Shown here in pieces: positions 1 through 64,000 of a DNA stretch of 64,000 nucleotides. The notes under the pieces are model-generated. The model was not told the DNA's origin. It did no database searches and saw only the letters and a list, made by a program, of their open reading frames with translations. The DNA is from Bacteroidales bacterium. GTDB taxonomy: Bacteria > Bacteroidota > Bacteroidia > Bacteroidales > UBA1402. The DNA is taken from positions 62,001 to 126,000 of the forward strand of contig JAFODP010000002.1 in the NCBI GenBank assembly GCA_017380635.1. The letters run 5' to 3'. Position numbers and translations under genes: made by a program. How positions within the stretch are numbered: the stretch's first letter is position 1; each line of letters begins with the position of its first letter.

Positions 1-2120
1 CCCTCAGAACCATCATCGGGATAGAGGCTGGTAGGCGGACGCACCAAAAATTGTACAGGCGCGTGTTTATAGTACAGGACATCGCCGCTGTCTTTTGCGC
101 GAAAATGAAAATGCTCGTTAATCTGCGTCAGGAAAATGCCGATATCTTCGAAAGTGTACATGGCATTGTCTTCCAGAACGTCCATTTCTTCTTGCGTTTC
201 GTAAGAGACGCTCACTTTGCCATATTCGTTGTAGTCGCCACTTTTTTTGCCTTTCACTTCCACTTCGTCCAACAAGACATCGCCCGGCATGATGATCAGT
301 TCGCGGTAAGCATCATCCTCGTTTTTGGAAAGGCGCTTTTTCTCGACTTCTTTTTTGCGAAGTATCGGTGCCTGCAATTCTTCGTCGGCCAGCACTCTTG
401 CTTCGGGTTGAAATTGACGATTGATGGTGATGAAAGCGTTTCTACGACGTTTGCCGTCGCTCACTTGCAAGTTGAGATTCTGTTTGCCTTCGAAATCGAA
501 CAAGAAATTGAAAGCGCCGTTTTCGTCGCTCATGCAGTAGCCGTGCTGCGCGCTGCTGTCGCTGGTCATCCACATGCTTACTTTCATGTCCTCCAATGGA
601 ATGCGTCTGAAAACGGACAAAACCTGGCCGTCCAAAAGTATGCCTTTTTCGATGGGATGTTTCAGTTTGAAGTCTTCAGGATGCGACATTGCTTGCCAAT
701 CGTAACGACGCCAGCCTTGCACCATCATCAATAAATCCAATGCCCGACGATGTCGGCGATCGTCTTTTTCGAAATACCAGGAAGGTTGATGAATATAGCC
801 TTTCAAATCGGAAGCCAACAACAACTGACTGAAAATATCGTTATGGGCATGATTGGCCATATATTCCGCATCATCGCGGATGGAAACGGCAAAACTTTGA
901 TGGGGCAGTGCAATCCACGAAGAATCGCGATATTGCTGCAAAGCCAAAGTGACATGCGCGGCTTCGAAAGCATTGTATATTTCTTTGTCCTGTTCTTGTG
1001 CAATGCGAATCAGGTCGGGCTTGTCGGCTTCGTTGCGAACGAAAAACAGGCGCGAACACTGCACTTGTCCTTGGTTGTTCAAGATCAAAATTTCGTTGAC
1101 ACCGGTGGGCAACACTCTTTTGGGCAACTGGAATTGCAAGGCTTCTGCCTGATTGATAAAGGCTTGCAACTGATAAATTTTTCCTCTGCAAGTGATAAGC
1201 ATGGCCATCGTATCTCCGCGAGATGCTTGGTCGCAGAAGAGTTTGATGTCCAGGATGTCGTGGTGCATGTTATTCACAATCAGGTTGTAAGCGTCCTCGG
1301 CTATCTTGGGTAATTCGATGCTTGTCTTGCCATGTTCACCTTCGACGATGCAACGATAGCGTTCTCCTTTTTCCGGCTGAAAACTCACACTGCCCATGCC
1401 CTGATGCTCGCTTTGCATGATGCCCACGATTTCTTGTTTGGAATCGACAATTTTGGCGCTGAAAGCCTGGCTTGGATCGTTTTTATGTGTAGCCTTGAAT
1501 GCCAATTGATTGGGTCGTCCGGCAACCAACTGACCGCCTTCGGGATAGAAGTCCACTTGCCAAAGGCCGCTTGTTTTATTGTCGGAGCCTTCTTGTTTGG
1601 GACGTTTGTTGGGCAATACGGGCTTTTTGATGTTCATGCTCGGTGTCAGGCGTTCTCCGCTGCGACGATGATATTGCGGCGCGTCCATCACCGGAAATAC
1701 CCGCGAGAAAATAATGGCCTGATCGAAATTGAGCATGCAGCGCGTGTAAGCTCTCACTTCGTAAAAACCGGCGCTGAGATTGGGTTTTAGATAAAAAGCA
1801 CCATGGCATTGTCCGTCTTCGATGCGAAGTTTCAATTGATCCACCAAGTTGCCGTCGGCAGCAAGCAATTCCACGTAGAGCGTTTTGCTCATCTGGCTGT
1901 AATGATGGTTGTCGGCCATCAGCACATAGGCTTTGAACCAGATGTTTTCGCCAATAAGGTAATTGTCGTTGTCGAAGTAGAGGTAAACTTTTTCCTGGGC
2001 AAATTGTTGCGAAAACGATTGATAATGACGTATTTGCTCACTCAGATTCTTTTGCTGGGCAACACTGTTCAAAGTGGCGCAGAGCAAGAGGAGAAAAATC
2101 GCTATCAATCTCTTTTGCAT
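1..2120 (-). CDS. MG2-like / TonB-plug-type outer-membrane-associated protein, 3' end cut by the window
   Basis: An open frame runs from the ATG at 2120-2118 to the window edge without a stop (706 codons seen), so the C-terminus is missing. The N-terminus has a signal peptide (hydrophobic IAIFLLLLCATL, then SVAQQ). Residues about 40-145 read like the MG2-type beta domain of Bacteroidetes surface proteins (KVYLYFDNDNYLIGENIWFK). Near residue 635 the segment LLDEVEVKGKK resembles the lead-in to a TonB-receptor plug domain. Proteins of this build are usually annotated as plug-domain or carboxypeptidase-regulatory-like proteins; their substrate is generally unknown. The gene starts 4 bp after the stop of the upstream coiled-coil gene, so the two are probably co-transcribed. 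Class is fairly sure, function is not. Confidence 0.7.
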   Translation of the reverse strand, partial: MQKRLIAIFLLLLCATLNSVAQQKNLSEQIRHYQSFSQQFAQEKVYLYFDNDNYLIGENIWFKAYVLMADNHHYSQMSKTLYVELLAADGNLVDQLKLRIEDGQCHGAFYLKPNLSAGFYEVRAYTRCMLNFDQAIIFSRVFPVMDAPQYHRRSGERLTPSMNIKKPVLPNKRPKQEGSDNKTSGLWQVDFYPEGGQLVAGRPNQLAFKATHKNDPSQAFSAKIVDSKQEIVGIMQSEHQGMGSVSFQPEKGERYRCIVEGEHGKTSIELPKIAEDAYNLIVNNMHHDILDIKLFCDQASRGDTMAMLITCRGKIYQLQAFINQAEALQFQLPKRVLPTGVNEILILNNQGQVQCSRLFFVRNEADKPDLIRIAQEQDKEIYNAFEAAHVTLALQQYRDSSWIALPHQSFAVSIRDDAEYMANHAHNDIFSQLLLASDLKGYIHQPSWYFEKDDRRHRRALDLLMMVQGWRRYDWQAMSHPEDFKLKHPIEKGILLDGQVLSVFRRIPLEDMKVSMWMTSDSSAQHGYCMSDENGAFNFLFDFEGKQNLNLQVSDGKRRRNAFITINRQFQPEARVLADEELQAPILRKKEVEKKRLSKNEDDAYRELIIMPGDVLLDEVEVKGKKSGDYNEYGKVSVSYETQEEMDVLEDNAMYTFEDIGIFLTQINEHFHFRAKDSGDVLYYKHAPVQFLVRPPTSLYPDDGSE

Positions 2121-2124
2121 AGGC

Positions 2125-3009
2125 TTAGTTGTTGAGGGTAAATTCTTCGCTGCCAATCAAATAACCATCGGCAAAAATATCGGCACGATAGGCGCCCGGA
2201 TGCAGGAATTCTTCCACTTGCCAGTAAATGGCCAAGGCTTGTTCTTCGCCGTCCCATTCGATGCTGCGGAAAGCTGAACAAGGAATCAGATAACCATCGA
2301 ATTCGAAATTTTCGTAGTTGCTTTTGAGCAAGAGGTTGCCATCGGGTTGGGTGATGCGCAGGTAGATTTTCTTTTCGCCCACCGGAGCCGAAATGTTCTT
2401 GCTCAGCACCATTTTAAATTCGATGATGGAGGTTCTGGCAATCTTGTTGGCGGGACGGCCTTTGTCGGTGAGCGGACGGATTTCGATGTCGCGAGCTTCC
2501 AGCATGGAAGCGAGCATCACTTTTTCGGTGAGCGCTTCTTTCTCTTTCGACAAGGCATTCACGGTCTGCTTTGCTTCTTCATACTGACGTGTCATGGCGG
2601 TGTTCTCTTCTCTCAGCTGGTTGTTGAGCGTATTGAGCGAGTCGATTTGCACGATGTAGGAACGCATCACCGAACGCGCTGTTTCCAGTTCCTTGCGCAA
2701 TTCCGACAAACGGCGGGCGTTGTTTACTTTCAAAGTTTTGATTTCGTCCAATAAACGAAGGTTCTTGGTTCTTTCGGCGTCGAGCAATTCGGCCAAGGAG
2801 TCGTTGTTGATGCGGATGCCGTAATCTTCGTATTGTAAGGCAAGTTGGGAATAATCGTCCTGCAATTCTTCTTTGTCCAGTTCGAATTGTGCGGTGATAT
2901 CTTCGATAATCACTTTTTTTCTGCTGTTCGATACCAATAAAAGGATGCTGAGGCAGGCCAAAATCGTCAGAGCGCCCGCCAAAATGTACACTGTCGTGTT
3001 CTTTTTCAT
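2125..3009 (-). CDS. Membrane-anchored coiled-coil protein of unknown function
   Basis: This 294-residue protein starts with a short basic stretch and one membrane segment (about residues 7-27, VYILAGALTILACLSILLLV). A long charged, heptad-like coiled coil follows (about 35-165), then a C-terminal domain of about 120 residues with beta-like character that ends SEEFTLNN. The topology suggests an inner-membrane anchor with the coiled coil and C-domain in the periplasm, or a signal-anchored envelope protein. I do not recognise a named family. It lies 4 bp upstream of the MG2/plug-like gene, so the pair may form an envelope-spanning unit. That last point is inference from spacing only. Confidence 0.75.
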   Translation of the reverse strand: MKKNTTVYILAGALTILACLSILLLVSNSRKKVIIEDITAQFELDKEELQDDYSQLALQYEDYGIRINNDSLAELLDAERTKNLRLLDEIKTLKVNNARRLSELRKELETARSVMRSYIVQIDSLNTLNNQLREENTAMTRQYEEAKQTVNALSKEKEALTEKVMLASMLEARDIEIRPLTDKGRPANKIARTSIIEFKMVLSKNISAPVGEKKIYLRITQPDGNLLLKSNYENFEFDGYLIPCSAFRSIEWDGEEQALAIYWQVEEFLHPGAYRADIFADGYLIGSEEFTLNN

Positions 3010-3039
3010 GACATGAATATTTTTTCAAAATTTCGCATG

Positions 3040-3047
3040 CAAAGATA
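3040..3047 (-). promoter_or_regulatory. Bacteroidetes -7 box for the minus-strand envelope pair
   Basis: Read on the minus strand this is TATCTTTG, an exact TAnnTTTG -7 element, 31 bp before the start codon at 3009. I see no good TTTG at the standard -33 distance, so only the -7 half is supported. Confidence 0.5.
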
Positions 3048-3150
3048 GTGTAAACGAGTGAAAATATTATTAAATTCGCGGCAAATTTTGCCTGCTCCAA
3101 GGCTTTTGTCTCAGAGTGGGCTTTGATAAGGACTATTAAATTGAAGAACA

Positions 3151-3624
3151 ATGAGTTATCGAGAAGAATTAGCAGAGGTTCTGCCCCTCTTGGGCCATCG
3201 TAATTGGATTTTGGTGGTAGATAAAGCCTATCCCTTGCAATCGTCGGAAGGTATACAGTATATCAATTCGGGCGAAGACTTGATTCCGGCTTTGAAAAGC
3301 GTTCTTGGCCTTTTGTCTGAAGCTTCTCATGTGAAACCTATCGTGTATCTCGACAAGGAACTCTCTTGCATGGACGATACTTTGTCTCCCGGTTGCGATC
3401 AGCTCAAAGCGGAACTTGCGCAGCTTACCCAAGGTTGGGATGTGCATCAGATTTTGCACGACGAGGTTTTTGCCAAACTGGATGCGGCTTCCAAACTTTT
3501 CAATGTTGTCGTTATCAAGACCGAATCACTGATTCCTTATACTTCGGTGTTCATCGAATTGGATTGCGGCTATTGGTCGTCCGACCGTGAACAGGTATTG
3601 CGCAGTCGATTGGCTTCGCTCTAA
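3151..3624 (+). CDS. RbsD/FucU-fold protein (sugar pyranase/mutarotase-like)
   Basis: At 157 residues it has the size of RbsD/FucU proteins, which interconvert sugar ring forms or anomers. Family-like landmarks are LLGHRNWILVVDKAYP near the N-terminus (the family has a catalytic His in an LGHxD-type motif, here H16), YLDKEL in the middle, and VVIKTESLIPYTSVFIE near the C-terminus, matching the RTGE-x-PYANV-type ending of RbsD. The LGHGD Asp is replaced by Asn (LGHRN), so activity may differ. It stands alone between the divergent envelope pair and the methylmalonyl-CoA operon and has no visible sugar-transport partner. The substrate cannot be inferred. Confidence 0.65.
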   Translation: MSYREELAEVLPLLGHRNWILVVDKAYPLQSSEGIQYINSGEDLIPALKSVLGLLSEASHVKPIVYLDKELSCMDDTLSPGCDQLKAELAQLTQGWDVHQILHDEVFAKLDAASKLFNVVVIKTESLIPYTSVFIELDCGYWSSDREQVLRSRLASL

Positions 3625-3687
3625 GTGTTTCCCAAATCTTGGAAAATCAATCAAAGACATTATAACATTATCTTAAAAACATTTTTT

Positions 3688-4101
3688 ATGAAACCAACTC
3701 ACATTGAACATTTGGGTATTGCAGTTCCTTCTTTGGAATCTACCATCCCATTTTTCGAATTTTTGTCGGGTAGCAAATGCTACAACATCGAAGAAGTGGC
3801 CGATCAGAAAGTAAAGACCGCTTTCTTCAAAGTAGGCGAAGTGAAAATCGAATTGCTCGAAGCTACTTCTCCCGAATCGACTATCGCTAAATTTATTGAA
3901 AAGAACAATGGCCGTGCCGGTATTCATCACGTGGCTTTCAACGTGGAAAGCGTTGAAGAAGCTTTGAAGGAAGCCGAAGCTGCCGGTTTGCAACTCATCG
4001 ACAAGGCTCCTCGCAAAGGTGCTGAAAACTTGATGATTGCTTTCTTGCATCCCAAGAGTACTTGTGGTATTCTGACCGAACTTTGTGAACAACCTAAATA
4101 A
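3688..4101 (+). CDS. mce: Methylmalonyl-CoA epimerase
   Basis: A 137-residue VOC-fold (glyoxalase-like) protein that interconverts (R)- and (S)-methylmalonyl-CoA in the cytoplasmic succinate-propionate pathway. The start HIEHLGIAVPSLE and the central GIHHVAFNVE are typical of the family. Likely metal ligands are H8, H81 and E131. The ATG at 3688 is chosen because the frame upstream to 3625 carries no family sequence and 137 residues is the usual length. The stop lies 6 bp before mmdA, so the genes form an operon with the decarboxylase that uses the epimer. Confidence 0.93.
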   Translation: MKPTHIEHLGIAVPSLESTIPFFEFLSGSKCYNIEEVADQKVKTAFFKVGEVKIELLEATSPESTIAKFIEKNNGRAGIHHVAFNVESVEEALKEAEAAGLQLIDKAPRKGAENLMIAFLHPKSTCGILTELCEQPK

Positions 4102-4107
4102 GTAGAA

Positions 4108-5667
4108 ATGACAAATCAAGATAGAATTAAAAAGTTGGTTGACAATCGTCAGCTGGCAATGATGGGCGGTGGCGAAAAAGCGGTTGAAAAACACCACGCC
4201 AAAGGTTCTTATACTGCCCGTGAACGTATCAATATGTTGCTCGACGAAGGTTCCTTCGAAGAAGTTGATATGTTCCTCACTCACCGCTGTACCGATTTCG
4301 GTATGGACAAGAAAGTGTTCCTTGGCGACGGTGTAGCTGTTGGTTCAGGTACCATCGATGGTCGTTTGGTTTTTGTTTTCGCACAGGACGCTACCGTTAT
4401 CGGTGGTTCTTTGTCTGAAACCATGGCTCAGAAGATCTGCAAGGTAATGGATATGGCTATGAAGTTGGGTGCTCCTATCATCGGTTTGAACGATTCAGGT
4501 GGTGCTCGTATTCAGGAAGGTGCTTGCGCGTTGGCCGGTTATGCCGAAATTTTCGAACGCAACATCTTGGCTTCAGGTGTAGTGCCCCAAATCTCTGTTA
4601 TCTTTGGTCCTTGTGCCGGTGGTGCTGTATATAGCCCCGCGCTCACCGACTTCATCATGATGACCGAAAAGAATTCTTATATGTTCATCACCGGTCCTAA
4701 GGTAGTGAAGAGTGTTACCGGCGAAGATGTTACCGTAGAAGAATTGGGTGGTGCCAAGGTGCATGCTACCAAGTCTGGTGTAACTCACTTTGTTGCCGCT
4801 ACCGAAGAAGAAGCTTTGGCCGAAGTTCGTCGTTTGGTTAGCTTTATTCCTCAGAACAACATGGAAGAAGCTCCTCTGATGCCTTGCACCGACGATCCCG
4901 CTCGTTTGGAAGATGCTTTGAACGATATCGTTCCCGCCGATCCTAACAAGCCTTACAACATGAAGGATATTATCTACAGCATTGTGGATAATGGCGATTT
5001 CATGGAAGTTCAGAAAGACTACGCCAAGAATATCATCTGCGGTTTTGCTCGTTTCAATGGCCGTTCTACCGGTATCATCGCTAACCAGCCTAGTTGGTTG
5101 GCCGGTGTGCTCGACTGCGATGCTTCTCGCAAGGCTGCTCGTTTCGTTCGTTTCTGCGACGCTTTCAATATCCAGATCCTTACTTTGGTGGACGTTCCCG
5201 GTTTCTTGTGCGGTACCGGTCAGGAATATGCCGGTATCATCGATCATGGTGCAAAATTGATGTTTGCTTTCGGTGAAGCTACTGTTCCCAAGGTTACCGT
5301 TACCATCCGTAAGTCTTATGGTGGTTCTCATATCGTAATGTCTTGTAAGCAATTGCGCGGTGATATGTGCTATGCTTGGCCTAATGCTGAAATTGCAGTT
5401 ATGGGTGCCAGCGGTGCTGTTGGCGTTTTGCAGGCTAAGGCTATCAAGGCTATCGAAGATCCCGAAGCAAGAAAGGCATTCATCGCAGAAAAAGAAGCTG
5501 AATACACCGAAAAGTTTGCTTCTCCCTATCAGGCTGCCAACCGTGGTTACATCGACGATGTTATCGAACCTCGTTATACCCGTGCTCGCATCGTTCGTGC
5601 TTTCGAAAACTTGCAGACCAAGCGCTTGACGAATCCTTTGAAGAAACATAGTAATATTCCTCTCTAA
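4108..5667 (+). CDS. mmdA: Methylmalonyl-CoA decarboxylase alpha subunit (carboxyltransferase)
   Basis: A 519-residue carboxyltransferase of the propionyl-CoA carboxylase beta/MmdA family. It moves the carboxyl group from (S)-methylmalonyl-CoA to enzyme-bound biotin, releasing propionyl-CoA. Both halves of the crotonase-like fold are seen, with GGSLSETMAQKI and FGPCAGGAVYSPA in the N-half and VDVPGFLCGTGQEY and RKSYGGSHIVM in the C-half. Length is normal. It is followed by OadG-like, biotin-carrier and beta-subunit genes, which identifies the sodium-translocating decarboxylase rather than a biotin-dependent acyl-CoA carboxylase; no biotin carboxylase gene is present. The pathway makes propionate from succinate while exporting Na+. 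Confidence 0.95.
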   Translation: MTNQDRIKKLVDNRQLAMMGGGEKAVEKHHAKGSYTARERINMLLDEGSFEEVDMFLTHRCTDFGMDKKVFLGDGVAVGSGTIDGRLVFVFAQDATVIGGSLSETMAQKICKVMDMAMKLGAPIIGLNDSGGARIQEGACALAGYAEIFERNILASGVVPQISVIFGPCAGGAVYSPALTDFIMMTEKNSYMFITGPKVVKSVTGEDVTVEELGGAKVHATKSGVTHFVAATEEEALAEVRRLVSFIPQNNMEEAPLMPCTDDPARLEDALNDIVPADPNKPYNMKDIIYSIVDNGDFMEVQKDYAKNIICGFARFNGRSTGIIANQPSWLAGVLDCDASRKAARFVRFCDAFNIQILTLVDVPGFLCGTGQEYAGIIDHGAKLMFAFGEATVPKVTVTIRKSYGGSHIVMSCKQLRGDMCYAWPNAEIAVMGASGAVGVLQAKAIKAIEDPEARKAFIAEKEAEYTEKFASPYQAANRGYIDDVIEPRYTRARIVRAFENLQTKRLTNPLKKHSNIPL

Positions 5668-5679
5668 AAATTATTGCTT

Positions 5680-6045
5680 ATGTTGTTTTTATCAGTTAAC
5701 TGGCCTCATGTCTGGTTGGTAACGATTGTGGGCTTTTTGATGGTGGTATCGCTTTTGGTGGTGCTGATTTTCTTCTTGAAGATTTTCGGTGTTATCATGC
5801 AACCTAGAGTGAAATCTGCCAAGCCTAAACAAGCCGTTTGCGAAACCGTGGCTGTTTCCAAAGATGAGAATACAGAAGACATGACTCTGACGGCCAATGC
5901 TATGGCAGCTATCGCTATGTCTTTGCACCTTTATTATAATGGTGTGCATGACGAAGAGCCTACCCAAGTAACCATCAAGAATGTAGAGCGTCGCTATTCT
6001 CCTTGGAATTCGAAGCTTTATGGTATGAATAATTTACATCGTTAA
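5680..6045 (+). CDS. OadG/MmdD-like small membrane subunit of the decarboxylase
   Basis: A 121-residue protein with one N-terminal membrane helix (about residues 9-34, VWLVTIVGFLMVVSLLVVLIF) and a soluble tail, the plan of OadG/MmdD subunits that hold the decarboxylase complex together. The ATG at 5680 is preferred to the in-frame TTG at 5674. It is 12 bp after mmdA and 4 bp before the biotin-carrier gene. Sequence conservation in this subunit is low, so the call rests mostly on topology and position. Confidence 0.78.
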   Translation: MLFLSVNWPHVWLVTIVGFLMVVSLLVVLIFFLKIFGVIMQPRVKSAKPKQAVCETVAVSKDENTEDMTLTANAMAAIAMSLHLYYNGVHDEEPTQVTIKNVERRYSPWNSKLYGMNNLHR

Positions 6046-6049
6046 GACA

Positions 6050-6796
6050 ATGAAAGAATTTAAATTTACGATTGACGGACATACATACACAACCTCTGTC
6101 AATGAAATAGAAGACAACGTTGCCGAAGTGGTGGTGAACGGTACTACCTTCAATGTTGTAATTGAAAAAGAAGAACAAAAACCTGCCGTTGTGGCTGCCC
6201 GTCGTCATCAGGCTGCTGTTGAAAGCGCTGCTGCTCCCGCTGTGGCCGGTGGTTTGCAAACTGTTAAATCTCCGCTGCCCGGTTCTATCATGAAGATCAT
6301 GGTAAGTGTTGGTCAGAAAGTGAAGAAGGGTGATGTATTGCTCACCATGGAATCTATGAAGATGGAAAACAACGTAATGGCCGAAGCCGATGGCGTTGTT
6401 AAGGCTATCTATGTAGAAAGTGGCAAGAATGTAATGCAGGACGACAAATTGGTTGATATTGAAACGATTGCTGTGGCTGCTGCACCTGCTGCTCCCAAGG
6501 CTGCTCCCGCTCCCGCACCTGCTGCTCCCAAAGCTGAAGCTCCTAAGGCTGCTCCTGCTCCCAAGGCTGAAGTTCCTGCCGGTGGCAAGAAAGTTACCAG
6601 CCCGCTGCCCGGTTCTGTTATCAAGGTGTTGGTTAGCGAAGGTCAGGCTGTGAAGAAAGGCGATACTTTGCTCACTCTTGAAAGTATGAAAATGGAAAAT
6701 GCCATCATGGCTGAATGCGATGCTACCGTTACCAAAGTAGTGGTTAGTGCCGGTCAGACCGTGATGCAGGAAGATTTGCTCGTGGTTCTTGGATAA
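6050..6796 (+). CDS. Biotin carrier subunit with two tandem biotinyl domains
   Basis: This 248-residue protein carries the biotin that ferries CO2 from MmdA to the membrane beta subunit. After an N-terminal region of about 70 residues (MKEFKFTIDGHTYTTSV) there are two complete biotinyl domains, about 71-140 and 180-248. Each has the biotinylation motif ESMKMEN, with candidate lysines K104 and K214. An Ala/Pro/Lys-rich swinging linker (about 142-178) joins them. The usual Bacteroidales subunit, as known from the family, has a single domain and about 140-145 residues, so this is a domain duplication. The two domains share SPLPGS, VKKGD and ESMKMEN blocks. It sits 4 bp after the OadG-like gene and 17 bp before the beta subunit. 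Confidence 0.93.
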   Translation: MKEFKFTIDGHTYTTSVNEIEDNVAEVVVNGTTFNVVIEKEEQKPAVVAARRHQAAVESAAAPAVAGGLQTVKSPLPGSIMKIMVSVGQKVKKGDVLLTMESMKMENNVMAEADGVVKAIYVESGKNVMQDDKLVDIETIAVAAAPAAPKAAPAPAPAAPKAEAPKAAPAPKAEVPAGGKKVTSPLPGSVIKVLVSEGQAVKKGDTLLTLESMKMENAIMAECDATVTKVVVSAGQTVMQEDLLVVLG

Positions 6797-6813
6797 TCTG
6801 AAAAAGAAGTATT

Positions 6814-7992
6814 ATGGCTGAAGTTTTAGAATTTTTCCAGACGATGGGCTTCATGAATATGTCATGGCAACAAGGTGTGATGCTTTGTGTATCGTTCTTC
6901 TTGTTGTACTTGGCTATCAAAAAGCAATACGAGCCTCTGTTGCTCTTGCCTATTGCTTTTGGTATGTTGCTCACCAACCTGCCCAATGCAGGTATGTACC
7001 ACAGCGAATTGTGGACCAACTTCCTCGATGCTACTCATCCCGATTATCATAGCTATGGTGCTATCATGCGCGATGGCGGTTTGTTGGATGTGCTCTATAT
7101 CGGTGTGAAGGCTGGTGTATATCCTTGTTTGATTTTTATCGGTGTAGGTGCTATGACCGACTTCGGTCCGCTCATCGCCAATCCTAAGAGTCTTTTGCTG
7201 GGTGCTGCCGCTCAGTTGGGTATTTTCCTGACTTTCTTGGCTGCCAATGCTATGGGCTTCAACGAAGCTGAAGCTGGTTCTATCGGTATCATCGGTGGTG
7301 CCGACGGTCCTACCTCTATCTTCTTGACTTCTAAGTTGGCTCCGCACTTGCTCGGCCCTATTGCTATTGCTGCTTATAGCTACATGGCTTTGGTTCCCGT
7401 TATCCAACCTCCTATCATGCGCGCGCTCACCACTAAGAATGAACGTGCCATCAAGATGAATCAGTTGCGTACGGTGAGCAAGACCGAAAAGATTGTTTTC
7501 CCCATTGTAATCACGGCTGTGGTGGCTTTGATTTTGCCCGATGCTGCTCCGCTGATTGGTTGCTTGATGTTGGGTAACCTGATGAAGGAATGTGGTGTGG
7601 TAGATCGTTTGAGCAAGACTGCCCAGAACGAATTGATGAACATCGTGGTAATCTTCCTCGGTTTGTCGGTAGGTGCTACTGCTACTGCTGCTTCGTTCTT
7701 GAATATCAGAACTTTGATGATTCTTGCAATGGGTATCATTGCCTTCTCTTGCGGTACTGCAGGTGGTATCTTGTTGGCTAAATTGATGAACGTGTTCAGC
7801 AAGGAAAAAATCAATCCGCTTATCGGTTCTGCCGGTGTATCGGCTGTGCCTATGGCTGCTCGTGTTTCTCAAACTGTTGGTCAGGAAGAAAACCCCAGCA
7901 ACTTCTTGTTGATGCATGCAATGGGTCCCAACGTGGCCGGTGTGATCGGCTCGGCTGTAGCCGCTGGTATTCTGTTGACTATGTTAGGATAA
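6814..7992 (+). CDS. mmdB: Sodium-translocating decarboxylase beta subunit
   Basis: A 392-residue polytopic inner-membrane protein of the OadB/MmdB/GcdB family. It decarboxylates carboxybiotin and couples this to Na+ export. The family signature GGADGPT is at residues 161-167, with D164 matching the essential Asp of OadB, and [12 protein letters not shown] follows at 189-200. Length is a little below that of some homologues but the family core is complete. It is the last gene of the mce-mmdA-oadG-like-biotin-mmdB operon, closed by the terminator at 8017-8054. Confidence 0.94.
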
Positions 7993-8016
7993 CAAGTTGA
8001 TACATATTGCTTTAAG

Positions 8017-8054
8017 GATAAGTCGAGGCGCAAGCCTTGGCTTATCTTTTTTTT
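8017..8054 (+). terminator. Intrinsic terminator of the methylmalonyl-CoA decarboxylase operon
   Basis: Arms 8017-8029 and 8034-8046 pair over 13 positions (including G-U pairs) around a GCAA tetraloop, followed at once by eight Ts. It lies 24 bp after the beta-subunit stop. Confidence 0.9.
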
Positions 8055-8067
8055 AAGGATATTTAGG

Positions 8068-8098
8068 TTTGTTATCAAAAGTTTTTCCACTATCTTCG
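8068..8098 (+). promoter_or_regulatory. Promoter of the first aldolase-symporter unit
   Basis: TTTG at 8068-8071 and TATCTTCG at 8091-8098 are separated by 19 bp, a Bacteroidetes housekeeping promoter with one mismatch in the -7 box. The start codon at 8126 follows 27 bp later. Confidence 0.75.
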
Positions 8099-8125
8099 CA
8101 AAGTTTATGCATAAAACAACGAAAG

Positions 8126-9046
8126 ATGAATTCATTGAAAATTCAGGGCATCGTTCCCCCTATGATTACTCCGCTCGCCGACATGAACACTTTGGATGTG
8201 GCCGGTTTGGAACGCTTGATTGAACATATTTTGGCCGGTGGTGTACACGGCTTGTTTATTTTGGGTACAACCGGTGAAGCGCAGAGCATCAGCTACGACC
8301 TTCGTAAAGAGTTGATTGAAAGAACTTGTAGTCAGGTGGCCGGACGCGTGCCTGTATTGGTAGGTATCACCGATACTTCGCTTACCGAAAGTGTTAATTT
8401 GGCCGAAAAGGCTTTCCATTGCGGTGCTGCTGCCGTGGTTTCTGCTCCGCCATATTATTATGCACCCGCTCAACAGGAATTGATCGATTTTTATCATGGT
8501 TTGGCCGAAGTTTTGCCTCTTCCCATGTTCCTCTACAATATGCCTTCGCACGTGAAGGTGATGATTGAACCAGCTACCGTTAGAGCTATTGCTGAACATC
8601 CCAATGTGATTGGTTTGAAAGATAGTTCTGCCAATTTGGTTTATTTCCACTCGTTGATTCAGATTATGAAAGATCGTCCCGATTTCTCTTTGTTGATGGG
8701 TCCGGAAGAACTTACCGGCGAATCGGTACTTTTCGGTGGTCAAGGAGGTGTGAATGGTGGTGCCAATATGTTCCCCCAATTGTATGTGGATATGTACAAT
8801 GCGGCTGTCGATAAGAATATTACCAAATTGAACGAGCTGCAGGAAAAGATCATGTTCATCAGTAACAGTATCTACAAAGTGGGTCGTTATGGTTCTAGCT
8901 ATTTGAAGGGCGTGAAATGTGCTTGCTCTTTGATGGGTATCTGTAGCGATTATATGGCTTTGCCTTTCCAGAAATTCAACGAGCCCGAAAGAGCTAAAGT
9001 GCGTCAGGTGCTGGAACAATTGAACATCGAAGTAGTTAATCCATAA
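8126..9046 (+). CDS. DapA/NanA-family pyruvate-dependent aldolase (candidate 3-deoxy-sugar-acid lyase)
   Basis: A 306-residue class I aldolase of the dihydrodipicolinate synthase / N-acetylneuraminate lyase family. GTTGEA is at residues 47-52, the catalytic Tyr is Y137 (FLYNMP) and the Schiff-base Lys is K165 (GLKDSS). ATG 8126 fits both the promoter and family length. Such enzymes condense or cleave pyruvate with an aldehyde. The pairing with a sodium symporter 4 bp downstream and the setting among pectin enzymes favour a catabolic lyase for a 2-keto-3-deoxy acid over lysine biosynthesis. Kdo from RG-II side chain C is a plausible substrate by inference; sialic acid or another keto-deoxy acid cannot be excluded. 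Confidence 0.85.
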   Translation: MNSLKIQGIVPPMITPLADMNTLDVAGLERLIEHILAGGVHGLFILGTTGEAQSISYDLRKELIERTCSQVAGRVPVLVGITDTSLTESVNLAEKAFHCGAAAVVSAPPYYYAPAQQELIDFYHGLAEVLPLPMFLYNMPSHVKVMIEPATVRAIAEHPNVIGLKDSSANLVYFHSLIQIMKDRPDFSLLMGPEELTGESVLFGGQGGVNGGANMFPQLYVDMYNAAVDKNITKLNELQEKIMFISNSIYKVGRYGSSYLKGVKCACSLMGICSDYMALPFQKFNEPERAKVRQVLEQLNIEVVNP

Positions 9047-9050
9047 TATC

Positions 9051-10550
9051 ATGGTAACCAATATCACTGTAGTCGATTATATTGTCTTTATCGGATTTTT
9101 GGTAGGTATCGTGCTGTTTGGCTGTTCCTTCTATTTCCGAGGACGTAAGAACAAAGAAGCTACCGATCAGTTTACCAAGGCTAATGGAAGTTTGCCTTCG
9201 TGGGTGGTGGGGATGTCTATTTTCGCTACTTTCGTCAGCAGTATCAGCTTCTTGGGTTATCCCGGTGAGGCTTTCTCTAACAACTGGAATCCCTTTGTAT
9301 TCAGTATTTCTATTCCTATTGCCGCTTGGCTGGCTGCCAAATTGTTCGTGCCGCTTTATCGTAGCATGAATTCGGTGTCGGCTTATCATTATCTGGAAGT
9401 GAAATTCGGTTACTGGGCTCGCGTGTATGTATCTGTATGTTACTTGCTTACACAGTTGGCTCGTATGGGATCCATCCTCTTCCTTTTGGCTTTGCCGCTT
9501 AACTATATGTTGGGATGGAGTATTCCTACCATTATCATCATCACCGGTGTGGCCGTGCTGATTTTCTCGGCAATGGGCGGTATCAAGGCGGTGATCTGGA
9601 CCGATGCCATTCAAGGTATTATCCTTATTTTCGGAGCCATCGCTTGCGCTATCATCCTGACGGCCAAGATTCCCGGAGGTCTCGGACAACTGATTGAAGT
9701 AGGTAACGAATACCATAAGTTCAGCATGGGAAGCCTTAGCAGCAGCCTCACGGAAAAGACTTTCTGGGTCTTGCTCATTTATGGCTTGTTTACCAATTTG
9801 CAGAATTACGGTATCGACCAAAACTACATCCAGCGATACATGACGGCCAAAGACGAAAAGAGTGCCAAGAACTCTACTTTGTTCGGAGGTTTGCTTTATG
9901 TGCCGGTGTCTTTGTTGTTCGTGTATATCGGAACGGCGCTTTTCGTGTATTACAAAACTTCCGGAACGCTTCCTGCCGATGTGGCCGGCGACAGTGTCTT
10001 CCCTTACTTCATTGTGAACGGATTGCCTACCGGTATCACCGGTTTGATGATTGCTTCTATCATGGCTGCCGGTATGAGTACGGTTTCAACCAGTTTGAAT
10101 AGTTCTTCTACCATCGTTCTGACCGACTTCTACAAGCATTTTAAGAAGGATGTGAGCGAAAAGGAAGGCATGGTAGTGCTGTATACAACCACTGTGGTAT
10201 TGGGCGTTTTGGGTGTTATTGTTGCTTTGTTGATGATGGGCGTTGACGGTGTGCTTGACACATGGTGGAAATTGGCTTCTATCTTCAGCGGTGGTATGTT
10301 GGGTCTTTTCTTGTTGGGCTTTATCTGCAAGAAAGTCAATAAGATGGCGGCTGTCTTGGGTGTTATTGCCGGTTTGCTGGTGATTTTCTGGATGAGCCTG
10401 AGCCAATATCTTTTCACCGGTGCTTGGGAACCCTATCAGTGTCATTTGAATGGAAACCTGACCATTGTCATCGGAACCGTGGTGATTTTTGTCATTGGAT
10501 TCTTGTTTACTTGGTTGTTCAAAAACAACGCATCGACGTCGAAGAAATAA
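9051..10550 (+). CDS. Sodium:solute symporter (SSS family), sugar-acid importer candidate
   Basis: A 499-residue inner-membrane transporter of the SSS/SLC5 family with about 13 membrane segments. Early landmarks are WVVGMSIFATFVSSISFLGY and, later, AAGMSTVSTSLNSSSTIV, the conserved region near the Na+ site. It starts 4 bp after the aldolase stop, so the two form a transport-cleavage pair. A homologous pair occurs at 21010-23453. The family carries sialic acid, sugars, myo-inositol and similar solutes with Na+. The specific solute is inferred from context to be a 3-deoxy sugar acid released in the periplasm. Confidence 0.88.
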   Translation: MVTNITVVDYIVFIGFLVGIVLFGCSFYFRGRKNKEATDQFTKANGSLPSWVVGMSIFATFVSSISFLGYPGEAFSNNWNPFVFSISIPIAAWLAAKLFVPLYRSMNSVSAYHYLEVKFGYWARVYVSVCYLLTQLARMGSILFLLALPLNYMLGWSIPTIIIITGVAVLIFSAMGGIKAVIWTDAIQGIILIFGAIACAIILTAKIPGGLGQLIEVGNEYHKFSMGSLSSSLTEKTFWVLLIYGLFTNLQNYGIDQNYIQRYMTAKDEKSAKNSTLFGGLLYVPVSLLFVYIGTALFVYYKTSGTLPADVAGDSVFPYFIVNGLPTGITGLMIASIMAAGMSTVSTSLNSSSTIVLTDFYKHFKKDVSEKEGMVVLYTTTVVLGVLGVIVALLMMGVDGVLDTWWKLASIFSGGMLGLFLLGFICKKVNKMAAVLGVIAGLLVIFWMSLSQYLFTGAWEPYQCHLNGNLTIVIGTVVIFVIGFLFTWLFKNNASTSKK

Positions 10551-10576
10551 ATGTAAAACTAACTAATGATAGCAGT

Positions 10577-11233
10577 ATGAAAAGATTAATGATGATTTTG
10601 ATGATGACGGTTGCGATGTTCGCATTGCGTGCAGAACAAACGCAGGATGAATACCGTCAGGTGATGTACGGCCGTGCCGACAAAATTGTGAAGACTTTGA
10701 ATATTGAATCTGTTGACATGCAGAACTTTATCAAAGAACTGATTGCCACCCAATATATCGAGTTGGGTAAGATTAACGATGAATATGCCGCCAAAGAAAA
10801 GGAAATCAAGGCAATGGAAATTTCTAAGGAAGAAAAGACTGCTTTGCTCGACAAGGCTTTCCATTTTCAGCGTTATCAGTTGCAAGCCAAGCATTATTAT
10901 TTTGTATCGCAATTGGATGCCAACCTCAATTACGAACAGGTGGAAAAAGTGAAAGATGGCATGACTATGGGCGTGTATCCCAAGACTTTGCAAGCTCATC
11001 TGGAAATGATTCCCAGCTTGAAGCCCGAAGAAATCGCTTATATCAAGGCGGCTTTGAAGGAAGCTCGAGAATATGCTATGGATTGTTCTGATTCTAAGGT
11101 GAAGCATGCTTGGTTTGGCAAATACAAAGGTCGTATCAATAATTATCTTTCTAAGCGAGGCTACGATTTGAAGAAAGAACGCGAAGCATGGAATGAGCGT
11201 ATTAAGCAAGCTGAAGCTCAGAAAAATAAATAA
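10577..11233 (+). CDS. Periplasmic DUF3826 protein, free-standing
   Basis: A 218-residue protein with a signal peptide (MKRLMMILMMTVAMFALRA, cut before EQTQ). The mature part is helical and charged. It matches, by eye, the C-terminal domain of the GH140-type protein at 29854-31899: both have an EQVE-V block, LKEAR-AMD, an F--YK---N-Y segment and an AW-ER---AE ending. I assign both to DUF3826, a Bacteroidetes domain of unknown function common in glycan loci. ATG 10577 is chosen for the signal peptide. It is 26 bp after the symporter and is followed by a terminator-like hairpin. It may help bind or present pectic fragments, but no function is demonstrated by the sequence. Confidence 0.72.
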   Translation: MKRLMMILMMTVAMFALRAEQTQDEYRQVMYGRADKIVKTLNIESVDMQNFIKELIATQYIELGKINDEYAAKEKEIKAMEISKEEKTALLDKAFHFQRYQLQAKHYYFVSQLDANLNYEQVEKVKDGMTMGVYPKTLQAHLEMIPSLKPEEIAYIKAALKEAREYAMDCSDSKVKHAWFGKYKGRINNYLSKRGYDLKKEREAWNERIKQAEAQKNK

Positions 11234-11250
11234 TTTTTTTTGTGATTATA

Positions 11251-11295
11251 AAGCCGCTTGTCTTTCTTTTGACAGAGAAGATTGGCGGCTTTTTT
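11251..11295 (+). terminator. Terminator-like hairpin before the first beta-helix/DUF6298 gene
   Basis: Arms AAGCCGC (11251-11257) and GCGGCTT (11285-11291) close a hairpin with a partly paired interior, followed by a T run to 11295. The next start codon is at 11321, which leaves no room for a separate promoter of standard layout. Confidence 0.75.
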
Positions 11296-11320
11296 CTCCT
11301 TAAACATTTATCCTGAAAGT

Positions 11321-14300
11321 ATGAAGAACAGATTTATTTCGCTCTGCTTTTCTTTGCTCGTGGCGCTATCTCTGACGGCGCAGGATTTTCCACGAAGCGA
11401 TAAGAGAGGCAATCTTATTCCCGATTATTCATATTGTGGATACAAGGCTTCGAACGAGCAGATTCCATGGGTGGATGTGAAGGCTTTTGTGCCTCATATC
11501 CAGGGTGATGCAACGGCTTATATTCAAGCGGCTATCGATTATGTGTCTTCCTTGCCGATGGATGCATCCGGTTTTCGTGGTGCTGTGCAATTGGATCGAG
11601 GTCAATTTCAGATAGATGGAGCTTTGCAGATTGCGGTTTCCGGTGTGGTGTTGCGCGGTAGCGGTTCCGGCGAAGATGGAACGGAATTGTTGGGCGCGGG
11701 CCAGGACAGAACCACTTTGATTCGCATAGGCGGTCGTTTGGATCGTATGTGGACACCCAAGCAGGCCGCCAGTAAAGCGGTGAAAGTAGGCGATATGTTC
11801 ATCTGTGTGCCTAATGCGAATAAATACCAAGTGGATCAGACGATTATGATTTCTCGTTGGGCTACCAAAGAATGGATCGATCAGATGGATATGAACGATT
11901 TCGGCGGAGAATCTTCCTACATTGGTTGGAAAGTGGGTGATGAAAAACGCCCCAGCGATGTGGAAGTTCATTGGGAACGTCAGATTTTGGCTATTTCCGG
12001 AGATACGCTGTTTTTGGATGCGCCGCTCACTTGTGCCATGACTACCGACGAGGCTTTTGTTCAAGTGCAGACCTGGCCGGGCAGAATTGCGCAATCGGCA
12101 GTGGAAAATATGCGACTCAGTTCAACTTACGATATAGAAAATCCGAAAGATGAAAACCATCGTTGGATGGCTATCGTGTTGGATAATGGCGAAGATTTAT
12201 GGGTACGTCGTGTGCAGTTCCGTCATTTTGCGGGTTCGGCTGTGTTTGTTACCGATCATGTGCGCCGTGTAACGGTGGAAGATTGTCAGTCGTTTGCGCC
12301 GGTGTCAGAAATTGGCGGTTCGCGTCGTTATACTTTCCATACCCTGGGTGGACAATGTCTGTTCCAAAGATTGTATGCCGAGCAAGGTTTTCACGATTTC
12401 GGCACGGGTCGTTTGGCCGCAGGTCCGAATGCTTTTGTGCAATGTCAGGCCGATTGGTCGCATCATATGAGCGGAGCTATCGATGCTTGGGCCACCGGTT
12501 TGCTTTTCGATGGTTTCAACGGCGAGGGCGTGCTGCTTTCTTTTGGTAATCGTGGTCAGGATAATATGGGCGCCGGATGGACGGCTGCCAATTCTATGAT
12601 GTGGAATTGTTCGGCTGCCATGTTGGCCAATCCCACGCCTCCCACCGCCAACAACTGGGCTTATGGTGCCTGGGGACAGATGCAGGGTCGTTTCGAATCG
12701 GCCGATTCTTTCGTCAAGCCGCAGAGTTTGTTCTACGCGCAGTTGGCTGCTCGTAACGCTGCCACCAAGGATGATGTTCGTAAATTGATGCCTATCGATA
12801 CGCAATCGGCTAGTAATCCACCCATCGACAAGGCGCAACGTTTTGTGGCAGCGGCCCGTCGTCCGGCCATGAAATTGGTAGATTGGATAGATAGTCTGCA
12901 AGTGAAAGAACCCTTGGCGTTGGTTGCACAAAGCAAGGAAAATACCCAATGGATGAAGCAGTATTGCACCAAGCAGTCGAAGAAAAAAACTTCTTTGATG
13001 ACTTTGAATGAAGGTGTTCTGACCAAAGATAATGCTATTCTCAGTGGTCGTTCGCAAGGAGTGGTTTGGTGGAATGGTAGTTTGAAAGCAAGATATTTGG
13101 CCAATAGTAGTCGTCCGCATATCACGCGTTGGGCGCCCGGTCTCACCGGAACAGGTTTTACCGACGATTTGAATGAGATGACCGATATGATGAAAGCAAC
13201 GGACCATCTGATTACCAATCACCATTATGGACTTTGGTACGATCGTCGTCGCGACGACCATGAACGAATTCGTCGTATGGATGGCTATGTGTGGGCTCCT
13301 TTCTACGAACAACCTTTTGCCCGCAGCGGACAAGGCATTGCCTACGATGGTTTGAGCAAGTACGACTTGACCAAATGGAATGTCTGGTATTGGAATCGTC
13401 TGAAACAATATGCCGATTTGGCCGATGAGAAAGGTTTGGTGTTGTATCATCAGCATTTCTTCCAGCACAATATTATTGAAGCCGGTGCGCATTGGGCCGA
13501 TTCTCCTTGGCGTAGTGCCAACAATATCAACGATATGGGTTTCCCCGAACCGGTGCCTTATGCCGTGGATAAGCGTGTGTATATGTCGGAACATTTCTAC
13601 GATGTGAGTCACGAAGGCCGTCGTGCGATGTATCGCAATTATATCCGTAAATCGCTCGAGACTTTTGCCGACAATGGCAGTGTGATTCATTTTATCAGTG
13701 AAGAATATACCGGACCCGCGCATTTTGTGGCTTTCTGGTTGGATGTAATTGCTGAATGGGAAGCAGAAACCGGCAAGGATGCCAAGGTAGCCTTGAGTTG
13801 TACCAAGGATGTTCAAGATGCCATTTTGGCCGACGAGAACCGTGCTAAAACGGTGGATATCATCGATATCAAATATTGGAATCCTACCATGACCGGTTTC
13901 AACGCACCTCCCGGTGGCGTTCATTTGGCCCCCCGTCAGTATGGACGTTTGCGTAGCGAGAATTTCAATGTGAAGGCCGAAGTGAAAGCGCGCAGCATGT
14001 CGGAACGTATGTATGAAGTGGTGGCCGATTATCGTCAGCGATTCCCGGAAAAAGCTGTGTTGTTGTCTGTGGGTGGCGATACTTGGGCCGCGCTGATGGG
14101 TGGAGCTTCGCTTTGTTCATTGCCTTCGGGCTTGCCACAAGCATTCAAAGAAGATGTGGTGAAGATGCGTCCGATGGAAAATAAGGATGCCATGCAAATC
14201 GGAAAAGTTGGTGTGGGCTATGTTTGTTATGCGCCCGGCGCCAAAAGCATGACGCTTCAGCTGAATGGAGATAAGAAAAAATACCAAGCTTGCTGGATCA

Positions 14301-14398
14301 ATCCCCGTAACGGAAAGCCTGTGGGCGAAACTTTCAGCATTAAGGCAGCTTCTTCTGTCGAGCTTGAAAATAAGGGTATACTTTGGTTGTACAGATAA
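11321..14398 (+). CDS. Secreted parallel-beta-helix plus TIM-barrel-like protein (DUF6298 type), copy 1
   Basis: A 1025-residue exported protein with a signal peptide (FISLCFSLLVALSLTA, then QDFPR). Residues about 35-480 look like a right-handed beta-helix of the pectate-lyase superfamily (SGVVLRGSGSG, FRHFAGSAVFV, VEDCQSF). The C-terminal half (about 560-960) looks like a glycosidase-type barrel, with DRRRDDHERIRRMDGY, LVLYHQHFFQHN and VIHFISEEYTGPAHF, where the adjacent Glu pair is a candidate catalytic site. I associate this C-terminal half with DUF6298. ATG 11321 gives the signal peptide directly. It is a tandem paralogue of the next gene, 12 bp downstream. A pectin-related hydrolase or lyase is likely; the exact linkage is unknown. 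Confidence 0.7.
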   Translation: MKNRFISLCFSLLVALSLTAQDFPRSDKRGNLIPDYSYCGYKASNEQIPWVDVKAFVPHIQGDATAYIQAAIDYVSSLPMDASGFRGAVQLDRGQFQIDGALQIAVSGVVLRGSGSGEDGTELLGAGQDRTTLIRIGGRLDRMWTPKQAASKAVKVGDMFICVPNANKYQVDQTIMISRWATKEWIDQMDMNDFGGESSYIGWKVGDEKRPSDVEVHWERQILAISGDTLFLDAPLTCAMTTDEAFVQVQTWPGRIAQSAVENMRLSSTYDIENPKDENHRWMAIVLDNGEDLWVRRVQFRHFAGSAVFVTDHVRRVTVEDCQSFAPVSEIGGSRRYTFHTLGGQCLFQRLYAEQGFHDFGTGRLAAGPNAFVQCQADWSHHMSGAIDAWATGLLFDGFNGEGVLLSFGNRGQDNMGAGWTAANSMMWNCSAAMLANPTPPTANNWAYGAWGQMQGRFESADSFVKPQSLFYAQLAARNAATKDDVRKLMPIDTQSASNPPIDKAQRFVAAARRPAMKLVDWIDSLQVKEPLALVAQSKENTQWMKQYCTKQSKKKTSLMTLNEGVLTKDNAILSGRSQGVVWWNGSLKARYLANSSRPHITRWAPGLTGTGFTDDLNEMTDMMKATDHLITNHHYGLWYDRRRDDHERIRRMDGYVWAPFYEQPFARSGQGIAYDGLSKYDLTKWNVWYWNRLKQYADLADEKGLVLYHQHFFQHNIIEAGAHWADSPWRSANNINDMGFPEPVPYAVDKRVYMSEHFYDVSHEGRRAMYRNYIRKSLETFADNGSVIHFISEEYTGPAHFVAFWLDVIAEWEAETGKDAKVALSCTKDVQDAILADENRAKTVDIIDIKYWNPTMTGFNAPPGGVHLAPRQYGRLRSENFNVKAEVKARSMSERMYEVVADYRQRFPEKAVLLSVGGDTWAALMGGASLCSLPSGLPQAFKEDVVKMRPMENKDAMQIGKVGVGYVCYAPGAKSMTLQLNGDKKKYQACWINPRNGKPVGETFSIKAASSVELENKGILWLYR

Positions 14399-14410
14399 TG
14401 GAGAAATACG

Positions 14411-17353
14411 ATGAAAAAATATAGTTTATTGATATTGAGTTTGTTGTTGTCTCTGTCTGTTGCAGCACAGAGAGGAAGACAATTGCCCCTTCCCGATTAT
14501 TCTTATTGCGGTTATCAAGCTAGCGAAGCAGCTATTCCGATGTTGCCTATCAAAGCAGTAGTGCCCGCTACAGACGAAGATGCTACGGCAAGTATTCAAG
14601 CGGCATTGGACTATGTGGCTTCTTTGCCGCTCGATGAACAAGGTTTCCGTGGAGCCGTTCTTTTGGAAAAAGGTACTTATCGAATTTCGCAAACGCTGTG
14701 GATAAAAGCTTCCGGTGTGGTATTGCGCGGTAGTGGCATATCGAGCGAAGGCACAGAATTGCTCTCCATCAGTCGCGATCGTTTGACGATGATTCGTGTT
14801 AAAGGTCAGGACGATCGTACTTTCGATAAGGATAAATCGGCTCAGGTAGTGGCTACGGCCCCAGTGGGTGCGATGTCTTTGTCCTTGTCCGAGCAAGTTT
14901 TCCGTCAGGGCGATAGAGTAATTATTCAGCAATTTCCGAATGTTTCCTGGGAACGCAAAGTGACCGATGTGAAGGGAAAGACCATTCATCTGGATGCGCC
15001 CATTACCTACGAATTGACCAGCGATAAACCCGCTATGCTGTCCTTGCTGTCTTGGCCCGGCCGCATCGAGGGTGTCGGTATTGAAAATCTGCGCATCAAT
15101 TCGCTTTATGACGAAACAAATCTCATGGACGAAAATCATGCATGGATAGGTATCGCCCTTGAAAATGTGCGCGATGCTTGGGTGCGTGCGGTGGAATTTC
15201 GTCATTTGGCCGGATCGGCTGTGTTCGTGGCAGAAACAGCTTCACGTATTACGGTGCAAGATTGTAAGAGTCTGGAACCGATTTCCGAAATTGGTGCACA
15301 ACGTCGATATTCATTCTATGTGAAAGGTTCTCAGGTGCTTTGTCAGCGCATTCAGGCCGAAGAGGGGTATCACGATTTTGCCGTGGCTGCGAGTCATGGT
15401 CCGAATGCATTTGTGCAATGTTGGTCGTTGATGCCATATAGTTACAGCGGCTGTATCGAGTCGTGGTCGAGTGGTGTGTTGTTCGATATCTGTAGTGTCA
15501 GTGGCAATGCTTTGCGCACCAATATTCCCAATTTTGCCGATGCTTTTGCCGGCTGGACTACTACTAACACAACTTTTTGGAATTCAACAGCTTCGATGGT
15601 TTCTTGCGTGAAGCCTCAAGTGGCAGGCAACAATTATGCTTATGGTGCTTGGGGACAATTCAACGGACGTGGTCATTGGGAATCGCCTAATAGTCATGTG
15701 AATCCGTGGAGTTTGTATTATACGCAGTTGGAAAGACGTTTGGGCAAGGCTTCTCCCGAAGCAGATAAGTTGATCGGTTTGGGTAGAGGCGGCACTTCGT
15801 CCATTCAAGATGCGGCCTATCAGACGGCCAAAGCGCGTCGTCCTTTAACTATGCTTTCAACTTGGATTGATAGTCTGTTGATGGCAGATCCTTTTGTTGT
15901 CAGTTATGATGATAAAACCTTGACGCAGGTTTGGCAATCTTTCGTAAAGGCTCCCAAAGAAGCGAAGGATTATCCGTCTATCGAGCTGAAAGACGGCATT
16001 TTGCAACGCGATGGAAAAATCTTGACAGGTGGACGTCGTGGTTGTACTTGGTGGCGAGGCAATCCGCGTATGTCGGCACAAAGCGATCCGCATCTGGTAC
16101 GTTATGCGTTGGGTCCCGAAGGATATGGCATGGTGGACGATTTGAAGGATGTTACCGATTTCATGAAAGAGAAAAATATCTTGGTGACCGATTTTCATTA
16201 TGCCCTTTGGCTCGATCGCCGTCGCGACGATCATCAGCGTACGGCCCGCATCGATGGTGAACAGCGTGCGCCATTCTATGAATTGCCTTTTGCCCGCAGC
16301 GGACAAGGTCGCGCCTGGGACGGTTTGAGTCTGTACGATTTGACTAAATGGAGCAACTGGTATTGGAATCGTTTGGCTACCTACGCCGATTTGGCCGATG
16401 AAAAAGGCCTGATGTTGTTCTATCAGCATTATTTCCAGCACAATATCTTGGAGGCCGGTGGCCATTGGGCCGATTTTCCTTGGCGTTCTGCCAACAATGT
16501 GAACGAAACCGGATTTCCCGAACCGACACCTTATGCCGGCAACAAGCGCGTCTTTATGGCGGAACATTTCTACGATGTCAATCATCCGCAGCGCCGTGAA
16601 CTGCATCGCAATTATATCCGTAAATGCCTGGACAATTTTGCCGACAAGGGTAGTGTGATGCATTTTATCAGCGAAGAATTTACCGGGCCTTATCATTTTG
16701 TGGCTTTCTGGTTGGACGAAATCATTGCTTGGGAAAAGGAAAATAATAAGCAAGTCTTAGTGGCTTTAAGTTGTACCAAAGATGTGCAGGATAGTATTTT
16801 GGACAATCCTCGCTATGCCGAAGTGATCGATGCTATCGATATCAAGTATTGGTACATGGATGGCAATGGAAAGCCCTTCGCTCCCGATGGCGGTTTGAAT
16901 CTTTCGCCCCGACAATTCGAACGCATCATGAAGCCCGCACCCGCTTCCTGGGAAAGTGTGTATGACATGGTTTCCGAGTATCGTTCGGCTTATCCCGACA
17001 AGGCGGTTGTTTACTCGGCGAGCCGTTATCCTGAATTGGCTTGGGCAGCTTTTATGGCGGGTGCTTCCATCTGTGATCTGTCGGCCGGATTGCCCGAAAA
17101 ATTCTTGCAAGATGCTACGAAAATGTCACCTATCGGCCAGAATGGTATTTATATGATGTCTAACCCAGACCTAGGTTATATACTCTATCCATCGGAAAAA
17201 GCCGAGATAGATTTACGTTCCTTGAAAAGTGGCGAATACAAGGCGCAATATCTGGATGTCAAAACGGGAGCGCCTGTCGGCAAAGTATTCCGTATCAAAG
17301 CGGGAGAAGTATTCCGTCATACGAAAGAATATGTTTTGTGGCTTTACCGATAA
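14411..17353 (+). CDS. Secreted parallel-beta-helix plus TIM-barrel-like protein (DUF6298 type), copy 2
   Basis: A 980-residue paralogue of the preceding gene. It shares the signal-peptide start, the opening DYSYCGYQAS (DYSYCGYKAS in copy 1), SGVVLRGSGI, and the barrel blocks DRRRDDHQRTARIDGE and VMHFISEEFTGPYHF. Divergence is spread over the whole length, so the duplication is not recent, and both copies keep their likely catalytic Glu pair. One copy probably has a shifted specificity. The gene follows copy 1 after 12 bp and precedes the sialidase-like gene after 36 bp, so the three are likely one transcript. Secreted to the periplasm or surface. Confidence 0.72.
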   Translation: MKKYSLLILSLLLSLSVAAQRGRQLPLPDYSYCGYQASEAAIPMLPIKAVVPATDEDATASIQAALDYVASLPLDEQGFRGAVLLEKGTYRISQTLWIKASGVVLRGSGISSEGTELLSISRDRLTMIRVKGQDDRTFDKDKSAQVVATAPVGAMSLSLSEQVFRQGDRVIIQQFPNVSWERKVTDVKGKTIHLDAPITYELTSDKPAMLSLLSWPGRIEGVGIENLRINSLYDETNLMDENHAWIGIALENVRDAWVRAVEFRHLAGSAVFVAETASRITVQDCKSLEPISEIGAQRRYSFYVKGSQVLCQRIQAEEGYHDFAVAASHGPNAFVQCWSLMPYSYSGCIESWSSGVLFDICSVSGNALRTNIPNFADAFAGWTTTNTTFWNSTASMVSCVKPQVAGNNYAYGAWGQFNGRGHWESPNSHVNPWSLYYTQLERRLGKASPEADKLIGLGRGGTSSIQDAAYQTAKARRPLTMLSTWIDSLLMADPFVVSYDDKTLTQVWQSFVKAPKEAKDYPSIELKDGILQRDGKILTGGRRGCTWWRGNPRMSAQSDPHLVRYALGPEGYGMVDDLKDVTDFMKEKNILVTDFHYALWLDRRRDDHQRTARIDGEQRAPFYELPFARSGQGRAWDGLSLYDLTKWSNWYWNRLATYADLADEKGLMLFYQHYFQHNILEAGGHWADFPWRSANNVNETGFPEPTPYAGNKRVFMAEHFYDVNHPQRRELHRNYIRKCLDNFADKGSVMHFISEEFTGPYHFVAFWLDEIIAWEKENNKQVLVALSCTKDVQDSILDNPRYAEVIDAIDIKYWYMDGNGKPFAPDGGLNLSPRQFERIMKPAPASWESVYDMVSEYRSAYPDKAVVYSASRYPELAWAAFMAGASICDLSAGLPEKFLQDATKMSPIGQNGIYMMSNPDLGYILYPSEKAEIDLRSLKSGEYKAQYLDVKTGAPVGKVFRIKAGEVFRHTKEYVLWLYR

Positions 17354-17389
17354 AGCCTATCTTTACGCAGCGAATTTTAATATAAAACA

Positions 17390-19264
17390 ATGGATATGAA
17401 AAAAATGAATGCCTTACTGGCGATGATGGCTCTTGCCTTATTGCCGATGACAGCGCAGCAAACGCTGGATATCAAGAAGGATTTGGTGCATTACACGGGC
17501 ACCACTATGTCGAATGTGGATTATCATCATGGTCAGTTGCAACCGGCTATCGGTGTTCACAATCAGCAGATTATGCGTGCCAATAGAGAAATGCCCGAGG
17601 AAAGCGACGGTTTCGGTTGGACCTACAACCATGCTTCCATGATAGCTTATTGGAACGAAACTTTTTATGTGGAATACCTCAGCGACTCGGTGAGCGAACA
17701 TATTCCGCCTTGCCAGACTTTGTTGATTCACTCCAAGGACGGCCAAAACTGGTCGAAGCCCGAAGTGATATTCCCGCCCTATATCATGCCCGAAGGTTTG
17801 CAGAAAACACCCGATGGACCCAAGGCCGACGGTAAAACTTCTGCTTTGATGCATCAGCGTGTAGGTTTCTATGTATCAGAAAAATACGACAAGCTTATCG
17901 CCATCGCTTACTATGGTATCGCGCTTTTTGCCAAGGACGATCCCAACGATGGTAACGGTATTGGTCGTGTGGTTCGTGAAATTAAGAAAGACGGTACGTA
18001 TGGTCCCATTTATTTCTTGCGTTACAACCATGCTTTCAATGCCAAGAATACCGATTATCCTTTCTACAAAAAATCACGCGATAAGAAATTTGTGGCTGCT
18101 TGCGACGAAATTTTGGCCAATCCGCTGTATATGATGCAGATGGTGGAAGAAGCCGATCGCGACGACGAACTGATTCCTTTGAAAAAACAATACAAGGCTT
18201 TCTCTTATTATCATTTGGATAATGGCGATGTGGTGGGCCTTTGGAAACATGCACTCACTTCTATCAGCAAGGATGGTGGAAAAACCTGGTATGAGCCTGT
18301 ACAACGTGCTTATGGCTTTGTAAACAGTAATGCAAAAATCTGGGGACAACGCACCACGGACGGCAAATTTGCTACGGTGTATAATCCTTCGGAATATCGT
18401 TGGCCTTTGGCTGTTTCTACTTCGGAAGATGGTTTGAATTACACGGATATGATGTTGGTTCACGGTGAAATCTCTCCCATGCGTTATGGAGGTCAGTATA
18501 AGAGTCGTGGTCCGCAGTATGTACGTGGTATTCAGGAGGGTAACGGTCAGCCTGCCGATGGTAAAATGTGGCTTACGTATAGTATGAACAAGGAAGATAT
18601 CTGGGTAAGTTCTGTGCCTGTGCCCGTTGTTTGCAAAGCGGCTGCTCATCAGAAGGATGTTTTCAATGAGATGGAAGATGGCAAGGAACTCGATTACTGG
18701 AATACTTACGACCTAGTTTGGGCGCCTGTCAAGATGAAAAAAGATGCTCAGGGCGTGAAGTGTCTGACTATGGGCGACAAAGATCCATTCGATTATGCCA
18801 AGGCTGAAAAGATTTTCCCCGCTTCTTCTGCTTTCTCTGTCAGCTTCGAAGTTTGTCCCGAACAGAACGATCATGGCCAGTTGCAGGTAGAAATTCAAGA
18901 TGCTAAAGGTCAGCCTTCTATCCGTATCAGTTTCGATGCCGACGGTCGTATTTACTCAAAGTCGGGTGCTCGTTACAATAGTCTGGGCGCTTACGAAGCC
19001 GGCAAGACATATCGCATCGATTTGAATGTAGATTGTGAATTCCGTACCTATACCGTGCGTGTGAATGGCGGTAGAGAAGTGCGTCGTATTTTCTATGCAC
19101 CTGCTGCCACTTTGGAACGCGTGATGTTCCGCACCGGTGCCGTTCGTTTCGATCCGACGCCCGATACGCCTGCCGATCGTTTCACCGATATGGAAAATGC
19201 TTCTTCTGTAGAAGCCAAGGAAGCTGTATTCAGAATCTATTCATTGGAAACTTCGGCTAAGTAG
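17390..19264 (+). CDS. Sialidase-like beta-propeller hydrolase, candidate GH143-type Dha hydrolase
   Basis: A 624-residue exported protein (signal peptide LLAMMALALLPMTA, then QQTLD). The N-terminal about 420 residues carry Asp-box propeller repeats, for example SKDGQNW (115-121) and SKDGGKTW (293-300). About 430-620 is a beta-sandwich-like domain (FSVSFEVCPEQNDHGQLQVE). Sialidase-fold enzymes release 2-keto-3-deoxy sugar acids. With an aldolase, symporter and four-carbon-acid genes downstream, and a GH142-like barrel next door, the best candidate activity is release of Dha from RG-II side chain D (GH143 type). In B. thetaiotaomicron, as I recall, these two activities are fused in one protein. 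The propeller is fairly sure; the GH143 assignment is inference. Confidence 0.62.
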   Translation: MDMKKMNALLAMMALALLPMTAQQTLDIKKDLVHYTGTTMSNVDYHHGQLQPAIGVHNQQIMRANREMPEESDGFGWTYNHASMIAYWNETFYVEYLSDSVSEHIPPCQTLLIHSKDGQNWSKPEVIFPPYIMPEGLQKTPDGPKADGKTSALMHQRVGFYVSEKYDKLIAIAYYGIALFAKDDPNDGNGIGRVVREIKKDGTYGPIYFLRYNHAFNAKNTDYPFYKKSRDKKFVAACDEILANPLYMMQMVEEADRDDELIPLKKQYKAFSYYHLDNGDVVGLWKHALTSISKDGGKTWYEPVQRAYGFVNSNAKIWGQRTTDGKFATVYNPSEYRWPLAVSTSEDGLNYTDMMLVHGEISPMRYGGQYKSRGPQYVRGIQEGNGQPADGKMWLTYSMNKEDIWVSSVPVPVVCKAAAHQKDVFNEMEDGKELDYWNTYDLVWAPVKMKKDAQGVKCLTMGDKDPFDYAKAEKIFPASSAFSVSFEVCPEQNDHGQLQVEIQDAKGQPSIRISFDADGRIYSKSGARYNSLGAYEAGKTYRIDLNVDCEFRTYTVRVNGGREVRRIFYAPAATLERVMFRTGAVRFDPTPDTPADRFTDMENASSVEAKEAVFRIYSLETSAK

Positions 19265-19302
19265 CAGCCTTTCTGCGAAAGCTTTTTATTTGATATCGAA
19301 GT

Positions 19303-19337
19303 CCGTGTCAACCAGTGTGTTTGGCACGGCTTCTTTT
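19303..19337 (+). terminator. Intrinsic terminator after the sialidase-like gene
   Basis: Arms 19303-19311 and 19321-19329 form a 9-bp stem (one G-U) around a 9-nt loop, followed by a T-rich run. It shares the GTGTCA...TGGCAC core with the terminators at 33905 and 44417. Confidence 0.85.
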
Positions 19338-19395
19338 TTGCTTTTAGGGCTGTATATTTTGTGTATTTTTAAGCGCGAATTTGAGAAATCGATAG

Positions 19396-19403
19396 TATAT
19401 TTG
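19396..19403 (+). promoter_or_regulatory. -7 box starting the catabolic operon at 19428
   Basis: TATATTTG is an exact TAnnTTTG element 24 bp before the start codon and after a terminator, so a new transcript should start here. No TTTG stands at the ideal -33 distance; the nearest is 12 bp upstream at 19380-19383. A weak or activator-dependent promoter is possible. Confidence 0.6.
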
Positions 19404-19427
19404 TAGCAAAGTATAAATATCACTAAT

Positions 19428-20966
19428 ATGAAGAGATTGTTTCTTGTAATTTCTGTGTTGATGGCTGCAGTGAGCCTGCAGGCCGAATCTAAGTCTAAGG
19501 TATTGAAAGCCTCTGATTATAAGCATTATGTAGAGTATTTTAATCGCATGGAGGATGAGCCTATTGTGCAGGCTATTCCCAATGCTGAGGCTTGGAATTG
19601 GATGGAAAAAAACATTCCTCTGTTCACTTGTCCGCAGGATAATTTCGAGGAAATGTGGTACTTCCGTTGGTGGTCTTTGCGCAAAGGTTTGCAATTGACG
19701 CCTCAAGGCTATGTGGTAAATGAATTTTTGGTAAAGCGTTCCTATGCAGACAAGTATAACATGATTGCTTGTGCTGTAGGTCATCATATCAACGAGTTGC
19801 GCTGGATTCAGGATCAATCTTACATCGATCAGTATTTGCATATTTGGTTGCGTGGCAACGAAGGTAAGCCCATGAATCGTCTGATGAAGTTTAGTTCGTG
19901 GATTCCTGCTGCTTTGTACGACCGTTATCTGGTGCATCAGGATAAAGATTATCTGATGGATCTTTTGCCCGATTTGGAAGCGCATTATCAAGCATGGGAC
20001 ATTCAGCGTTGGCCGGAAGGTTTGTATTGGCAAGGCGATGTGCAGGACGGTATGGAAGAATCTATCAGCGGTGGCCGTCGTATCAAGAATGCTCGTCCTA
20101 CCATCAACAGCTATATGTATGGCAATGCGGTGGCTTTGTCGGAAATGTTCAAAATGGCCGGAAATACCGAAAAAGCTGCTTTGTACCAAGCTAAAGCTGA
20201 TACTTTGAGACATTTGGTTCAGACTCGTTTGTGGAGTGAAGATCAGGCCTTCTTCGAAACCCGTCGCATCAAGGATGGAGAATTGGCTCAGGTTCGCGAA
20301 GCTATCGGTTATATTCCTTGGATTTTCCATTTGCCCGAAAGCGGAAAAGATTATGAAAAGGCTTGGTTGCAAGTATGCGATACTAAAGGTTTTCTGGCTC
20401 CTTATGGCTTGACTACCGCCGAACGTCGTCATCCGGAATTCAGAACCCGTGGAGTTGGCAAGTGTGAATGGGATGGTGCTATCTGGCCTTTTGCTTCGGC
20501 TCAGACCTTGACGGCTATGGCCAACGTCTTGAACGATTATCCTCAGAGCTATATCAACGATAGCATTTACTTCATGCACATGAATCTTTATGTGGAATCG
20601 CAATACCACAGAGGACGTCCCTACATTGGTGAATATTTGGATGAAGTGACCGGTTATTGGCTCAAGGGCGACCAGTTGCGCAGCCGTTATTACAATCACT
20701 CAACTTTTGCCGATTTGATGGTAACCGGTTTGATGGGTTTGCGTCCTCGTCAAGACAATGTGTTGGAAGTAAATCCTCTTGTTCCTGAAAATCAATGGGA
20801 TTGGTTCTGTATGGACGGCATTCCTTATCACGGCAAATATGTGACTATCCTTTGGGATAAAGATGGCAAGCATTTCAAGAAGGGCAAAGGTTTGCAGATT
20901 TTTGTCAATGGCAAGAAAGTGGCTTCCAGCGCTCATTTGCAGAAAATTGAAGTGACATTGAAGTGA
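19428..20966 (+). CDS. Secreted (alpha/alpha)6-barrel glycoside hydrolase, candidate GH142-type beta-L-arabinofuranosidase
   Basis: A 512-residue exported protein (signal peptide LFLVISVLMAAVSLQA, then ESKS). Repeated Trp-rich helices and motifs such as EEMWYFRWWSLRKGL and KCEWDGAIWPFASAQTL are typical of alpha/alpha-toroid hydrolases (trehalase / MGH1-like group). Its place next to the sialidase-like propeller and upstream of the 3-deoxy-acid genes suggests removal of L-Araf capping Dha in RG-II side chain D, the GH142 reaction. That specificity is inference from context. It is the first gene after the promoter at 19396, with the aldolase 43 bp downstream. A GH63/GH37-type enzyme is the main alternative. 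Confidence 0.6.
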   Translation: MKRLFLVISVLMAAVSLQAESKSKVLKASDYKHYVEYFNRMEDEPIVQAIPNAEAWNWMEKNIPLFTCPQDNFEEMWYFRWWSLRKGLQLTPQGYVVNEFLVKRSYADKYNMIACAVGHHINELRWIQDQSYIDQYLHIWLRGNEGKPMNRLMKFSSWIPAALYDRYLVHQDKDYLMDLLPDLEAHYQAWDIQRWPEGLYWQGDVQDGMEESISGGRRIKNARPTINSYMYGNAVALSEMFKMAGNTEKAALYQAKADTLRHLVQTRLWSEDQAFFETRRIKDGELAQVREAIGYIPWIFHLPESGKDYEKAWLQVCDTKGFLAPYGLTTAERRHPEFRTRGVGKCEWDGAIWPFASAQTLTAMANVLNDYPQSYINDSIYFMHMNLYVESQYHRGRPYIGEYLDEVTGYWLKGDQLRSRYYNHSTFADLMVTGLMGLRPRQDNVLEVNPLVPENQWDWFCMDGIPYHGKYVTILWDKDGKHFKKGKGLQIFVNGKKVASSAHLQKIEVTLK

Positions 20967-21009
20967 TGTCCGCAGTTAGAATAGATAATTAATAATCACA
21001 GAAGAGTAT

Positions 21010-21906
21010 ATGAAGAAGAAATTTCAAGGAGTGGTGGTTCCTATGATAACGCCGCTTTGTTCCGATTTAAGTATTGATACGCAAGCAGTTGCTCGTATCA
21101 TGCAATCTTTTGCAGCTAATCAGATTTCTCCATTGGTGTTGGGTACTACCGGCGAATCTGCCTCGGTAGGTCCCAAGGAAAGCCTTCGTTTTATGCAAGC
21201 CGCTGTAGATAGTAAGTCTGAAGGACAGATGGTCTACGCCGGTTTGGTAGGCAACGATGTGAAGGCTTTGATTTCCTTGGCCAACGAATATGCAGCCATG
21301 GGTGTAGACGCCGTGGTGGCTACTTTGCCCGCGTATTATATTTTGACTCCCGAACAGATGAAAGCATTCTATTTGCGTTTGGCCGATGAAGCCAAAGCTC
21401 CGGTGTTTATGTATAACATCAAGGCAACCACGCAGATGTCTATTCCGCTCGATGTGGTGGAAGCTTTGAGTCATCACGAAAACATGGCAGGTTTGAAAGA
21501 TTCGGAACGAGACGAAGAAAAGATGAAAAAGAGCATCGAACTTTTCCAGAACCGTGAAGATTTCTCTTTCTTCTGTGGTTGGGGCGCACAAGGTGCCAAC
21601 AGTTTGAAGTTGGGTGCAGATGGTATCGTTCCCAGCACGGGTAATATTGTTCCCGAGTTGTATGGCAAACTTTACCAGGCATATTTGGCCGGCGATTTCG
21701 AAAAGACCGATTATTATCAGGCACTTACCGATTTGGTGGCAGTGGTGTATCAAAAGGGTAGAACCTTGGGTGAATCTTTGGCAGCCCTGAAGGTATTGAT
21801 GCAGGATGCAGGTCTTTGCTCAAGCACCATGATGCCTCCTTTGACCGAACTCTCATCAGAAGAAAATCAACGTATTATAGAACAATTTAAAGCTTTATCA
21901 TTATGA
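21010..21906 (+). CDS. DapA/NanA-family aldolase, candidate Dha lyase
   Basis: A 298-residue class I pyruvate aldolase. GTTGES is at residues 45-50, the catalytic Tyr is Y135 (FMYNIK) and the Schiff-base Lys is K163 (GLKDSE). It is a clear but distant paralogue of the 8126-9046 aldolase, differing after K163 (SERDEE versus SSANLV), so substrates probably differ. Its stop overlaps the symporter start in ATGA, and dehydrogenase, PdxA-like and DUF1537-kinase genes follow. This points to cleavage of a 2-keto-3-deoxy sugar acid to pyruvate plus a C4 aldehyde-acid, as Dha would give. Cytoplasmic. The fold is sure; the substrate is inferred. Confidence 0.85.
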   Translation: MKKKFQGVVVPMITPLCSDLSIDTQAVARIMQSFAANQISPLVLGTTGESASVGPKESLRFMQAAVDSKSEGQMVYAGLVGNDVKALISLANEYAAMGVDAVVATLPAYYILTPEQMKAFYLRLADEAKAPVFMYNIKATTQMSIPLDVVEALSHHENMAGLKDSERDEEKMKKSIELFQNREDFSFFCGWGAQGANSLKLGADGIVPSTGNIVPELYGKLYQAYLAGDFEKTDYYQALTDLVAVVYQKGRTLGESLAALKVLMQDAGLCSSTMMPPLTELSSEENQRIIEQFKALSL

Positions 21907-23453
21907 CTTCCATCCATTGGGTAGATATTATCATTGTTCTTCTCACCCTGGTGTTTACATTGGGTGTCGGCATTTATGCCTCTCGCAAGAACAATAGTTC
22001 GGATGCTTATTTTTCCGGTAGCAACAAAATTCCTTCTTGGGCCATCGGTCTGTCTATTTTTGCCACGCTTATCAGTAGCGTGACTTTCTTGTCTTATCCC
22101 TCAGCCGCATACAAAGGCAACTGGATACTTTTGGTACAAGGTTTAATGGTGCCTGTGGTGCTGATTTTCCTTATTTGGGCTATTGTGCCGCTCTTCCGTA
22201 AAATGATTCGTTTGAGTACTTACGAATATTTCGAACGTCGTTTCGGTTTGGCAGCTCGTGTTTATTCTTCTTTGGCCTTCATCCTGACGCACTTCTCGAA
22301 GATGGGTACCGTGTTGTATCTTATTGCTTTGGCGGTGTATAGTATGACCGGTATCGATGCGCTTTGGATTATCGTGGTATTGGGTATTCTTATCGTGGCC
22401 GTTACTTATGTGGGCGGTATGGAAGGCGTTATCTGGATGGACGTTATCCAAGGTCTCTTGCTGATTTTGGGTGGTATCATCTGTGTTATTGTGCTTTTGG
22501 TGGCTCCCGAAGCCGGTCCTGCTCAGATTTTCCACGACGCCATCGCCATGAAGAAGATCGATTTCGGTCCGTATAATTTCAGCTTTGCAGAATTGACATT
22601 CTGGGTAATGGTTATCAATGGTGCTTTCTATGCTTTGCAGAAATATGGTACCGACCAGACCATCGTTCAACGTTATCTTACCGCAAAATCAGACAAGGAG
22701 GCTAAGAAAGCTGCTTACATCGGTGTGGGTCTGAGTGTGCCCATTTGGACAATGTTTATGTTGATCGGTTCTTTGTTGTTTGTGTTCTACAACTCGGGCG
22801 AAGCTACACTTCCTGCCGGTTTGAACTCCGACCAAGTGTTCCCGCACTTCATCGTTACCCAATTGCCTGTAGGTATTGCCGGTATCGTGATTGCTGCTTT
22901 GGTGGCTGCCGCTATTTCCAGTCTCGACTCTGATATGAACTGCTTGTCTGCCATTATCGTAGAAGATTATTACCAACGTTTCAAACCCAATTGTACCGAT
23001 AAACAACGTCTGACGATGGGTCGTGCCATGGTGGCTGTATCCGGTTTGGCAACCGTTGGTGTGGCAATGTTGTACTATGCTTGGGAAGGCGAAGGCGTAT
23101 TGGGCGTTATCTTCGATTTGTATGCTATCTTCTCGGCCGGTATCGTGGGTATTTTCCTCCTAGGATTGTTCAGCAAGCGTGCCAATAAGCAAGGTTTGTA
23201 CATCGGTTTGATTGTCTGTGTGCTCTTTACCGCTTATGCCGTTCTGACCACGACCAGCATCGAAGTGGATGGCGCCAAGCGTCTGATCCTCGATTTGGGC
23301 AACTGGAATTTCCCGCATCATCGTTATATGTTGGGTGTGTATAGCCATCTTATCGTGTTGGTGGTTGGTTATGTGGCCAGTTTGTTCTTCCCGGCTCCCA
23401 AGTTGGACAAGGGTTTGACTATTTACGATTACAATACTAAAGAATTGAAGTAA
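21903..23453 (+). CDS. Sodium:solute symporter (SSS family), second copy
   Basis: A 516-residue SSS/SLC5-type inner-membrane symporter with about 13 membrane segments. Landmarks are WAIGLSIFATLISSVTFLSY and the SSLDSDMNCLSAI region near the Na+ site. It overlaps the aldolase by 4 bp and its stop overlaps the dehydrogenase start by 1 bp, so expression is translationally coupled. It presumably imports the sugar acid released by the periplasmic hydrolases for cleavage by the aldolase. It is homologous to the 9051-10550 protein but clearly divergent, in line with a different solute. Confidence 0.87.
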   Translation: MTSIHWVDIIIVLLTLVFTLGVGIYASRKNNSSDAYFSGSNKIPSWAIGLSIFATLISSVTFLSYPSAAYKGNWILLVQGLMVPVVLIFLIWAIVPLFRKMIRLSTYEYFERRFGLAARVYSSLAFILTHFSKMGTVLYLIALAVYSMTGIDALWIIVVLGILIVAVTYVGGMEGVIWMDVIQGLLLILGGIICVIVLLVAPEAGPAQIFHDAIAMKKIDFGPYNFSFAELTFWVMVINGAFYALQKYGTDQTIVQRYLTAKSDKEAKKAAYIGVGLSVPIWTMFMLIGSLLFVFYNSGEATLPAGLNSDQVFPHFIVTQLPVGIAGIVIAALVAAAISSLDSDMNCLSAIIVEDYYQRFKPNCTDKQRLTMGRAMVAVSGLATVGVAMLYYAWEGEGVLGVIFDLYAIFSAGIVGIFLLGLFSKRANKQGLYIGLIVCVLFTAYAVLTTTSIEVDGAKRLILDLGNWNFPHHRYMLGVYSHLIVLVVGYVASLFFPAPKLDKGLTIYDYNTKELK

Positions 23454-24601
23454 TGAATCAGGTAGAAATAATGACACCGAAAAAGGTGTTGATCGGTAGT
23501 GATTGTTTTCAGTCTTGGGTAGACGAAGCTTTGCAATCTTCCATCAAAAAGGTGGTGGTATTGTCGGTGGGTCCTATTTGGCCCATGCTGGAAGCATCTT
23601 TGCAATTGGCTGCCGATAAAGGATTGAAATTGAAAAAAATAGATTATACATTGCCCGGTGAACCTACCACGGAATATTTTGATGTGCTTCGCAAGGAAGC
23701 CGCTAGTTTCCGTCCCGATCTTATCTTGGGTGTCGGTGGTGGCAGTGTGTTGGATGTGGCTAAATTGCTGGCGGCTCTTTGCGATCGTAAGACGCCCATT
23801 TCCAAATGTTTCGGTAAAGGAATGCTCGATAAGAGAAGCATTGCGCTCTATTGTGCGCCCACTACGGCCGGTACCGGTAGCGAAGTTTCTCCCAACGCCA
23901 TTCTGCTCGATTCCAACGATGGCGAAAAGAAAGGTATCATCAGTCCGTATCTTTTGCCCGATTGCACCTTGATCGATCCGATGTTTACTTTGAGTTTGCC
24001 CGCCAAGATTACCGCAGAAACCGGTATGGATGCTCTCTGTCATTGCGTGGAAGCTTTTATCAACAAAAATGCTCATCCTTTTGTGGATACTTATGCCTTG
24101 CGTGGTATTGGATTGGTTTGCAAGAACTTGCTGAAAGCTTGTCGTGATGGTCGCAATAAACCGGCCCGCGAAGCTTTGGCCATGGCCTCCATGATGGGCG
24201 GTCTTTGTTTGGGCCCGGTGAACACTTGCGGCGTTCATGCGCTTTCTTATGGTTTGGCCGGAAAATACCACATGTCGCATGGTTTGGCCAATGCGCTGCT
24301 TTTGCCCGAAGTTTTGCGTTTCAACAAGCCGGCTTGTCTGGCTCGCTTCGGTGCGATGGCCAAGGAAATAGGTTTGCCTTATCGCTATGACAATCAGCAG
24401 AATGCGGATGCCGTTATTGAGTATATCCAGCAACTTTCTGCCCAATGTGGCATTCCGCAGCATTTGTCCGAAATCGGTATCAAGAAGGAAGATATTCCCG
24501 AAATGGCCGATATGGCGATGAATGTGACACGTTTGCTTTGCAATAATCCTCGAGAAATTACCCGAGAAGATGTTATCACTATTTACGAAAATATTTATTA
24601 A
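23453..24601 (+). CDS. Iron-containing alcohol dehydrogenase (group III), candidate C4 aldehyde-acid reductase
   Basis: A 382-residue NAD(P)-dependent dehydrogenase of the Fe-ADH family. The cofactor motif GGGSVLD is at 95-101. Metal ligands D193, H197 (GMDALCH), H262 (GVHALSYGL) and H276 (HMSHGLAN) are all present. The start overlaps the symporter stop and the stop overlaps the PdxA-like start, each by 1 bp. Between an aldolase and a four-carbon acid kinase system, the logical role is reduction of the C4 aldehyde-acid from the aldolase to threonate or erythronate. Other members act on lactaldehyde or 1,3-propanediol, so the substrate is inference. Confidence 0.85.
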   Translation: MNQVEIMTPKKVLIGSDCFQSWVDEALQSSIKKVVVLSVGPIWPMLEASLQLAADKGLKLKKIDYTLPGEPTTEYFDVLRKEAASFRPDLILGVGGGSVLDVAKLLAALCDRKTPISKCFGKGMLDKRSIALYCAPTTAGTGSEVSPNAILLDSNDGEKKGIISPYLLPDCTLIDPMFTLSLPAKITAETGMDALCHCVEAFINKNAHPFVDTYALRGIGLVCKNLLKACRDGRNKPAREALAMASMMGGLCLGPVNTCGVHALSYGLAGKYHMSHGLANALLLPEVLRFNKPACLARFGAMAKEIGLPYRYDNQQNADAVIEYIQQLSAQCGIPQHLSEIGIKKEDIPEMADMAMNVTRLLCNNPREITREDVITIYENIY

Positions 24602-25629
24602 TGGATATGAAACCTATCGTTAGTATAAGTATGGGTGATCCCGCCGGTATCGGTCCTGAAATCACCGTCAAAGCTTTGCAGTATGCTTCTGTTTACGAAA
24701 AATGTCGTCCCATGGTGGTGGGCGATGCCAAAGTGATGCGCGCTGCCATTGAATTCCTGGGTTTGGATATGCAGGTACGTGCCATCAAAGCGGTATCGGA
24801 AGCAAAATTTGAACAGGGCTGTATCGATGTGTACGATTTGGACAATGTGGATATGAGCCAGTTGCAATATGGTCAGGTGTCGGCTATGTGCGGTCGTGCT
24901 GCTTTCGAAGCCGTGCGTTGCAATATCGACCTGGCGATGAAAGGCGAAATCGATGCTACGGTGACGGCTCCCATCAACAAGGAAGCTATCCACATGGCCG
25001 GTTTCAACTTTTCGGGTCATACCGAAATTTACGCTCATTTCACCGGAACGCACAATTATGCCATGCTTTTGGCCGATGATGCTTTGCGCGTGATTCATGT
25101 CAGTACGCACGTTTCTTTGCGTGAAGCTTGCGATCGTGCCAAGAAAGAACGCGTGCTCAATGTGATTACTTTGCTGCACAATGCTTGCCGTCAGTTTGGT
25201 ATTGAAAAGCCCCATTTGGCCGTGGCCGGTTTGAATCCTCATAGTGGAGAAAATGGTTTGTTTGGTCAGGAAGAAATCGAAGAAATTATTCCGGCTATTC
25301 AAGAAGCTAAGGCTCAAGGTTATGATGTGGAAGGTCCCGTGCCCCCGGATACTATTTTCGCCAAAGCAGTGCAAGGCAAATTTGATGGCTGCGTGGCAAT
25401 GTATCACGATCAAGGTCATATTCCCTTCAAGTTGGTTGGTTTCAAATGGAACAACGAAAAACAGAAAATGGATAGCGTGAAGGGCGTGAATATTACGCTT
25501 GGATTGCCTATTATCCGTACTTCGGTAGATCATGGTACCGCATTCGAAATTGCCGGTCAGGGTATCGCTTGCGAAGACGCTATGCTGATTTCTATCGATT
25601 ATGCATTGAAAATGGCTCAAAACAAATAA
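24601..25629 (+). CDS. PdxA-family 4-phospho-acid dehydrogenase (PdxA2-like)
   Basis: A 342-residue member of the 4-hydroxythreonine-4-phosphate dehydrogenase family (SMGDPAGIGPEITVKAL at the start). Metal ligands matching PdxA are H170, H214 (GLNPHSGE) and H269 (MYHDQGHIPFK). In vitamin B6 synthesis PdxA oxidises 4-phosphohydroxythreonine. PdxA2 paralogues beside DUF1537 kinases instead oxidatively decarboxylate D-threonate or erythronate 4-phosphate to dihydroxyacetone phosphate. The gene is overlapped by the dehydrogenase and is 2 bp from the kinase, with no pyridoxine genes nearby, so the catabolic role is favoured. Sequence alone does not separate the two. Confidence 0.87.
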   Translation: MDMKPIVSISMGDPAGIGPEITVKALQYASVYEKCRPMVVGDAKVMRAAIEFLGLDMQVRAIKAVSEAKFEQGCIDVYDLDNVDMSQLQYGQVSAMCGRAAFEAVRCNIDLAMKGEIDATVTAPINKEAIHMAGFNFSGHTEIYAHFTGTHNYAMLLADDALRVIHVSTHVSLREACDRAKKERVLNVITLLHNACRQFGIEKPHLAVAGLNPHSGENGLFGQEEIEEIIPAIQEAKAQGYDVEGPVPPDTIFAKAVQGKFDGCVAMYHDQGHIPFKLVGFKWNNEKQKMDSVKGVNITLGLPIIRTSVDHGTAFEIAGQGIACEDAMLISIDYALKMAQNK

Positions 25630-25631
25630 GT

Positions 25632-26783
25632 ATGATAAGCATTATTGCAGACGATTTTACAGGTGCGGCCGAGGTGGCCGGTATTTGCTTGCGCAGAGGT
25701 GTTTCTGTGAGCTTTCTTACCGATATTCCCGATGTCGAAACCATAGAAGAAGTCGATACCGATGTTTTGGTGATTGCCGAAGATACGCGTTCGTTCACGG
25801 CCGAAGGTGCGGTGAAAATTTCGCGTATTCTGGCTGAAAATCTGAAGGCTGCCGGCGTGACGCATGTGGTGAAGAAAATCGACTCGGCTTTGCGCGGCTG
25901 GGTGCTTTTGGAAATGCGCACCATCGCGGCTGTTTTCGACAAGAAAGAGTTATTGATTCAGCCGGCCAATACCGCAACTCGTCGCTCCATCAAGGATGGC
26001 CTGTATTATGTGGAAGATAAATTGTTGGCCGATACGGCTTTTGCCAACGATCCTGAGTTTCCGGTAAAAAGTTCGCAGGTGCATAGTATCATCGAATCGC
26101 GCAATGTGATTGCCTCTGCGCCCATTCCTTACCAAGTGCCCGATGCTGCCACTACCGATGATTTGCGTGCCAGCGTGCGTATGTGTCGCGAAGATGTTTT
26201 GGCCGGTGGTAGTGCCGATTTCTGGCGTGAGTATCTGGAAGAACAGATTGAAAAAGGTGTGGTGAAAGCTTTCCCCAATGACGAACAGAAACAAACCACC
26301 ATTGCTTTGCAAGATTGTCTGATGATTTGCGGCAGTGCCCACTTGAACAGCATGCAAGGCTCTGAACGACTGGCTGCCGAAGGTATGCCCTTGATGAATC
26401 TTCCTGCCTCGATGTTGCAAGAAGATAAGGTGACCGAAAGCGACATTCAGGCTTTTGTGGAAGCTTGTGCCACCACTTGGGAAATTTCGCAACGCTTGTT
26501 GGTTCGTTTCGGTCCCAAGCCGGTGAAGTTCGATTCTTGCGCCGAGCATCTTCGTTATCGCATGACGGAATCTATGTTCATGCTTTTGCAGAAAATCAAT
26601 CCTTCGCATCTGCTCATCGAAGGTGGCGCGACGGCCTATAGTCTTTTGCAACGTTTGGGTTGGAACAGTTTTACACCTGTTCGTGAATGGACGCCCGGTG
26701 TGGTGCAATTGCGCTTGAACACAGAACCTTATTGTTATATTACGCTCAAGCCGGGAAGCTATGCCTGGCCTAAATTTGAATAA
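25632..26783 (+). CDS. DUF1537-family four-carbon acid-sugar kinase
   Basis: A 383-residue cytoplasmic kinase of the DUF1537/four-carbon-acid-sugar-kinase family. The N-domain begins with the signature IIADDFTGAAEVA and has KKIDSALRGW (family KxDSTLRG). The C-domain has EGGATAYSLLQRLG and ends ITLKPGSYAWPKFE. The common GG-[D/E]-T element reads GGAT here, so this may be a divergent subgroup. ATG 25632 is chosen because the DDFTGA strand lies immediately after it. Members phosphorylate D-threonate, D-erythronate or L-threonate at O4. It is 2 bp after the PdxA-like gene, the classic pairing. D-threonate is predicted from the proposed Dha route. Confidence 0.85.
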   Translation: MISIIADDFTGAAEVAGICLRRGVSVSFLTDIPDVETIEEVDTDVLVIAEDTRSFTAEGAVKISRILAENLKAAGVTHVVKKIDSALRGWVLLEMRTIAAVFDKKELLIQPANTATRRSIKDGLYYVEDKLLADTAFANDPEFPVKSSQVHSIIESRNVIASAPIPYQVPDAATTDDLRASVRMCREDVLAGGSADFWREYLEEQIEKGVVKAFPNDEQKQTTIALQDCLMICGSAHLNSMQGSERLAAEGMPLMNLPASMLQEDKVTESDIQAFVEACATTWEISQRLLVRFGPKPVKFDSCAEHLRYRMTESMFMLLQKINPSHLLIEGGATAYSLLQRLGWNSFTPVREWTPGVVQLRLNTEPYCYITLKPGSYAWPKFE

Positions 26784-26800
26784 TCATTTACCTAACGAAT

Positions 26801-28375
26801 ATGAAGAAATTTTTCACTTTGATCTTGCTCGCGTTGAGCCTTAATGTGGCCCAGGCCAAGTTTATCAACATGTTGGACTTTGGTGCCAAGAACGACAGCG
26901 TGTTCCTTAATACGGACGTTATCGCCCAGGCTATCGATACCTTGGCAGCTAATGGCGGTGGTACCTTGTATTTTCCTGCCGGCGATTATCTAACCGGCCC
27001 TATCACCTTGAAAAGTAATATCACCATCGAAGTTGAAGCTGGTGCAAGTCTTTGTTTCTCAGATAACTTCGACCACTACATGCCTTATGTGGAAATGCGT
27101 TATGAAGGCGTGGTAATGAATAGTTTCCATCCGCTTATTGCCGCTTACGATGCCGAAAACATTGCCATCAAGGGTCGTGGTACGCTCGAAGGTAATGGCC
27201 GTGAATGGTGGAACGAAGCTTGGCGCAACGAAGGCAATGTGAAGGCCGGCGAAAAGAAACGCAATAAATATCAACAAGCTTGGGTAGAAGCCAATCCCGA
27301 TTTGAAACTCGAAGAACAATCAGATTGGAAGAGAACCTTGGCCCGCGAATTTTTCCGTCCTCCTTTCATTCAGTTCTATCGTTGTAAGAACATTCTTATC
27401 GAAGGTTTGCATATTCAGAACTCTCCTTTCTGGACGGTGAATCCTGAATTCTGCGAAAACTTGAATATCAAGGATTTGACCATCTACAATCCCGAATCGC
27501 CCAATACCGACGGTATCAATCCTTCTTCATGCAAGAATGTACATATCTCCAATTGTCACATCAGCGTAGGCGACGACTGTATCACCATTAAATCGGGTCG
27601 CGATTTGCAGGGTCGTCAATACGGTGTTCCTTGCGAAAATATCACCATCACCAATTGTACCATGTTGAGCGGTCATGGTGGCGTGGTTATTGGTAGCGAA
27701 ATGTCGGGTGATGTGCGTAAAATTACCATCAGCAACTGCGTATTTGATGGCACCGACCGTGGTATCCGTCTGAAATCTACCCGTGGTCGTGGCGGTATCG
27801 TCGAAGAAATTCGCGTGGATAACATCGTGATGAAGAACATCCAGAAAGAAGCCATCATCTTCAACCTTTTCTATTCGAATGTGCCTCAGGAACCAGTGAG
27901 CGAACGTACGCCCATTTTCCGCAACATCCACATTTCCAATATGACAGGTACCGAAGTGAAGGCTGCCGGTGGTATCCGCGGTATTCCTGAAATGCCCGTG
28001 AGCGATATCTCTATCAATAATGTAAACATTCAGGCTGAAACCGGTTTCTTTATTCAGGAAGCCAAGAACATCACCATCAGCGACTTTATCGTGAATTCAG
28101 ATAAGGGTCCGGTATTGGATGTACGCAACTCGGAAGAATTGTATTTCGACAATGTTCGCACCATGGAAGTGAATGCCGAAGTGCCTGTTATCCGTATGGA
28201 AAATGCTAAGAATGTGTTCATTACCAATTGTTTCCCCATGGCAGGAAGCGCTGCTTTCCTCGAACTGAGAGGTGCTGAAACAGAAAAGGTTGTGCTTCGC
28301 AACAATTATGTGGAACGTTTGGATAAGGCTATCGTATTGGCTCCCGAAGTGTCTAAAAAAGCACTGGTAAAATGA
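26801..28375 (+). CDS. GH28-family polygalacturonase-like enzyme, exported
   Basis: A 524-residue right-handed beta-helix protein with a signal peptide (LILLALSLNVAQA, then KFINM). GH28 motifs are complete: NTDG (235-238), the DD pair D258-D259, GHG (291-293) and RLK (323-325); catalytic Asps are in NTDG and DD. The family hydrolyses alpha-1,4-GalA bonds of homogalacturonan or GalA-Rha bonds, or removes terminal residues. In this locus it most likely acts on the galacturonan backbone of RG-II or on exposed ends. It follows the kinase by 17 bp and overlaps the esterase gene in ATGA, so it belongs to the same operon. Confidence 0.88.
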   Translation: MKKFFTLILLALSLNVAQAKFINMLDFGAKNDSVFLNTDVIAQAIDTLAANGGGTLYFPAGDYLTGPITLKSNITIEVEAGASLCFSDNFDHYMPYVEMRYEGVVMNSFHPLIAAYDAENIAIKGRGTLEGNGREWWNEAWRNEGNVKAGEKKRNKYQQAWVEANPDLKLEEQSDWKRTLAREFFRPPFIQFYRCKNILIEGLHIQNSPFWTVNPEFCENLNIKDLTIYNPESPNTDGINPSSCKNVHISNCHISVGDDCITIKSGRDLQGRQYGVPCENITITNCTMLSGHGGVVIGSEMSGDVRKITISNCVFDGTDRGIRLKSTRGRGGIVEEIRVDNIVMKNIQKEAIIFNLFYSNVPQEPVSERTPIFRNIHISNMTGTEVKAAGGIRGIPEMPVSDISINNVNIQAETGFFIQEAKNITISDFIVNSDKGPVLDVRNSEELYFDNVRTMEVNAEVPVIRMENAKNVFITNCFPMAGSAAFLELRGAETEKVVLRNNYVERLDKAIVLAPEVSKKALVK

Positions 28376-29841
28376 AAAAATATATCAATCATATTGCCCT
28401 CTTTTTCTTGCTGGGTGCACTTACTGTGAACGCCCAGCAGAAAACAGAGTGGGAATTATGGCATTCCGACACGCTGGCCAAGCGCGACTTGCAGCTGCAG
28501 CGTCCTACCAGCGACACGAAGTTCGCCAAGCCTTTGGTGGAGGTGTTGAAGTATATCGAAGAGCAGTTTTCTGTGAAGTTGCGCTATTCCAAAAACGACG
28601 TGAACGGCGTGATGCTGAAATATGCGGAATATCGTTATCGTCCTTGGAGCGTGGAAGAAACTTTGGACAACGTACTCAAACCGCTCGATTTGAAATTTGT
28701 CAAGCAAAAAGAAGCTGTGTACGAAATCAAGCCTTTTGAATATGCGCGTCGTTTGCCGGAAGATGGTGAGGATATTCTGAATTATTTGCAAACTGTTTAT
28801 GCCGACAAGGCTTCTTGGGAGGCTCGTCGCGCTGTTTTGCAGAAGGAATTACGTGAAAATGCCGGACTGAACGGCTTGCCGGCGCAGCCGGCAAGCAAGC
28901 CCATCTTCAGCAAAAAGCGTATCTATGGCGATTATTATGTGCAGAATTTCGCCTTGGAAATCTTGCCGGGCGTTTATTGCACGGGCAGCATGTATCATCC
29001 GCTGAAATATAAAAAGGCATCTTGTCCTATCGTGTTGAATCCCAATGGACATTTTGGCAAAGGACGTTATCGTTACGATCATCAGGTGCGTTGTGCTATG
29101 CAGGCCAAAATGGGTTGTATCGCAGTTAGTTACGATCTTTTCTCTTGGGATGAACAATTGTTGCAATTCGAACCGCGTGCACATCGTACGGCTATGGCAC
29201 ATACTATTCAGAGTTTGAACGCCATTCGTCTCTTGGATTATCTTTGTTCGCTGCGTGAAGCCGATACCACGCGTGTGGGTATTACCGGTGGCAGCGGAGG
29301 CGGCAGTCAGACCATGTTCATTACCGCCATCGACGATCGCATTACGCTCAGTATTCCGGTGGTGATGACATCTTCGTATTTTGTGGGGGGGTGTCCTTGC
29401 GAAAGCGGTAATCCTATTCACTTGAGTGCCAATGGCACCAACAATGCTGAAATTGCAGCCATGTGCGCGCCTCGTCCTATGTTGATTGTTTCCGATGGTA
29501 AAGACTGGACCAAAGATGTGCCTTGGCTGGAGTTCCCTTTCATTCAAAGAACCTATGCTTTTTATGGCGCGAACGATCAGGTGGAAAATGCGCATTTCCC
29601 CAAGGAAGGTCACGATTATGGCCCATCCAAGCGTCAGGCGGCTTATGCTTTTATGGCTAAACATTGGCAGCTGAAATGTGCTCATCTGAAAACTGCAGAA
29701 GGTCTTTTCGACGAATCTTCTTGCGTGGAAGAGGATGCTAAGTTGCTGAAAGTTTGGGGCGAGAATGGTGAAGATCTGCCCGAAAATGCCTTGAAAGGCA
29801 TCGAGAACCTATACAGATTGTTTCATACTTACGGACAATAA
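28372..29841 (+). CDS. Exported alpha/beta-hydrolase esterase with an N-terminal STN-like domain
   Basis: A 489-residue protein with a signal peptide (ALFFLLGALTVNA, then QQKTE). Residues about 50-120 read as an STN (secretin/TonB N-terminal short) domain: KPLVEVLKYIEEQFSVKL ... SVEETLDNVLKPLDL. The rest is an alpha/beta hydrolase with nucleophile elbow GGSGG (candidate S308), SDGKDW as possible acid region and GHDYG as possible His. An RG-II-associated pectin methylesterase of B. thetaiotaomicron is also an alpha/beta hydrolase, so deesterification of GalA is a fair guess; an acetyl esterase is the alternative. It overlaps the GH28 gene by 4 bp. Confidence 0.75.
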   Translation: MKKYINHIALFFLLGALTVNAQQKTEWELWHSDTLAKRDLQLQRPTSDTKFAKPLVEVLKYIEEQFSVKLRYSKNDVNGVMLKYAEYRYRPWSVEETLDNVLKPLDLKFVKQKEAVYEIKPFEYARRLPEDGEDILNYLQTVYADKASWEARRAVLQKELRENAGLNGLPAQPASKPIFSKKRIYGDYYVQNFALEILPGVYCTGSMYHPLKYKKASCPIVLNPNGHFGKGRYRYDHQVRCAMQAKMGCIAVSYDLFSWDEQLLQFEPRAHRTAMAHTIQSLNAIRLLDYLCSLREADTTRVGITGGSGGGSQTMFITAIDDRITLSIPVVMTSSYFVGGCPCESGNPIHLSANGTNNAEIAAMCAPRPMLIVSDGKDWTKDVPWLEFPFIQRTYAFYGANDQVENAHFPKEGHDYGPSKRQAAYAFMAKHWQLKCAHLKTAEGLFDESSCVEEDAKLLKVWGENGEDLPENALKGIENLYRLFHTYGQ

Positions 29842-29853
29842 ATACTAACTTAA

Positions 29854-31899
29854 ATGAAAAAGATTTTATTAGGAGCGCTTGCGTCGCTCATTGCCCTGAC
29901 GGCTTTTTCGGCAGAGAGAGCCAAGCCATGGGATCACGGAAAATTGCAAGTGAGTGAAAATGGTCGCTACTTGGTACACGAAGATGGTGAGCCTTTCTTC
30001 TGGTTGGGAGAAACGGCCTGGTTGTTGACCTCGCGTCTGTTGCGCGAAGAAGTGGATTTCTATCTGAGAGATCGTGATAAAAAAGGATATAACGTTATTC
30101 AAGTATCCATTTTCCATAGTTATCCTCAGTATAATGTGTACGGAGAATGTGCAACGCCTTTTGGTTACGATTTCAAAAAAATAGATCGTCCGGGTTATTA
30201 TGGTTATTGGAATCACGTGGATTATGTGATTGATGCCGCAGCCAAGCGTGGTATGTATGTGGCCATCGTGTGCACCTGGGGTTCTGAAACCGTGAAGAAC
30301 GGTCATATGAATGTGGAAGAAGCTAAAAAGTATGCCGAGTTTTTGGCCAAACGTTATGCCGACCGACCCAATATTATCTGGATGATTGGTGGCGACGTTA
30401 ATCCCGAAGCTAATATGGATGTTTGGCATGCCATGGCTGAAACCATCAAGAAATACGACAAGAATCACCTGATGACTTATCATCCCGTGGGCAGAACTTC
30501 TTCGGCTAATTGGTTCCACGATGCACAGTGGCTCGATTTCCATATGTTCCAGTCGGGACATCGTCGTTATGGACAAAATGGCGGACAAATTGAAGGTTAT
30601 CCCATTGAACAGGATACCGAAGAAGACAACTGGCGTTATGTGGAAAAGGCTTATGCTTTGACGCCTGCCAAGCCGGTTATTGATGGCGAACCCAGTTACG
30701 AAGGCATTCCTCATGGTTTGCACAGTGGTGATGAACCTTATTGGACCGCTCCTGAAATTCGTCGATATGCTTATTGGTCGGTGTTTGCCGGTGCTTTCGG
30801 TCATACTTATGGTGACAATGCGGTGATGCAGTTTTATGTGCCCAGCATTATTGGTTCTTTTGCTCCTAAGTTGCCTTGGTACGAAGCTATACAAGAACCC
30901 GGTGCTGCCCAAATGCAACATTTGAAAGCTTTGATGACGCGTTTCCCCTTCACCCAAGGTCGTCCCGATCAGAGCTTGATTCTGAACGAAGTAGGCGAAA
31001 AGTACGATCGTTTGGTGGCTACTCGCGGCGAAGATTATGCTTTGGTGTATACCTATACCAATCGTGCCATCAGCATCGACTTGGATAAAATTGCCGGAAG
31101 AAATAAGCAGGTATTTTGGTTCATTCCTGAAACGGGTGAATATAAATATGTAGGCAGAAAGCGTGGCCGTCAGAGTTTTATGCCCGAAGGTGGTTATGGT
31201 GCCGGTAAAGATAAAGTCTTGGTGGTATTCGATGCCGACAAGAAGTATGTAGAAATTTCCGCCGAAGACCAAGCCCGCATCCAGGCAGAAAACAATGCTC
31301 GTTCCGATGCGCAGTTGGACAAGAAAGCTGCCGAATGGACCGCTTCGCTCAATTTGAACAATCCTGAAAAAGAAGCCCGCGTGGCTGCTATCATCGCTAC
31401 GCATCAGAAGGCTATCCGCGATTGGCATAATGCACACGTAAACGATATTCCTAAAGGCGCTATCGATCCGGCCACCGGCAAGCCTTTGAATGATGTTTAT
31501 CGCCAGATGATTGCCATTTCTTCTATTCCTGCATCTGTTACGCAAAATCTGATTGATGGTTTGAGCGCCGAATTGACGCCCGAACAAGTGGAACAAGTGC
31601 TTGATAAACACACTGTTGGTAAAGTTGCATTTACTTTGCAGGGTTACAAGGATATGTTCCTCGATGAATTTACGCCCGAAGACGAAAAAGTGGTGTTGGC
31701 CAATCTGAAAGAAGCTCGTCTGAAAGCGATGGATTACAAGAATATGAATCTGATCAACCAGGTTTTTGAAATCTATAAGACCAAGAACGAACAATATTTT
31801 ACCAATTCCGGTCGTGATTGGAAAACTTATTACAAAGCTTGGGCTGAAAGAAGAAAAGCAGAAAAAGCCGCGAAAGAAGCTGCCAACAAAAAACAATAA
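29854..31899 (+). CDS. GH140-type apiosidase (DUF4038) fused to DUF3826, exported
   Basis: A 681-residue protein with a signal peptide (LGALASLIALTAFSA, then ERAK). Residues about 25-470 match GH140/DUF4038: FFWLGETAWLL, MIGGDVNPEAN with candidate catalytic D181, and VIDGEPSYEG with candidate E279, plus a C-terminal beta-sandwich. GH140 cleaves the apiose-GalA bond that holds RG-II side chains A and B to the backbone. Residues about 480-681 are a DUF3826 domain related to the free-standing protein at 10577-11233. It is 12 bp after the esterase and 3 bp before the next gene. The GH140 call is strong by motif; the domain fusion is directly visible. Confidence 0.85.
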   Translation: MKKILLGALASLIALTAFSAERAKPWDHGKLQVSENGRYLVHEDGEPFFWLGETAWLLTSRLLREEVDFYLRDRDKKGYNVIQVSIFHSYPQYNVYGECATPFGYDFKKIDRPGYYGYWNHVDYVIDAAAKRGMYVAIVCTWGSETVKNGHMNVEEAKKYAEFLAKRYADRPNIIWMIGGDVNPEANMDVWHAMAETIKKYDKNHLMTYHPVGRTSSANWFHDAQWLDFHMFQSGHRRYGQNGGQIEGYPIEQDTEEDNWRYVEKAYALTPAKPVIDGEPSYEGIPHGLHSGDEPYWTAPEIRRYAYWSVFAGAFGHTYGDNAVMQFYVPSIIGSFAPKLPWYEAIQEPGAAQMQHLKALMTRFPFTQGRPDQSLILNEVGEKYDRLVATRGEDYALVYTYTNRAISIDLDKIAGRNKQVFWFIPETGEYKYVGRKRGRQSFMPEGGYGAGKDKVLVVFDADKKYVEISAEDQARIQAENNARSDAQLDKKAAEWTASLNLNNPEKEARVAAIIATHQKAIRDWHNAHVNDIPKGAIDPATGKPLNDVYRQMIAISSIPASVTQNLIDGLSAELTPEQVEQVLDKHTVGKVAFTLQGYKDMFLDEFTPEDEKVVLANLKEARLKAMDYKNMNLINQVFEIYKTKNEQYFTNSGRDWKTYYKAWAERRKAEKAAKEAANKKQ

Positions 31900-31902
31900 G
31901 AT

Positions 31903-33891
31903 ATGGAAAAAAAGAATTGTATGAAAAGATGCTCATGTTGTTGTCTCGTTATCGGCTTGTTCTTTTTGGCGCTGGCCGTTGTGATGTTTTTCATCAACAA
32001 CAATGAGTACAATTGGAAAAAAGGTGTTGTAGAAAGTCAGTTTTTGTACGAAAAGGCTGATTTTGCCGAATGTCATTCTGCCTCTTTGGCCGAAACACCC
32101 GAAGGTTTGATTGCTACCTATTTCGGTGGAACCAAGGAACGTTTTCCCGATGTAAGTATTTATGTGTCGCGCAAACCCAATGGTAGCGATGTTTGGCAAG
32201 CTCCTGAAAAAGTGGCCGAATGTATCATTGGCGAAGATCCCGGTCATTGGCCCAACGCTGGTGACGTGAAGCGTTATCCTTGTTGGAATCCTGTGCTTTA
32301 TCAGATTCCCGGTGGTGATTTGTTGCTGTTCTACAAGGTCGGTCCTCATCCCAGTACATGGAAAGGTCGCTTGATTCGTTCGTCGGATAATGGTCATACT
32401 TGGTCTAAGCCCGATACTTTGCCCGACGGTATTATCGGTCCGGTGAAGAATAAACCCGAAATGATCAATGGTGAACTTTTCTGTCCTTCAAGTCAGGAAG
32501 GTAATGGCTGGCGTTTGTTCTTGGATATCACCCCCGATTATGGCAAAACTTGGCGTCAAGTGGGTCCTATCAACGAAAGAGCTCCTTGGTTGGCTATCCA
32601 GCCCAGTATTCTCAAGCATAAAAACGGCGATTTGCAGATGGTGTTCCGCACTCGTAACCGTCGTGTAGGTACTACTTGGTCGCACGATGGCGGTGAAACC
32701 TGGACCAAACTTGATAGTCTGGAATTGCCCCAAAATAACTCAGGTACCGATGCGGTTACTTTGCAGGACGGTCGTCATTTGTTGGTGTACAATCATGTCT
32801 TGCCCGATGGTGAATTGGCCAAGGGTGCCCGTACGCCTCTGAATGTGGCTTTGTCGAAAGATGGTATCAACTGGTATGCTTCTTTGGTGTTGGAAGATTC
32901 TCCCATCAGTCAGTATTCTTATCCGGCCGTTATTCAAACCGCTGATGGTTATGTGCATTTCTTGTACACCTGGCGTCGTGAACGCATGAAATATGTGAAG
33001 GTGGATCCCAAGAAAATGCAGATGGTAAAAATTAAGAATCTCTGCTGGCCCGGTCATGATACGCCGCTGGCTGTGGAAGGTGCCGGCGATACGCGTTTCC
33101 CCATTGCTGTTTGCGACTGGATGATTTTGAAACGTCAGAAAGAATCGGCTATTCCTTTGGCTCGTATTATCGGTTGCAACGGTATCGAAGTGGATATGAA
33201 TTCTTTGAGCAATCATCCTACTTTCCAAAGTCGTTTCAAAGATAATCCCGAAGCCTTGATGTCGTACAAGCGTTTGGCTGCCCAAAGTGGTGTGAAGATT
33301 GCTTCTGTGGCTATGTCTGGTTTCTATGCACAATCTTTCGCTACGCGTGAAAGCTATATCCAGCCTGTGGCCGACTGTATCGAAGTAATGAAAGGTCTCG
33401 GTGCGAAAGTTGCCTTCTTGCCTTTGGGTGTCAACAGCGATTTGGCTGCTCATCCCGAATTGTATCCTGCTGTGGTTTCTCGCCTGAGAGAAGTGGCAAA
33501 AATGGCCGAAGAAGCCGGTGTGGTGATCGGTATCGAAACCAATTTGGATGCCAAGAACGAAGTGGCTTTGCTGAAAGAAATTGCTTCTCCTGCCATCAAG
33601 ATTTACTACAATTTTGCCAATGCTTGGAAGTATAACCGCGATATTCATCAGGAATTGCGCATTTTGGGTGCTGAAAATATTTGTCAGATTCACTGTACCA
33701 ATACCGATGGACAATGGTTGCAGAACGACCCGCAGGTTGATATGCCCGCCATCAAGAAAACTTTGGAAGAAATCGGTTATCGTGGCTATCTGGTGATGGA
33801 ACGTTCTCGCGACGCCTCTATGGTTCGCGACGTAAAGGCCAACTATACAGCCAACTGTTCTTATCTGAAGTCTGTTTTCCAACCTGAATAA
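31903..33891 (+). CDS. Sialidase-like propeller fused to a sugar-phosphate-isomerase/epimerase TIM barrel
   Basis: A 662-residue protein with one N-terminal membrane anchor (about residues 14-31). Residues about 45-375 form a sialidase/BNR propeller with Asp boxes SSDNGHTW (160-167), SHDGGETW (260-267) and SKDGINW. From about 399 the sequence changes to a xylose-isomerase-like TIM barrel starting IAVCDWMILKRQ, with GIETNLDAKNEV, YNFANAW, IHCTNTDG and LVMERSRD carrying typical metal-ligand positions. The joint near 385-399 is in frame without interruption. The pairing is unusual. The propeller could release a keto-deoxy acid such as Kdo; the barrel could isomerise or epimerise the product in the periplasm. 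The domains are clear, the function is not. Confidence 0.75.
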   Translation: MEKKNCMKRCSCCCLVIGLFFLALAVVMFFINNNEYNWKKGVVESQFLYEKADFAECHSASLAETPEGLIATYFGGTKERFPDVSIYVSRKPNGSDVWQAPEKVAECIIGEDPGHWPNAGDVKRYPCWNPVLYQIPGGDLLLFYKVGPHPSTWKGRLIRSSDNGHTWSKPDTLPDGIIGPVKNKPEMINGELFCPSSQEGNGWRLFLDITPDYGKTWRQVGPINERAPWLAIQPSILKHKNGDLQMVFRTRNRRVGTTWSHDGGETWTKLDSLELPQNNSGTDAVTLQDGRHLLVYNHVLPDGELAKGARTPLNVALSKDGINWYASLVLEDSPISQYSYPAVIQTADGYVHFLYTWRRERMKYVKVDPKKMQMVKIKNLCWPGHDTPLAVEGAGDTRFPIAVCDWMILKRQKESAIPLARIIGCNGIEVDMNSLSNHPTFQSRFKDNPEALMSYKRLAAQSGVKIASVAMSGFYAQSFATRESYIQPVADCIEVMKGLGAKVAFLPLGVNSDLAAHPELYPAVVSRLREVAKMAEEAGVVIGIETNLDAKNEVALLKEIASPAIKIYYNFANAWKYNRDIHQELRILGAENICQIHCTNTDGQWLQNDPQVDMPAIKKTLEEIGYRGYLVMERSRDASMVRDVKANYTANCSYLKSVFQPE

Positions 33892-33904
33892 TAAACAAGC
33901 TTGT

Positions 33905-33947
33905 AATCTGTGTCAATATATCCATGTTGGCACAGATTATATTTTTT
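33905..33947 (+). terminator. Intrinsic terminator between the fusion gene and the GH141-like gene
   Basis: Arms 33905-33916 and 33927-33938 pair over 12 bp (one G-U) around a 10-nt loop, then a T run. It ends only about 10 bp before the next ATG at 33958. It shares the GTGTCA...TGGCAC core with two other terminators in the window. Confidence 0.85.
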
Positions 33948-33957
33948 AGAGATAGCT

Positions 33958-35796
33958 ATGAAAAGAATCATCATCATCGCTCTGTCGGCCGTGTTTTCTC
34001 TGAATCTGTGGGCTCAGACGGTGCTCAGTGTCAAAGATAATGAGATGGATGTGCATCATGCGCTCCGTACGGTTCGCGAATGGCGTCGTTTGGATGCCGT
34101 CGGTAAATCGACAGGCGTGGATTTGAGCAAGGGCGTTGTCATCGAATTGCCCGAAGGTCAGTTTTTCTTGGACGAGCCTTTATTTCTTCGTCCCGAAGAT
34201 GCCGGAACGGCCGAAAGCCCGACCATTATCCGTGGTGCAGCCAACGGAAAAACCATTTTGAGCGGCGGTTGTGCATTGCCCGCCAAGGCTTGGAAAAAGG
34301 TGTCGAAAGTGTCCGGATTGCCCGCCAAGGCGCAGTCGAAAGTTTATGTTTGTCCGCAGCCTAAAGTGGCCGGTCGTTATTTGAGTTTTCGTCAGTTGTG
34401 GGTGAATGGTCAAAAGGCTGTGCGCGCCCGCGATGTGAACGATTTCGACCAAATGAAACGCATGTTGGCTTGGGATAAACATCAACAAGTGCTTACCATT
34501 CCAACGCCCGCAGTGAAGCATTTCCAAACGCTAGACGGTATGGAATTGGTTTTGCATCAGATGTGGGCCATTTCCAACTTGCGCGTGGCTTCGCTCACGC
34601 GCAACGGCGATTCCACCCAAGTGCGTTTTCATCAGCCGGAAAGTCGCGTGCAGGCTGAGCATCCTTGGCCTTGTCCCATGACAACCAAAGGCTTGGAATC
34701 TCCTTATTATCTGTGCAATGCGATCGAATTTCTGGATATGCCCGGCGAATGGTATCTGGATGAAGACAAACATTTGCTCTATTATTGGCCGCGTCAAGGC
34801 GAGGTCTTGTCTAAGGCAGAGGTGATAGTTCCCAGCCTGGAAACCTTGGTCGATGTACAAGGCACCAAGGAACGTCCTGTGTCGCATGTCCGTTTCGAAA
34901 ATATCACTTTCAGTCACACTTCTTGGATGCGCCCTTCTTTGCAGGGCCATGTGCCTTTGCAGGCCGGTATGTATCTCTTGGATGCCTATAAATTGCGTCC
35001 TCACGGTGTGCCCGGCAATCCTAATCGTGGTTTGGAAAATCAGGCATGGTTGGGTCGTCCGGCTTCGGCTGTTCGTTTGCAATCGGTGCATCATACGGCT
35101 TTCGAAAATTGTCGTTTTCAGCATATGGCTTCTTGCGCCATCGATTATGTGGAAAATACCGCCTACGATAGCATCAAGTATTGCGATTTTGAAGATATTG
35201 GTGGAAATGCCATTCAAGCCGGCCGTTTCTCCGATATCGGTACGGAAAGCCATTTGCCTTACGATACCAAGGATATCCGCGAGCTCTGTACCTATCTTTA
35301 TATAGGTGATAATGTCTTGCACGATATTACCAATGAAGATTGGGGTTGCGTGGCCATTTGCGCCGGTTATGTGCGCAATGCTACCATTGAATACAACGAA
35401 ATCAGCGAAGTGTCCTATTCGGGCATCAGCTTGGGTTGGGGTTGGCAGAAAGCGCTCAACTGCATGCGTGAAAATGTGGTGAAGGGCAATTATATCCATC
35501 ATTACGCCAAGCATATGTACGATGTGGCCGGTATTTATACCTTGTCGGCGCAGCCAAAAACGCTGATTACCGAAAATGTGGTAGATAGTATTTATAGTCC
35601 TTGGTATGTGCACGATCCGCATCATTGGTTTTATCTGTATACCGACGAGGGTTCTTCTTTTATGATGGTGAAAGACAACTGGTGTCCTGCGGAAAAATTC
35701 TTGCAAAATGCCAATGGCCCCGGTAATACCTGGCAGAACAATGGTCCGATGGTGAGCGAAGAAATCAAAGCGCGCGCCGGACGAAGATCACGATAA
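33958..35796 (+). CDS. GH141-like right-handed beta-helix glycosidase, exported
   Basis: A 612-residue exported protein (signal peptide IIIIALSAVFSLNLWA, then QTVLS). It has a right-handed beta-helix pattern with short repeats of N-x-I-x-Y and a C-terminal run HHYAKHMYDVAGIYTLSAQ ... WFYLYTDEGSS typical of GH141-like proteins. GH141 includes an RG-II alpha-L-fucosidase and xylanases. In this locus fucose removal from side chain A is a reasonable guess. ATG 33958 starts the signal peptide. A terminator precedes it by about 10 bp, so its expression probably depends on read-through. It is the last gene of the glycan island. Confidence 0.68.
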   Translation: MKRIIIIALSAVFSLNLWAQTVLSVKDNEMDVHHALRTVREWRRLDAVGKSTGVDLSKGVVIELPEGQFFLDEPLFLRPEDAGTAESPTIIRGAANGKTILSGGCALPAKAWKKVSKVSGLPAKAQSKVYVCPQPKVAGRYLSFRQLWVNGQKAVRARDVNDFDQMKRMLAWDKHQQVLTIPTPAVKHFQTLDGMELVLHQMWAISNLRVASLTRNGDSTQVRFHQPESRVQAEHPWPCPMTTKGLESPYYLCNAIEFLDMPGEWYLDEDKHLLYYWPRQGEVLSKAEVIVPSLETLVDVQGTKERPVSHVRFENITFSHTSWMRPSLQGHVPLQAGMYLLDAYKLRPHGVPGNPNRGLENQAWLGRPASAVRLQSVHHTAFENCRFQHMASCAIDYVENTAYDSIKYCDFEDIGGNAIQAGRFSDIGTESHLPYDTKDIRELCTYLYIGDNVLHDITNEDWGCVAICAGYVRNATIEYNEISEVSYSGISLGWGWQKALNCMRENVVKGNYIHHYAKHMYDVAGIYTLSAQPKTLITENVVDSIYSPWYVHDPHHWFYLYTDEGSSFMMVKDNWCPAEKFLQNANGPGNTWQNNGPMVSEEIKARAGRRSR

Positions 35797-35845
35797 AGCC
35801 ATAGAACCTGTACCTAAAGAATTTGGGTACAGGTTCTATGGCTTT
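35795..35845 (+). terminator. Long perfect hairpin closing the glycan island
   Basis: Arms 35795-35814 and 35826-35845 are 20-bp perfect complements around an 11-nt loop. The stop codon TAA of the GH141-like gene overlaps the 5' arm. The T tract is short (TTTCT), so it could also protect the transcript end. Confidence 0.8.
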
Positions 35846-35900
35846 CTAATGCATTGATTTTTAGCAAATTGAGAAAAATTTAAAAATAATTGCAAAAATG

Positions 35901-35931
35901 TTTGTAGATTGATATAAATGTAGTACTTTTG
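35901..35931 (+). promoter_or_regulatory. Consensus promoter for a non-coding transcript or leader
   Basis: TTTG (35901-35904), a 19-bp spacer and TACTTTTG (35924-35931) make a full Bacteroidetes promoter. GCAGCC follows directly, as at the rpsU and tRNA-tuf promoters. The expected start is at about 35936-35938. The nearest start codon is about 250 bp downstream. Confidence 0.85.
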
Positions 35932-35936
35932 CAGCC

Positions 35937-36123
35937 GATTTCATAAGGGTTCTAATCCAAGCGAGGATAGTTGTTAAAAAGTTAGTAGTTAAGTTGTTAG
36001 GTAAAGATTGTAAAGTGTTAGTTCTTGCTTGTCTTTATGAAATCTAATTGAAATACATTTTTCTCAATATATTTCCAAACGTGAAGATAGTGGCAAATTT
36101 TTGCCTTATCTTTACGCTTTTTT
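35937..36123 (+). ncRNA. Candidate structured small RNA or attenuator leader, about 187 nt
   Basis: The 389 bp between the GH141-like gene and the deaminase hold no supported ORF. A transcript from the promoter at 35901 would begin with an arm (35937-35948) that pairs over 12 positions with 36033-36044. A second arm, 35958-35967, pairs with 36022-36031 over 10 positions (some G-U). They enclose a 54-nt loop (35968-36021) with no C at all and three GTTAG copies. A terminator hairpin follows (36080-36116) with TTTTTT. This fits a discrete small RNA, or a leader regulating the deaminase gene. I cannot assign it to 6S, SRP, tmRNA or a known riboswitch class by eye. Confidence 0.6.
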
Positions 36124-36184
36124 ATTTTATGGATATTCCTTCTGAGGGAATCCAATCATATATCGTTTTTAAAAATCAGTGATT

Positions 36185-37453
36185 ATGTCTAAGATACTTT
36201 TGCACAATATCTGGCATCAGGATGGCGCTTATGATATACAGATAGAAAATAATCGTTTCGTTGCCATTACGAAAACCAAAGCCTTGTCCGAATGGAACTT
36301 GGCTGATGATATCCAGGTGGTGGATGCCAGCGGAAAAGCTATTTTGCCGGCATTTTACAATGGTCATACGCATGCAGCGATGAGTCTTTTGCGCGCGTAC
36401 GCCGATGATATGCCTTTGGCAACCTGGCTCAATGAGCATATTTGGCCGGCCGAAGCCAAGATGACCGCCGAAGATATGTATCATGGCGTGAAGCTTTCCA
36501 TTCTGGAAATGATAAAAAGCGGAACGGTTTTCTTCAACGATATGTATTTTGCCTGGGAGCGTTGTGCGGAGGCTGTCGAAGAGATGGGTTTGAGAGCGCT
36601 GGTGGCCGATTCTTTTATCGATAGGGGAGATGAGGCGTATGCCAATGCTTTTTTGGCGCGTTTCAAAGCCCAGCAATCCTTGAATACCGATAAGCTGCGT
36701 TTTGCCATTGCGCCTCATGCTATGTATACGGTGGGTGGCGATATGTTGCGCCGTTGTGCCGAGGCTGCCTGCGAAGCAGATCAATTCTTGCATATTCATT
36801 TGGCTGAAACTCAGCAGGAAATGGACGATAGTCTGGCGAAATACGGCATGACTCCCACGGAATATTTGCATTCATTGGGCGTTTTAGGTCCGAAAACCAT
36901 CGTGGCGCATGCTATCTATCTGACGGATAATGATATGGATATTTTGAAGGAAACGCAGACGGTCTTGGTGCACAATCCATGTTCCAATATGAAGCTGGCT
37001 TCGGGAATATTTCCGTCTAAAGCGGTGAGCGACAAAGGTTTGAGAGTGATTTTGGGTACCGATGGATCTTCATCCAACAACAATTTGGATATGCGCGAAG
37101 AAATGAAATTTGCTGCTTTGATGGCCAAGTTGCGTTATGGTGCCGAGGCTTTGCCTGCCACGCAAGTCTTGCAATGGGCTACGGCCGATGCTGCTGCGGC
37201 TTTCGGAATAGATGCCGGTGTTATCGCCGAAGGAAAATTGGCCGATGCGGTGATTGTCAATCTGAAGCACGAGCGTATGACGCCTTCGTTCAATCTTACT
37301 TCCAACTGGGTATATTCTGCCGACAGTTCGGTGATTGATAGTGTTTTGTGTGATGGTCGTTTTCTGATGCGCCATGGACGTGTGCCCAACGAAGACCAAA
37401 TTCGTGAAAATGCCGAGCGTTGCGCTTTCGATTTGTTGAAACGTGTGAAATAA
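36185..37453 (+). CDS. mtaD: 5-methylthioadenosine / S-adenosylhomocysteine deaminase-family amidohydrolase
   Basis: A 422-residue cytoplasmic metal-dependent amidohydrolase. Landmarks are NGHTHAAMSLLRAYADD (metal H61 and H63), FLHIHLAETQQE, IVAHAIYL and GTDGSSSNNNLDM, which carries the metal Asp. The family deaminates SAH, MTA or related adenosines in S-adenosylmethionine recycling. ATG 36185 is preferred over an in-frame GTG at 36179. A small hairpin (36131-36153) and the structured element at 35937-36123 lie upstream, and I see no consensus promoter between that terminator and the gene, so leader control is possible. Guanine or another amine deaminase is the main alternative. Confidence 0.85.
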   Translation: MSKILLHNIWHQDGAYDIQIENNRFVAITKTKALSEWNLADDIQVVDASGKAILPAFYNGHTHAAMSLLRAYADDMPLATWLNEHIWPAEAKMTAEDMYHGVKLSILEMIKSGTVFFNDMYFAWERCAEAVEEMGLRALVADSFIDRGDEAYANAFLARFKAQQSLNTDKLRFAIAPHAMYTVGGDMLRRCAEAACEADQFLHIHLAETQQEMDDSLAKYGMTPTEYLHSLGVLGPKTIVAHAIYLTDNDMDILKETQTVLVHNPCSNMKLASGIFPSKAVSDKGLRVILGTDGSSSNNNLDMREEMKFAALMAKLRYGAEALPATQVLQWATADAAAAFGIDAGVIAEGKLADAVIVNLKHERMTPSFNLTSNWVYSADSSVIDSVLCDGRFLMRHGRVPNEDQIRENAERCAFDLLKRVK

Positions 37454-37463
37454 GTTACTTTTG
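37432..37463 (+). promoter_or_regulatory. Promoter of the aminotransferase gene
   Basis: TTTG (37432-37435), a 20-bp spacer and TACTTTTG (37456-37463). The -33 box lies inside the end of the deaminase gene, and the aminotransferase starts 30 bp after the -7 box. Confidence 0.75.
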
Positions 37464-37493
37464 TCGTTTGCTAACTGAAAAATACAGATAATT

Positions 37494-38693
37494 ATGCCAA
37501 TGCCTTCACATCGTGGCTGGATAATGCCCGAATCGCCTATTCGTAAATTGGTTCCTTTGGCTCGTCAAGCAGAAGCCAGAGGCTTGAAAATATATCATTT
37601 GAACATCGGTCAGCCGGATATCAAAACCCCGCAAGTGGGCTTGGATGCGCTGAAACATATCGACCGCAGCATTCTGGAATATACGCAGAGCGAAGGCTTG
37701 CTGAGTTTGCGTCAGAAGTTGGCGGCCTATTACAATCGTTTCGGAATTGAGGTAGATCCTTCGGAAATTATTGTCACCACCGGTGGTTCGGAAGCGGTGT
37801 TGTTTGCTTTTATGGCTTGTCTCGATCCTGGCGATGAGATTATTGTGCCGGAACCTGCTTACGCCAACTATACGGCTTTTGCTATTTCCGGAGGTGCGAT
37901 TATTCGTCCTTTGTTGTGTTCTGTCGACAATGATTTTGCCTTGCCTTCTTTCGATGAATTTGAAAAGATGATCACCAAGCGTACGCGTGCCATTCTGCTG
38001 TGTAATCCCAACAATCCCACGGGACATATCTATACGGCCGAAGAAATGGAGCACATTCGTCAGTTGGTGAAAAAATACGACCTGTATCTGTTTTCGGACG
38101 AAGTGTATCGCGAGTTCTGTTATTCCGATACGCCGCATATTTCGGCCATGCAATTGGAAGGTATCGAAGATAATGTGATACTTATCGACTCTGTGTCAAA
38201 ACGTTATAGCGAATGCGGTATCCGTATCGGGGCTTTGATTACCAAGAACAAACAAGTGCGCAAGGATGTGATGAAGTTTTGTCAGGCGCGTCTTTGTCCG
38301 CCGCTTATCGGGCAGATTGTGGCCGAAGCCTCGATGGATGTTTCCGAAGAATATATGCAGTCGGTTTACGATGAATATTTGGAACGTCGCAATTATATGA
38401 TCAAGGCCATCAACGAGATCCCCGGTTGTTATTCGCCCATGCCAATGGGGGCTTTTTATACGGTGGCTCGTTTGCCCATTGATGATGCCGATAAGTTTTG
38501 CGCCTGGTTGCTGGAATCGTTTGAATATCAAGGAAAAACTTTGATGATTGCGCCCGCGTCCGGTTTCTATTCTGCCAATAGTATGGGTCGTAACGAAGTG
38601 CGTATGGCTTATGTGATGAATCTGGAAGATTTGTCTGTGGCGATGGATCTTTTGCGTCGTGCTTTGGAAATCTATCCCGGTAGAACTATGTAA
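37494..38693 (+). CDS. Class I PLP-dependent aminotransferase (AspC-like)
   Basis: A 399-residue fold-type I aminotransferase. NPNNPTG is at 171-177, the PLP-binding Asp is D202 (FSDEVY), the Schiff-base Lys is K236 (DSVSKRYSECG) and the carboxylate-binding Arg is R244 (GIRIG) or the C-terminal R in NEVRMAY. The length is normal. It is probably an aspartate or broad-range amino-acid aminotransferase in the cytoplasm. It has its own promoter and is followed after 17 bp by the permease gene, without an obvious functional link. Confidence 0.88.
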   Translation: MPMPSHRGWIMPESPIRKLVPLARQAEARGLKIYHLNIGQPDIKTPQVGLDALKHIDRSILEYTQSEGLLSLRQKLAAYYNRFGIEVDPSEIIVTTGGSEAVLFAFMACLDPGDEIIVPEPAYANYTAFAISGGAIIRPLLCSVDNDFALPSFDEFEKMITKRTRAILLCNPNNPTGHIYTAEEMEHIRQLVKKYDLYLFSDEVYREFCYSDTPHISAMQLEGIEDNVILIDSVSKRYSECGIRIGALITKNKQVRKDVMKFCQARLCPPLIGQIVAEASMDVSEEYMQSVYDEYLERRNYMIKAINEIPGCYSPMPMGAFYTVARLPIDDADKFCAWLLESFEYQGKTLMIAPASGFYSANSMGRNEVRMAYVMNLEDLSVAMDLLRRALEIYPGRTM

Positions 38694-38710
38694 TTGTCTC
38701 TGTATCAGGG

Positions 38711-39961
38711 ATGGCATCTTTCGAATATCATATTGCTCGCCGTTTGTTCTTTGAGCCGCAACAAGACAAACAAGTGTCGCGTCCGGCAGTGCGTATCGCG
38801 CTGATTGGTATGGCGGTCGGTTTGGCGGTGATGATTGCTTCCGTGTGTATCGTCATCGGGTTCAAACATCAGGTGGAAGCCAATGTGATGGGCTTGAGTT
38901 CTCATATTCAGGTGACGAACTATCATTCCAATTATTCTTACGAAATGGTGCCCATCGAGCGCCCTGATACTTTGCCATCGCTCTTGCAAGATATTCCCAA
39001 TATTCGTCATATTCAGCGATATACCACCAAAACGGGTATGCTGAAAACCCAAGACGAAGTGCAGGCGATGATATTCAAAGGCGTGGCCGACGATTTCGAC
39101 TGGAGTTTTTTGCAAGACAAGATAGTGGCCGGAGAAATCCCTGATTATCAAGCTGGAACACCTTCTAATGAGGTGCTGATTTCGCAATATACGGCCAATC
39201 TGCTCCGTTTGTCGCTCGGCGATGATTTTTATGCTTATTTTACCAGAGATGAACAGATTCTGGCGCGAAAATGGAAAGTGGCTGCCGTTTTCGATACGCA
39301 TTTTTCGGAGTTCGACCGACATTTTCTTTTGCTCGACAATCGTCAGTTGGCGCGATTGAACGGTTGGCAGTCTCATCAGGCGGGCGGTTTGGAAATCTTT
39401 GTGGATGATATTCGCGATATTGTCGATACCGATGTGGCGGTGTACAATCGTCTGTTTGCTTTCGGTTCGGAACAGCAGTTGGCTTATTACACGCAGTCGG
39501 TCTACGATTTGAATCCGCAGATTTTCGGTTGGCTCGATTTGCTGGATATGAATGTTTGGCTCATTTTGGCCTTGATGATTTTTGTGTCGGGTTTCAATAT
39601 GATTTCCAGTCTGTTGATTCTTATTTTGGAACGCACCAATCTGATAGGCATGCTTAAAGCAATGGGAGCCAACAATCTGTCTTTGCGCAAGGTCTTTCTT
39701 TGGCTTTCTACTATGCTGACGCTGCGCGGAATGTTTTGGGGAAATGTTATCGGTTTGGGGCTGTGCGCTTTGCAATATTTCTTCCATCTGATACCGCTCG
39801 ATGCGGCAGTGTATTACGTGTCCAGTGTGCCTGTGGAATTCAATTTCTTTCTCATTATTCTGCTCAATCTTGGGGTAGCTTTCGCTTCTTTCCTGATGAT
39901 GTTGCTGCCCTCTGGGCTGGTGAGTCGTATCGCGCCGGTGAAGGCGATTCGCTTCGATTGA
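38711..39961 (+). CDS. LolC/LolE-like ABC transporter permease
   Basis: A 416-residue FtsX/MacB-type permease with one N-terminal membrane helix (about 28-48), a large periplasmic domain (about 50-265) and three C-terminal helices. The start FEYHIARRLFF and the C-terminal LGMLKAMGAN-type block (LIGMLKAMGANNLSLRKVFL) are typical of the lipoprotein-releasing LolCE family. The ATPase partner LolD is not in the window, so it must be encoded elsewhere. It would move lipoproteins out of the inner membrane. It follows the aminotransferase by 17 bp. Confidence 0.87.
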   Translation: MASFEYHIARRLFFEPQQDKQVSRPAVRIALIGMAVGLAVMIASVCIVIGFKHQVEANVMGLSSHIQVTNYHSNYSYEMVPIERPDTLPSLLQDIPNIRHIQRYTTKTGMLKTQDEVQAMIFKGVADDFDWSFLQDKIVAGEIPDYQAGTPSNEVLISQYTANLLRLSLGDDFYAYFTRDEQILARKWKVAAVFDTHFSEFDRHFLLLDNRQLARLNGWQSHQAGGLEIFVDDIRDIVDTDVAVYNRLFAFGSEQQLAYYTQSVYDLNPQIFGWLDLLDMNVWLILALMIFVSGFNMISSLLILILERTNLIGMLKAMGANNLSLRKVFLWLSTMLTLRGMFWGNVIGLGLCALQYFFHLIPLDAAVYYVSSVPVEFNFFLIILLNLGVAFASFLMMLLPSGLVSRIAPVKAIRFD

Positions 39962-40010
39962 TTTTTTTAGAATTTTTAGCAGAAAACTTCGCTTTTTTAG
40001 TGGCTTTTCT

Positions 40011-40018
40011 TATCTTTG
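40011..40018 (+). promoter_or_regulatory. -7 box for the GH51-rhaB-rhaA operon
   Basis: TATCTTTG is an exact -7 element 57 bp before the GH51 start. The -33 position is T-rich (about 39992-39998) but not a clean TTTG. Confidence 0.55.
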
Positions 40019-40075
40019 TCTCTCGTGTCCGTCAAGGATGCGGGCAGAAGTTTCATTGCGTAAAATCAAACGGTT

Positions 40076-41629
40076 ATGAAAAAGCTTTGGATTTGTGTTT
40101 TGGCAACAATGTCTTTGGCTTTGTCGCTTTCGGCAGCCGAAAAAGCTACGTTGGTAGTGAAGGGAAATCTGGCAGAATACGAAATTTCCCGTCATATTTA
40201 TGGTCATTTCGCGGAACATCTTGGTCATTGTATTTATGGTGGCATTTGGGTGGGTCCCGAGTCGTCCATTCCCAATACCGATGGCTATCGCAATGATATT
40301 GTGGCTGCTTTGAAAGAAATTCAGATTCCAAATCTCCGTTGGCCGGGTGGTTGTTTTGCCGATGAATATCATTGGCGCGATGGTATCGGTCCGCGCGAAA
40401 GTCGTCCGAAAATGGTAAATACGCATTGGGGCGGCGTGGTGGAAGACAATTCCTTTGGTACGCACGAATTTCTCAATTTCTGTGAATTGCTTGGAACCGA
40501 ACCTTACATCTGCGGCAATTTGGGTAGCGGCACCGTGGAAGAAATGTCTAAATGGGTGGAATACATCACTTTCGATGGCGAATCGCCTATGGCTAATCTG
40601 CGTAAGGAAAATGGTCGTGAAAAACCTTGGTCGGTGAAATTCTGGGGCGTAGGTAACGAAAACTGGGGCTGCGGCGGCAATATGACGGCTCAGTTCTACA
40701 GCGATCAATACCGTCGATATGCTACCTATTGTCGAAATTATGGCGACAATCGTCTGATGAAAATTGCCGGCGGACCTAATGGCGGCGATGTCAATTGGAC
40801 GGAAACTTTGATGAAGAACATTGGTACGGGTCGCATGTGGGGATTGTCGATGCATTATTACACGGTGCCCAAGGGTTGGGGTCCCGGCGGTAAAGGTTCT
40901 GCCACCGATTTCGACGAAGAAGAATATATGATTACCATGCAGAAAAGTCTGCAAATGGACGAATTGATTCGTCGTCATACCGAAGTGATGGATATGTACG
41001 ATCCCAAGAAAAAAGTGGCGCTTTGCGTGGACGAATGGGGCGCTTGGTACGATGTGGAGCCTGGTACGAATCCTGGTTTCTTGTATCAGCAGAATACCTT
41101 GCGCGATGCTTTGCTTTGTGCTTCTATCCTGAATATTTTCCATCATCATTGCGATCGCGTGCGCATGGCCAATATTGCCCAGATGGTGAATGTGTTGCAA
41201 GCGATTATCCTGACCAAAGACGATCAGATGGTGCTGACGCCCACTTATCATGTGTACAATATGTACAAAGTGCATCAGGATGCCAAGATGATTCCGGTGG
41301 AATTGCTGGTGCCTCAATATACTTGCGGTACGCGTTCTGTTCCCGCAGTGAATGCAAGTGCTTCTATCGACAAGGATGGTGTGACACATATTTCTCTGGT
41401 GAATATCGATCCTCATAACGAGGTGGAAATTTCTTGTCGTCTCGATGACGTGAAGGCGGATCAAGCCTCTGCCAACATCCTGACGGCCGATGCTTTGAAT
41501 GTCTGCAATACTTTTGAAGCTCCCCAAAACATCGTGCTGAAGCCTTTCAAGCAGGTTAAACTGAAAAAAGACGGCACCTTGATCCTGACTATGCCTGCCA
41601 AATCTGTGATTACTGTAACATTGAAATAA
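40076..41629 (+). CDS. GH51 alpha-L-arabinofuranosidase, exported
   Basis: A 517-residue GH51 enzyme with catalytic acid/base E195 (GVGNENWG) and nucleophile E320 (CVDEWGAW). Early family motifs include [19 protein letters not shown] and [15 protein letters not shown]. Unlike many cytoplasmic GH51 enzymes it has a signal peptide ([17 protein letters not shown], then AEKA), so it probably acts in the periplasm on arabino-oligosaccharides from pectin side chains. It is 8 bp upstream of rhaB and so shares a transcript with L-rhamnose catabolism, a sensible combination for rhamnogalacturonan use. Confidence 0.93.
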
Positions 41630-41637
41630 TAGCTATA

Positions 41638-43122
41638 ATGGAAAAACTTCATCATTTTTTAGCCTTCGACTTGGGTGCGACCAGTGGTCGTTCAATTTTG
41701 GCTACCGTAGGTGGCGATAAGTTGGAAATGAAGGAACTTACCCGTTTTCCCAATGTGCTTCTGCCACTTGATGGAAAATTTTATTGGAATATTTACGGTT
41801 TGTACGAAGCCTTGCGCGCCGGTTTGTTTGCCGCTGCCAAAGAAGGCGTTAAAATAGATTCTATCGGTATTGATACTTGGGGAGTCGATTTTGTCTATGT
41901 GGGCAAAGACGGCTCTTTCTTGGGTTGTCCCAGAGCTTACCGCGATCCTTATACCGAAGGTGCTCCCGAAAAATTCTTCCAAATTGTTCCCCGTAAGGAA
42001 GTATACGATGCTACCGGTATTCAGATTATGAATTTCAATAGCTTGTATCAACTTTTTACGGCTAAGAATGAAGGAAGTTCTGCCTTGGAAGCCGCCGATA
42101 AAATCCTTTTCATGCCGGACGCTTTGTCTTATATGCTTACCGGCAAACAAGTTTGCGAATACACCATTGCTTCTACTTCTCAGATGTTGAATCCCAAGAC
42201 CAAGCAGTTTGAACAGAAATTGCTGGATGCTGCCGGTGTTAAATCGTCTCTCTTGCCCGACATTATTGTGCCCGGTACGGTTATCGGTACGCTCACCGAT
42301 GCTTTGGCCGAAGAAACCGGTTTGGGTAAAGTGCCCGTGGTGGCAGTGGCCGGTCACGACACCGCTTCGGCCGTCGCTGCCGTTCCGGCCGAAGGCGAAG
42401 GTTTCGCCTATCTGAGTTCGGGAACCTGGTCGTTGATGGGTATCGAAGTGAAAGATCCTATTATCACCGAAGATTCTTTCAGCATGAACTTTACCAACGA
42501 AGGTGGGGTAGAAGGCACCACGCGTTTCTTGAAGAATATCACCGGTATGTGGTTGTTGGAACAATGCCGCAAGGAATGGAAGAAAAAACAGAATGTGTCT
42601 TATTCATATCCCGTTATCGAACAATTGGGAACCTCGGCCGATGCCTTCCGCTCTTTGGTAGATCCCGACGATCCTTGCTTTGCCAATCCGCCCAGCATGA
42701 CCCAGGCTATCGAAGATTATTGCAAGAAAACCGGTCAGCCGGTGCCTATGAATCATGCTCAATTCATTCGTTGTATTTACGACAGTTTGGCCTTGAAGTA
42801 CAAATGCGTATTGAATAATCTGCAGAATGTGGCTCCTTTCAAGATTGAAAAATTGCATATCATCGGTGGTGGTGCTGTGAATAAATTGATGAGTCAACTT
42901 ACGGCCAATGCGGTGGGTATTCCTGTGGTTTGCGGTCCGGGTGAAGCTACTGCCATCGGTAATGTGATGATGCAGGCCAAGGCTGTCGGCGTAGTGAATT
43001 CATTGCCCGAAATGCGTCAGTTGATTGCCAAGTCTATCCAAACCAATATCTATCTTCCCGAAGATCAGACGGCTTGGGAATTGGCTTATCGTCGTTATTG
43101 TCAAATCATTGAACAAAAATAA
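41638..43122 (+). CDS. rhaB: Rhamnulokinase
   Basis: A 494-residue FGGY-family kinase that phosphorylates L-rhamnulose at O1. RhaB features are AFDLGATSGRS at the N-terminus, SIGIDTWGVDFV, the PDALSYMLTGK block, GHDTASAVAAVP, LSSGTWSLMGIE and the C-terminal IIGGGAVNKLMSQLTA ADP-binding region. Length is normal. The gene is between the GH51 gene (8 bp) and rhaA (19 bp). Cytoplasmic; feeds rhamnulose 1-phosphate to an aldolase encoded outside the window. Confidence 0.95.
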   Translation: MEKLHHFLAFDLGATSGRSILATVGGDKLEMKELTRFPNVLLPLDGKFYWNIYGLYEALRAGLFAAAKEGVKIDSIGIDTWGVDFVYVGKDGSFLGCPRAYRDPYTEGAPEKFFQIVPRKEVYDATGIQIMNFNSLYQLFTAKNEGSSALEAADKILFMPDALSYMLTGKQVCEYTIASTSQMLNPKTKQFEQKLLDAAGVKSSLLPDIIVPGTVIGTLTDALAEETGLGKVPVVAVAGHDTASAVAAVPAEGEGFAYLSSGTWSLMGIEVKDPIITEDSFSMNFTNEGGVEGTTRFLKNITGMWLLEQCRKEWKKKQNVSYSYPVIEQLGTSADAFRSLVDPDDPCFANPPSMTQAIEDYCKKTGQPVPMNHAQFIRCIYDSLALKYKCVLNNLQNVAPFKIEKLHIIGGGAVNKLMSQLTANAVGIPVVCGPGEATAIGNVMMQAKAVGVVNSLPEMRQLIAKSIQTNIYLPEDQTAWELAYRRYCQIIEQK

Positions 43123-43141
43123 AAACTTAACATTAACTTTT

Positions 43142-44395
43142 ATGGTAAACGAATCTTTGGTTCTGAAAGCATACGAAGTTGCTAAGGAACGTTACGCTGC
43201 TTATGGCGTTGATACCGACAAGGTATTGGAACAATTGCAGAATTTTCATCTCTCTATGCATTGTTGGCAAGCCGACGATGTGAATGGTTTCGAAGTACAA
43301 GCCGGCGATTTGTCAGGTGGTATTCAGTCTACCGGTAATTATCCCGGCAAGGCTCGCAATATCGATGAATTGCGTGCTGATATTCTGAAAGCCAAGTCTT
43401 TGATTCCCGGTAACCATCGTTTGAATCTGCACGAAATCTATGGCGATTTCCAAGGTCAGGTGGTAGATCGTGATGAAGTGGAACTCAAACATTTCCAAAG
43501 CTGGATCGATTGGGCTAAGGAAAACGATACAAAATTAGACTTCAACTCATCTTCTTTTGCTCACCCCAAGAGCGGTAGTTTATCTTTGTCTAATCCCGAT
43601 AAGGCTATCCGCGATTTCTGGATTGAACATACCAAGCGTTGTCGTGCTATTTCAGAAGAAATTGGTAAGGCTCAGAACGATCCTTGTATCATGAACCTTT
43701 GGGTACACGATGGTTGCAAAGACAATTCTGTAAATCATTATATTTATCGTGAACACTTGAAGAACTCTTTGGACGAAATTTTCGCTACCAAGTACGATAA
43801 CATGAAAGACTGTATCGAAGGTAAAGTTTTCGGTATTGGTTTGGAAAGTTTCACCGTAGGTTCTCACGATTTCTATACCGCTTATGCTGCCAAGAACAAC
43901 AAGATGCTCACCATCGACACCGGTCACTATCATCCCACCGAAAGTCCTGCCGACAAGGTTTCTGCTGTTTTGCAATTCGTTCCCGAATTGATGTTGCACG
44001 TAAGCCGTCCTGTTCGTTGGGACTCCGACCACGTAACTTTGATGGACGATCCTACTTTGGAATTGTTCTACGAAATTGTACGTGCCGGCGCACTCGACCG
44101 CGTTCACTACGGTCTCGACTTCTTCGATGGCGCTATCAATCGTTTGGGTGCTTACGTTATCGGTAGCCGCGCTGCTCAGAAGTGTATGTTGCGTGCATTG
44201 CTCGAACCCGCTATCATCCGTCAGTACGAATTGGAAGGCAAGGGTTATCAAGTAATGGCATTGTTGGAAGAATGCAAGGCATTGCCTTGGGCTGCTGTTT
44301 ACGATATGTTCTGCTTGAAGAACAATGTTCCCGTAGCTGACGATTTCATCGCTTGCATCGATGCTTACGAAAAAGAAGTGACTTCCAAGAGATAA
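43142..44395 (+). CDS. rhaA: L-rhamnose isomerase
   Basis: A 417-residue metal-dependent TIM-barrel isomerase that converts L-rhamnose to L-rhamnulose. Family blocks are FHLSMHCWQADDVNGFE, NLHEIYGDFQG, WVHDGCKD, IDTGHYHPTE and LLHVSRPVRWDSDHV, the last two carrying metal ligands. ATG 43142 gives the normal N-terminus; sequence upstream in the same frame belongs to rhaB. It is the last gene of the GH51-rhaB-rhaA operon and is closed by the terminator at 44417. Neither rhaD nor a rhamnose transporter is in the window. Confidence 0.96.
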   Translation: MVNESLVLKAYEVAKERYAAYGVDTDKVLEQLQNFHLSMHCWQADDVNGFEVQAGDLSGGIQSTGNYPGKARNIDELRADILKAKSLIPGNHRLNLHEIYGDFQGQVVDRDEVELKHFQSWIDWAKENDTKLDFNSSSFAHPKSGSLSLSNPDKAIRDFWIEHTKRCRAISEEIGKAQNDPCIMNLWVHDGCKDNSVNHYIYREHLKNSLDEIFATKYDNMKDCIEGKVFGIGLESFTVGSHDFYTAYAAKNNKMLTIDTGHYHPTESPADKVSAVLQFVPELMLHVSRPVRWDSDHVTLMDDPTLELFYEIVRAGALDRVHYGLDFFDGAINRLGAYVIGSRAAQKCMLRALLEPAIIRQYELEGKGYQVMALLEECKALPWAAVYDMFCLKNNVPVADDFIACIDAYEKEVTSKR

Positions 44396-44416
44396 TCTCA
44401 GGAGCATATAAAAAAG

Positions 44417-44458
44417 AAGACTGTGTCAGATGTGTTATCTTGGCACAGTCTTTTTTTT
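44417..44458 (+). terminator. Bidirectional terminator between rhaA and topA
   Basis: Arms 44417-44428 and 44441-44452 pair over 12 bp (one G-U) around a 12-nt loop, with a T run on the plus strand and an A run (44411-44415) upstream, so it can serve the convergent topA as well. It carries the shared GTGTCA...TGGCAC core. Confidence 0.9.
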
Positions 44459-44481
44459 GTTGCGTATGTTTGCTTGCAAAC

Positions 44482-46920
44482 TTACTTGGTAGAAGTCTTT
44501 TTGGTGCTGGCTTTTTTAGTGCTGGTCTTTTTGGTAGAAGTCTTCTTGGTAGAAGTTTTCTTTTCCGTCTTGGCTTTCTTTTCGCCCGTAGTCTTTTTCT
44601 CAGCAGCGGCTTTCTTTTTGCTTCCTTTGCTAGGTTCTTGATTGTTAATGATTTGCAAGCAATCTTCGTAAGTCAGTGCCGCGGCATCTGTGCCTTTGAC
44701 AATTTTGTAATTGGTGCCGGCTTTGCAGATGTAAGGACCAAAACGACCATTCAATACTTGCAAGTCGCTATCTTCGGTGAAAGTCTTCAGCACTTTCTGT
44801 GCATCCGCCTGACGTTTGGCCTGAATCAGTTCGATGGCTTCTTCCAAAGAAATTTCCAAAGGATCCTTGTCTTTGGGCAAAGAAACGAATTTGTTGTCGT
44901 GACGGATGTAATGACCAAAACGGCCGGTGCCGATAACGATGTCTTTTTCTTCGAATTCACCCAAGTGACGAGGCAATTTGAACAAGTCGAGCGCTTCTTC
45001 CAGGCTCAAAGTTTCCATCAATTGGTTTTTCTTGAGCGATGCAAACAAAGGCTTTTCTTCGTCTTCAACGGTGCCAATCTGGGCAATCGGACCGAAACGA
45101 CCGATGCGAACCGATACCGGACGACCCGATTTAGGATCGGTACCCAAGATTCTGGCGCCCACTTTTTCTTTAGAGTAAGTGTTGGCCATGTCTACGCAAG
45201 GATGGAATGCCTGATAAAAATCGTTCATCATGCTATGCCATTCCATTTTGCCTTCTGCCACTTCGTCGAATTGCTTTTCGATAGAAGCAGTGAAATGGTA
45301 ATCCATGATGTTGGTGAAATGTTCTGTCAGGAAGTCGTTTACCACGATACCGATATCAGTGGGGAAGAGCTTGGCTTTTTCCAATCCGAAGCTTTCGCTC
45401 TTGGTCTTTTCGCTCAGCTGGAACTTTTTGTTCATTTCAAGAAGCTGATATTCACGCTTTTCTGCATCTCTGTTTCCGCGAACGATATAATCGCGCTGTT
45501 GGATGGTAGAAATGGTAGGCGCATAAGTAGAAGGACGACCAATGCCCAATTCTTCCAATTTGTGCACCAAAGAAGCTTCGTTGTAACGAGCCGGTTTTTG
45601 GGTGAATCTTTCGGTGGCCGCAGCTTTATGGAACGTCAGTTCCTGACCTTTTTTCACTTTGGGAAGTATGGTGGTGTTGACGTCTTCGGCCAAATCGGGG
45701 TTTTCGTACACTTTCAAGAAACCGTCGAAAGTGAGCACTTCGCCATTGGCTGTGAAAATTTCTTCGCCACCGGAATAGCTGATATTGATAACGGTTTTTT
45801 CTACTTGAGCATCAGCCATTTGTGAAGCAATGGTGCGTTTCCAGATCAGTTCGTACAAACGCTTTTCAGCCGTGCTGCCTTCAATCTGACTCAAGTTCAT
45901 GTAGGCAGGACGAATGGCTTCGTGAGCTTCTTGGGCACCTTTGCTTTTGGTCTGATATTGACGGGTTTTGCAGTATTCGTCGCCGTGGATTTCGCTGATG
46001 ACAGCCTTGCTGGCAGCCAAAGCCAATTTCGACAAATGCACCGAGTCGGTACGCATATAAGTGATTTTTCCCGATTCGTAAAGACTCTGGGCCACGCGCA
46101 TGGTCTGGCTGATGGAGAATCCCAATTTTCGGGCTGCTTCCTGTTGCAAAGTAGAAGTAGTGAAGGGTGCAGCCGGCGATTTCTTTCCGGGTTTGGTGCT
46201 GACAGACGCAATTTTAAATTTGGCGTTCTTCAGCTTTTCCATCAAAGCCAAGGCTTCTTCTTTCGTGGCAATCTTTTCGGGATAATCGGCTTTCAGTTCA
46301 ATACTTTGACCATCAACCGCATCCAAGATGAAATGCAGCTGCAGACGGTAGAAACTTTCCGATTGGAAATTGAGGATTTCACGCTCTCTTTCCACGATAA
46401 GACGCACGGCTACCGACTGAACGCGACCGGCCGAAAGCGCAGGCTTGATGCGTTTCCACAGAATGGGTGACACTTCAAAACCTACCAAGCGGTCCAATAC
46501 ACGACGGGCTTGCTGGGCGTTTACCAAATTTTCGTCAATTTTGCGTGGAGTCTTGATGGCCTCGGTAATGGCATTCTTGGTAATCTCGTGGAAAACAATG
46601 CGTTTGGTTTTGCTTGCTTTCAAATCGAGGACATGATACAAATGCCAGGCGATAGCTTCTCCTTCGCGGTCTTCATCGGAAGCCAACCATACGGTTTCGG
46701 CCGATTGGGCGGCTTTTTTCAAATCGTTCACCAACTTAGTTTTGTCGGGCGCGATTTCGTACAAAGGCTGGAAACTATCTTCAATATCAATGCCTAAGCC
46801 TTTTTTCTGCAAGTCGCGGATATGACCGAAACTCGACATTACCTTGTAATCTTGACCGAGAAAAGCTTCAATGGTTTTTGCCTTGGCGGGGGACTCTACT
46901 ATGACTAAATTTTTCTGCAT
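44482..46920 (-). CDS. topA: DNA topoisomerase I
   Basis: An 812-residue type IA topoisomerase that relaxes negative supercoils. The Toprim domain has SDEDREGEAIAWHL (acidic triad about 82-88), and the active Tyr is Y288 in ITYMRTDS. After the core are C-terminal repeats with GRFGxY motifs (GTGRFGHYIRHD, NGRFGPYICKAG) rather than the four-Cys zinc fingers of E. coli, as expected in Bacteroidetes. The last about 45 residues are a Lys/Thr/Ser-rich tail made of a five-residue repeat, encoded by 15-bp DNA repeats. It converges with rhaA. Confidence 0.95.
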   Translation of the reverse strand: MQKNLVIVESPAKAKTIEAFLGQDYKVMSSFGHIRDLQKKGLGIDIEDSFQPLYEIAPDKTKLVNDLKKAAQSAETVWLASDEDREGEAIAWHLYHVLDLKASKTKRIVFHEITKNAITEAIKTPRKIDENLVNAQQARRVLDRLVGFEVSPILWKRIKPALSAGRVQSVAVRLIVEREREILNFQSESFYRLQLHFILDAVDGQSIELKADYPEKIATKEEALALMEKLKNAKFKIASVSTKPGKKSPAAPFTTSTLQQEAARKLGFSISQTMRVAQSLYESGKITYMRTDSVHLSKLALAASKAVISEIHGDEYCKTRQYQTKSKGAQEAHEAIRPAYMNLSQIEGSTAEKRLYELIWKRTIASQMADAQVEKTVINISYSGGEEIFTANGEVLTFDGFLKVYENPDLAEDVNTTILPKVKKGQELTFHKAAATERFTQKPARYNEASLVHKLEELGIGRPSTYAPTISTIQQRDYIVRGNRDAEKREYQLLEMNKKFQLSEKTKSESFGLEKAKLFPTDIGIVVNDFLTEHFTNIMDYHFTASIEKQFDEVAEGKMEWHSMMNDFYQAFHPCVDMANTYSKEKVGARILGTDPKSGRPVSVRIGRFGPIAQIGTVEDEEKPLFASLKKNQLMETLSLEEALDLFKLPRHLGEFEEKDIVIGTGRFGHYIRHDNKFVSLPKDKDPLEISLEEAIELIQAKRQADAQKVLKTFTEDSDLQVLNGRFGPYICKAGTNYKIVKGTDAAALTYEDCLQIINNQEPSKGSKKKAAAEKKTTGEKKAKTEKKTSTKKTSTKKTSTKKASTKKTSTK
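44485..44559 (-). repeat. Five 15-bp tandem repeats in the topA 3' end
   Basis: Five imperfect 15-bp units encode the pentapeptide repeat (TSTKK-like) at the TopA C-terminus. Units differ mainly at silent positions and one Thr/Ala codon. Such tails bind DNA non-specifically and vary in length between strains in many bacteria. Confidence 0.8.
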
Positions 46921-46960
46921 GAATCTACTGCTAGTGGGTCAATTTTTTGAAAAAACGGCG

Positions 46961-46968
46961 CAAAAGTA
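46961..46968 (-). promoter_or_regulatory. -7 box for topA
   Basis: On the minus strand this reads TACTTTTG, an exact -7 element, 41 bp before the topA start. No clear TTTG at the -33 distance. Confidence 0.55.
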
Positions 46969-46990
46969 GTAATAAATTGCCAAATAGCAA

Positions 46991-47506
46991 TCAATCCTGA
47001 TACCAACTTGCGTAAAATTGATAATTCTCGGAAATGCGTTTGTTGATGGTTTCGGTTTGTTGCGGGTCCACTTTTTTTACAAATTTTGCGGGAACACCGG
47101 CGTAAATACTATAAGGTTCCACGATGGTATTGCTGAGAACAACCGAGCCGGCTGCCACGATGGCGCCTTGTCCGATAACGGCGTTGTCCATCACCACCGA
47201 GCCCATGCCGATCAAAGCCAGGTCTTCGATTTTTGCACCATGAATGGTAACATTATGACCGATGGAAACGTTGTCGCCAATTTCGATGGTCGATTTCTGA
47301 TACAAGGTGTGCAGCACCGAACCGTCTTGAATATTCACATTTTTGCCCACGCGAATAGAATTGACATCGCCGCGGAGCACAGCGTTGAACCAAACAGTGC
47401 AGCCATCGCCCAAAACCACATCGCCGATGATGGTGGCATTTTCTGCCAAGAAACAATTTTCGCCAATTTGCGGATCGAAGCCGCGTACAGATTTAATAAG
47501 TGCCAT
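46991..47506 (-). CDS. Gamma-carbonic-anhydrase-like hexapeptide-repeat protein
   Basis: A 171-residue left-handed beta-helix protein of the YrdA/gamma-CA family, with hexapeptide repeats from about 15 to 130 and the metal region SVSIGHNVTIHGAKIED. Homologues bind zinc or iron, and some hydrate CO2; many have no known activity. It starts 3 bp after the aminopeptidase stop, so the pair is co-transcribed on the minus strand. Function beyond the family is open. Confidence 0.88.
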   Translation of the reverse strand: MALIKSVRGFDPQIGENCFLAENATIIGDVVLGDGCTVWFNAVLRGDVNSIRVGKNVNIQDGSVLHTLYQKSTIEIGDNVSIGHNVTIHGAKIEDLALIGMGSVVMDNAVIGQGAIVAAGSVVLSNTIVEPYSIYAGVPAKFVKKVDPQQTETINKRISENYQFYASWYQD

Positions 47507-47509
47507 GAT

Positions 47510-49300
47510 TTATATTGATTTTGTTTTATTTGCCAACCAAACTTGCTCCTCCTCATTTAAATAAGGTGACAAAGCCTGATACACTTCCTGATGATATCGG
47601 TTGATGTAATCCAATTCATCCTGACTATAATATTTGCTGTCGATAGAGAGGATATCCCAGGGACAAAGCGTCAAGGTTTCAAAGCCCAGGAATTTGCCGA
47701 ATTCACTTTCGCCCAAACATTTTACTGCCACCATCGTTTCAAGACGAATACCATAACGACCACTTTTGTACAGTCCGGGCTCGTTGGAAATAATCATGCC
47801 TTCTTCCAACTTGACAGGATTCTCTTCCATGCGGATGCTTTGCGGTCCTTCGTGCACATTCAGAAAATGTCCGATGCCGTGGCCTGTTCCGTGACCATAA
47901 TTACATGACTGTTTCCAAAGGAATTGTCGGGCCAACACATCCAGCTGACAACCTCTTGTGCCGGCGGGAAAAGTTGCCAATCCTAAGGCGATATTTCCTT
48001 TTAAAACAGCCGCATAATCCTGCAAATAGTCTTCCGGGATTTCTTCTTTCGATTTATACAGGGCCAAAGTTCGGGTCATGTCGGTGGTGCCATCCTGGCG
48101 ATATTGTCCGCCTTGGTCTATCAGCAGGATGTTGCCGTAAGCTACTTTTGCCTGTGTTTCTTCCGACGCGCTATAATGCACGATGGCGCCGTTGGCTCCG
48201 TAAGCCACGATGGCATCGAAACTTTCACCCACGCAAGCTTCCTGTTTCAATCGCTCTTCTGCCAATTGCATGGCCAATTCATATTCGCCGGGCGATTGAT
48301 TGTCGGCCAATTGTTCTTCCAATTGTTTCCAAAAACGCACGAAGCAAACACCATCTTTAATCATGGCGCGTCTGATTCCTTGCAGTTCGGTTTCGTTCTT
48401 GATGGCTTTCATGCTTCCTACGATAGAGGCAAGATGCATCGCTTGACAAGATGTCGGAATTTGTGCGTAAACCAGATAATTGATTTTATTCGCGTCGAAA
48501 CATACCTTATTATTATAAGGTATAGAAGAAATATCCTGGCTGAATTGTAAATAGGGTAGCAGTTCGATATGCAAGTCCGATAGTTTCTGCTTGTCTTCGG
48601 ACGATAATTTGTTCTCGTCGATATACAGACGACAGCTATTTTCGCCAATCATGGCATAACAAAGAGCCGTAGGATTGTAGGCGATATCGCTGCCGCGAAG
48701 ATTGAAAGTCCAGGCAATTTCATCGAGTGCGCACAAAAGATAATACTGACAATGCTGCTGTTTCATGGCCTGGCGGATTCTTTGCAACTTATGAGCGCAA
48801 GATTCTCCGCAAATGCTTTCATCCAAAAGATAAGCCGCTGCGTCCGGTAGTGCGGGACGATCGGTCCATACGGCGTCATAAGTTTTGAAATGAACGTTCA
48901 GCTGCGCATTCTCTTTCAAGCAGGCTTGCAGGTCTTTAACTTCTTGTACCGAAAATACTTCGCCATCGATGCCAATATGTTGGAATTTTTCCGAGGCTAT
49001 CCATTCGTGCAGGCTGGGATAATTTTCGGTGCGCATCTTCATCAGTTCGATGCCGCTGCCGGCCAGTTGTTGTTCGGCTTGCAGAAAATAACGCGAATCG
49101 GTCCAGAGTTTAGCCTGATCGGCGCTCACTGCCAAGGTACCGGCGCTGCCGCTGAATCCCGACAGATAAGCACGATGCTTGAAATGTTCGGCCACGTATT
49201 CGCTTTGGTGATAATCTGCTGTAGGCACAATGCACAGATCGATGTTGAAGGTTTTCATGTAGAGTCGCAGGCGCGACAATCTTTCCTGTATCTGATTCAT
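47510..49300 (-). CDS. Xaa-Pro aminopeptidase (aminopeptidase P family)
   Basis: A 596-residue M24-family metallopeptidase, of the long three-domain type like eukaryotic cytosolic aminopeptidase P. Creatinase-like domains fill about 1-310. The catalytic pita-bread domain carries the metal ligands in LLIDQGGQYRQDGTTDMTRT, GHGTGHGIGHFLNVHEGP, MIISNEPGLY and YGIRLETMVAV. It removes N-terminal residues before Pro. The start at 49300 follows a -7 box at 49330-49323. Operon with the gamma-CA-like gene. Confidence 0.93.
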   Translation of the reverse strand: MNQIQERLSRLRLYMKTFNIDLCIVPTADYHQSEYVAEHFKHRAYLSGFSGSAGTLAVSADQAKLWTDSRYFLQAEQQLAGSGIELMKMRTENYPSLHEWIASEKFQHIGIDGEVFSVQEVKDLQACLKENAQLNVHFKTYDAVWTDRPALPDAAAYLLDESICGESCAHKLQRIRQAMKQQHCQYYLLCALDEIAWTFNLRGSDIAYNPTALCYAMIGENSCRLYIDENKLSSEDKQKLSDLHIELLPYLQFSQDISSIPYNNKVCFDANKINYLVYAQIPTSCQAMHLASIVGSMKAIKNETELQGIRRAMIKDGVCFVRFWKQLEEQLADNQSPGEYELAMQLAEERLKQEACVGESFDAIVAYGANGAIVHYSASEETQAKVAYGNILLIDQGGQYRQDGTTDMTRTLALYKSKEEIPEDYLQDYAAVLKGNIALGLATFPAGTRGCQLDVLARQFLWKQSCNYGHGTGHGIGHFLNVHEGPQSIRMEENPVKLEEGMIISNEPGLYKSGRYGIRLETMVAVKCLGESEFGKFLGFETLTLCPWDILSIDSKYYSQDELDYINRYHQEVYQALSPYLNEEEQVWLANKTKSI

Positions 49301-49322
49301 AGTGATGATTTCTTTTGCGCCT

Positions 49323-49330
49323 CAAAGGTA
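49323..49330 (-). promoter_or_regulatory. -7 box for the aminopeptidase operon
   Basis: Minus-strand TACCTTTG, an exact TAnnTTTG, 22 bp before the start codon at 49300. It lies back to back with the rpsU promoter. Confidence 0.6.
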
Positions 49331-49372
49331 GTATTCTTTTTAAAAAATCTGTATAAATTTTCGTTCAATAGT

Positions 49373-49403
49373 TTTGTGGAGTCGAATGCTTTGTCTATTT
49401 TTG
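49373..49403 (+). promoter_or_regulatory. rpsU promoter
   Basis: TTTG (49373-49376), a 19-bp spacer and TATTTTTG (49396-49403), followed by GCAGCCC. A full consensus Bacteroidetes promoter, 50 bp before rpsU. Confidence 0.85.
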
Positions 49404-49453
49404 CAGCCCGAATTTGTAAACTATTTATTTAATCAACCTATTATTAAACTATT

Positions 49454-49645
49454 ATGATTGTTGTACCCATTAAAGAAGGAGAAAACATCGAAAGAGCTTT
49501 GAAGAAATTCAAACGCAAATTTGAAAAGACTGGCACTGTAAAAGAATTGAGAAGCAGACAAGCATTCATCAAGCCCTCTGTTATCAAGCGTCAGCAGAAG
49601 ATGAAAGCTGTTTATGTACAGCAGCTCCAACAGTCTGAAGAATAA
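49454..49645 (+). CDS. rpsU: 30S ribosomal protein S21
   Basis: A 63-residue, basic S21 protein (IVVPIKEGENIERALKKFKR, then TGTVKELRSRQAFIKPS). S21 sits near the anti-Shine-Dalgarno end of 16S rRNA. Its place before the xer, hpf, tRNA and tuf genes is the standard Bacteroidales order. Driven by the consensus promoter at 49373. A 6-bp hairpin (49664-49680) follows without a T tract. Confidence 0.96.
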   Translation: MIVVPIKEGENIERALKKFKRKFEKTGTVKELRSRQAFIKPSVIKRQQKMKAVYVQQLQQSEE

Positions 49646-49757
49646 GATTCTGCCAGGCCTAAATTACTCGCGAAGAGTAAAATTCAATCTATTTGTTTAA
49701 CCCTGAATCTACAGGAGGTGTAGTTTATAAAAATTAAGGATTTTTATTCCTTATAAA

Positions 49758-49789
49758 TTTGTTTGAAAAAAATAGCTTTGTTATATTCG
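49758..49789 (+). promoter_or_regulatory. Promoter of the xerC-like gene
   Basis: TTTG (49758-49761), a 20-bp spacer and TATATTCG (49782-49789), a -7 box with one mismatch. The gene starts 26 bp later. Confidence 0.6.
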
Positions 49790-49815
49790 TTGCCGATAAT
49801 TAATCGGGAGGAAAT

Positions 49816-50727
49816 ATGGTGGAGCAATTTATACAGTATCTACGGTATGAGAGGAATTATTCTTCTCATACCGTTCTTGCTTATAGAAAAGATCTGGAAC
49901 AATTCTCCCTTTTTCTGACCGATGAATATGGTGTAGACGATCTTTTTCGTGCGGATGCCGATATGATACGTTTTTGGCTATTGCGTCTGATGGAAGAAGG
50001 CTTGAGCGCCCGCTCTGTCAATCGTAAATTGTCATCTTTGAAATCGTTCTGGCGCTATCTTTTGGCTAAAGGTTTGGCAAAGGAAAATCCTTGTCGCAAA
50101 TTATTATCTCCCAAGGTGCATAAATCTTTGCCTTCGTTTTTGAAAAAAGAAGAGATGGAAAGCTTGCTCGATGACGCTTGCGAAAACGAGGATATATCGG
50201 AATTTGTTGCGAAAAGAAATCGGCTGATGATTGAAATGTTGTTGCAGACGGGAATGAGACGCTCAGAGTTAATGGGTTTGGCTCTGTCGGACGTGGATAT
50301 GTCGTCATGTTTGCTTCGCGTAAAGGGGAAACGCGATAAGCAGCGTCTGATTCCTTTCGGCCCGATGTTACAGTCGATGATACAAGATTATCTGGATAGT
50401 CGCGCACAATGGCAGGCACAATGTGAAGATTTGTACGATTTTTCCGATTGTCTGTTTGTTCGCGAAAACGGAAAGCCTTTGTATCCGCAGCTGGTCTATC
50501 GTCTGGTGCACGATAAATTGTCACAATGCAGTAGTTTGGCAAAAAAGAGTCCGCATGTGCTTCGTCATAGTTTTGCCACCACCTTATTAAATAATGGTGC
50601 AGAGTTGAATGCGGTGAAGGAATTGTTGGGCCATGCCAATTTATCGGCGACGGAAGTGTATACCCATACCACTTTCGAAGAGTTAAAACAAGTGTATAAA
50701 CAAGCTCATCCCCGAGCAGATTATTGA
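49816..50727 (+). CDS. XerC/D-type tyrosine recombinase
   Basis: A 303-residue tyrosine recombinase with the complete catalytic set R148 (TGMRRSEL), K172, H247 and R250 (HVLRHSF), H273 (GHANL) and nucleophile Y282 (EVYTH). The SAM-like N-domain (about 1-90) and length match XerC/XerD, which resolve chromosome dimers at dif. The core position between rpsU and hpf argues for a housekeeping role, not an integrase. Whether it is XerC or XerD cannot be told here. Confidence 0.9.
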   Translation: MVEQFIQYLRYERNYSSHTVLAYRKDLEQFSLFLTDEYGVDDLFRADADMIRFWLLRLMEEGLSARSVNRKLSSLKSFWRYLLAKGLAKENPCRKLLSPKVHKSLPSFLKKEEMESLLDDACENEDISEFVAKRNRLMIEMLLQTGMRRSELMGLALSDVDMSSCLLRVKGKRDKQRLIPFGPMLQSMIQDYLDSRAQWQAQCEDLYDFSDCLFVRENGKPLYPQLVYRLVHDKLSQCSSLAKKSPHVLRHSFATTLLNNGAELNAVKELLGHANLSATEVYTHTTFEELKQVYKQAHPRADY

Positions 50728-50735
50728 AAATTACT

Positions 50736-51035
50736 ATGGAAATCAGAATTCAGGACGTGCATTTCGATGCAACGGAAGCGTTAAAAAGCTTTATTCAGAA
50801 GAAAGTTTCTAAGTTGGAACAGTATTATGATGGTATTATTGCTGCAGAAGTCACCCTAAAAGTGGTCAAACCCGAAACTGCTGCCAATAAGGAAGCTCAG
50901 ATTCGTTTGGTGGTAGCCGGACAAGACCTATTTGCCTCAAAGACAAGCGATACCTTCGAAGAAGCTATCGATGGTAATGTGGAAGCTTTGCAGAAGCAAT
51001 TGATCAAGTTCAAAGAAAAAATACGTGCTAAATAA
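50736..51035 (+). CDS. hpf: Ribosome hibernation promoting factor, short form
   Basis: A 99-residue HPF/RaiA-type protein (MEIRIQDVHFDATEALKSFI, then YYDGIIAAEVTLKV). It binds the 30S decoding region in stationary phase and stabilises idle ribosomes. It lacks the C-terminal extension of long HPFs. ATG 50736 is preferred over the TTG at 50724; it is 8 bp after the recombinase stop. The tRNA-tuf promoter begins 18 bp downstream. Confidence 0.92.
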   Translation: MEIRIQDVHFDATEALKSFIQKKVSKLEQYYDGIIAAEVTLKVVKPETAANKEAQIRLVVAGQDLFASKTSDTFEEAIDGNVEALQKQLIKFKEKIRAK

Positions 51036-51053
51036 AATTTTTATAAAAAAGTT

Positions 51054-51083
51054 TTTGTAGTTTAAAAAAAGTATCTATCTTTG
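51054..51083 (+). promoter_or_regulatory. Promoter of the tRNA-Tyr/Gly/Thr-tuf operon
   Basis: TTTG (51054-51057), an 18-bp spacer and TATCTTTG (51076-51083), followed by CAGCC. The leader to the first tRNA is about 65 nt and can form a CTGCGA/TCGCAG hairpin (51121-51138). Confidence 0.85.
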
Positions 51084-51154
51084 CAGCCGTTTCGCCGAGG
51101 TTACAAAATCGACGTTACGGCTGCGATAGTGTTCGCAGTAAATTATTAATTTAT

Positions 51155-51237
51155 GGGCAGTTACCAGAGTGGCCAAATGGGGCAGACTGTAAATCTGCTG
51201 GTTTTTACCTTCGGTGGTTCGAATCCATCACTGCCCA
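51155..51237 (+). tRNA. tRNA-Tyr (GUA)
   Basis: An 83-nt class II tRNA with a long variable arm. Acceptor GGGCAGT pairs with ACTGCCC, the discriminator is A, and the anticodon loop CTGTAAA gives GTA. CCA is not encoded. First of three tRNAs ahead of tuf. Confidence 0.95.
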
Positions 51238-51254
51238 CGAAAAGAGTATTGTAG

Positions 51255-51303
51255 AATCTAATTGAGATTTCTCGGAATGTCTACGATCTCCGAATTAGAT
51301 TCG
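51255..51303. repeat. Inverted repeat between tRNA-Tyr and tRNA-Gly
   Basis: GAATCTAATT (51255-51264) and AATTAGATTC (51294-51303) are perfect complements, with an inner GAGAT/ATCTC pair. There is no T tract, so a processing signal between tRNAs is more likely than a terminator. Confidence 0.6.
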
Positions 51304-51314
51304 TGACGTAAATT

Positions 51315-51387
51315 GCGGGAATAGCTCAGTTGATAGAGCATTAGCCTTCCAAGCTGAGGGTCGCGGGTTTGAGTCCCGTTTCCCGCT
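51315..51387 (+). tRNA. tRNA-Gly (UCC)
   Basis: A 73-nt tRNA with acceptor GCGGGAA/TTCCCGC, discriminator T and anticodon loop CTTCCAA, giving TCC. Cloverleaf landmarks AGCTCAGTTGATAGAGC and GGTTTGAGTCC are present. Confidence 0.95.
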
Positions 51388-51396
51388 CTTTTTTTT

Positions 51397-51468
51397 GCCT
51401 GTGTAGCTCAGTGGTAGAGCGCTTCCTTGGTAAGGAAGAGGTCCCGAGTTCAACTCTCGGCACCGGCT
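51397..51468 (+). tRNA. tRNA-Thr (GGU) with one acceptor-stem mismatch
   Basis: A 72-nt tRNA with anticodon loop TTGGTAA, giving GGT. D-arm and T-arm are complete. The acceptor GCCTGTG faces CACCGGC, leaving a U-C mismatch at the fourth pair; the other six pairs are Watson-Crick. Confidence 0.92.
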
Positions 51469-51506
51469 CTTTTTTTTAGTGAATAACTTTTATAAAGATT
51501 TCGATT

Positions 51507-52694
51507 ATGGCAAAAGAACAATTTGTGAGAACGAAACCTCACGTTAACATTGGTACCATTGGTCACGTTGACCACGGTAAAACCACTTTGACCGCCGCCA
51601 TCACTACTGTATTGGCTAAGGCTGGTCTTTCTGAATTGCGTTCATTTGATTCTATCGACAATGCTCCCGAAGAAAAAGAACGTGGTATCACCATTAACAC
51701 CGCTCACGTAGAATACGAAACCGCTAACCGTCACTATGCTCACGTTGACTGCCCTGGTCACGCTGACTACGTTAAGAACATGGTTACTGGTGCTGCTCAG
51801 ATGGACGGTGCTATCATCGTTTGTGCTGCTACTGATGGTCCTATGCCTCAGACTCGCGAACACATCCTTTTGGCTCGTCAGGTAAACGTTCCTAAGTTGG
51901 TTGTTTTCTTGAACAAGTGCGACATGGTTGACGACGCTGAAATGTTGGACTTGGTAGAAATGGAAATGCGTGACTTGTTGGATTCTTACAACTTCGACGC
52001 TGACAATACTCCTTTCATCCGTGGTTCTGCTCTTGGTGCTTTGAACGGCGAAGCTAAGTGGGAAGAAAAGGTAATGGAACTTATGGCTGCTGTTGACGAA
52101 TGGATCGACCTGCCCGTTCGCGCTACCGACAAGCCCTTCTTGATGCCTGTTGAAGACGTATTCTCAATCACTGGTCGTGGTACTGTTGCTACCGGTCGTG
52201 TTGAAACTGGTATCATCAAAACTGGTGACGAAGTTCAAATCATCGGTTTGGGTGCTGAAAAGCTGAAATCAGTTGTTACTGGTGTTGAAATGTTCCGTAA
52301 GATTTTGGATCAAGGTGAAGCTGGTGATAACGTAGGTTTGTTGCTCCGTGGTATCGATAAAGATCAGATCAAGCGTGGTATGGTTATCACTCACCCCGGT
52401 CAGGTTACTCCTCACACCTCATTCCAGGCTTCAGTGTATATCTTGACTCAAAAAGAAGGTGGTCGTCATACTCCTTTCCACAACAAATATCGTCCTCAAT
52501 TCTACATCCGTACTTTGGACGTTACCGGTGAAATCACTTTGCCCGAAGGTACCGAAATGGTAATGCCTGGTGACAACTTGGAAATCAAGGTAGAATTGAT
52601 CTATCCTGTAGCTTGCAGCGAAGGTTTGCGTTTCGCTATCCGCGAAGGTGGACGTACCGTTGGTTCAGGTCAGATTACCAAATTGATTGACTAA
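51507..52694 (+). CDS. tuf: Elongation factor Tu
   Basis: A 395-residue EF-Tu, delivering aminoacyl-tRNA to the ribosome. GTPase motifs are GHVDHGKT (P-loop), DCPGH and NKCD, followed by beta-barrel domains 2 and 3. Length is normal. Co-transcribed with three upstream tRNA genes and probably with tRNA-Trp downstream. Codon use is strongly biased, as for a highly expressed gene. Confidence 0.98.
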
Positions 52695-52716
52695 TCACCC
52701 AATCAACCATACAAAT

Positions 52717-52744
52717 AGAAGAGTCTCTTTTAGGAGGCTCTTCT
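52717..52744 (+). terminator. Hairpin between tuf and tRNA-Trp
   Basis: Arms 52717-52727 and 52734-52744 pair over 11 positions (one G-U) around a 6-nt loop. No T tract follows (AATATA), and tRNA-Trp starts 5 bp later, so partial termination or processing is more likely than a full stop. Confidence 0.6.
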
Positions 52745-52749
52745 AATAT

Positions 52750-52822
52750 ACGGGAATAGCTCAGTTGGTAGAGCACTGGTCTCCAAAACCAGGTGTCGGG
52801 AGTTCGAGCCTCTCTTCCCGTG
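52750..52822 (+). tRNA. tRNA-Trp (CCA)
   Basis: A 73-nt tRNA with acceptor ACGGGAA/TTCCCGT, discriminator G and anticodon loop CTCCAAA, giving CCA. It sits between tuf and secE as in other Bacteroidales. Confidence 0.96.
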
Positions 52823-52841
52823 CTAATAAAACCACACTATA

Positions 52842-53045
52842 ATGAAGAAGTTTTTTAATAAAATCGGAACTTTTATCTCCGAGTCTTACAACGAGCTCGT
52901 GCATAAGGTTTCATGGCCTACTGCATCAGAGTTGACCAATAGCGCAGTTGTCGTTTTAACTGCTTCCTTGGTGATTGCGCTGATTGTATTTGTGATAGAT
53001 TTGGGTTTCGAAAATCTGATGACCTTCATTTACAAGGTTCTCTAA
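52842..53045 (+). CDS. secE: Preprotein translocase subunit SecE
   Basis: A 67-residue single-helix SecE. An amphipathic N-terminal part with ELVHKVSWPTASEL, the family hallmark, precedes one membrane helix (about 34-55). It clamps SecY in the inner-membrane translocon. It is 13 bp upstream of nusG. Confidence 0.94.
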   Translation: MKKFFNKIGTFISESYNELVHKVSWPTASELTNSAVVVLTASLVIALIVFVIDLGFENLMTFIYKVL

Positions 53046-53058
53046 AATTTGATTTGTA

Positions 53059-53601
53059 ATGCCTGAAACATCTAAGAATTGGTACGTTCTGCGTGCCATT
53101 AGTGGTAAGGAGTCCAAGGTGAAAGAGTATATCGATCAAGCGGTAGCTAATACACCTCTTGGACAACATGTTTATCAAGTTTTAATTCCTACCGAAAAAG
53201 TTTACCAACAACGTAATGGCAAGAAAGTGCTTAAAGAAAAGCCTTATTTGCCTGGTTATGTTTTGGTTGAAGCTGAATTGGTGGGTGAAGTACCTCATGT
53301 GCTCCGTAATGTTCCCAATGTCCTCGGATTCTTGGGCGGTATGGATGCACCTCAGGTAGTTCATGCTTCTGAAATGAACCGTATTCTGGGTAAGGTTGAC
53401 GAACTTCAGGATGCTGCCGAAGAAATGAGCATTGTTTACTATGTAGGCGAAAGCGTAAAAGTAAATTATGGTCCTTTCAGTGGTTTCAGCGGTGTTATCG
53501 AAGAAGTAAATGCAGAGAAGAAGAAACTGAAAGTTATGGTGAAAATTTTCGGGCGTAAGACTCCGCTCGAATTGGGTTTCATGCAAGTAGAGAAAGAATA
53601 G
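53059..53601 (+). CDS. nusG: Transcription termination/antitermination factor NusG
   Basis: A 180-residue NusG with NGN domain ([20 protein letters not shown], then [14 protein letters not shown] and NVLGFLGG) and C-terminal KOW domain ([16 protein letters not shown]). It links RNA polymerase to Rho or the ribosome. Usual place after secE and before rplK. Confidence 0.96.
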
Positions 53602-53664
53602 TTACGGTTACGAGTAGCGAATCTTTCCAACACACAATCCACAAATTTTTAAAATTAGAAGAAA

Positions 53665-54108
53665 ATGGCTAAAGAAATTGCCGGACAAATTAAATTGCAG
53701 ATTAAGGGTGGGGCTGCAAACCCTGCTCCGCCAGTAGGTCCCGCATTGGGTTCTAAGGGTGTAAACATCATGGACTTTTGCAAGCAATTCAATGCCAGAA
53801 CTCAGGAAAAAGCCGGTAAGGTTTTACCTGTAGTTATTACGTACTACACAGACAAGTCTTTCGATTTCGTTATCAAGACTCCTCCAGCAGCTGTACAATT
53901 GTTGGAAGCTGCTAAGGTAAAAACCGGTTCTGCAGAGCCTAACCGTAAAAAAGTTGCCTCTGTTACTTGGGAACAGGTAAAAGCGATTGCTGAAGACAAG
54001 ATGGCTGACCTCAACTGCTTCACGTTGGAAGCTGCTATGAAATTGGTAGCAGGTACCGCAAGAAGTATGGGTATTACAGTACAAGGTGAATTTCCCACTA
54101 ACAATTAA
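53665..54108 (+). CDS. rplK: 50S ribosomal protein L11
   Basis: A 147-residue L11 ([37 protein letters not shown]). It forms the stalk base and GTPase-associated centre. It begins the rplK-rplA-rplJ-rplL block, 63 bp after nusG. Confidence 0.97.
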
Positions 54109-54122
54109 AAACTTCGACTGAC

Positions 54123-54818
54123 ATGAGTAAATTGACAAAAAATCAAAAATTGGCTTTGGAGAAGATTGAGGTGGGTAAAGCATATACGCTGAAAGAAGCT
54201 TCAGAATTGTTGAAAGAAATTACTTTCACCAAATTCGATGCCTCTGTAGACGTAGATGTTCGCCTTGGTGTTGACCCCAGAAAGGCTAATCAAATGGTAC
54301 GTGGCGTTGTTTCATTACCTAACGGTACTGGCAAGCAAGTTCGCGTGTTGGCATTATGTACTCCGGATAAAGAAGCTGAAGCTAAAGAAGCCGGAGCTGA
54401 TTATGTAGGTCTTGACGAATATATCGAAAAGATCAAAGGCGGTTGGACGGATGTGGATGTAATCATCACTATGCCTTCCATCATGGGTAAAATTGGTGCT
54501 TTAGGACGTGTCTTGGGTCCCAGAGGTTTGATGCCTAACCCCAAGAGCGGTACCGTTACCATGGAAATTGGTAAAGCTGTACAAGAAGTAAAACAAGGTA
54601 AGATCGACTTCAAGGTTGATAAGACTGGTATTGTTCATACCTCTATCGGCAAGATTTCTTTCACTCCTGAACAAATCTTCGGTAACGCTAAGGAATTCAT
54701 TCAGACATTGATCAAGTTGAAACCTACTGTTGCTAAAGGTACATATATCAAGAGCATTTATCTTTCTACTACAATGAGCCGCGGTATCAAAGTTGACCCA
54801 AAGAGCATTGATGAATAA
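54123..54818 (+). CDS. rplA: 50S ribosomal protein L1
   Basis: A 231-residue L1 ([35 protein letters not shown]). It binds 23S rRNA at the exit-side stalk and in many bacteria represses its own operon. It is 14 bp after rplK. Confidence 0.97.
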
Positions 54819-54829
54819 AATTAAGAATT

Positions 54830-55348
54830 ATGAAGAAGGAAGATAAAAGCCTTGTTATTGCGAATATCGCATCTTTGGTACAGGAATACAGTCACTTCTA
54901 TGTGACCGATATTACTGCATTGAATTCTGAAAAGACAAGCGCATTGAGAAGACGTTGTTACAAAGACGGCATCAAGTTGATGGTTGTTAAGAACACTCTT
55001 CTTATCAAAGCTTTGGATAGCCTCGAAACCGATTATTCTGCTTTGTATCCCGCTTTGAAGGGTAACACTGCCTTGATGTTCTGTAACACGGGTAATGTTC
55101 CTGCCAAGTTGATCAAAGAAGAAGGTAAAGAAACCGGTATTCCTGCTTTGAAAGCTGCTTGCGTAGAAGAATGCTTCTACCTTGGTCCTGACCAGTTGGA
55201 GACTTTGGTGCATGTCAAGAGCAAAAACGATCTTATTGCAGACGTTGTTGCCTTGTTGCAATCACCGGCCAAAAACGTGGTTTCTGCACTCCAGAGCGGA
55301 GGTCAAACACTGCATGGTGTTTTGAAGACCCTTGGCGAAAGAGAATAA
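54830..55348 (+). CDS. rplJ: 50S ribosomal protein L10
   Basis: A 172-residue L10 (MKKEDKSLVIANIASLVQEY, LRRRCYKDGIKLMVVKNTL). It anchors L7/L12 dimers to the ribosome through its C-terminal helix. It is 11 bp after rplA. Confidence 0.96.
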   Translation: MKKEDKSLVIANIASLVQEYSHFYVTDITALNSEKTSALRRRCYKDGIKLMVVKNTLLIKALDSLETDYSALYPALKGNTALMFCNTGNVPAKLIKEEGKETGIPALKAACVEECFYLGPDQLETLVHVKSKNDLIADVVALLQSPAKNVVSALQSGGQTLHGVLKTLGERE

Positions 55349-55413
55349 GTAGCTTAGACCTACAAACTTATCAATCAACAAAATTTTTAAAAACTATTTA
55401 ATACATTACGACA

Positions 55414-55791
55414 ATGGCAGATTTGAAAGCTTTTGCTGAACAATTAGTAAATTTGACCGTTAAGGAAGTTAACGAACTTGCTACAATTTTGAAAGAAGAA
55501 TATGGTATCGAACCCGCTGCTGCTGCTGTAGCTGTTGCCGCTGCTCCCGCTGCTGGCGCTGCTGAAGCTGCTGCTGAAAAGACTTCTTTCGACGTTATTT
55601 TGAAATCAGCTGGTGCTGCTAAGTTGGCAGTTGTTAAGGCTGTTAAGGAATCTTGTGGTCTTGGCTTGAAGGAAGCTAAAGACTTGGTTGACGCTGCTCC
55701 TTCTACCGTTAAAGAAGGTGTAGGTAAAGACGAAGCTGAAGCTTTGAAGAAAGCTTTGGAAGAAGCAGGCGCAGAAATCGAACTTAAATAA
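55414..55791 (+). CDS. rplL: 50S ribosomal protein L7/L12
   Basis: A 125-residue L7/L12. The N-domain binds L10, an Ala-rich hinge (about 33-55) follows, and the C-domain ([35 protein letters not shown]) contacts translation factors. It is followed by a strong hairpin before rpoB. Confidence 0.97.
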
Positions 55792-55820
55792 AAGTTACTC
55801 ACCTGTAAATCAGGTGCCTT

Positions 55821-55858
55821 GGCTTAGAATCCCCATGGTGGGGATTCTATGCCTTTTT
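55821..55858 (+). terminator. Terminator/attenuator between rplL and rpoB
   Basis: A hairpin from 55821 to 55853 (outer GGC/GCC and inner AGAATCCCC/GGGGATTCT) is followed by TTTTT. A small ACCTG/CAGGT hairpin (55801-55815) precedes it. rpoB starts 39 bp later, so partial read-through must set rpoBC levels below the ribosomal proteins. Confidence 0.85.
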
Positions 55859-55897
55859 GTGTCTATATTCTATAGTATGTTTCAAATCCCTCGATAA

Positions 55898-58800
55898 ATG
55901 TCTTCAACTACCCAACAACAAAGAGTAAATTTTGCATCTATCCAGAGTCCTATCAGTTACCCGGACTTCCTTGAAGTGCAATTGAAGTCGTTCCAAGACT
56001 TCTTACAGTTAGATACACCTCCTGAAAAAAGAAAAAACGAAGGATTGTACAAGGTATTTGCTGAAAGTTTTCCTATCACCGATACCCGCAATAATTTTGT
56101 ACTCGAATTCTTAGATTACTATATCGATCCACCGCGCTATTCTCTCGAAGAATGCATCGAACGTGGATTGACTTATTGTGTGCCTTTGAAGGCCAAGTTG
56201 AAATTATACTGCACCGACCCCGACCACGAAGATTTCGAAACCAAAGTACAAGACGTATATTTGGGAGCTATCCCTTATATGACGCCTAAGGGTACTTTCG
56301 TTATCAATGGTGCAGAACGTGTCATTGTATCGCAGTTGCACCGTTCACCCGGTGTGTTCTTTGGTCAGAGCCTGCATGCCAATGGTACAAAATTGTATTC
56401 AGCACGTATCATTCCTTTCAAGGGATCTTGGATAGAATTTGCTACCGACATTAACAATGTGATGTATGCTTACATCGACCGTAAGAAGAAATTGCCCGTA
56501 ACCACATTGTTGCGTGCCATCGGTTTTGAAACAGATAAGCATATCCTCAAGATTTTCGACCTCGCAGAAGAAGTTAAGGTAACCAAGACCGGTCTTAAAC
56601 GTATGGTTGGCCGTAAGTTGGCTGCCCGTGTTCTGAAGAGTTGGGTAGAAGACTTTGTAGATGAAGATACCGGCGAAGTAGTATCTATCGAACGTAACGA
56701 TGTTATCATCGAACGTGAAACCGTATTGGAAAACAGCCACATTGATGAAATTCTCGAATCGGGAACCCAAACCATCCTCTTGCACAAGGAAGAAGAAGGT
56801 CGTTCCGATTATAGTGTGATTTTCAATACTTTGCAGAAAGACCCCAGCAACTCTGAAAAAGAGGCTATCAATTATATTTATCGTCAGTTGCGTAACGCAG
56901 ATCCTTCTGATGATACCACTGCACGCGAAGTGATTCAAAATCTGTTCTTCTCTGAAAAGCGTTACGACTTGGGAGAAGTAGGTCGCTATCGTATCAACAG
57001 AAAATTGGGCCAGAACATCGATATGGATGTGAAGGTGCTTACCAAGGAAGATATCATCAACATTATCACTTATCTGATCGAATTGGTTAACTCCAAAGCC
57101 GATGTGGATGATATCGACCACTTGAGCAACCGTCGTGTACGTACCGTAGGCGAACAGCTGAATACCCAATTCGGTATCGGTTTGGCTCGTATGGCCCGTA
57201 CTATCCGCGATCGTATGAATGTTCGCGACAACGAAGTGTTCTATCCCGTAGATTTGATCAACGCCAAGACTATTTCGTCTGTGATCAACTCATTCTTCGG
57301 AACCAACGCTTTGTCACAGTTCATGGACCAGACCAACCCCTTGGCTGAAATGACGCACAAACGTCGTTTGTCTGCTTTGGGTCCTGGCGGTTTGTCTCGT
57401 GACCGTGCCGGCTTCGAAGTACGTGACGTACACTACACTCACTATGGTCGTCTTTGTCCGATTGAAACCCCTGAAGGTCCGAACATCGGTTTGATTTCGT
57501 CTTTGTGTGTGTATGCAAAAATTAATGAACTTGGTTTTATCGAAACACCTTATCGTAAAGTTGAAAACGGTAAAGTGGTGCTCGATCAAGTAGAATATCT
57601 GACGGCTGAAGAAGAAGAAAACAAGGTAGTTGCCCAAGGTAACGCTCCTTTGAAGGAAGATGGTTCGTTTGTACGCAACCGTGTGAAAGCTCGTTTGGAA
57701 GCCGACTTCCCCGTAGTTGAACCTACCGAAGTCGATTTGATGGACGTTTCTCCTTCGCAGATTGCTTCTATTGCCGCTTCTTTGATTCCTTTCTTGGAAC
57801 ACGACGACGCCAACCGTGCGTTGATGGGTTCAAACATGATGCGCCAGGCTGTACCTTTGCTCCGTCCCGAAGCTCCTATCGTAGGTACCGGTGTAGAAGG
57901 CCAGATTATCCGCGATTCTCGTACCCAGATCACCGCTGAGGGTAGTGGTGAAGTGATCTATGTAGACGCTGATACCATCAAGGTTCGCTACGATCGTACC
58001 GAAGACGAAGAATTCGTTAGCTTCGAAAGCGCTGAAAAGACTTATCGCATCACCAAATTCCAGAAGACCAACCAAAGTACCACCATCGACTTGCGTCCTA
58101 TCGTTCGCACCGGCGATCGCGTGGTAGAAGGTCAGTTGCTTACCGAAGGTTTCGCTACCGAAAAGGGAGAATTGGCTTTGGGTCGCAACTTGAAAGTGGC
58201 ATTCATGCCTTGGCAGGGTTACAACTACGAAGATGCTATCGTACTGAACGAACGTATGGTTCGCGAAGATATCTTCACCTCTGTACACGTGGATGAATAC
58301 ACTTTGGAAGTGCGTGAAACCAAGCGTGGTTTGGAAGAATTGACTTCAGATATTCCTAATGTTAGCGAAGAAGCTACCAAGGATTTGGACGAAAATGGTA
58401 TCATTCGTGTTGGTGCTCACGTAGTGCCCGGTGATATCCTGATTGGTAAGATTACGCCTAAGGGTGAATCTGATCCTTCTCCTGAAGAAAAATTGTTGCG
58501 TGCTATCTTCGGTGACAAGGCCGGTGATGTGAAAGATGCTTCATTGAAGGCTAGTCCTTCTTTGCGTGGTGTCATCATCGACTCTAAGTTGTATTCAAAG
58601 GCTATGAAATCTCGCAAGAGCCAAGCTGCCGACAAGGCTTTGTTGCCTCAGTTGGACGAAAAGTTCGAAGCAGAAGTAGCCGAATTGCGTGAAGTATTGT
58701 TGAGCAAACTTTGGACCTTGCTGAATGGTAAGACTTCTCAAGGTGTGAAGGATAATCTCGATACAGAAATCATTCCTAAGGGAGTGAAGTTCAACCAGAA

Positions 58801-59704
58801 GACTTTGGCAGAAATTAATTATGAAACCGTACAGTTGAGCAAGTGGACTTCTGACGCTCGTCGTAGCGAAATGGTTCGTTCATTGGTTATCAACTACTTG
58901 AAGAAGGTGAAAGAATTGGATGCCAAGTTGAAACGTGAAAAGTTCAACCTCACCATCGGTGATGAATTGCCTTCAGGTATTATCCAAATGGCTAAGATTT
59001 ACGTGGCTAAGAAACGTAAGATCCGCGTGGGTGATAAGATGGCAGGTCGTCACGGTAACAAGGGTATCGTATCTCGTATCGTTCGTCAGGAAGATATGCC
59101 TTTCTTGGCCGATGGTACTCCCGTAGATATCGTATTGAACCCTCTGGGTGTGCCTTCTCGTATGAACCTTGGTCAGATTTTCGAAACCGTTTTGGGTTGG
59201 GCAGGTAAGGAACTGGGTGTGAAATTTGCTACGCCTATTTTCGACGGTGCCAGCTTGGACGATTTGAATCATTGGGCCGACAAGGCAGGTATTCCTCGTT
59301 ATGGTAAGACTTATCTCTACGATGGTGGTACCGGTGAACGTTTCGACCAACCTGCTACCGTAGGTGTGATTTACATGTTGAAACTGGGTCACATGGTTGA
59401 CGACAAGATGCATGCTCGTTCTATTGGTCCTTACTCATTGATTACGCAACAACCTTTGGGTGGTAAAGCTCAGTTCGGTGGTCAGCGTTTCGGTGAAATG
59501 GAAGTTTGGGCACTCGAAGCTTTCGGTGCCGCCCACATCCTCCAGGAAATTTTGACCATCAAGTCTGACGACGTGACTGGTAGAAGCAAAGCCTTCGAAG
59601 CCATTGTCAAGGGCGATCCTATGCCACCGGCAGGTGTACCTGAATCGTTGAACGTTTTGGTTCACGAATTGAAAGGTTTGGGATTGAGTATTCATTGGGA
59701 TTAA
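55898..59704 (+). CDS. rpoB: DNA-directed RNA polymerase beta subunit
   Basis: A 1268-residue beta subunit. Landmarks are the rifampicin-region block [32 protein letters not shown], the catalytic-pocket [10 protein letters not shown], and the C-terminal [10 protein letters not shown] and [20 protein letters not shown]. Length fits Bacteroidetes RpoB. It is 24 bp upstream of rpoC. Confidence 0.98.
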
Positions 59705-59728
59705 TTAACGACACTATTTAGATACAAT

Positions 59729-62700
59729 ATGGCTTTTAAAAAAGATATTAAACAACACGGTAATTTCCAGAAAGTCACCATCGGTTTGGCTTCTCCCGAA
59801 GAAATCAAATCAATGTCGAAAGGTGAAGTTCTGAAACCCGAAACTATCAACTACCGTACTTACAAACCCGAACGTGACGGTTTGTTCTGCGAACGTATTT
59901 TCGGTCCGGTGAAGGATTACGAATGTCATTGCGGAAAGTACAAACGCATCCGTTATAAAGGTATTGTCTGCGACCGTTGTGGTGTTGAAATTACCGAAAA
60001 GAAAGTCCGTCGTGAACGCATGGGACACATCCAATTGGTTGTTCCTGTGGCACATATTTGGTATTTCCGTTCGTTGCCCAATAAGATGGGTTATCTGCTC
60101 GGTTTGCCTACTAAAAAACTGAATGCGGTTATCTATTACGAAAGATACATCATTATTCAACCCGGTATTTTGGGTGAAGGTGAAAATCCTTTGAAAGCTA
60201 ACGATTTGCTGCTCGAAGAAGAATACTTGGACATCATGGACAAGTTGCCTCGCGAAAACCAGTTGCTGGACGATAGCGATCCCAACAAGTTCATCGCCAA
60301 GATGGGTGCTGAAGCTATTCTGGATATGTTGCAGCGCGTTAATTTGGACGAATTGTCATACGAATTGCGCGACCGTGCCAACAAAGAAACTTCCGTACAA
60401 CGTAAGAACGAAGCACTCAAGCGTTTGCAAGTGGTGGAATCTTTCCGCGCTGCCAAGGATTTGAGCAAGCCCGAATGGATGATTCTGACGGTAATTCCCG
60501 TGATTCCTCCCGAATTGCGTCCTTTGGTTCCTCTGGATGGTGGCCGTTTCGCTACCACCGACGTGAACGACTTGTACCGCCGTGTAATTATCCGTAACAA
60601 CCGTCTGAAAAAATTGATCGAAATCAAGGCTCCCGAAGTAATCTTGCGTAACGAAAAGCGTATGTTGCAGGAAGCTGTCGATTCATTGTTCGATAACTCA
60701 CGCAAGGCCAGCGCTGTCAAGACCGACTCTAATCGTCCTTTGAAGTCTTTGTCAGACTCGTTGAAGGGTAAACAAGGTCGTTTCCGTCAGAACTTGTTGG
60801 GTAAGCGTGTCGACTATTCAGCTCGTTCGGTAATTGTTGTAGGTCCTGAATTGAAGATGCACGAATGTGGTCTTCCCAAGGATATGGCTGCCGAATTGTA
60901 CAAGCCGTTTATCATCCGTAAATTGATTGAACGCGGTATTGTAAAAACTGTGAAATCGGCCAAGAAGATTGTCGATCGCAAGGATCCCGTAGTTTGGGAT
61001 ATTCTGGAACATGTTATGAAGGGTCATCCCGTACTCTTGAACCGTGCACCAACCTTGCACCGTTTGGGTATCCAGGCTTTCCAGCCCAAGATGATAGAAG
61101 GTAAGGCTATTCAGTTGCACCCGCTGGCATGTACCGCATTCAACGCCGACTTCGACGGTGACCAGATGGCTGTTCACCTTCCCCTCGGCAACGAAGCTAT
61201 TGCTGAAGCCCAATTGTTGATGTTGGCTTCTCACAATATTTTGAACCCCAGTAATGGTTCGCCTATCACCGTTCCTTCTCAGGACATGGTATTGGGTCTT
61301 TACTACATCACCAAGGAACGTCCCGGTGTGAAGGGTGAAGGCTTGGTATTCTACTCTCCCGAAGAAGCTAAGATTGCTTTGAACGAAGGTCGTGCCGATA
61401 TGCACGCCAAGGTAAAAGTACGTATCAACGGTGAATTGATCGATACAACCATCGGTCGTGTAGTAGCTAACGAATTCGTTCCAGAAGAAGTTGGTTTCGT
61501 AAATAAACTCTTGTCAAAGAAAGAGTTGCGTAACATTATTTCTGACGTTATCGCTAAGTGTGGTGTGGCTCGTACCGCTCAGTTCCTTGACGATATCAAG
61601 AACCTCGGTTACAAGATGGCTTTCAAGGGCGGTTTGTCATTTAACTTGGCAGACGTTTTGGTGCCCGAAGAAAAAGCAGAATTGGTACAAGAAGGTTACG
61701 ATGCAGTAGAAACCATCTCTGAAGAATATACCATGGGTCTTATCACCAACAACGAACGTTACAACAAGGTGATCGACGTTTGGACCGATGTGAACAAGAA
61801 ACTGTCTGAAATCCTTATCAAGCAATTGGAAGAAGATAACCAAGGTTTCAACTCTGTTCACATGATGATGGACTCTGGTGCTCGTGGTTCTAAAGAACAG
61901 ATTCGTCAGTTGTCTGGTATGCGTGGTTTGATGAACAAACCTCAGAAAGCCGGTTCAGAAGGTGCTCAGATTATCGAAAACCCGATTTTGGCTAACTTTA
62001 AGGAAGGTTTGTCGGTATTGGAATACTTTATCTCTACCCACGGTGCTCGTAAGTCATTGTCAGATACCGCTTTGAAGACGGCTGACGCCGGTTACTTGAC
62101 TCGTCGTTTGGTAGACGTATCGCACGATGTTATCATCAACGAAGAAGACTGTGGTACTTTGCGTGGTCTTACCGCTGTAGGTATCAAGGGTGTATGTACT
62201 TTGTACGAACGCATTTTGGGTCGTGTGTCTGTTCACGATATCAACGATCCTGAAACTGATGAACGCATTGTTTCTGCCGGTGAAGAAATTACTGAAAGCA
62301 TTGCCGAAAGAATCCAAAAGTCTGGTATCGAACGCGTAGAAATCCGCTCTGTATTGACTTGTGAATCGAAGAAGGGTGTTTGTGCTAAGTGTTATGGCCG
62401 TAACTTGGCTACCGGACGTATGGTTCAGAAGGGTGAAGCTGTGGGTGTTATCGCCGCTCAGTCTATCGGTGAACCTGGTACTCAGTTGACGCTCCGTACT
62501 TTCCACGCCGGTGGTGTGGCCAAGAGCGATACCATTGCTTCCGATTTGAAGGCCCCTTACGAATGTCGTGTAGAAATCGAAGAACTGCATGTAGTGCCTT
62601 CTCACGAAGATCCCAATGCTCAGATCGTTGTTGGCCGTTATGGTGAAATCAAGTTGATCGATACCAAGAGCAATTCTGTAACCACACATCAGTTGTCATA

Positions 62701-63976
62701 CGGTTCTAAATTGTATGTGAAGCCCGGTGATGTTGTTCCTATGGGAACGCTTATCTGCGAATGGGACAACTACAACGCCGTTATCATTTGTGAAGAATCA
62801 GGTAAGCTTGAATTTGAATCAATCATCGATGGTGTAACCTTCCAGACTTATGTGGACGATACCACCAAGGTGAAAGATAAGATTATCATCGAATCGAAAG
62901 ACCGTACCAAAGTGCCTGCTATCCATATCTTGGATGCTTCCGGCGAACGTATTCACTCTTACAACTTGCCCGCAGGTGCTCACTTGCTCAAGGAACATGG
63001 TGAATCTATCGAAGCTGGTCAGATTTTGGTGAAGATTCCTCGTGCCGTGGCTAAGGCTGGTGACATCACGGGTGGTTTGCCTCGTGTAACTGAATTGTTC
63101 GAGGCCCGTAATCCATCTAATCCTGCTGTTGTTTCCGAAATCGACGGTGACGTTATTGAATTCGGTCGTATCAAGCGTGGTAACCGTGAAATCGTTATCC
63201 AATCGAAGACCGGTGATATTAAGAAATATCTGGTGCCCCTGTCAAAGCAAGTATTGGTGCAGGTGAACGACGTAGTTCGTGCCGGTACGCCTCTGTCTGA
63301 CGGTGTGATCACTCCTTCTGATATTTTGGCTATCAAGGGTCCGACGGCTGTACAAGAATACATTGTAAACGAAGTTAAGAACGTATATCGTTTGCAGGAT
63401 GTAAAAATCAACGACAAGCACTTCGAAGTTATTGTACGTCAGATGATGCGTAAGGTTGAAATTGTGGACGCCGGTGATACCCGTTTCCTCGAACAACAGG
63501 AAGTGGATAGACACGAGTTCATGGAAGAAAACGACCGCATCTGGGGCAAGAAGGTAGTAGTTGATGCCGGCGATTCTCAAACCATGAAGCCCGGTATGAT
63601 TGTTACCGCTCGCAAATTGCGTGACGAAAACTCAAGCTTGAAACGTCGTGACTTGCGCTTGGTGGAAGTTCGTGATGCTGTTCCCGCTACTTCAAACCAG
63701 ATTTTGCAAGGTATTACCCGTGCTGCATTGCAGACCTCTAGCTTCATGTCTGCTGCATCATTCCAGGAAACCACCAAGGTGCTCAACGAAGCAGCTATCC
63801 AAGGTAAGGTTGACTACCTGGAAGGTATGAAGGAAAATGTAATCACCGGTAACTTGATTCCTGCCGGTACCGGTCAACGTTCGTTCTCGAAGTTGATTGT
63901 TGGTTCTCAGGAAGAACACGATATGATGGAAGCAACCCGCAAAGCAGATGTAACCGATTTGGACGACGTTTTGTAA
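59729..63976 (+). CDS. rpoC: DNA-directed RNA polymerase beta' subunit
   Basis: A 1415-residue beta' subunit. It has the N-terminal zinc ribbon ([20 protein letters not shown]), the catalytic [12 protein letters not shown], the trigger-loop region [19 protein letters not shown] and a second zinc site ([13 protein letters not shown]). Complete, ending 24 bp before the window edge. Confidence 0.98.
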
Positions 63977-64000
63977 TGGAATAAATTCCGAATATCATAC

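Follow-up and report, generated by a model that had tools for sequence, protein, structure and literature searches.

The 64,000-nucleotide stretch of gut-type Bacteroidales DNA analysed here, referred to below as the window, carries an operon of five genes that probably encodes a pathway from Dha, a rare sugar acid of seven carbons, to pyruvate, CO2 and dihydroxyacetone phosphate (DHAP), an intermediate of glycolysis, coupled to the breakdown of the plant polysaccharide RG-II. No pectin is more complex than RG-II, for which the degrading enzymes are known. Support for a Dha route comes from the identities of the genes, their catalytic residues, the structure of the operon, the stereochemistry of the proposed reactions, and the way in which the five genes have been kept together with GH143 in different families. 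The reactions from import onward are all ones that we infer.

The RG-II locus surrounding the operon

Two forward-strand genes lie immediately upstream of the operon, and the original prediction had described their products only as a sialidase-like and an alpha/alpha-barrel exported hydrolase. Both descriptions were borne out and can now be given more specific names. The first gene (17390–19264) encodes a predicted GH143-like exported Dha hydrolase with Beta-prop_BT_1020 and sialidase-like CBM domains (PF24067, 383 bits), which matches the N-terminal half of BT1020 (PDB 5mqr/5mqs) along its entire length (5mqr_A residues 23–611, E 1.1e-231). The second (19428–20966) encodes a predicted GH142-like exported beta-L-arabinofuranosidase with an MGH1-like GH domain, which is similar over its full length to the C-terminal half of the same protein (5mqr_A residues 611–1096, E 4.2e-226). 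Judged by these matches, the pair corresponds to BT1020 divided between two genes. BT1020 itself is reportedly the Dha hydrolase/beta-L-arabinofuranosidase of RG-II chain D, work that is said to be that of Ndeh et al. in 2017. The spacing is 163 bp between the GH143 and GH142 genes and 43 bp between the GH142 and aldolase genes.

Downstream of the operon on the same strand are genes for a galacturonidase-like GH28 (26801–28375), a CE19-like pectin methylesterase with a BT1017-like catalytic module (28372–29841; 6goc, E 5e-139), a GH140 apiosidase (29854–31899; 5msy/3kzs, E 9e-174) and a BT1002-like GH141 (33910–35796; 5mqp, E 6e-209). Signal-peptide-like N-termini are present on the GH143 and GH142 proteins and on the flanking CAZymes. 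With several RG-II-specific CAZymes side by side, this region is, on sequence grounds, an RG-II locus. Compared to the RG-II degradation system of Bacteroides thetaiotaomicron (BT1020, BT1017, BT1012, BT1002), it has orthologous-looking CAZymes for chain D, the methyl ester and apiose, as well as the GH141; however, GH143 and GH142 are separate genes in the window and a single protein, BT1020, in B. thetaiotaomicron.

Several other features of the locus were observed. The GH140 apiosidase has a C-terminal DUF3826 domain, which in B. thetaiotaomicron is instead fused to the methylesterase BT1017. Positions 31903–33891 encode a xylose-isomerase-like TIM barrel fused to a sialidase-like BNR_2 domain. 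The run of RG-II genes opens with two large tandem DUF6298 proteins (11282–17353), relatives of which adjoin GH140/GH143 in other genomes (L072, L074, L139).

The five-gene operon and the proposed route to DHAP

The operon has the order aldolase, SSS symporter, Fe-ADH, PdxA2-type dehydrogenase and DUF1537 kinase, all on the forward strand. The aldolase and symporter genes overlap by 4 bp, sharing ATGA, the symporter/Fe-ADH and Fe-ADH/PdxA junctions each overlap by 1 bp (TAATG), and a 2-bp gap separates the PdxA stop from the kinase ATG at 25632. Read from the sequence, these overlaps and gaps are exactly those of the original prediction, and every gene that it listed was recovered at the same position and strand, with Pfam families in agreement. 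A 404-aa open reading frame with a TTG start at 25569 was considered for the kinase and dropped in favour of the ATG at 25632 (383 aa). All four cytosolic enzymes retain their catalytic residues. The Fe-ADH, PdxA and kinase lack a signal-peptide-like N-terminus, and the hydrophobic N-terminus of the aldolase corresponds to the first strand of its barrel in the AlphaFold model.

The first gene (21010–21906; Pfam DHDPS family) encodes a class I pyruvate aldolase of the DHDPS/NAL family, the proposed Dha aldolase. Its AlphaFold model (pLDDT 95.7) is a TIM barrel with the catalytic Tyr and Schiff-base Lys of this type of enzyme, Y135 and K163, which are invariant across 20 orthologues, and the nearest folds to the model are N-acetylneuraminate lyase/DHDPS (TM 0.93). 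The cassette aldolases thus have the fold, Tyr and Lys of the N-acetylneuraminate/KDG/DHDPS family, but form a distinct subfamily within it, with K163 in a signature KDSE(R/K/Q) motif and 37–95% identity among cassettes. Sequence and fold were uninformative as to the substrate specificity of the aldolase. The other aldolase of the window, which carries KDSS and not the cassette signature, belongs to a second DHDPS-family/SSS symporter pair (8069–10550) that closely resembles B. thetaiotaomicron 4xky (415 bits) and may handle Kdo or a different keto acid. Pairs resembling it adjoin BNR/TIM-barrel-related proteins at two other loci (L145 and L081).

The second gene (21903–23453; Pfam SSF) encodes an SSS-family sodium/solute symporter, the proposed Dha importer, which is present in every complete cassette neighbourhood but one (L092). 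The third (23453–24601; Pfam Fe-ADH) encodes an Fe-containing alcohol dehydrogenase, proposed to reduce D-threuronate, a C4 aldehyde-acid, to D-threonate. It has a GGGS nucleotide motif, and its metal ligands D193/H197/H262/H276 are invariant across the cassette orthologues.

The PdxA2-type enzyme (24601–25629; Pfam PdxA) is the proposed D-threonate 4-phosphate dehydrogenase/decarboxylase. PdxA2-type structures (4jqp/2hi1/6e85) score 296–320 bits with it, compared to 201 for the E. coli-type PdxA. In profile searches, full-length cassette PdxA proteins scored at least 570 bits and housekeeping PdxA proteins at most 262 bits, a clear separation. Exactly two PdxA were found in all checked cassette genomes with unbroken PdxA genes, versus one in four GH143 genomes that lack the cassette. 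The cassette PdxA is therefore closer to PdxA2 than to PdxA and is a copy beyond the housekeeping one, and because of this extra copy we do not consider it to be the vitamin B6 enzyme. As it scored 352 bits against the 583-bit cut-off of the NCBIfam equivalog NF002891, it is not claimed as a member of that equivalog.

The last gene (25632–26783; Pfam SBD_N/NBD_C) encodes a short DUF1537 four-carbon acid sugar kinase, the proposed D-threonate 4-kinase. It has both the SBD_N and NBD_C domains, and eight DUF1537 chains were the top matches in a fold comparison of its model. The motifs KKxDSxxRG and KPGSY are invariant across the cassette orthologues, and KK(I/V)DSxLRG is common to the cassette kinase and 4xfm/4xfr, unlike HI1011. 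Together with the structure scores and PdxA copy number, the motif agrees with the original assignment of the kinase and PdxA to four-carbon acid sugar types. The kinase is short (383 aa) and far in sequence from characterised D-threonate kinases, so that its substrate may be D-threonate or D-erythronate. Its score of 95 bits is below the 450-bit cut-off of the NCBIfam DtnK equivalog NF047819, so we propose only a DtnK-like role and claim no equivalog. Among the matches listed, a plasmid search with the kinase returned only distant ones (at most ~26% identity), several of them annotated as 3-oxo-tetronate kinase. On another contig of the window's genome (G000 contig C47, L087:9375–11561), a second DUF1537 kinase, a long one, adjoins a beta-keto acid cleavage enzyme (BKACE).

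A PdxA2 step is part of D-threonate catabolism, and the operon has the two families of the DtnK/PdxA2 system side by side, with the same proposed end product, DHAP. The DUF1537 kinase DtnK and D-threonate catabolism are reportedly treated in Zhang et al. 2016 PNAS (cited in PMC10971088 and PMC10580937). The operon differs from that system in that its kinase has low sequence similarity to DtnK, and in that a pyruvate aldolase and an Fe-ADH precede the pair and would make D-threonate intracellularly from a polysaccharide sugar.

In the proposed route, GH142 would take off L-arabinofuranose and GH143 would free Dha, both outside the cytoplasm, and the symporter would bring Dha into the cell. The aldolase, through a Schiff base on K163, would then cleave Dha to pyruvate and D-threuronate, which the Fe-ADH would reduce to D-threonate. 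Phosphorylation by the DUF1537 kinase would yield D-threonate 4-phosphate, and oxidation at C3 with decarboxylation by the PdxA2-type enzyme would yield DHAP and CO2. The stereochemistry claimed in the original prediction holds in our bookkeeping: removal of pyruvate from Dha leaves a C4 aldehyde-acid which, with C5 and C6 kept and the chain turned over, gives D-threonate (2S,3R) upon reduction. Among eight 3-deoxy-2-keto acids considered in this way, a C4 aldonate resulted from Dha only. Since Dha alone of the eight leaves a C4 aldehyde-acid, a C4-acid kinase and PdxA2 fit only this substrate, a fit that we infer from the enzyme families.

The kinase/PdxA pair could have a role unrelated to RG-II, in vitamin B6 metabolism or in the use of threonate or erythronate taken up from outside, since PdxA is the B6 enzyme family and a Salmonella DUF1537 kinase is able to phosphorylate 4-hydroxythreonine for PLP synthesis (PMC10971088). 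However, the same genomes have a separate, distinct PdxA, the aldolase and Fe-ADH would be left unexplained, and the cassette is associated with GH143, which makes such a role the least probable of the alternatives that we considered.

Recurrence of the cassette and its association with GH143

The five genes occur together in ~22 genomes of distantly related Bacteroidota, spread over ~ten family-level groups; in this count, a few are contig fragments that carry three or four genes of the set. Among the carriers are Mucilaginibacter rivuli (L028), Niabella ginsengisoli (L029, with frameshifts) and members of ~eight further family groups; aldolase matches in two other genomes (G536 and G076) were ruled out as cassettes. 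Catalytic residues are invariant over 18–20 cassette orthologues. There are two main orders, ALD-SSS-FeADH-PdxA-KIN and FeADH-ALD-PdxA-KIN-SSS, and the divergence of the cassette genes is correlated (r 0.80–0.93).

This cohesion bears on whether the operon serves a single substrate. The aldolase and symporter might act on Kdo from RG-II chain C, or on another 2-keto-3-deoxy acid, and the Fe-ADH, PdxA2 and kinase on a separate C4 acid, with nothing shared other than regulation. DHDPS-family aldolases are promiscuous, the nearest folds to the cassette aldolase are N-acetylneuraminate lyases, and Kdo is also a constituent of RG-II (PMC12168206). Against this, the five genes stay grouped through rearrangement of their order and diverge together, cleavage of Kdo would give a C5 sugar with no need for an Fe-ADH or a C4 kinase, and the second DHDPS/SSS pair in the window is free for another keto acid. 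We therefore regard a division of the operon between two substrates as very improbable, and favour Dha as the substrate of the entire set.

The original prediction suggested a check of whether the gene set co-occurs with RG-II chain-D enzymes, and the result was strongly positive. Among 393 genomes of the window's order, GH143 was found in 9/10 genomes with a verified cassette versus 10/383 others (Fisher p 1.6e-12), cassettes having been searched for with the cassette aldolase and their gene neighbourhoods then checked. By genus, the one count in which kinship is taken into account, 7/7 cassette genera of the order have GH143 (p 4e-9). A sample of the phylum gave GH143 in 3/5 cassette genomes versus 18/390 others (p 0.001), and overall 19 of the 22 cassette genomes have it. 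In the tenth cassette genome of the order (G402, 83% complete), the cassette adjoins a GH142 fragment that lies at the contig edge. GH143 and GH142 are within ~40 kb of the cassette in Mucilaginibacter and Niabella. Because GH143 is distant from the cassette or on another contig in some genomes (G622; G033, ~640 kb), the association does not arise from linkage alone.

A simpler count proved to be misleading. Raw counts of PF07005 against GH143 in 395 Bacteroidota genomes (9/17 versus 12/378, p ~1e-8) were not accepted as support for the Dha route, as a long form of DUF1537 makes up most of the overlap. In the two RG-II loci examined, the long kinase adjoins a RuBisCO-like protein (L078:7244–11937 and L073:9383–11979), and one of them (L078) also has an Asp/Glu racemase and an SBF transporter. 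An apiose route with a RuBisCO-like protein, via 3-oxo-isoapionate 4-phosphate, has been described (PMC6302742), and in other Bacteroidota the long kinase close to GH143 is probably an enzyme of apiose (3-oxo-isoapionate) metabolism. That route likewise places a DUF1537 kinase near RG-II genes, but its loci have the long subgroup and a RuBisCO-like protein without the cassette aldolase, PdxA or Fe-ADH, and represent a different pathway.

The association has exceptions in both directions. The original prediction was to be doubted if the gene set occurred in genomes without any RG-II enzymes, and this applies weakly: two genomes (G074 and G176) have a cassette and neither GH143 nor a close GH142. 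These two, together with the G031 locus, raise the possibility that the cassette serves a 3-deoxy-2-heptulosaric acid, but not only, or not mainly, RG-II Dha. In some bacteria the source would be algae, such as the scales of prasinophytes or Tetraselmis theca, or else the substrate would be a stereoisomer that leads to erythronate. The G074 locus resembles that of G031, both having sulfatase and laminin-G proteins with the cassette, and in G031 GH143 is ~9 kb away. Dha is reported from the scales of prasinophytes and of Mesostigma and from Tetraselmis theca (PMC10762512), which makes algae a plausible source for the two exceptions. However, the presence of GH143 in the great majority of cassette genomes, and the RG-II enzymes that neighbour the operon in the window, make a mainly non-RG-II role unlikely, and a route for RG-II Dha remains our preferred reading. 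Sulfatase, laminin-G, BNR or GH127 proteins accompany the cassette at three loci (L086, L091 and L092); two of the three genomes concerned lack GH143, and these bacteria are possible users of algal Dha.

Conversely, of the order's genomes with GH143 roughly half have no cassette, and the control Bacteroides ihuae has GH143 and no PF07005. The cassette is therefore not the sole fate of Dha. In four GH143 genomes of this cassette-free kind (G238, G394, G538 and G475), no cassette lay within ~10 kb of GH143, and nothing recognisable as an alternative Dha route adjoined that gene.

Implications for Dha and D-threonate metabolism

No account of Dha catabolism was found in the open-access literature, a scope outside which the main subscription papers lie. 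Within that scope, the Dha route as a unit appears to be undescribed, although its component families are known. We consider the chances slightly better than even that the cassette represents a complete, undescribed pathway for the C7 keto-aldarate Dha, operating on both plant RG-II and green-algal scale polysaccharides, with three new protein functions. If so, these would be a Dha aldolase, a D-threuronate reductase and a Dha symporter, and D-threonate would gain an origin in a natural polysaccharide.

The cassette thereby offers a specific five-gene candidate answer to what becomes of released Dha in bacteria. It may help to recognise Dha users from their genomes, and it suggests that Dha from algae is a second niche. 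In addition, it names Dha as a likely natural source of D-threonate.

Follow-up and report, generated by a model that had tools for sequence, protein, structure and literature searches.

The window analysed here, a 64-kb (64,000-nucleotide) stretch of a 2.34-Mb Bacteroidales genome assembly (G000), contains a short noncoding interval between a GH141-type gene and a gene for an amidohydrolase or deaminase. This interval, singled out by an initial annotation as a candidate structured RNA, raises the question of whether it specifies a discrete small RNA and, if so, whether such an RNA would act by base-pairing in trans, by binding a protein or by controlling the gene directly behind it. It is surrounded by a pectin and rhamnose degradation region (26801–44395) whose genes encode a GH28 enzyme, an apiosidase-like protein (PF13204) with DUF3826, the GH141-type protein, an arabinofuranosidase, an FGGY kinase and rhaA.

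Promoter, terminator and fold of the RNA

The unit opens with a Bacteroidetes-type promoter on the forward strand (35901–35931), in which TTTG (35901–35904) is followed by a 19-nt spacer and by TACTTTTG (35924–35931). The arrangement TTTG-N19-TACTTTTG matches the Bacteroidetes form TTTG-N19-TAnnTTTG exactly, and the full consensus promoter claimed at the outset is therefore present. Across this genome, TAnnTTTG boxes are over-represented upstream of genes, with 179 in the sense orientation versus 87 antisense. In the sister species (G002) the -7 box is retained and the -33 box reads CTTG. A scan for promoters of the E. coli type does not list 35901–35931, as is expected for this phylum. The opposite boundary is an intrinsic terminator (36080–36123), which is composed of a stem-loop at 36080–36116 and the run CTTTTTT, again as described originally. 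The noncoding unit is thus flanked by a promoter and a terminator of its own. With its start placed from the promoter and its end from the terminator, the predicted transcript measures ∼187 nt (35937–36123, forward strand). The upstream GH141-type gene has a separate end: a near-perfect 20-bp terminator hairpin at 35798–35842.

The transcript is predicted to fold into a long stem made of two parts. The outer stem, P1, is 13 bp in length and joins 35937–35949 to 36032–36044; a variable, one-sided bulge of 8 nt (35950–35957) separates it from the 11-bp inner stem, P2, formed by 35958–35968 and 36021–36031. The pairings reported initially (35937–35948 with 36033–36044 and 35958–35967 with 36022–36031) are present as described. 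A linker (36045–36079) leads from the closing arm of P1 to the terminator. The whole RNA has a minimum free energy of -50.4 kcal/mol (z -5.22), a stability attained by none of 200 dinucleotide shuffles; the stem-loop on its own yields a z of -4.56, and the homologue in the sister species folds with a z of -4.33.

The stem encloses 54 nt (35968–36021) that are devoid of C and contain GTTAG three times, both features being read directly from the sequence. Together with flanking stem bases the C-free run extends to 61 nt (35963–36023) and is the longest run lacking either C or G on either strand of the window, the second longest being 52 nt. The loop of the sister species is also C-free but lacks the third GTTAG. 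The initial annotation viewed the loop as an antisense or protein-binding surface, which is plausible; the antisense half of this proposal has since gained moderate statistical support from the leader complementarity tests reported below. If the RNA acted through a protein, the single-stranded GUUAG/AGUUAG-rich loop would serve to dock or to titrate an RNA-binding protein, in keeping with a repeated motif and with a loop that has 40 invariant nt and resists folding. We regard this as rather improbable in view of the GTTAG copy missing in the sister species, of a search of the RNA's own genome in which no protein matched RRM_1 (PF00076), and of a loop that presents no known binding motif.

Conservation, distribution and known RNA families

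A BLAST search of 60 genomes retrieved a single full-length homologue, in the sister species, which is 87% identical (164/187). Identity is distributed unevenly along the RNA: the loop core is unchanged (39/39), with 40 consecutive identical positions at 35975–36014, and the terminator (43/44), outer stem (25/26) and linker (31/35) are close to invariant, whereas the bulge retains only 3 of its 8 positions. Twelve of the 13 outer pairs are identical and the remaining one changes from G-U to A-U. The two arms of both stems are supported by the fold and by this comparison. In the inner stem two pairs have changed on both sides with pairing preserved, and two of its outer pairs are broken in the sister species. 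The covariation analysis that had been suggested thus reveals compensation, at a level that is not significant with two sequences (121 of 500 shuffles reach it). Outside the RNA, identity drops to 24/61 between terminator and downstream gene and to 906/1269 across the deaminase coding sequence, with 54% at third codon positions. Within this pair of species, the RNA is accordingly more conserved than its surroundings. Since its identity exceeds that of the flanks, terminator and loop are nearly unchanged and the inner stem displays compensation, a selected, conserved noncoding RNA is very probably real, and promoter, terminator, fold and conservation all speak for the discrete structured RNA proposed initially. 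The structure might instead have arisen by chance in a non-transcribed AT-rich spacer, and C-free or G-free runs of 40–50 nt do occur elsewhere in the window; with a promoter, a terminator, fold z values of -5.2 and -4.3 and flanks that are much less conserved, however, this origin is extremely improbable.

The RNA is narrowly distributed within a Bacteroidales lineage. A covariance model recovers it in two of six genomes of the genus and two of 13 of the family; among 393 genomes of the order, drawn with stricter filters than those of the genus and family searches, it finds only the RNA's own genome and one match that is likely due to chance. The latter (E 0.002) was discarded, as by eye it has neither a comparable promoter nor long stems. 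Two weaker matches, in G005 and G001 (E 0.15 and 0.18), were likewise rejected as distant homologues: they fall at the leader of a gene that we take, from its protein sequence, to be sdhC-like, and antisense to the leader of another gene. Absence from congeners is uncertain because their assemblies are only 70–83% complete. No copies of the RNA were found in viral contigs, searched by exact 20-mers, or in phage records. The window is syntenic with the sister species except for a segment of ∼2.9 kb that in the latter directly precedes the RNA. This segment, located between the GH141-type gene and the RNA, bears a gene (L002, 1836–3233) whose protein, judged by eye, is pectate-lyase-like. Elsewhere in the window, a 344-bp spacer (49646–49989) contains runs of 45, 42 and 37 nt that are identical between the two genomes.

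The RNA belongs to no described family. At gathering thresholds, an Rfam scan finds four tRNAs and nothing else in the whole window. Below threshold, a permissive scan of the region, up to E 10, matched only unrelated families (microRNAs, snoRNAs, Listeria sRNAs and Lnt), mostly at the upstream gene's terminator. A match to a known family, which the initial annotation had named as grounds for abandoning the idea, was thus encountered in neither scan. Bacteroidales-1 (RF01693) is also a structured Bacteroidales RNA of similar length, but the candidate does not match its covariance model and the genome has its own copy elsewhere (G000:C48), as does the sister species, each scoring 130 bits. That the candidate is a diverged housekeeping RNA (6S, Bacteroidales-1 or similar) is very unlikely. 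Its length and closing stem recall 6S RNA, which is expected in every genome, and the 6S of these two species has not been located because model RF00013 finds none in either of them; this negative is a weak test, as a control Bacteroides genome was missed too. Against a housekeeping role, not even a weak Rfam match to 6S or Bacteroidales-1 occurs at the RNA, and it was not found in four of the six genus genomes (70–83% complete), whereas 6S would be expected in all.

The downstream deaminase gene

The gene that directly follows the RNA in both species encodes the amidohydrolase/deaminase (PF01979, Amidohydro_1; 36185–37453, forward strand). The best NCBIfam models for its product are nucleoside/atrazine-type deaminases and hydrolases, none of them above cut-off. 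The protein evolves faster than its neighbours, with 71% identity to the sister species as compared with a median of 87% over an initial set of 80 reciprocal best hits. The stretch from terminator to start codon contains no TAnnTTTG box in either genome, and no separate promoter for the gene can be recognised. An element inside the terminator, TATCTTTA, was considered as a promoter and dismissed, since genes are not preceded by an excess of TAnnTTTA, the closest variant that occurs there. Because of the missing box and the lack of enrichment of this variant, the deaminase probably depends on read-through of the terminator. In G001, G003 and G004 the deaminase gene closely follows another gene and no RNA is present; in G006 a promoter-like box immediately precedes it.

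Such reliance on read-through keeps alive the main rival to an independent small RNA, namely a cis-acting transcription attenuator, which owes its standing to the absence of a promoter box between terminator and deaminase. The RNA would then be the leader of a deaminase–aminotransferase operon: its terminator would stop most transcripts and some signal would permit read-through, perhaps by freeing 36029–36039 for pairing with the 5' arm of the terminator. The position of the RNA, directly before the deaminase in both species, fits this scheme, as does an alternative pairing of 36029–36039 with 36080–36090, which by inspection comprises 11 bp (duplex energy -9.3 kcal/mol), nine of which persist in the sister species. 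The occurrence of the deaminase in an operon devoid of the RNA in three congeners points in the same direction. The P1/P2 stem-loop, however, forms before the terminator and, at ∼-28.7 kcal/mol, greatly exceeds the alternative in stability, so that no mutually exclusive antiterminator of comparable stability was found. Rfam yields no match to a known aptamer or riboswitch family at the RNA, there is no conserved leader peptide (the open reading frames differ between the two species) and sequence conservation is lost between terminator and gene. With attenuators and riboswitch leaders, the SAM/SAH classes among them, the locus has in common a leader RNA that ends in a terminator and is followed by a gene for which no promoter can be recognised, but here both a family match and a convincing antiterminator are missing, and an unstructured C-free loop takes the place of the folded aptamer of riboswitch leaders. 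On balance we consider attenuation unlikely, though a serious contender; were it correct, the locus would represent an uncharacterised leader of a nucleoside-type deaminase operon. The more specific suggestion of the initial annotation, a response of the deaminase to SAH or MTA through this element, receives no support: the deaminase falls below all curated NCBIfam cut-offs, no SAM/SAH-type family is among the weak Rfam matches listed, and the deaminase of three relatives is not accompanied by the RNA.

Pairing of the loop with mRNA leaders

The reading that we tentatively favour assigns the RNA a main role in base-pairing in trans. It would be an independent small RNA with its own terminator, found in a narrow Bacteroidales lineage, and would use its long two-part stem to display a C-free, mostly unstructured loop. 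The loop would pair with 5' leaders that are poor in G and contain C, just ahead of start codons, and thereby block translation; partial read-through of the terminator would supply the mRNA of the downstream deaminase. Bacteroidetes have few Shine-Dalgarno sites and, in their place, G-poor leaders.

Complementarity was assessed over 853 kb of G000 and 1.14 Mb of G002, with gene starts taken from a simple purpose-written caller rather than a standard one. Leaders, taken as positions -40 to +6, were scored for complementarity to the invariant loop core, with shuffled cores as controls. Of 395 orthologs paired with start codons aligned, 29 were dropped (less than 50% identity, or the deaminase itself) and 366 kept. 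Nine pairs score at least 26 in both species; shuffled cores yield 2.6 ± 1.8 such pairs, and 4 of 500 shuffles reach as many. The top five average 30.8 against 26.4 ± 1.4 (1 of 500 as high), and the overall mean is also raised (20 of 500). When the genomes were treated singly, omitting genes without an ATG start, genes near segment ends and the deaminase, scores of at least 32 were reached in G000 by seven of 576 leaders (658 genes in total) versus 1.7 ± 1.5 shuffled, with none of 200 shuffles as high. The sister species on its own has no excess (three of 730 leaders, from 840 genes, versus 1.9 ± 1.5; 58 of 200 as high), and in the RNA-less G003 none of 253 leaders attains this score (0.2 shuffled). 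Mean complementarity is raised in all three genomes; part of it is therefore generic leader composition, as the shift occurs in G003 too. An initial ungapped test gave a mean that was not raised and a raised tail (shuffles as high: 15 of 300 in G000, 1 of 300 in G002). Plain duplex energies between the loop and 354 leaders do not exceed those of shuffles.

The most likely targets would include rhaA, the L-rhamnose isomerase gene of the surrounding pectin-degradation region. Its leader contains the best predicted pairing site (43120–43141, forward strand) for loop positions 35977–35999, ending at the start codon (43142). In both species pairing runs for ∼21 nt and stops at the start codon, though the letters of the leader differ. 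The scores, 36.3 and 33.0, surpass those of all 12 RNA-less relatives that were read (9.9–28.9), three RNA-less congeners coming nearest with 27–29; as rhaA was picked for its top rank, this comparison is partly circular and supportive only. Second in rank is the leader of the GH28 pectinase gene (26801), where the pairing segment is the same in both species and its conservation is therefore not independent evidence. The window is not significantly enriched in candidate targets (P about 0.1). A search of the six genus genomes for the complement of 23 nt of the loop, allowing up to three mismatches, disclosed no second site, and a 19-mer complement has no near-exact target in the 64-kb window.

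A precedent for this mode of action is provided by GibS and FopS of Bacteroides thetaiotaomicron, which are described as sRNAs with their own promoter and terminator whose conserved single-stranded seed binds metabolic mRNAs by base-pairing at their translation initiation region (PMC7366714, PMC11697453). The candidate resembles them in being a Bacteroidales RNA with its own promoter and terminator and in its proposed single-stranded seed directed against start regions of mRNAs. As depicted in these reports, the seed of GibS and FopS is an open 5' stretch, whereas that of the candidate would be held in a loop closed by the two-part stem. FopS is reported to work with the RRM protein RbpB (PMC11697453), a partner for which the candidate's genome offers no RRM_1 match. 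FopS is stated to be deposited in Rfam (PMC11697453); no match up to E 10 in the Rfam copy searched places the candidate in the GibS/FopS family or links the sequences. The candidate could nonetheless work like a Bacteroides-type seed sRNA with its seed presented in a stem-closed loop, an analogy we advance with some reserve.

A bolder version, which we consider speculative, envisages a lineage-specific global antisense RNA whose one loop would tune the translation of many mRNAs, those of the nearby pectin and rhamnose genes included. It is equally speculative that avoidance of C would keep such a loop from strong self-pairing and suit it to G-poor leaders. If loop and leaders do pair, the locus would illustrate how an sRNA can act in a phylum with few Shine-Dalgarno sites and in a genome without a detectable RRM_1 partner, and would add a regulatory RNA to pectin and rhamnose use in gut bacteria.

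Leaders that resemble the reverse complement of the loop also occur before the start codon of a secreted-protein gene in RNA-less congeners (L004 and L007, in G003:C2 and G001:C62). The copy in G003 extends over 36 nt with 89% identity (E 6e-6) and is not counted as evidence because its gene has no clear counterpart in G000 or G002. In G000 itself, a gene for a 131-aa protein on the minus strand (C49, 69949–70341) is preceded by the leader TTAACAACTTAAACACTAACGTT-ATG, a strong match to the loop complement in a single species.
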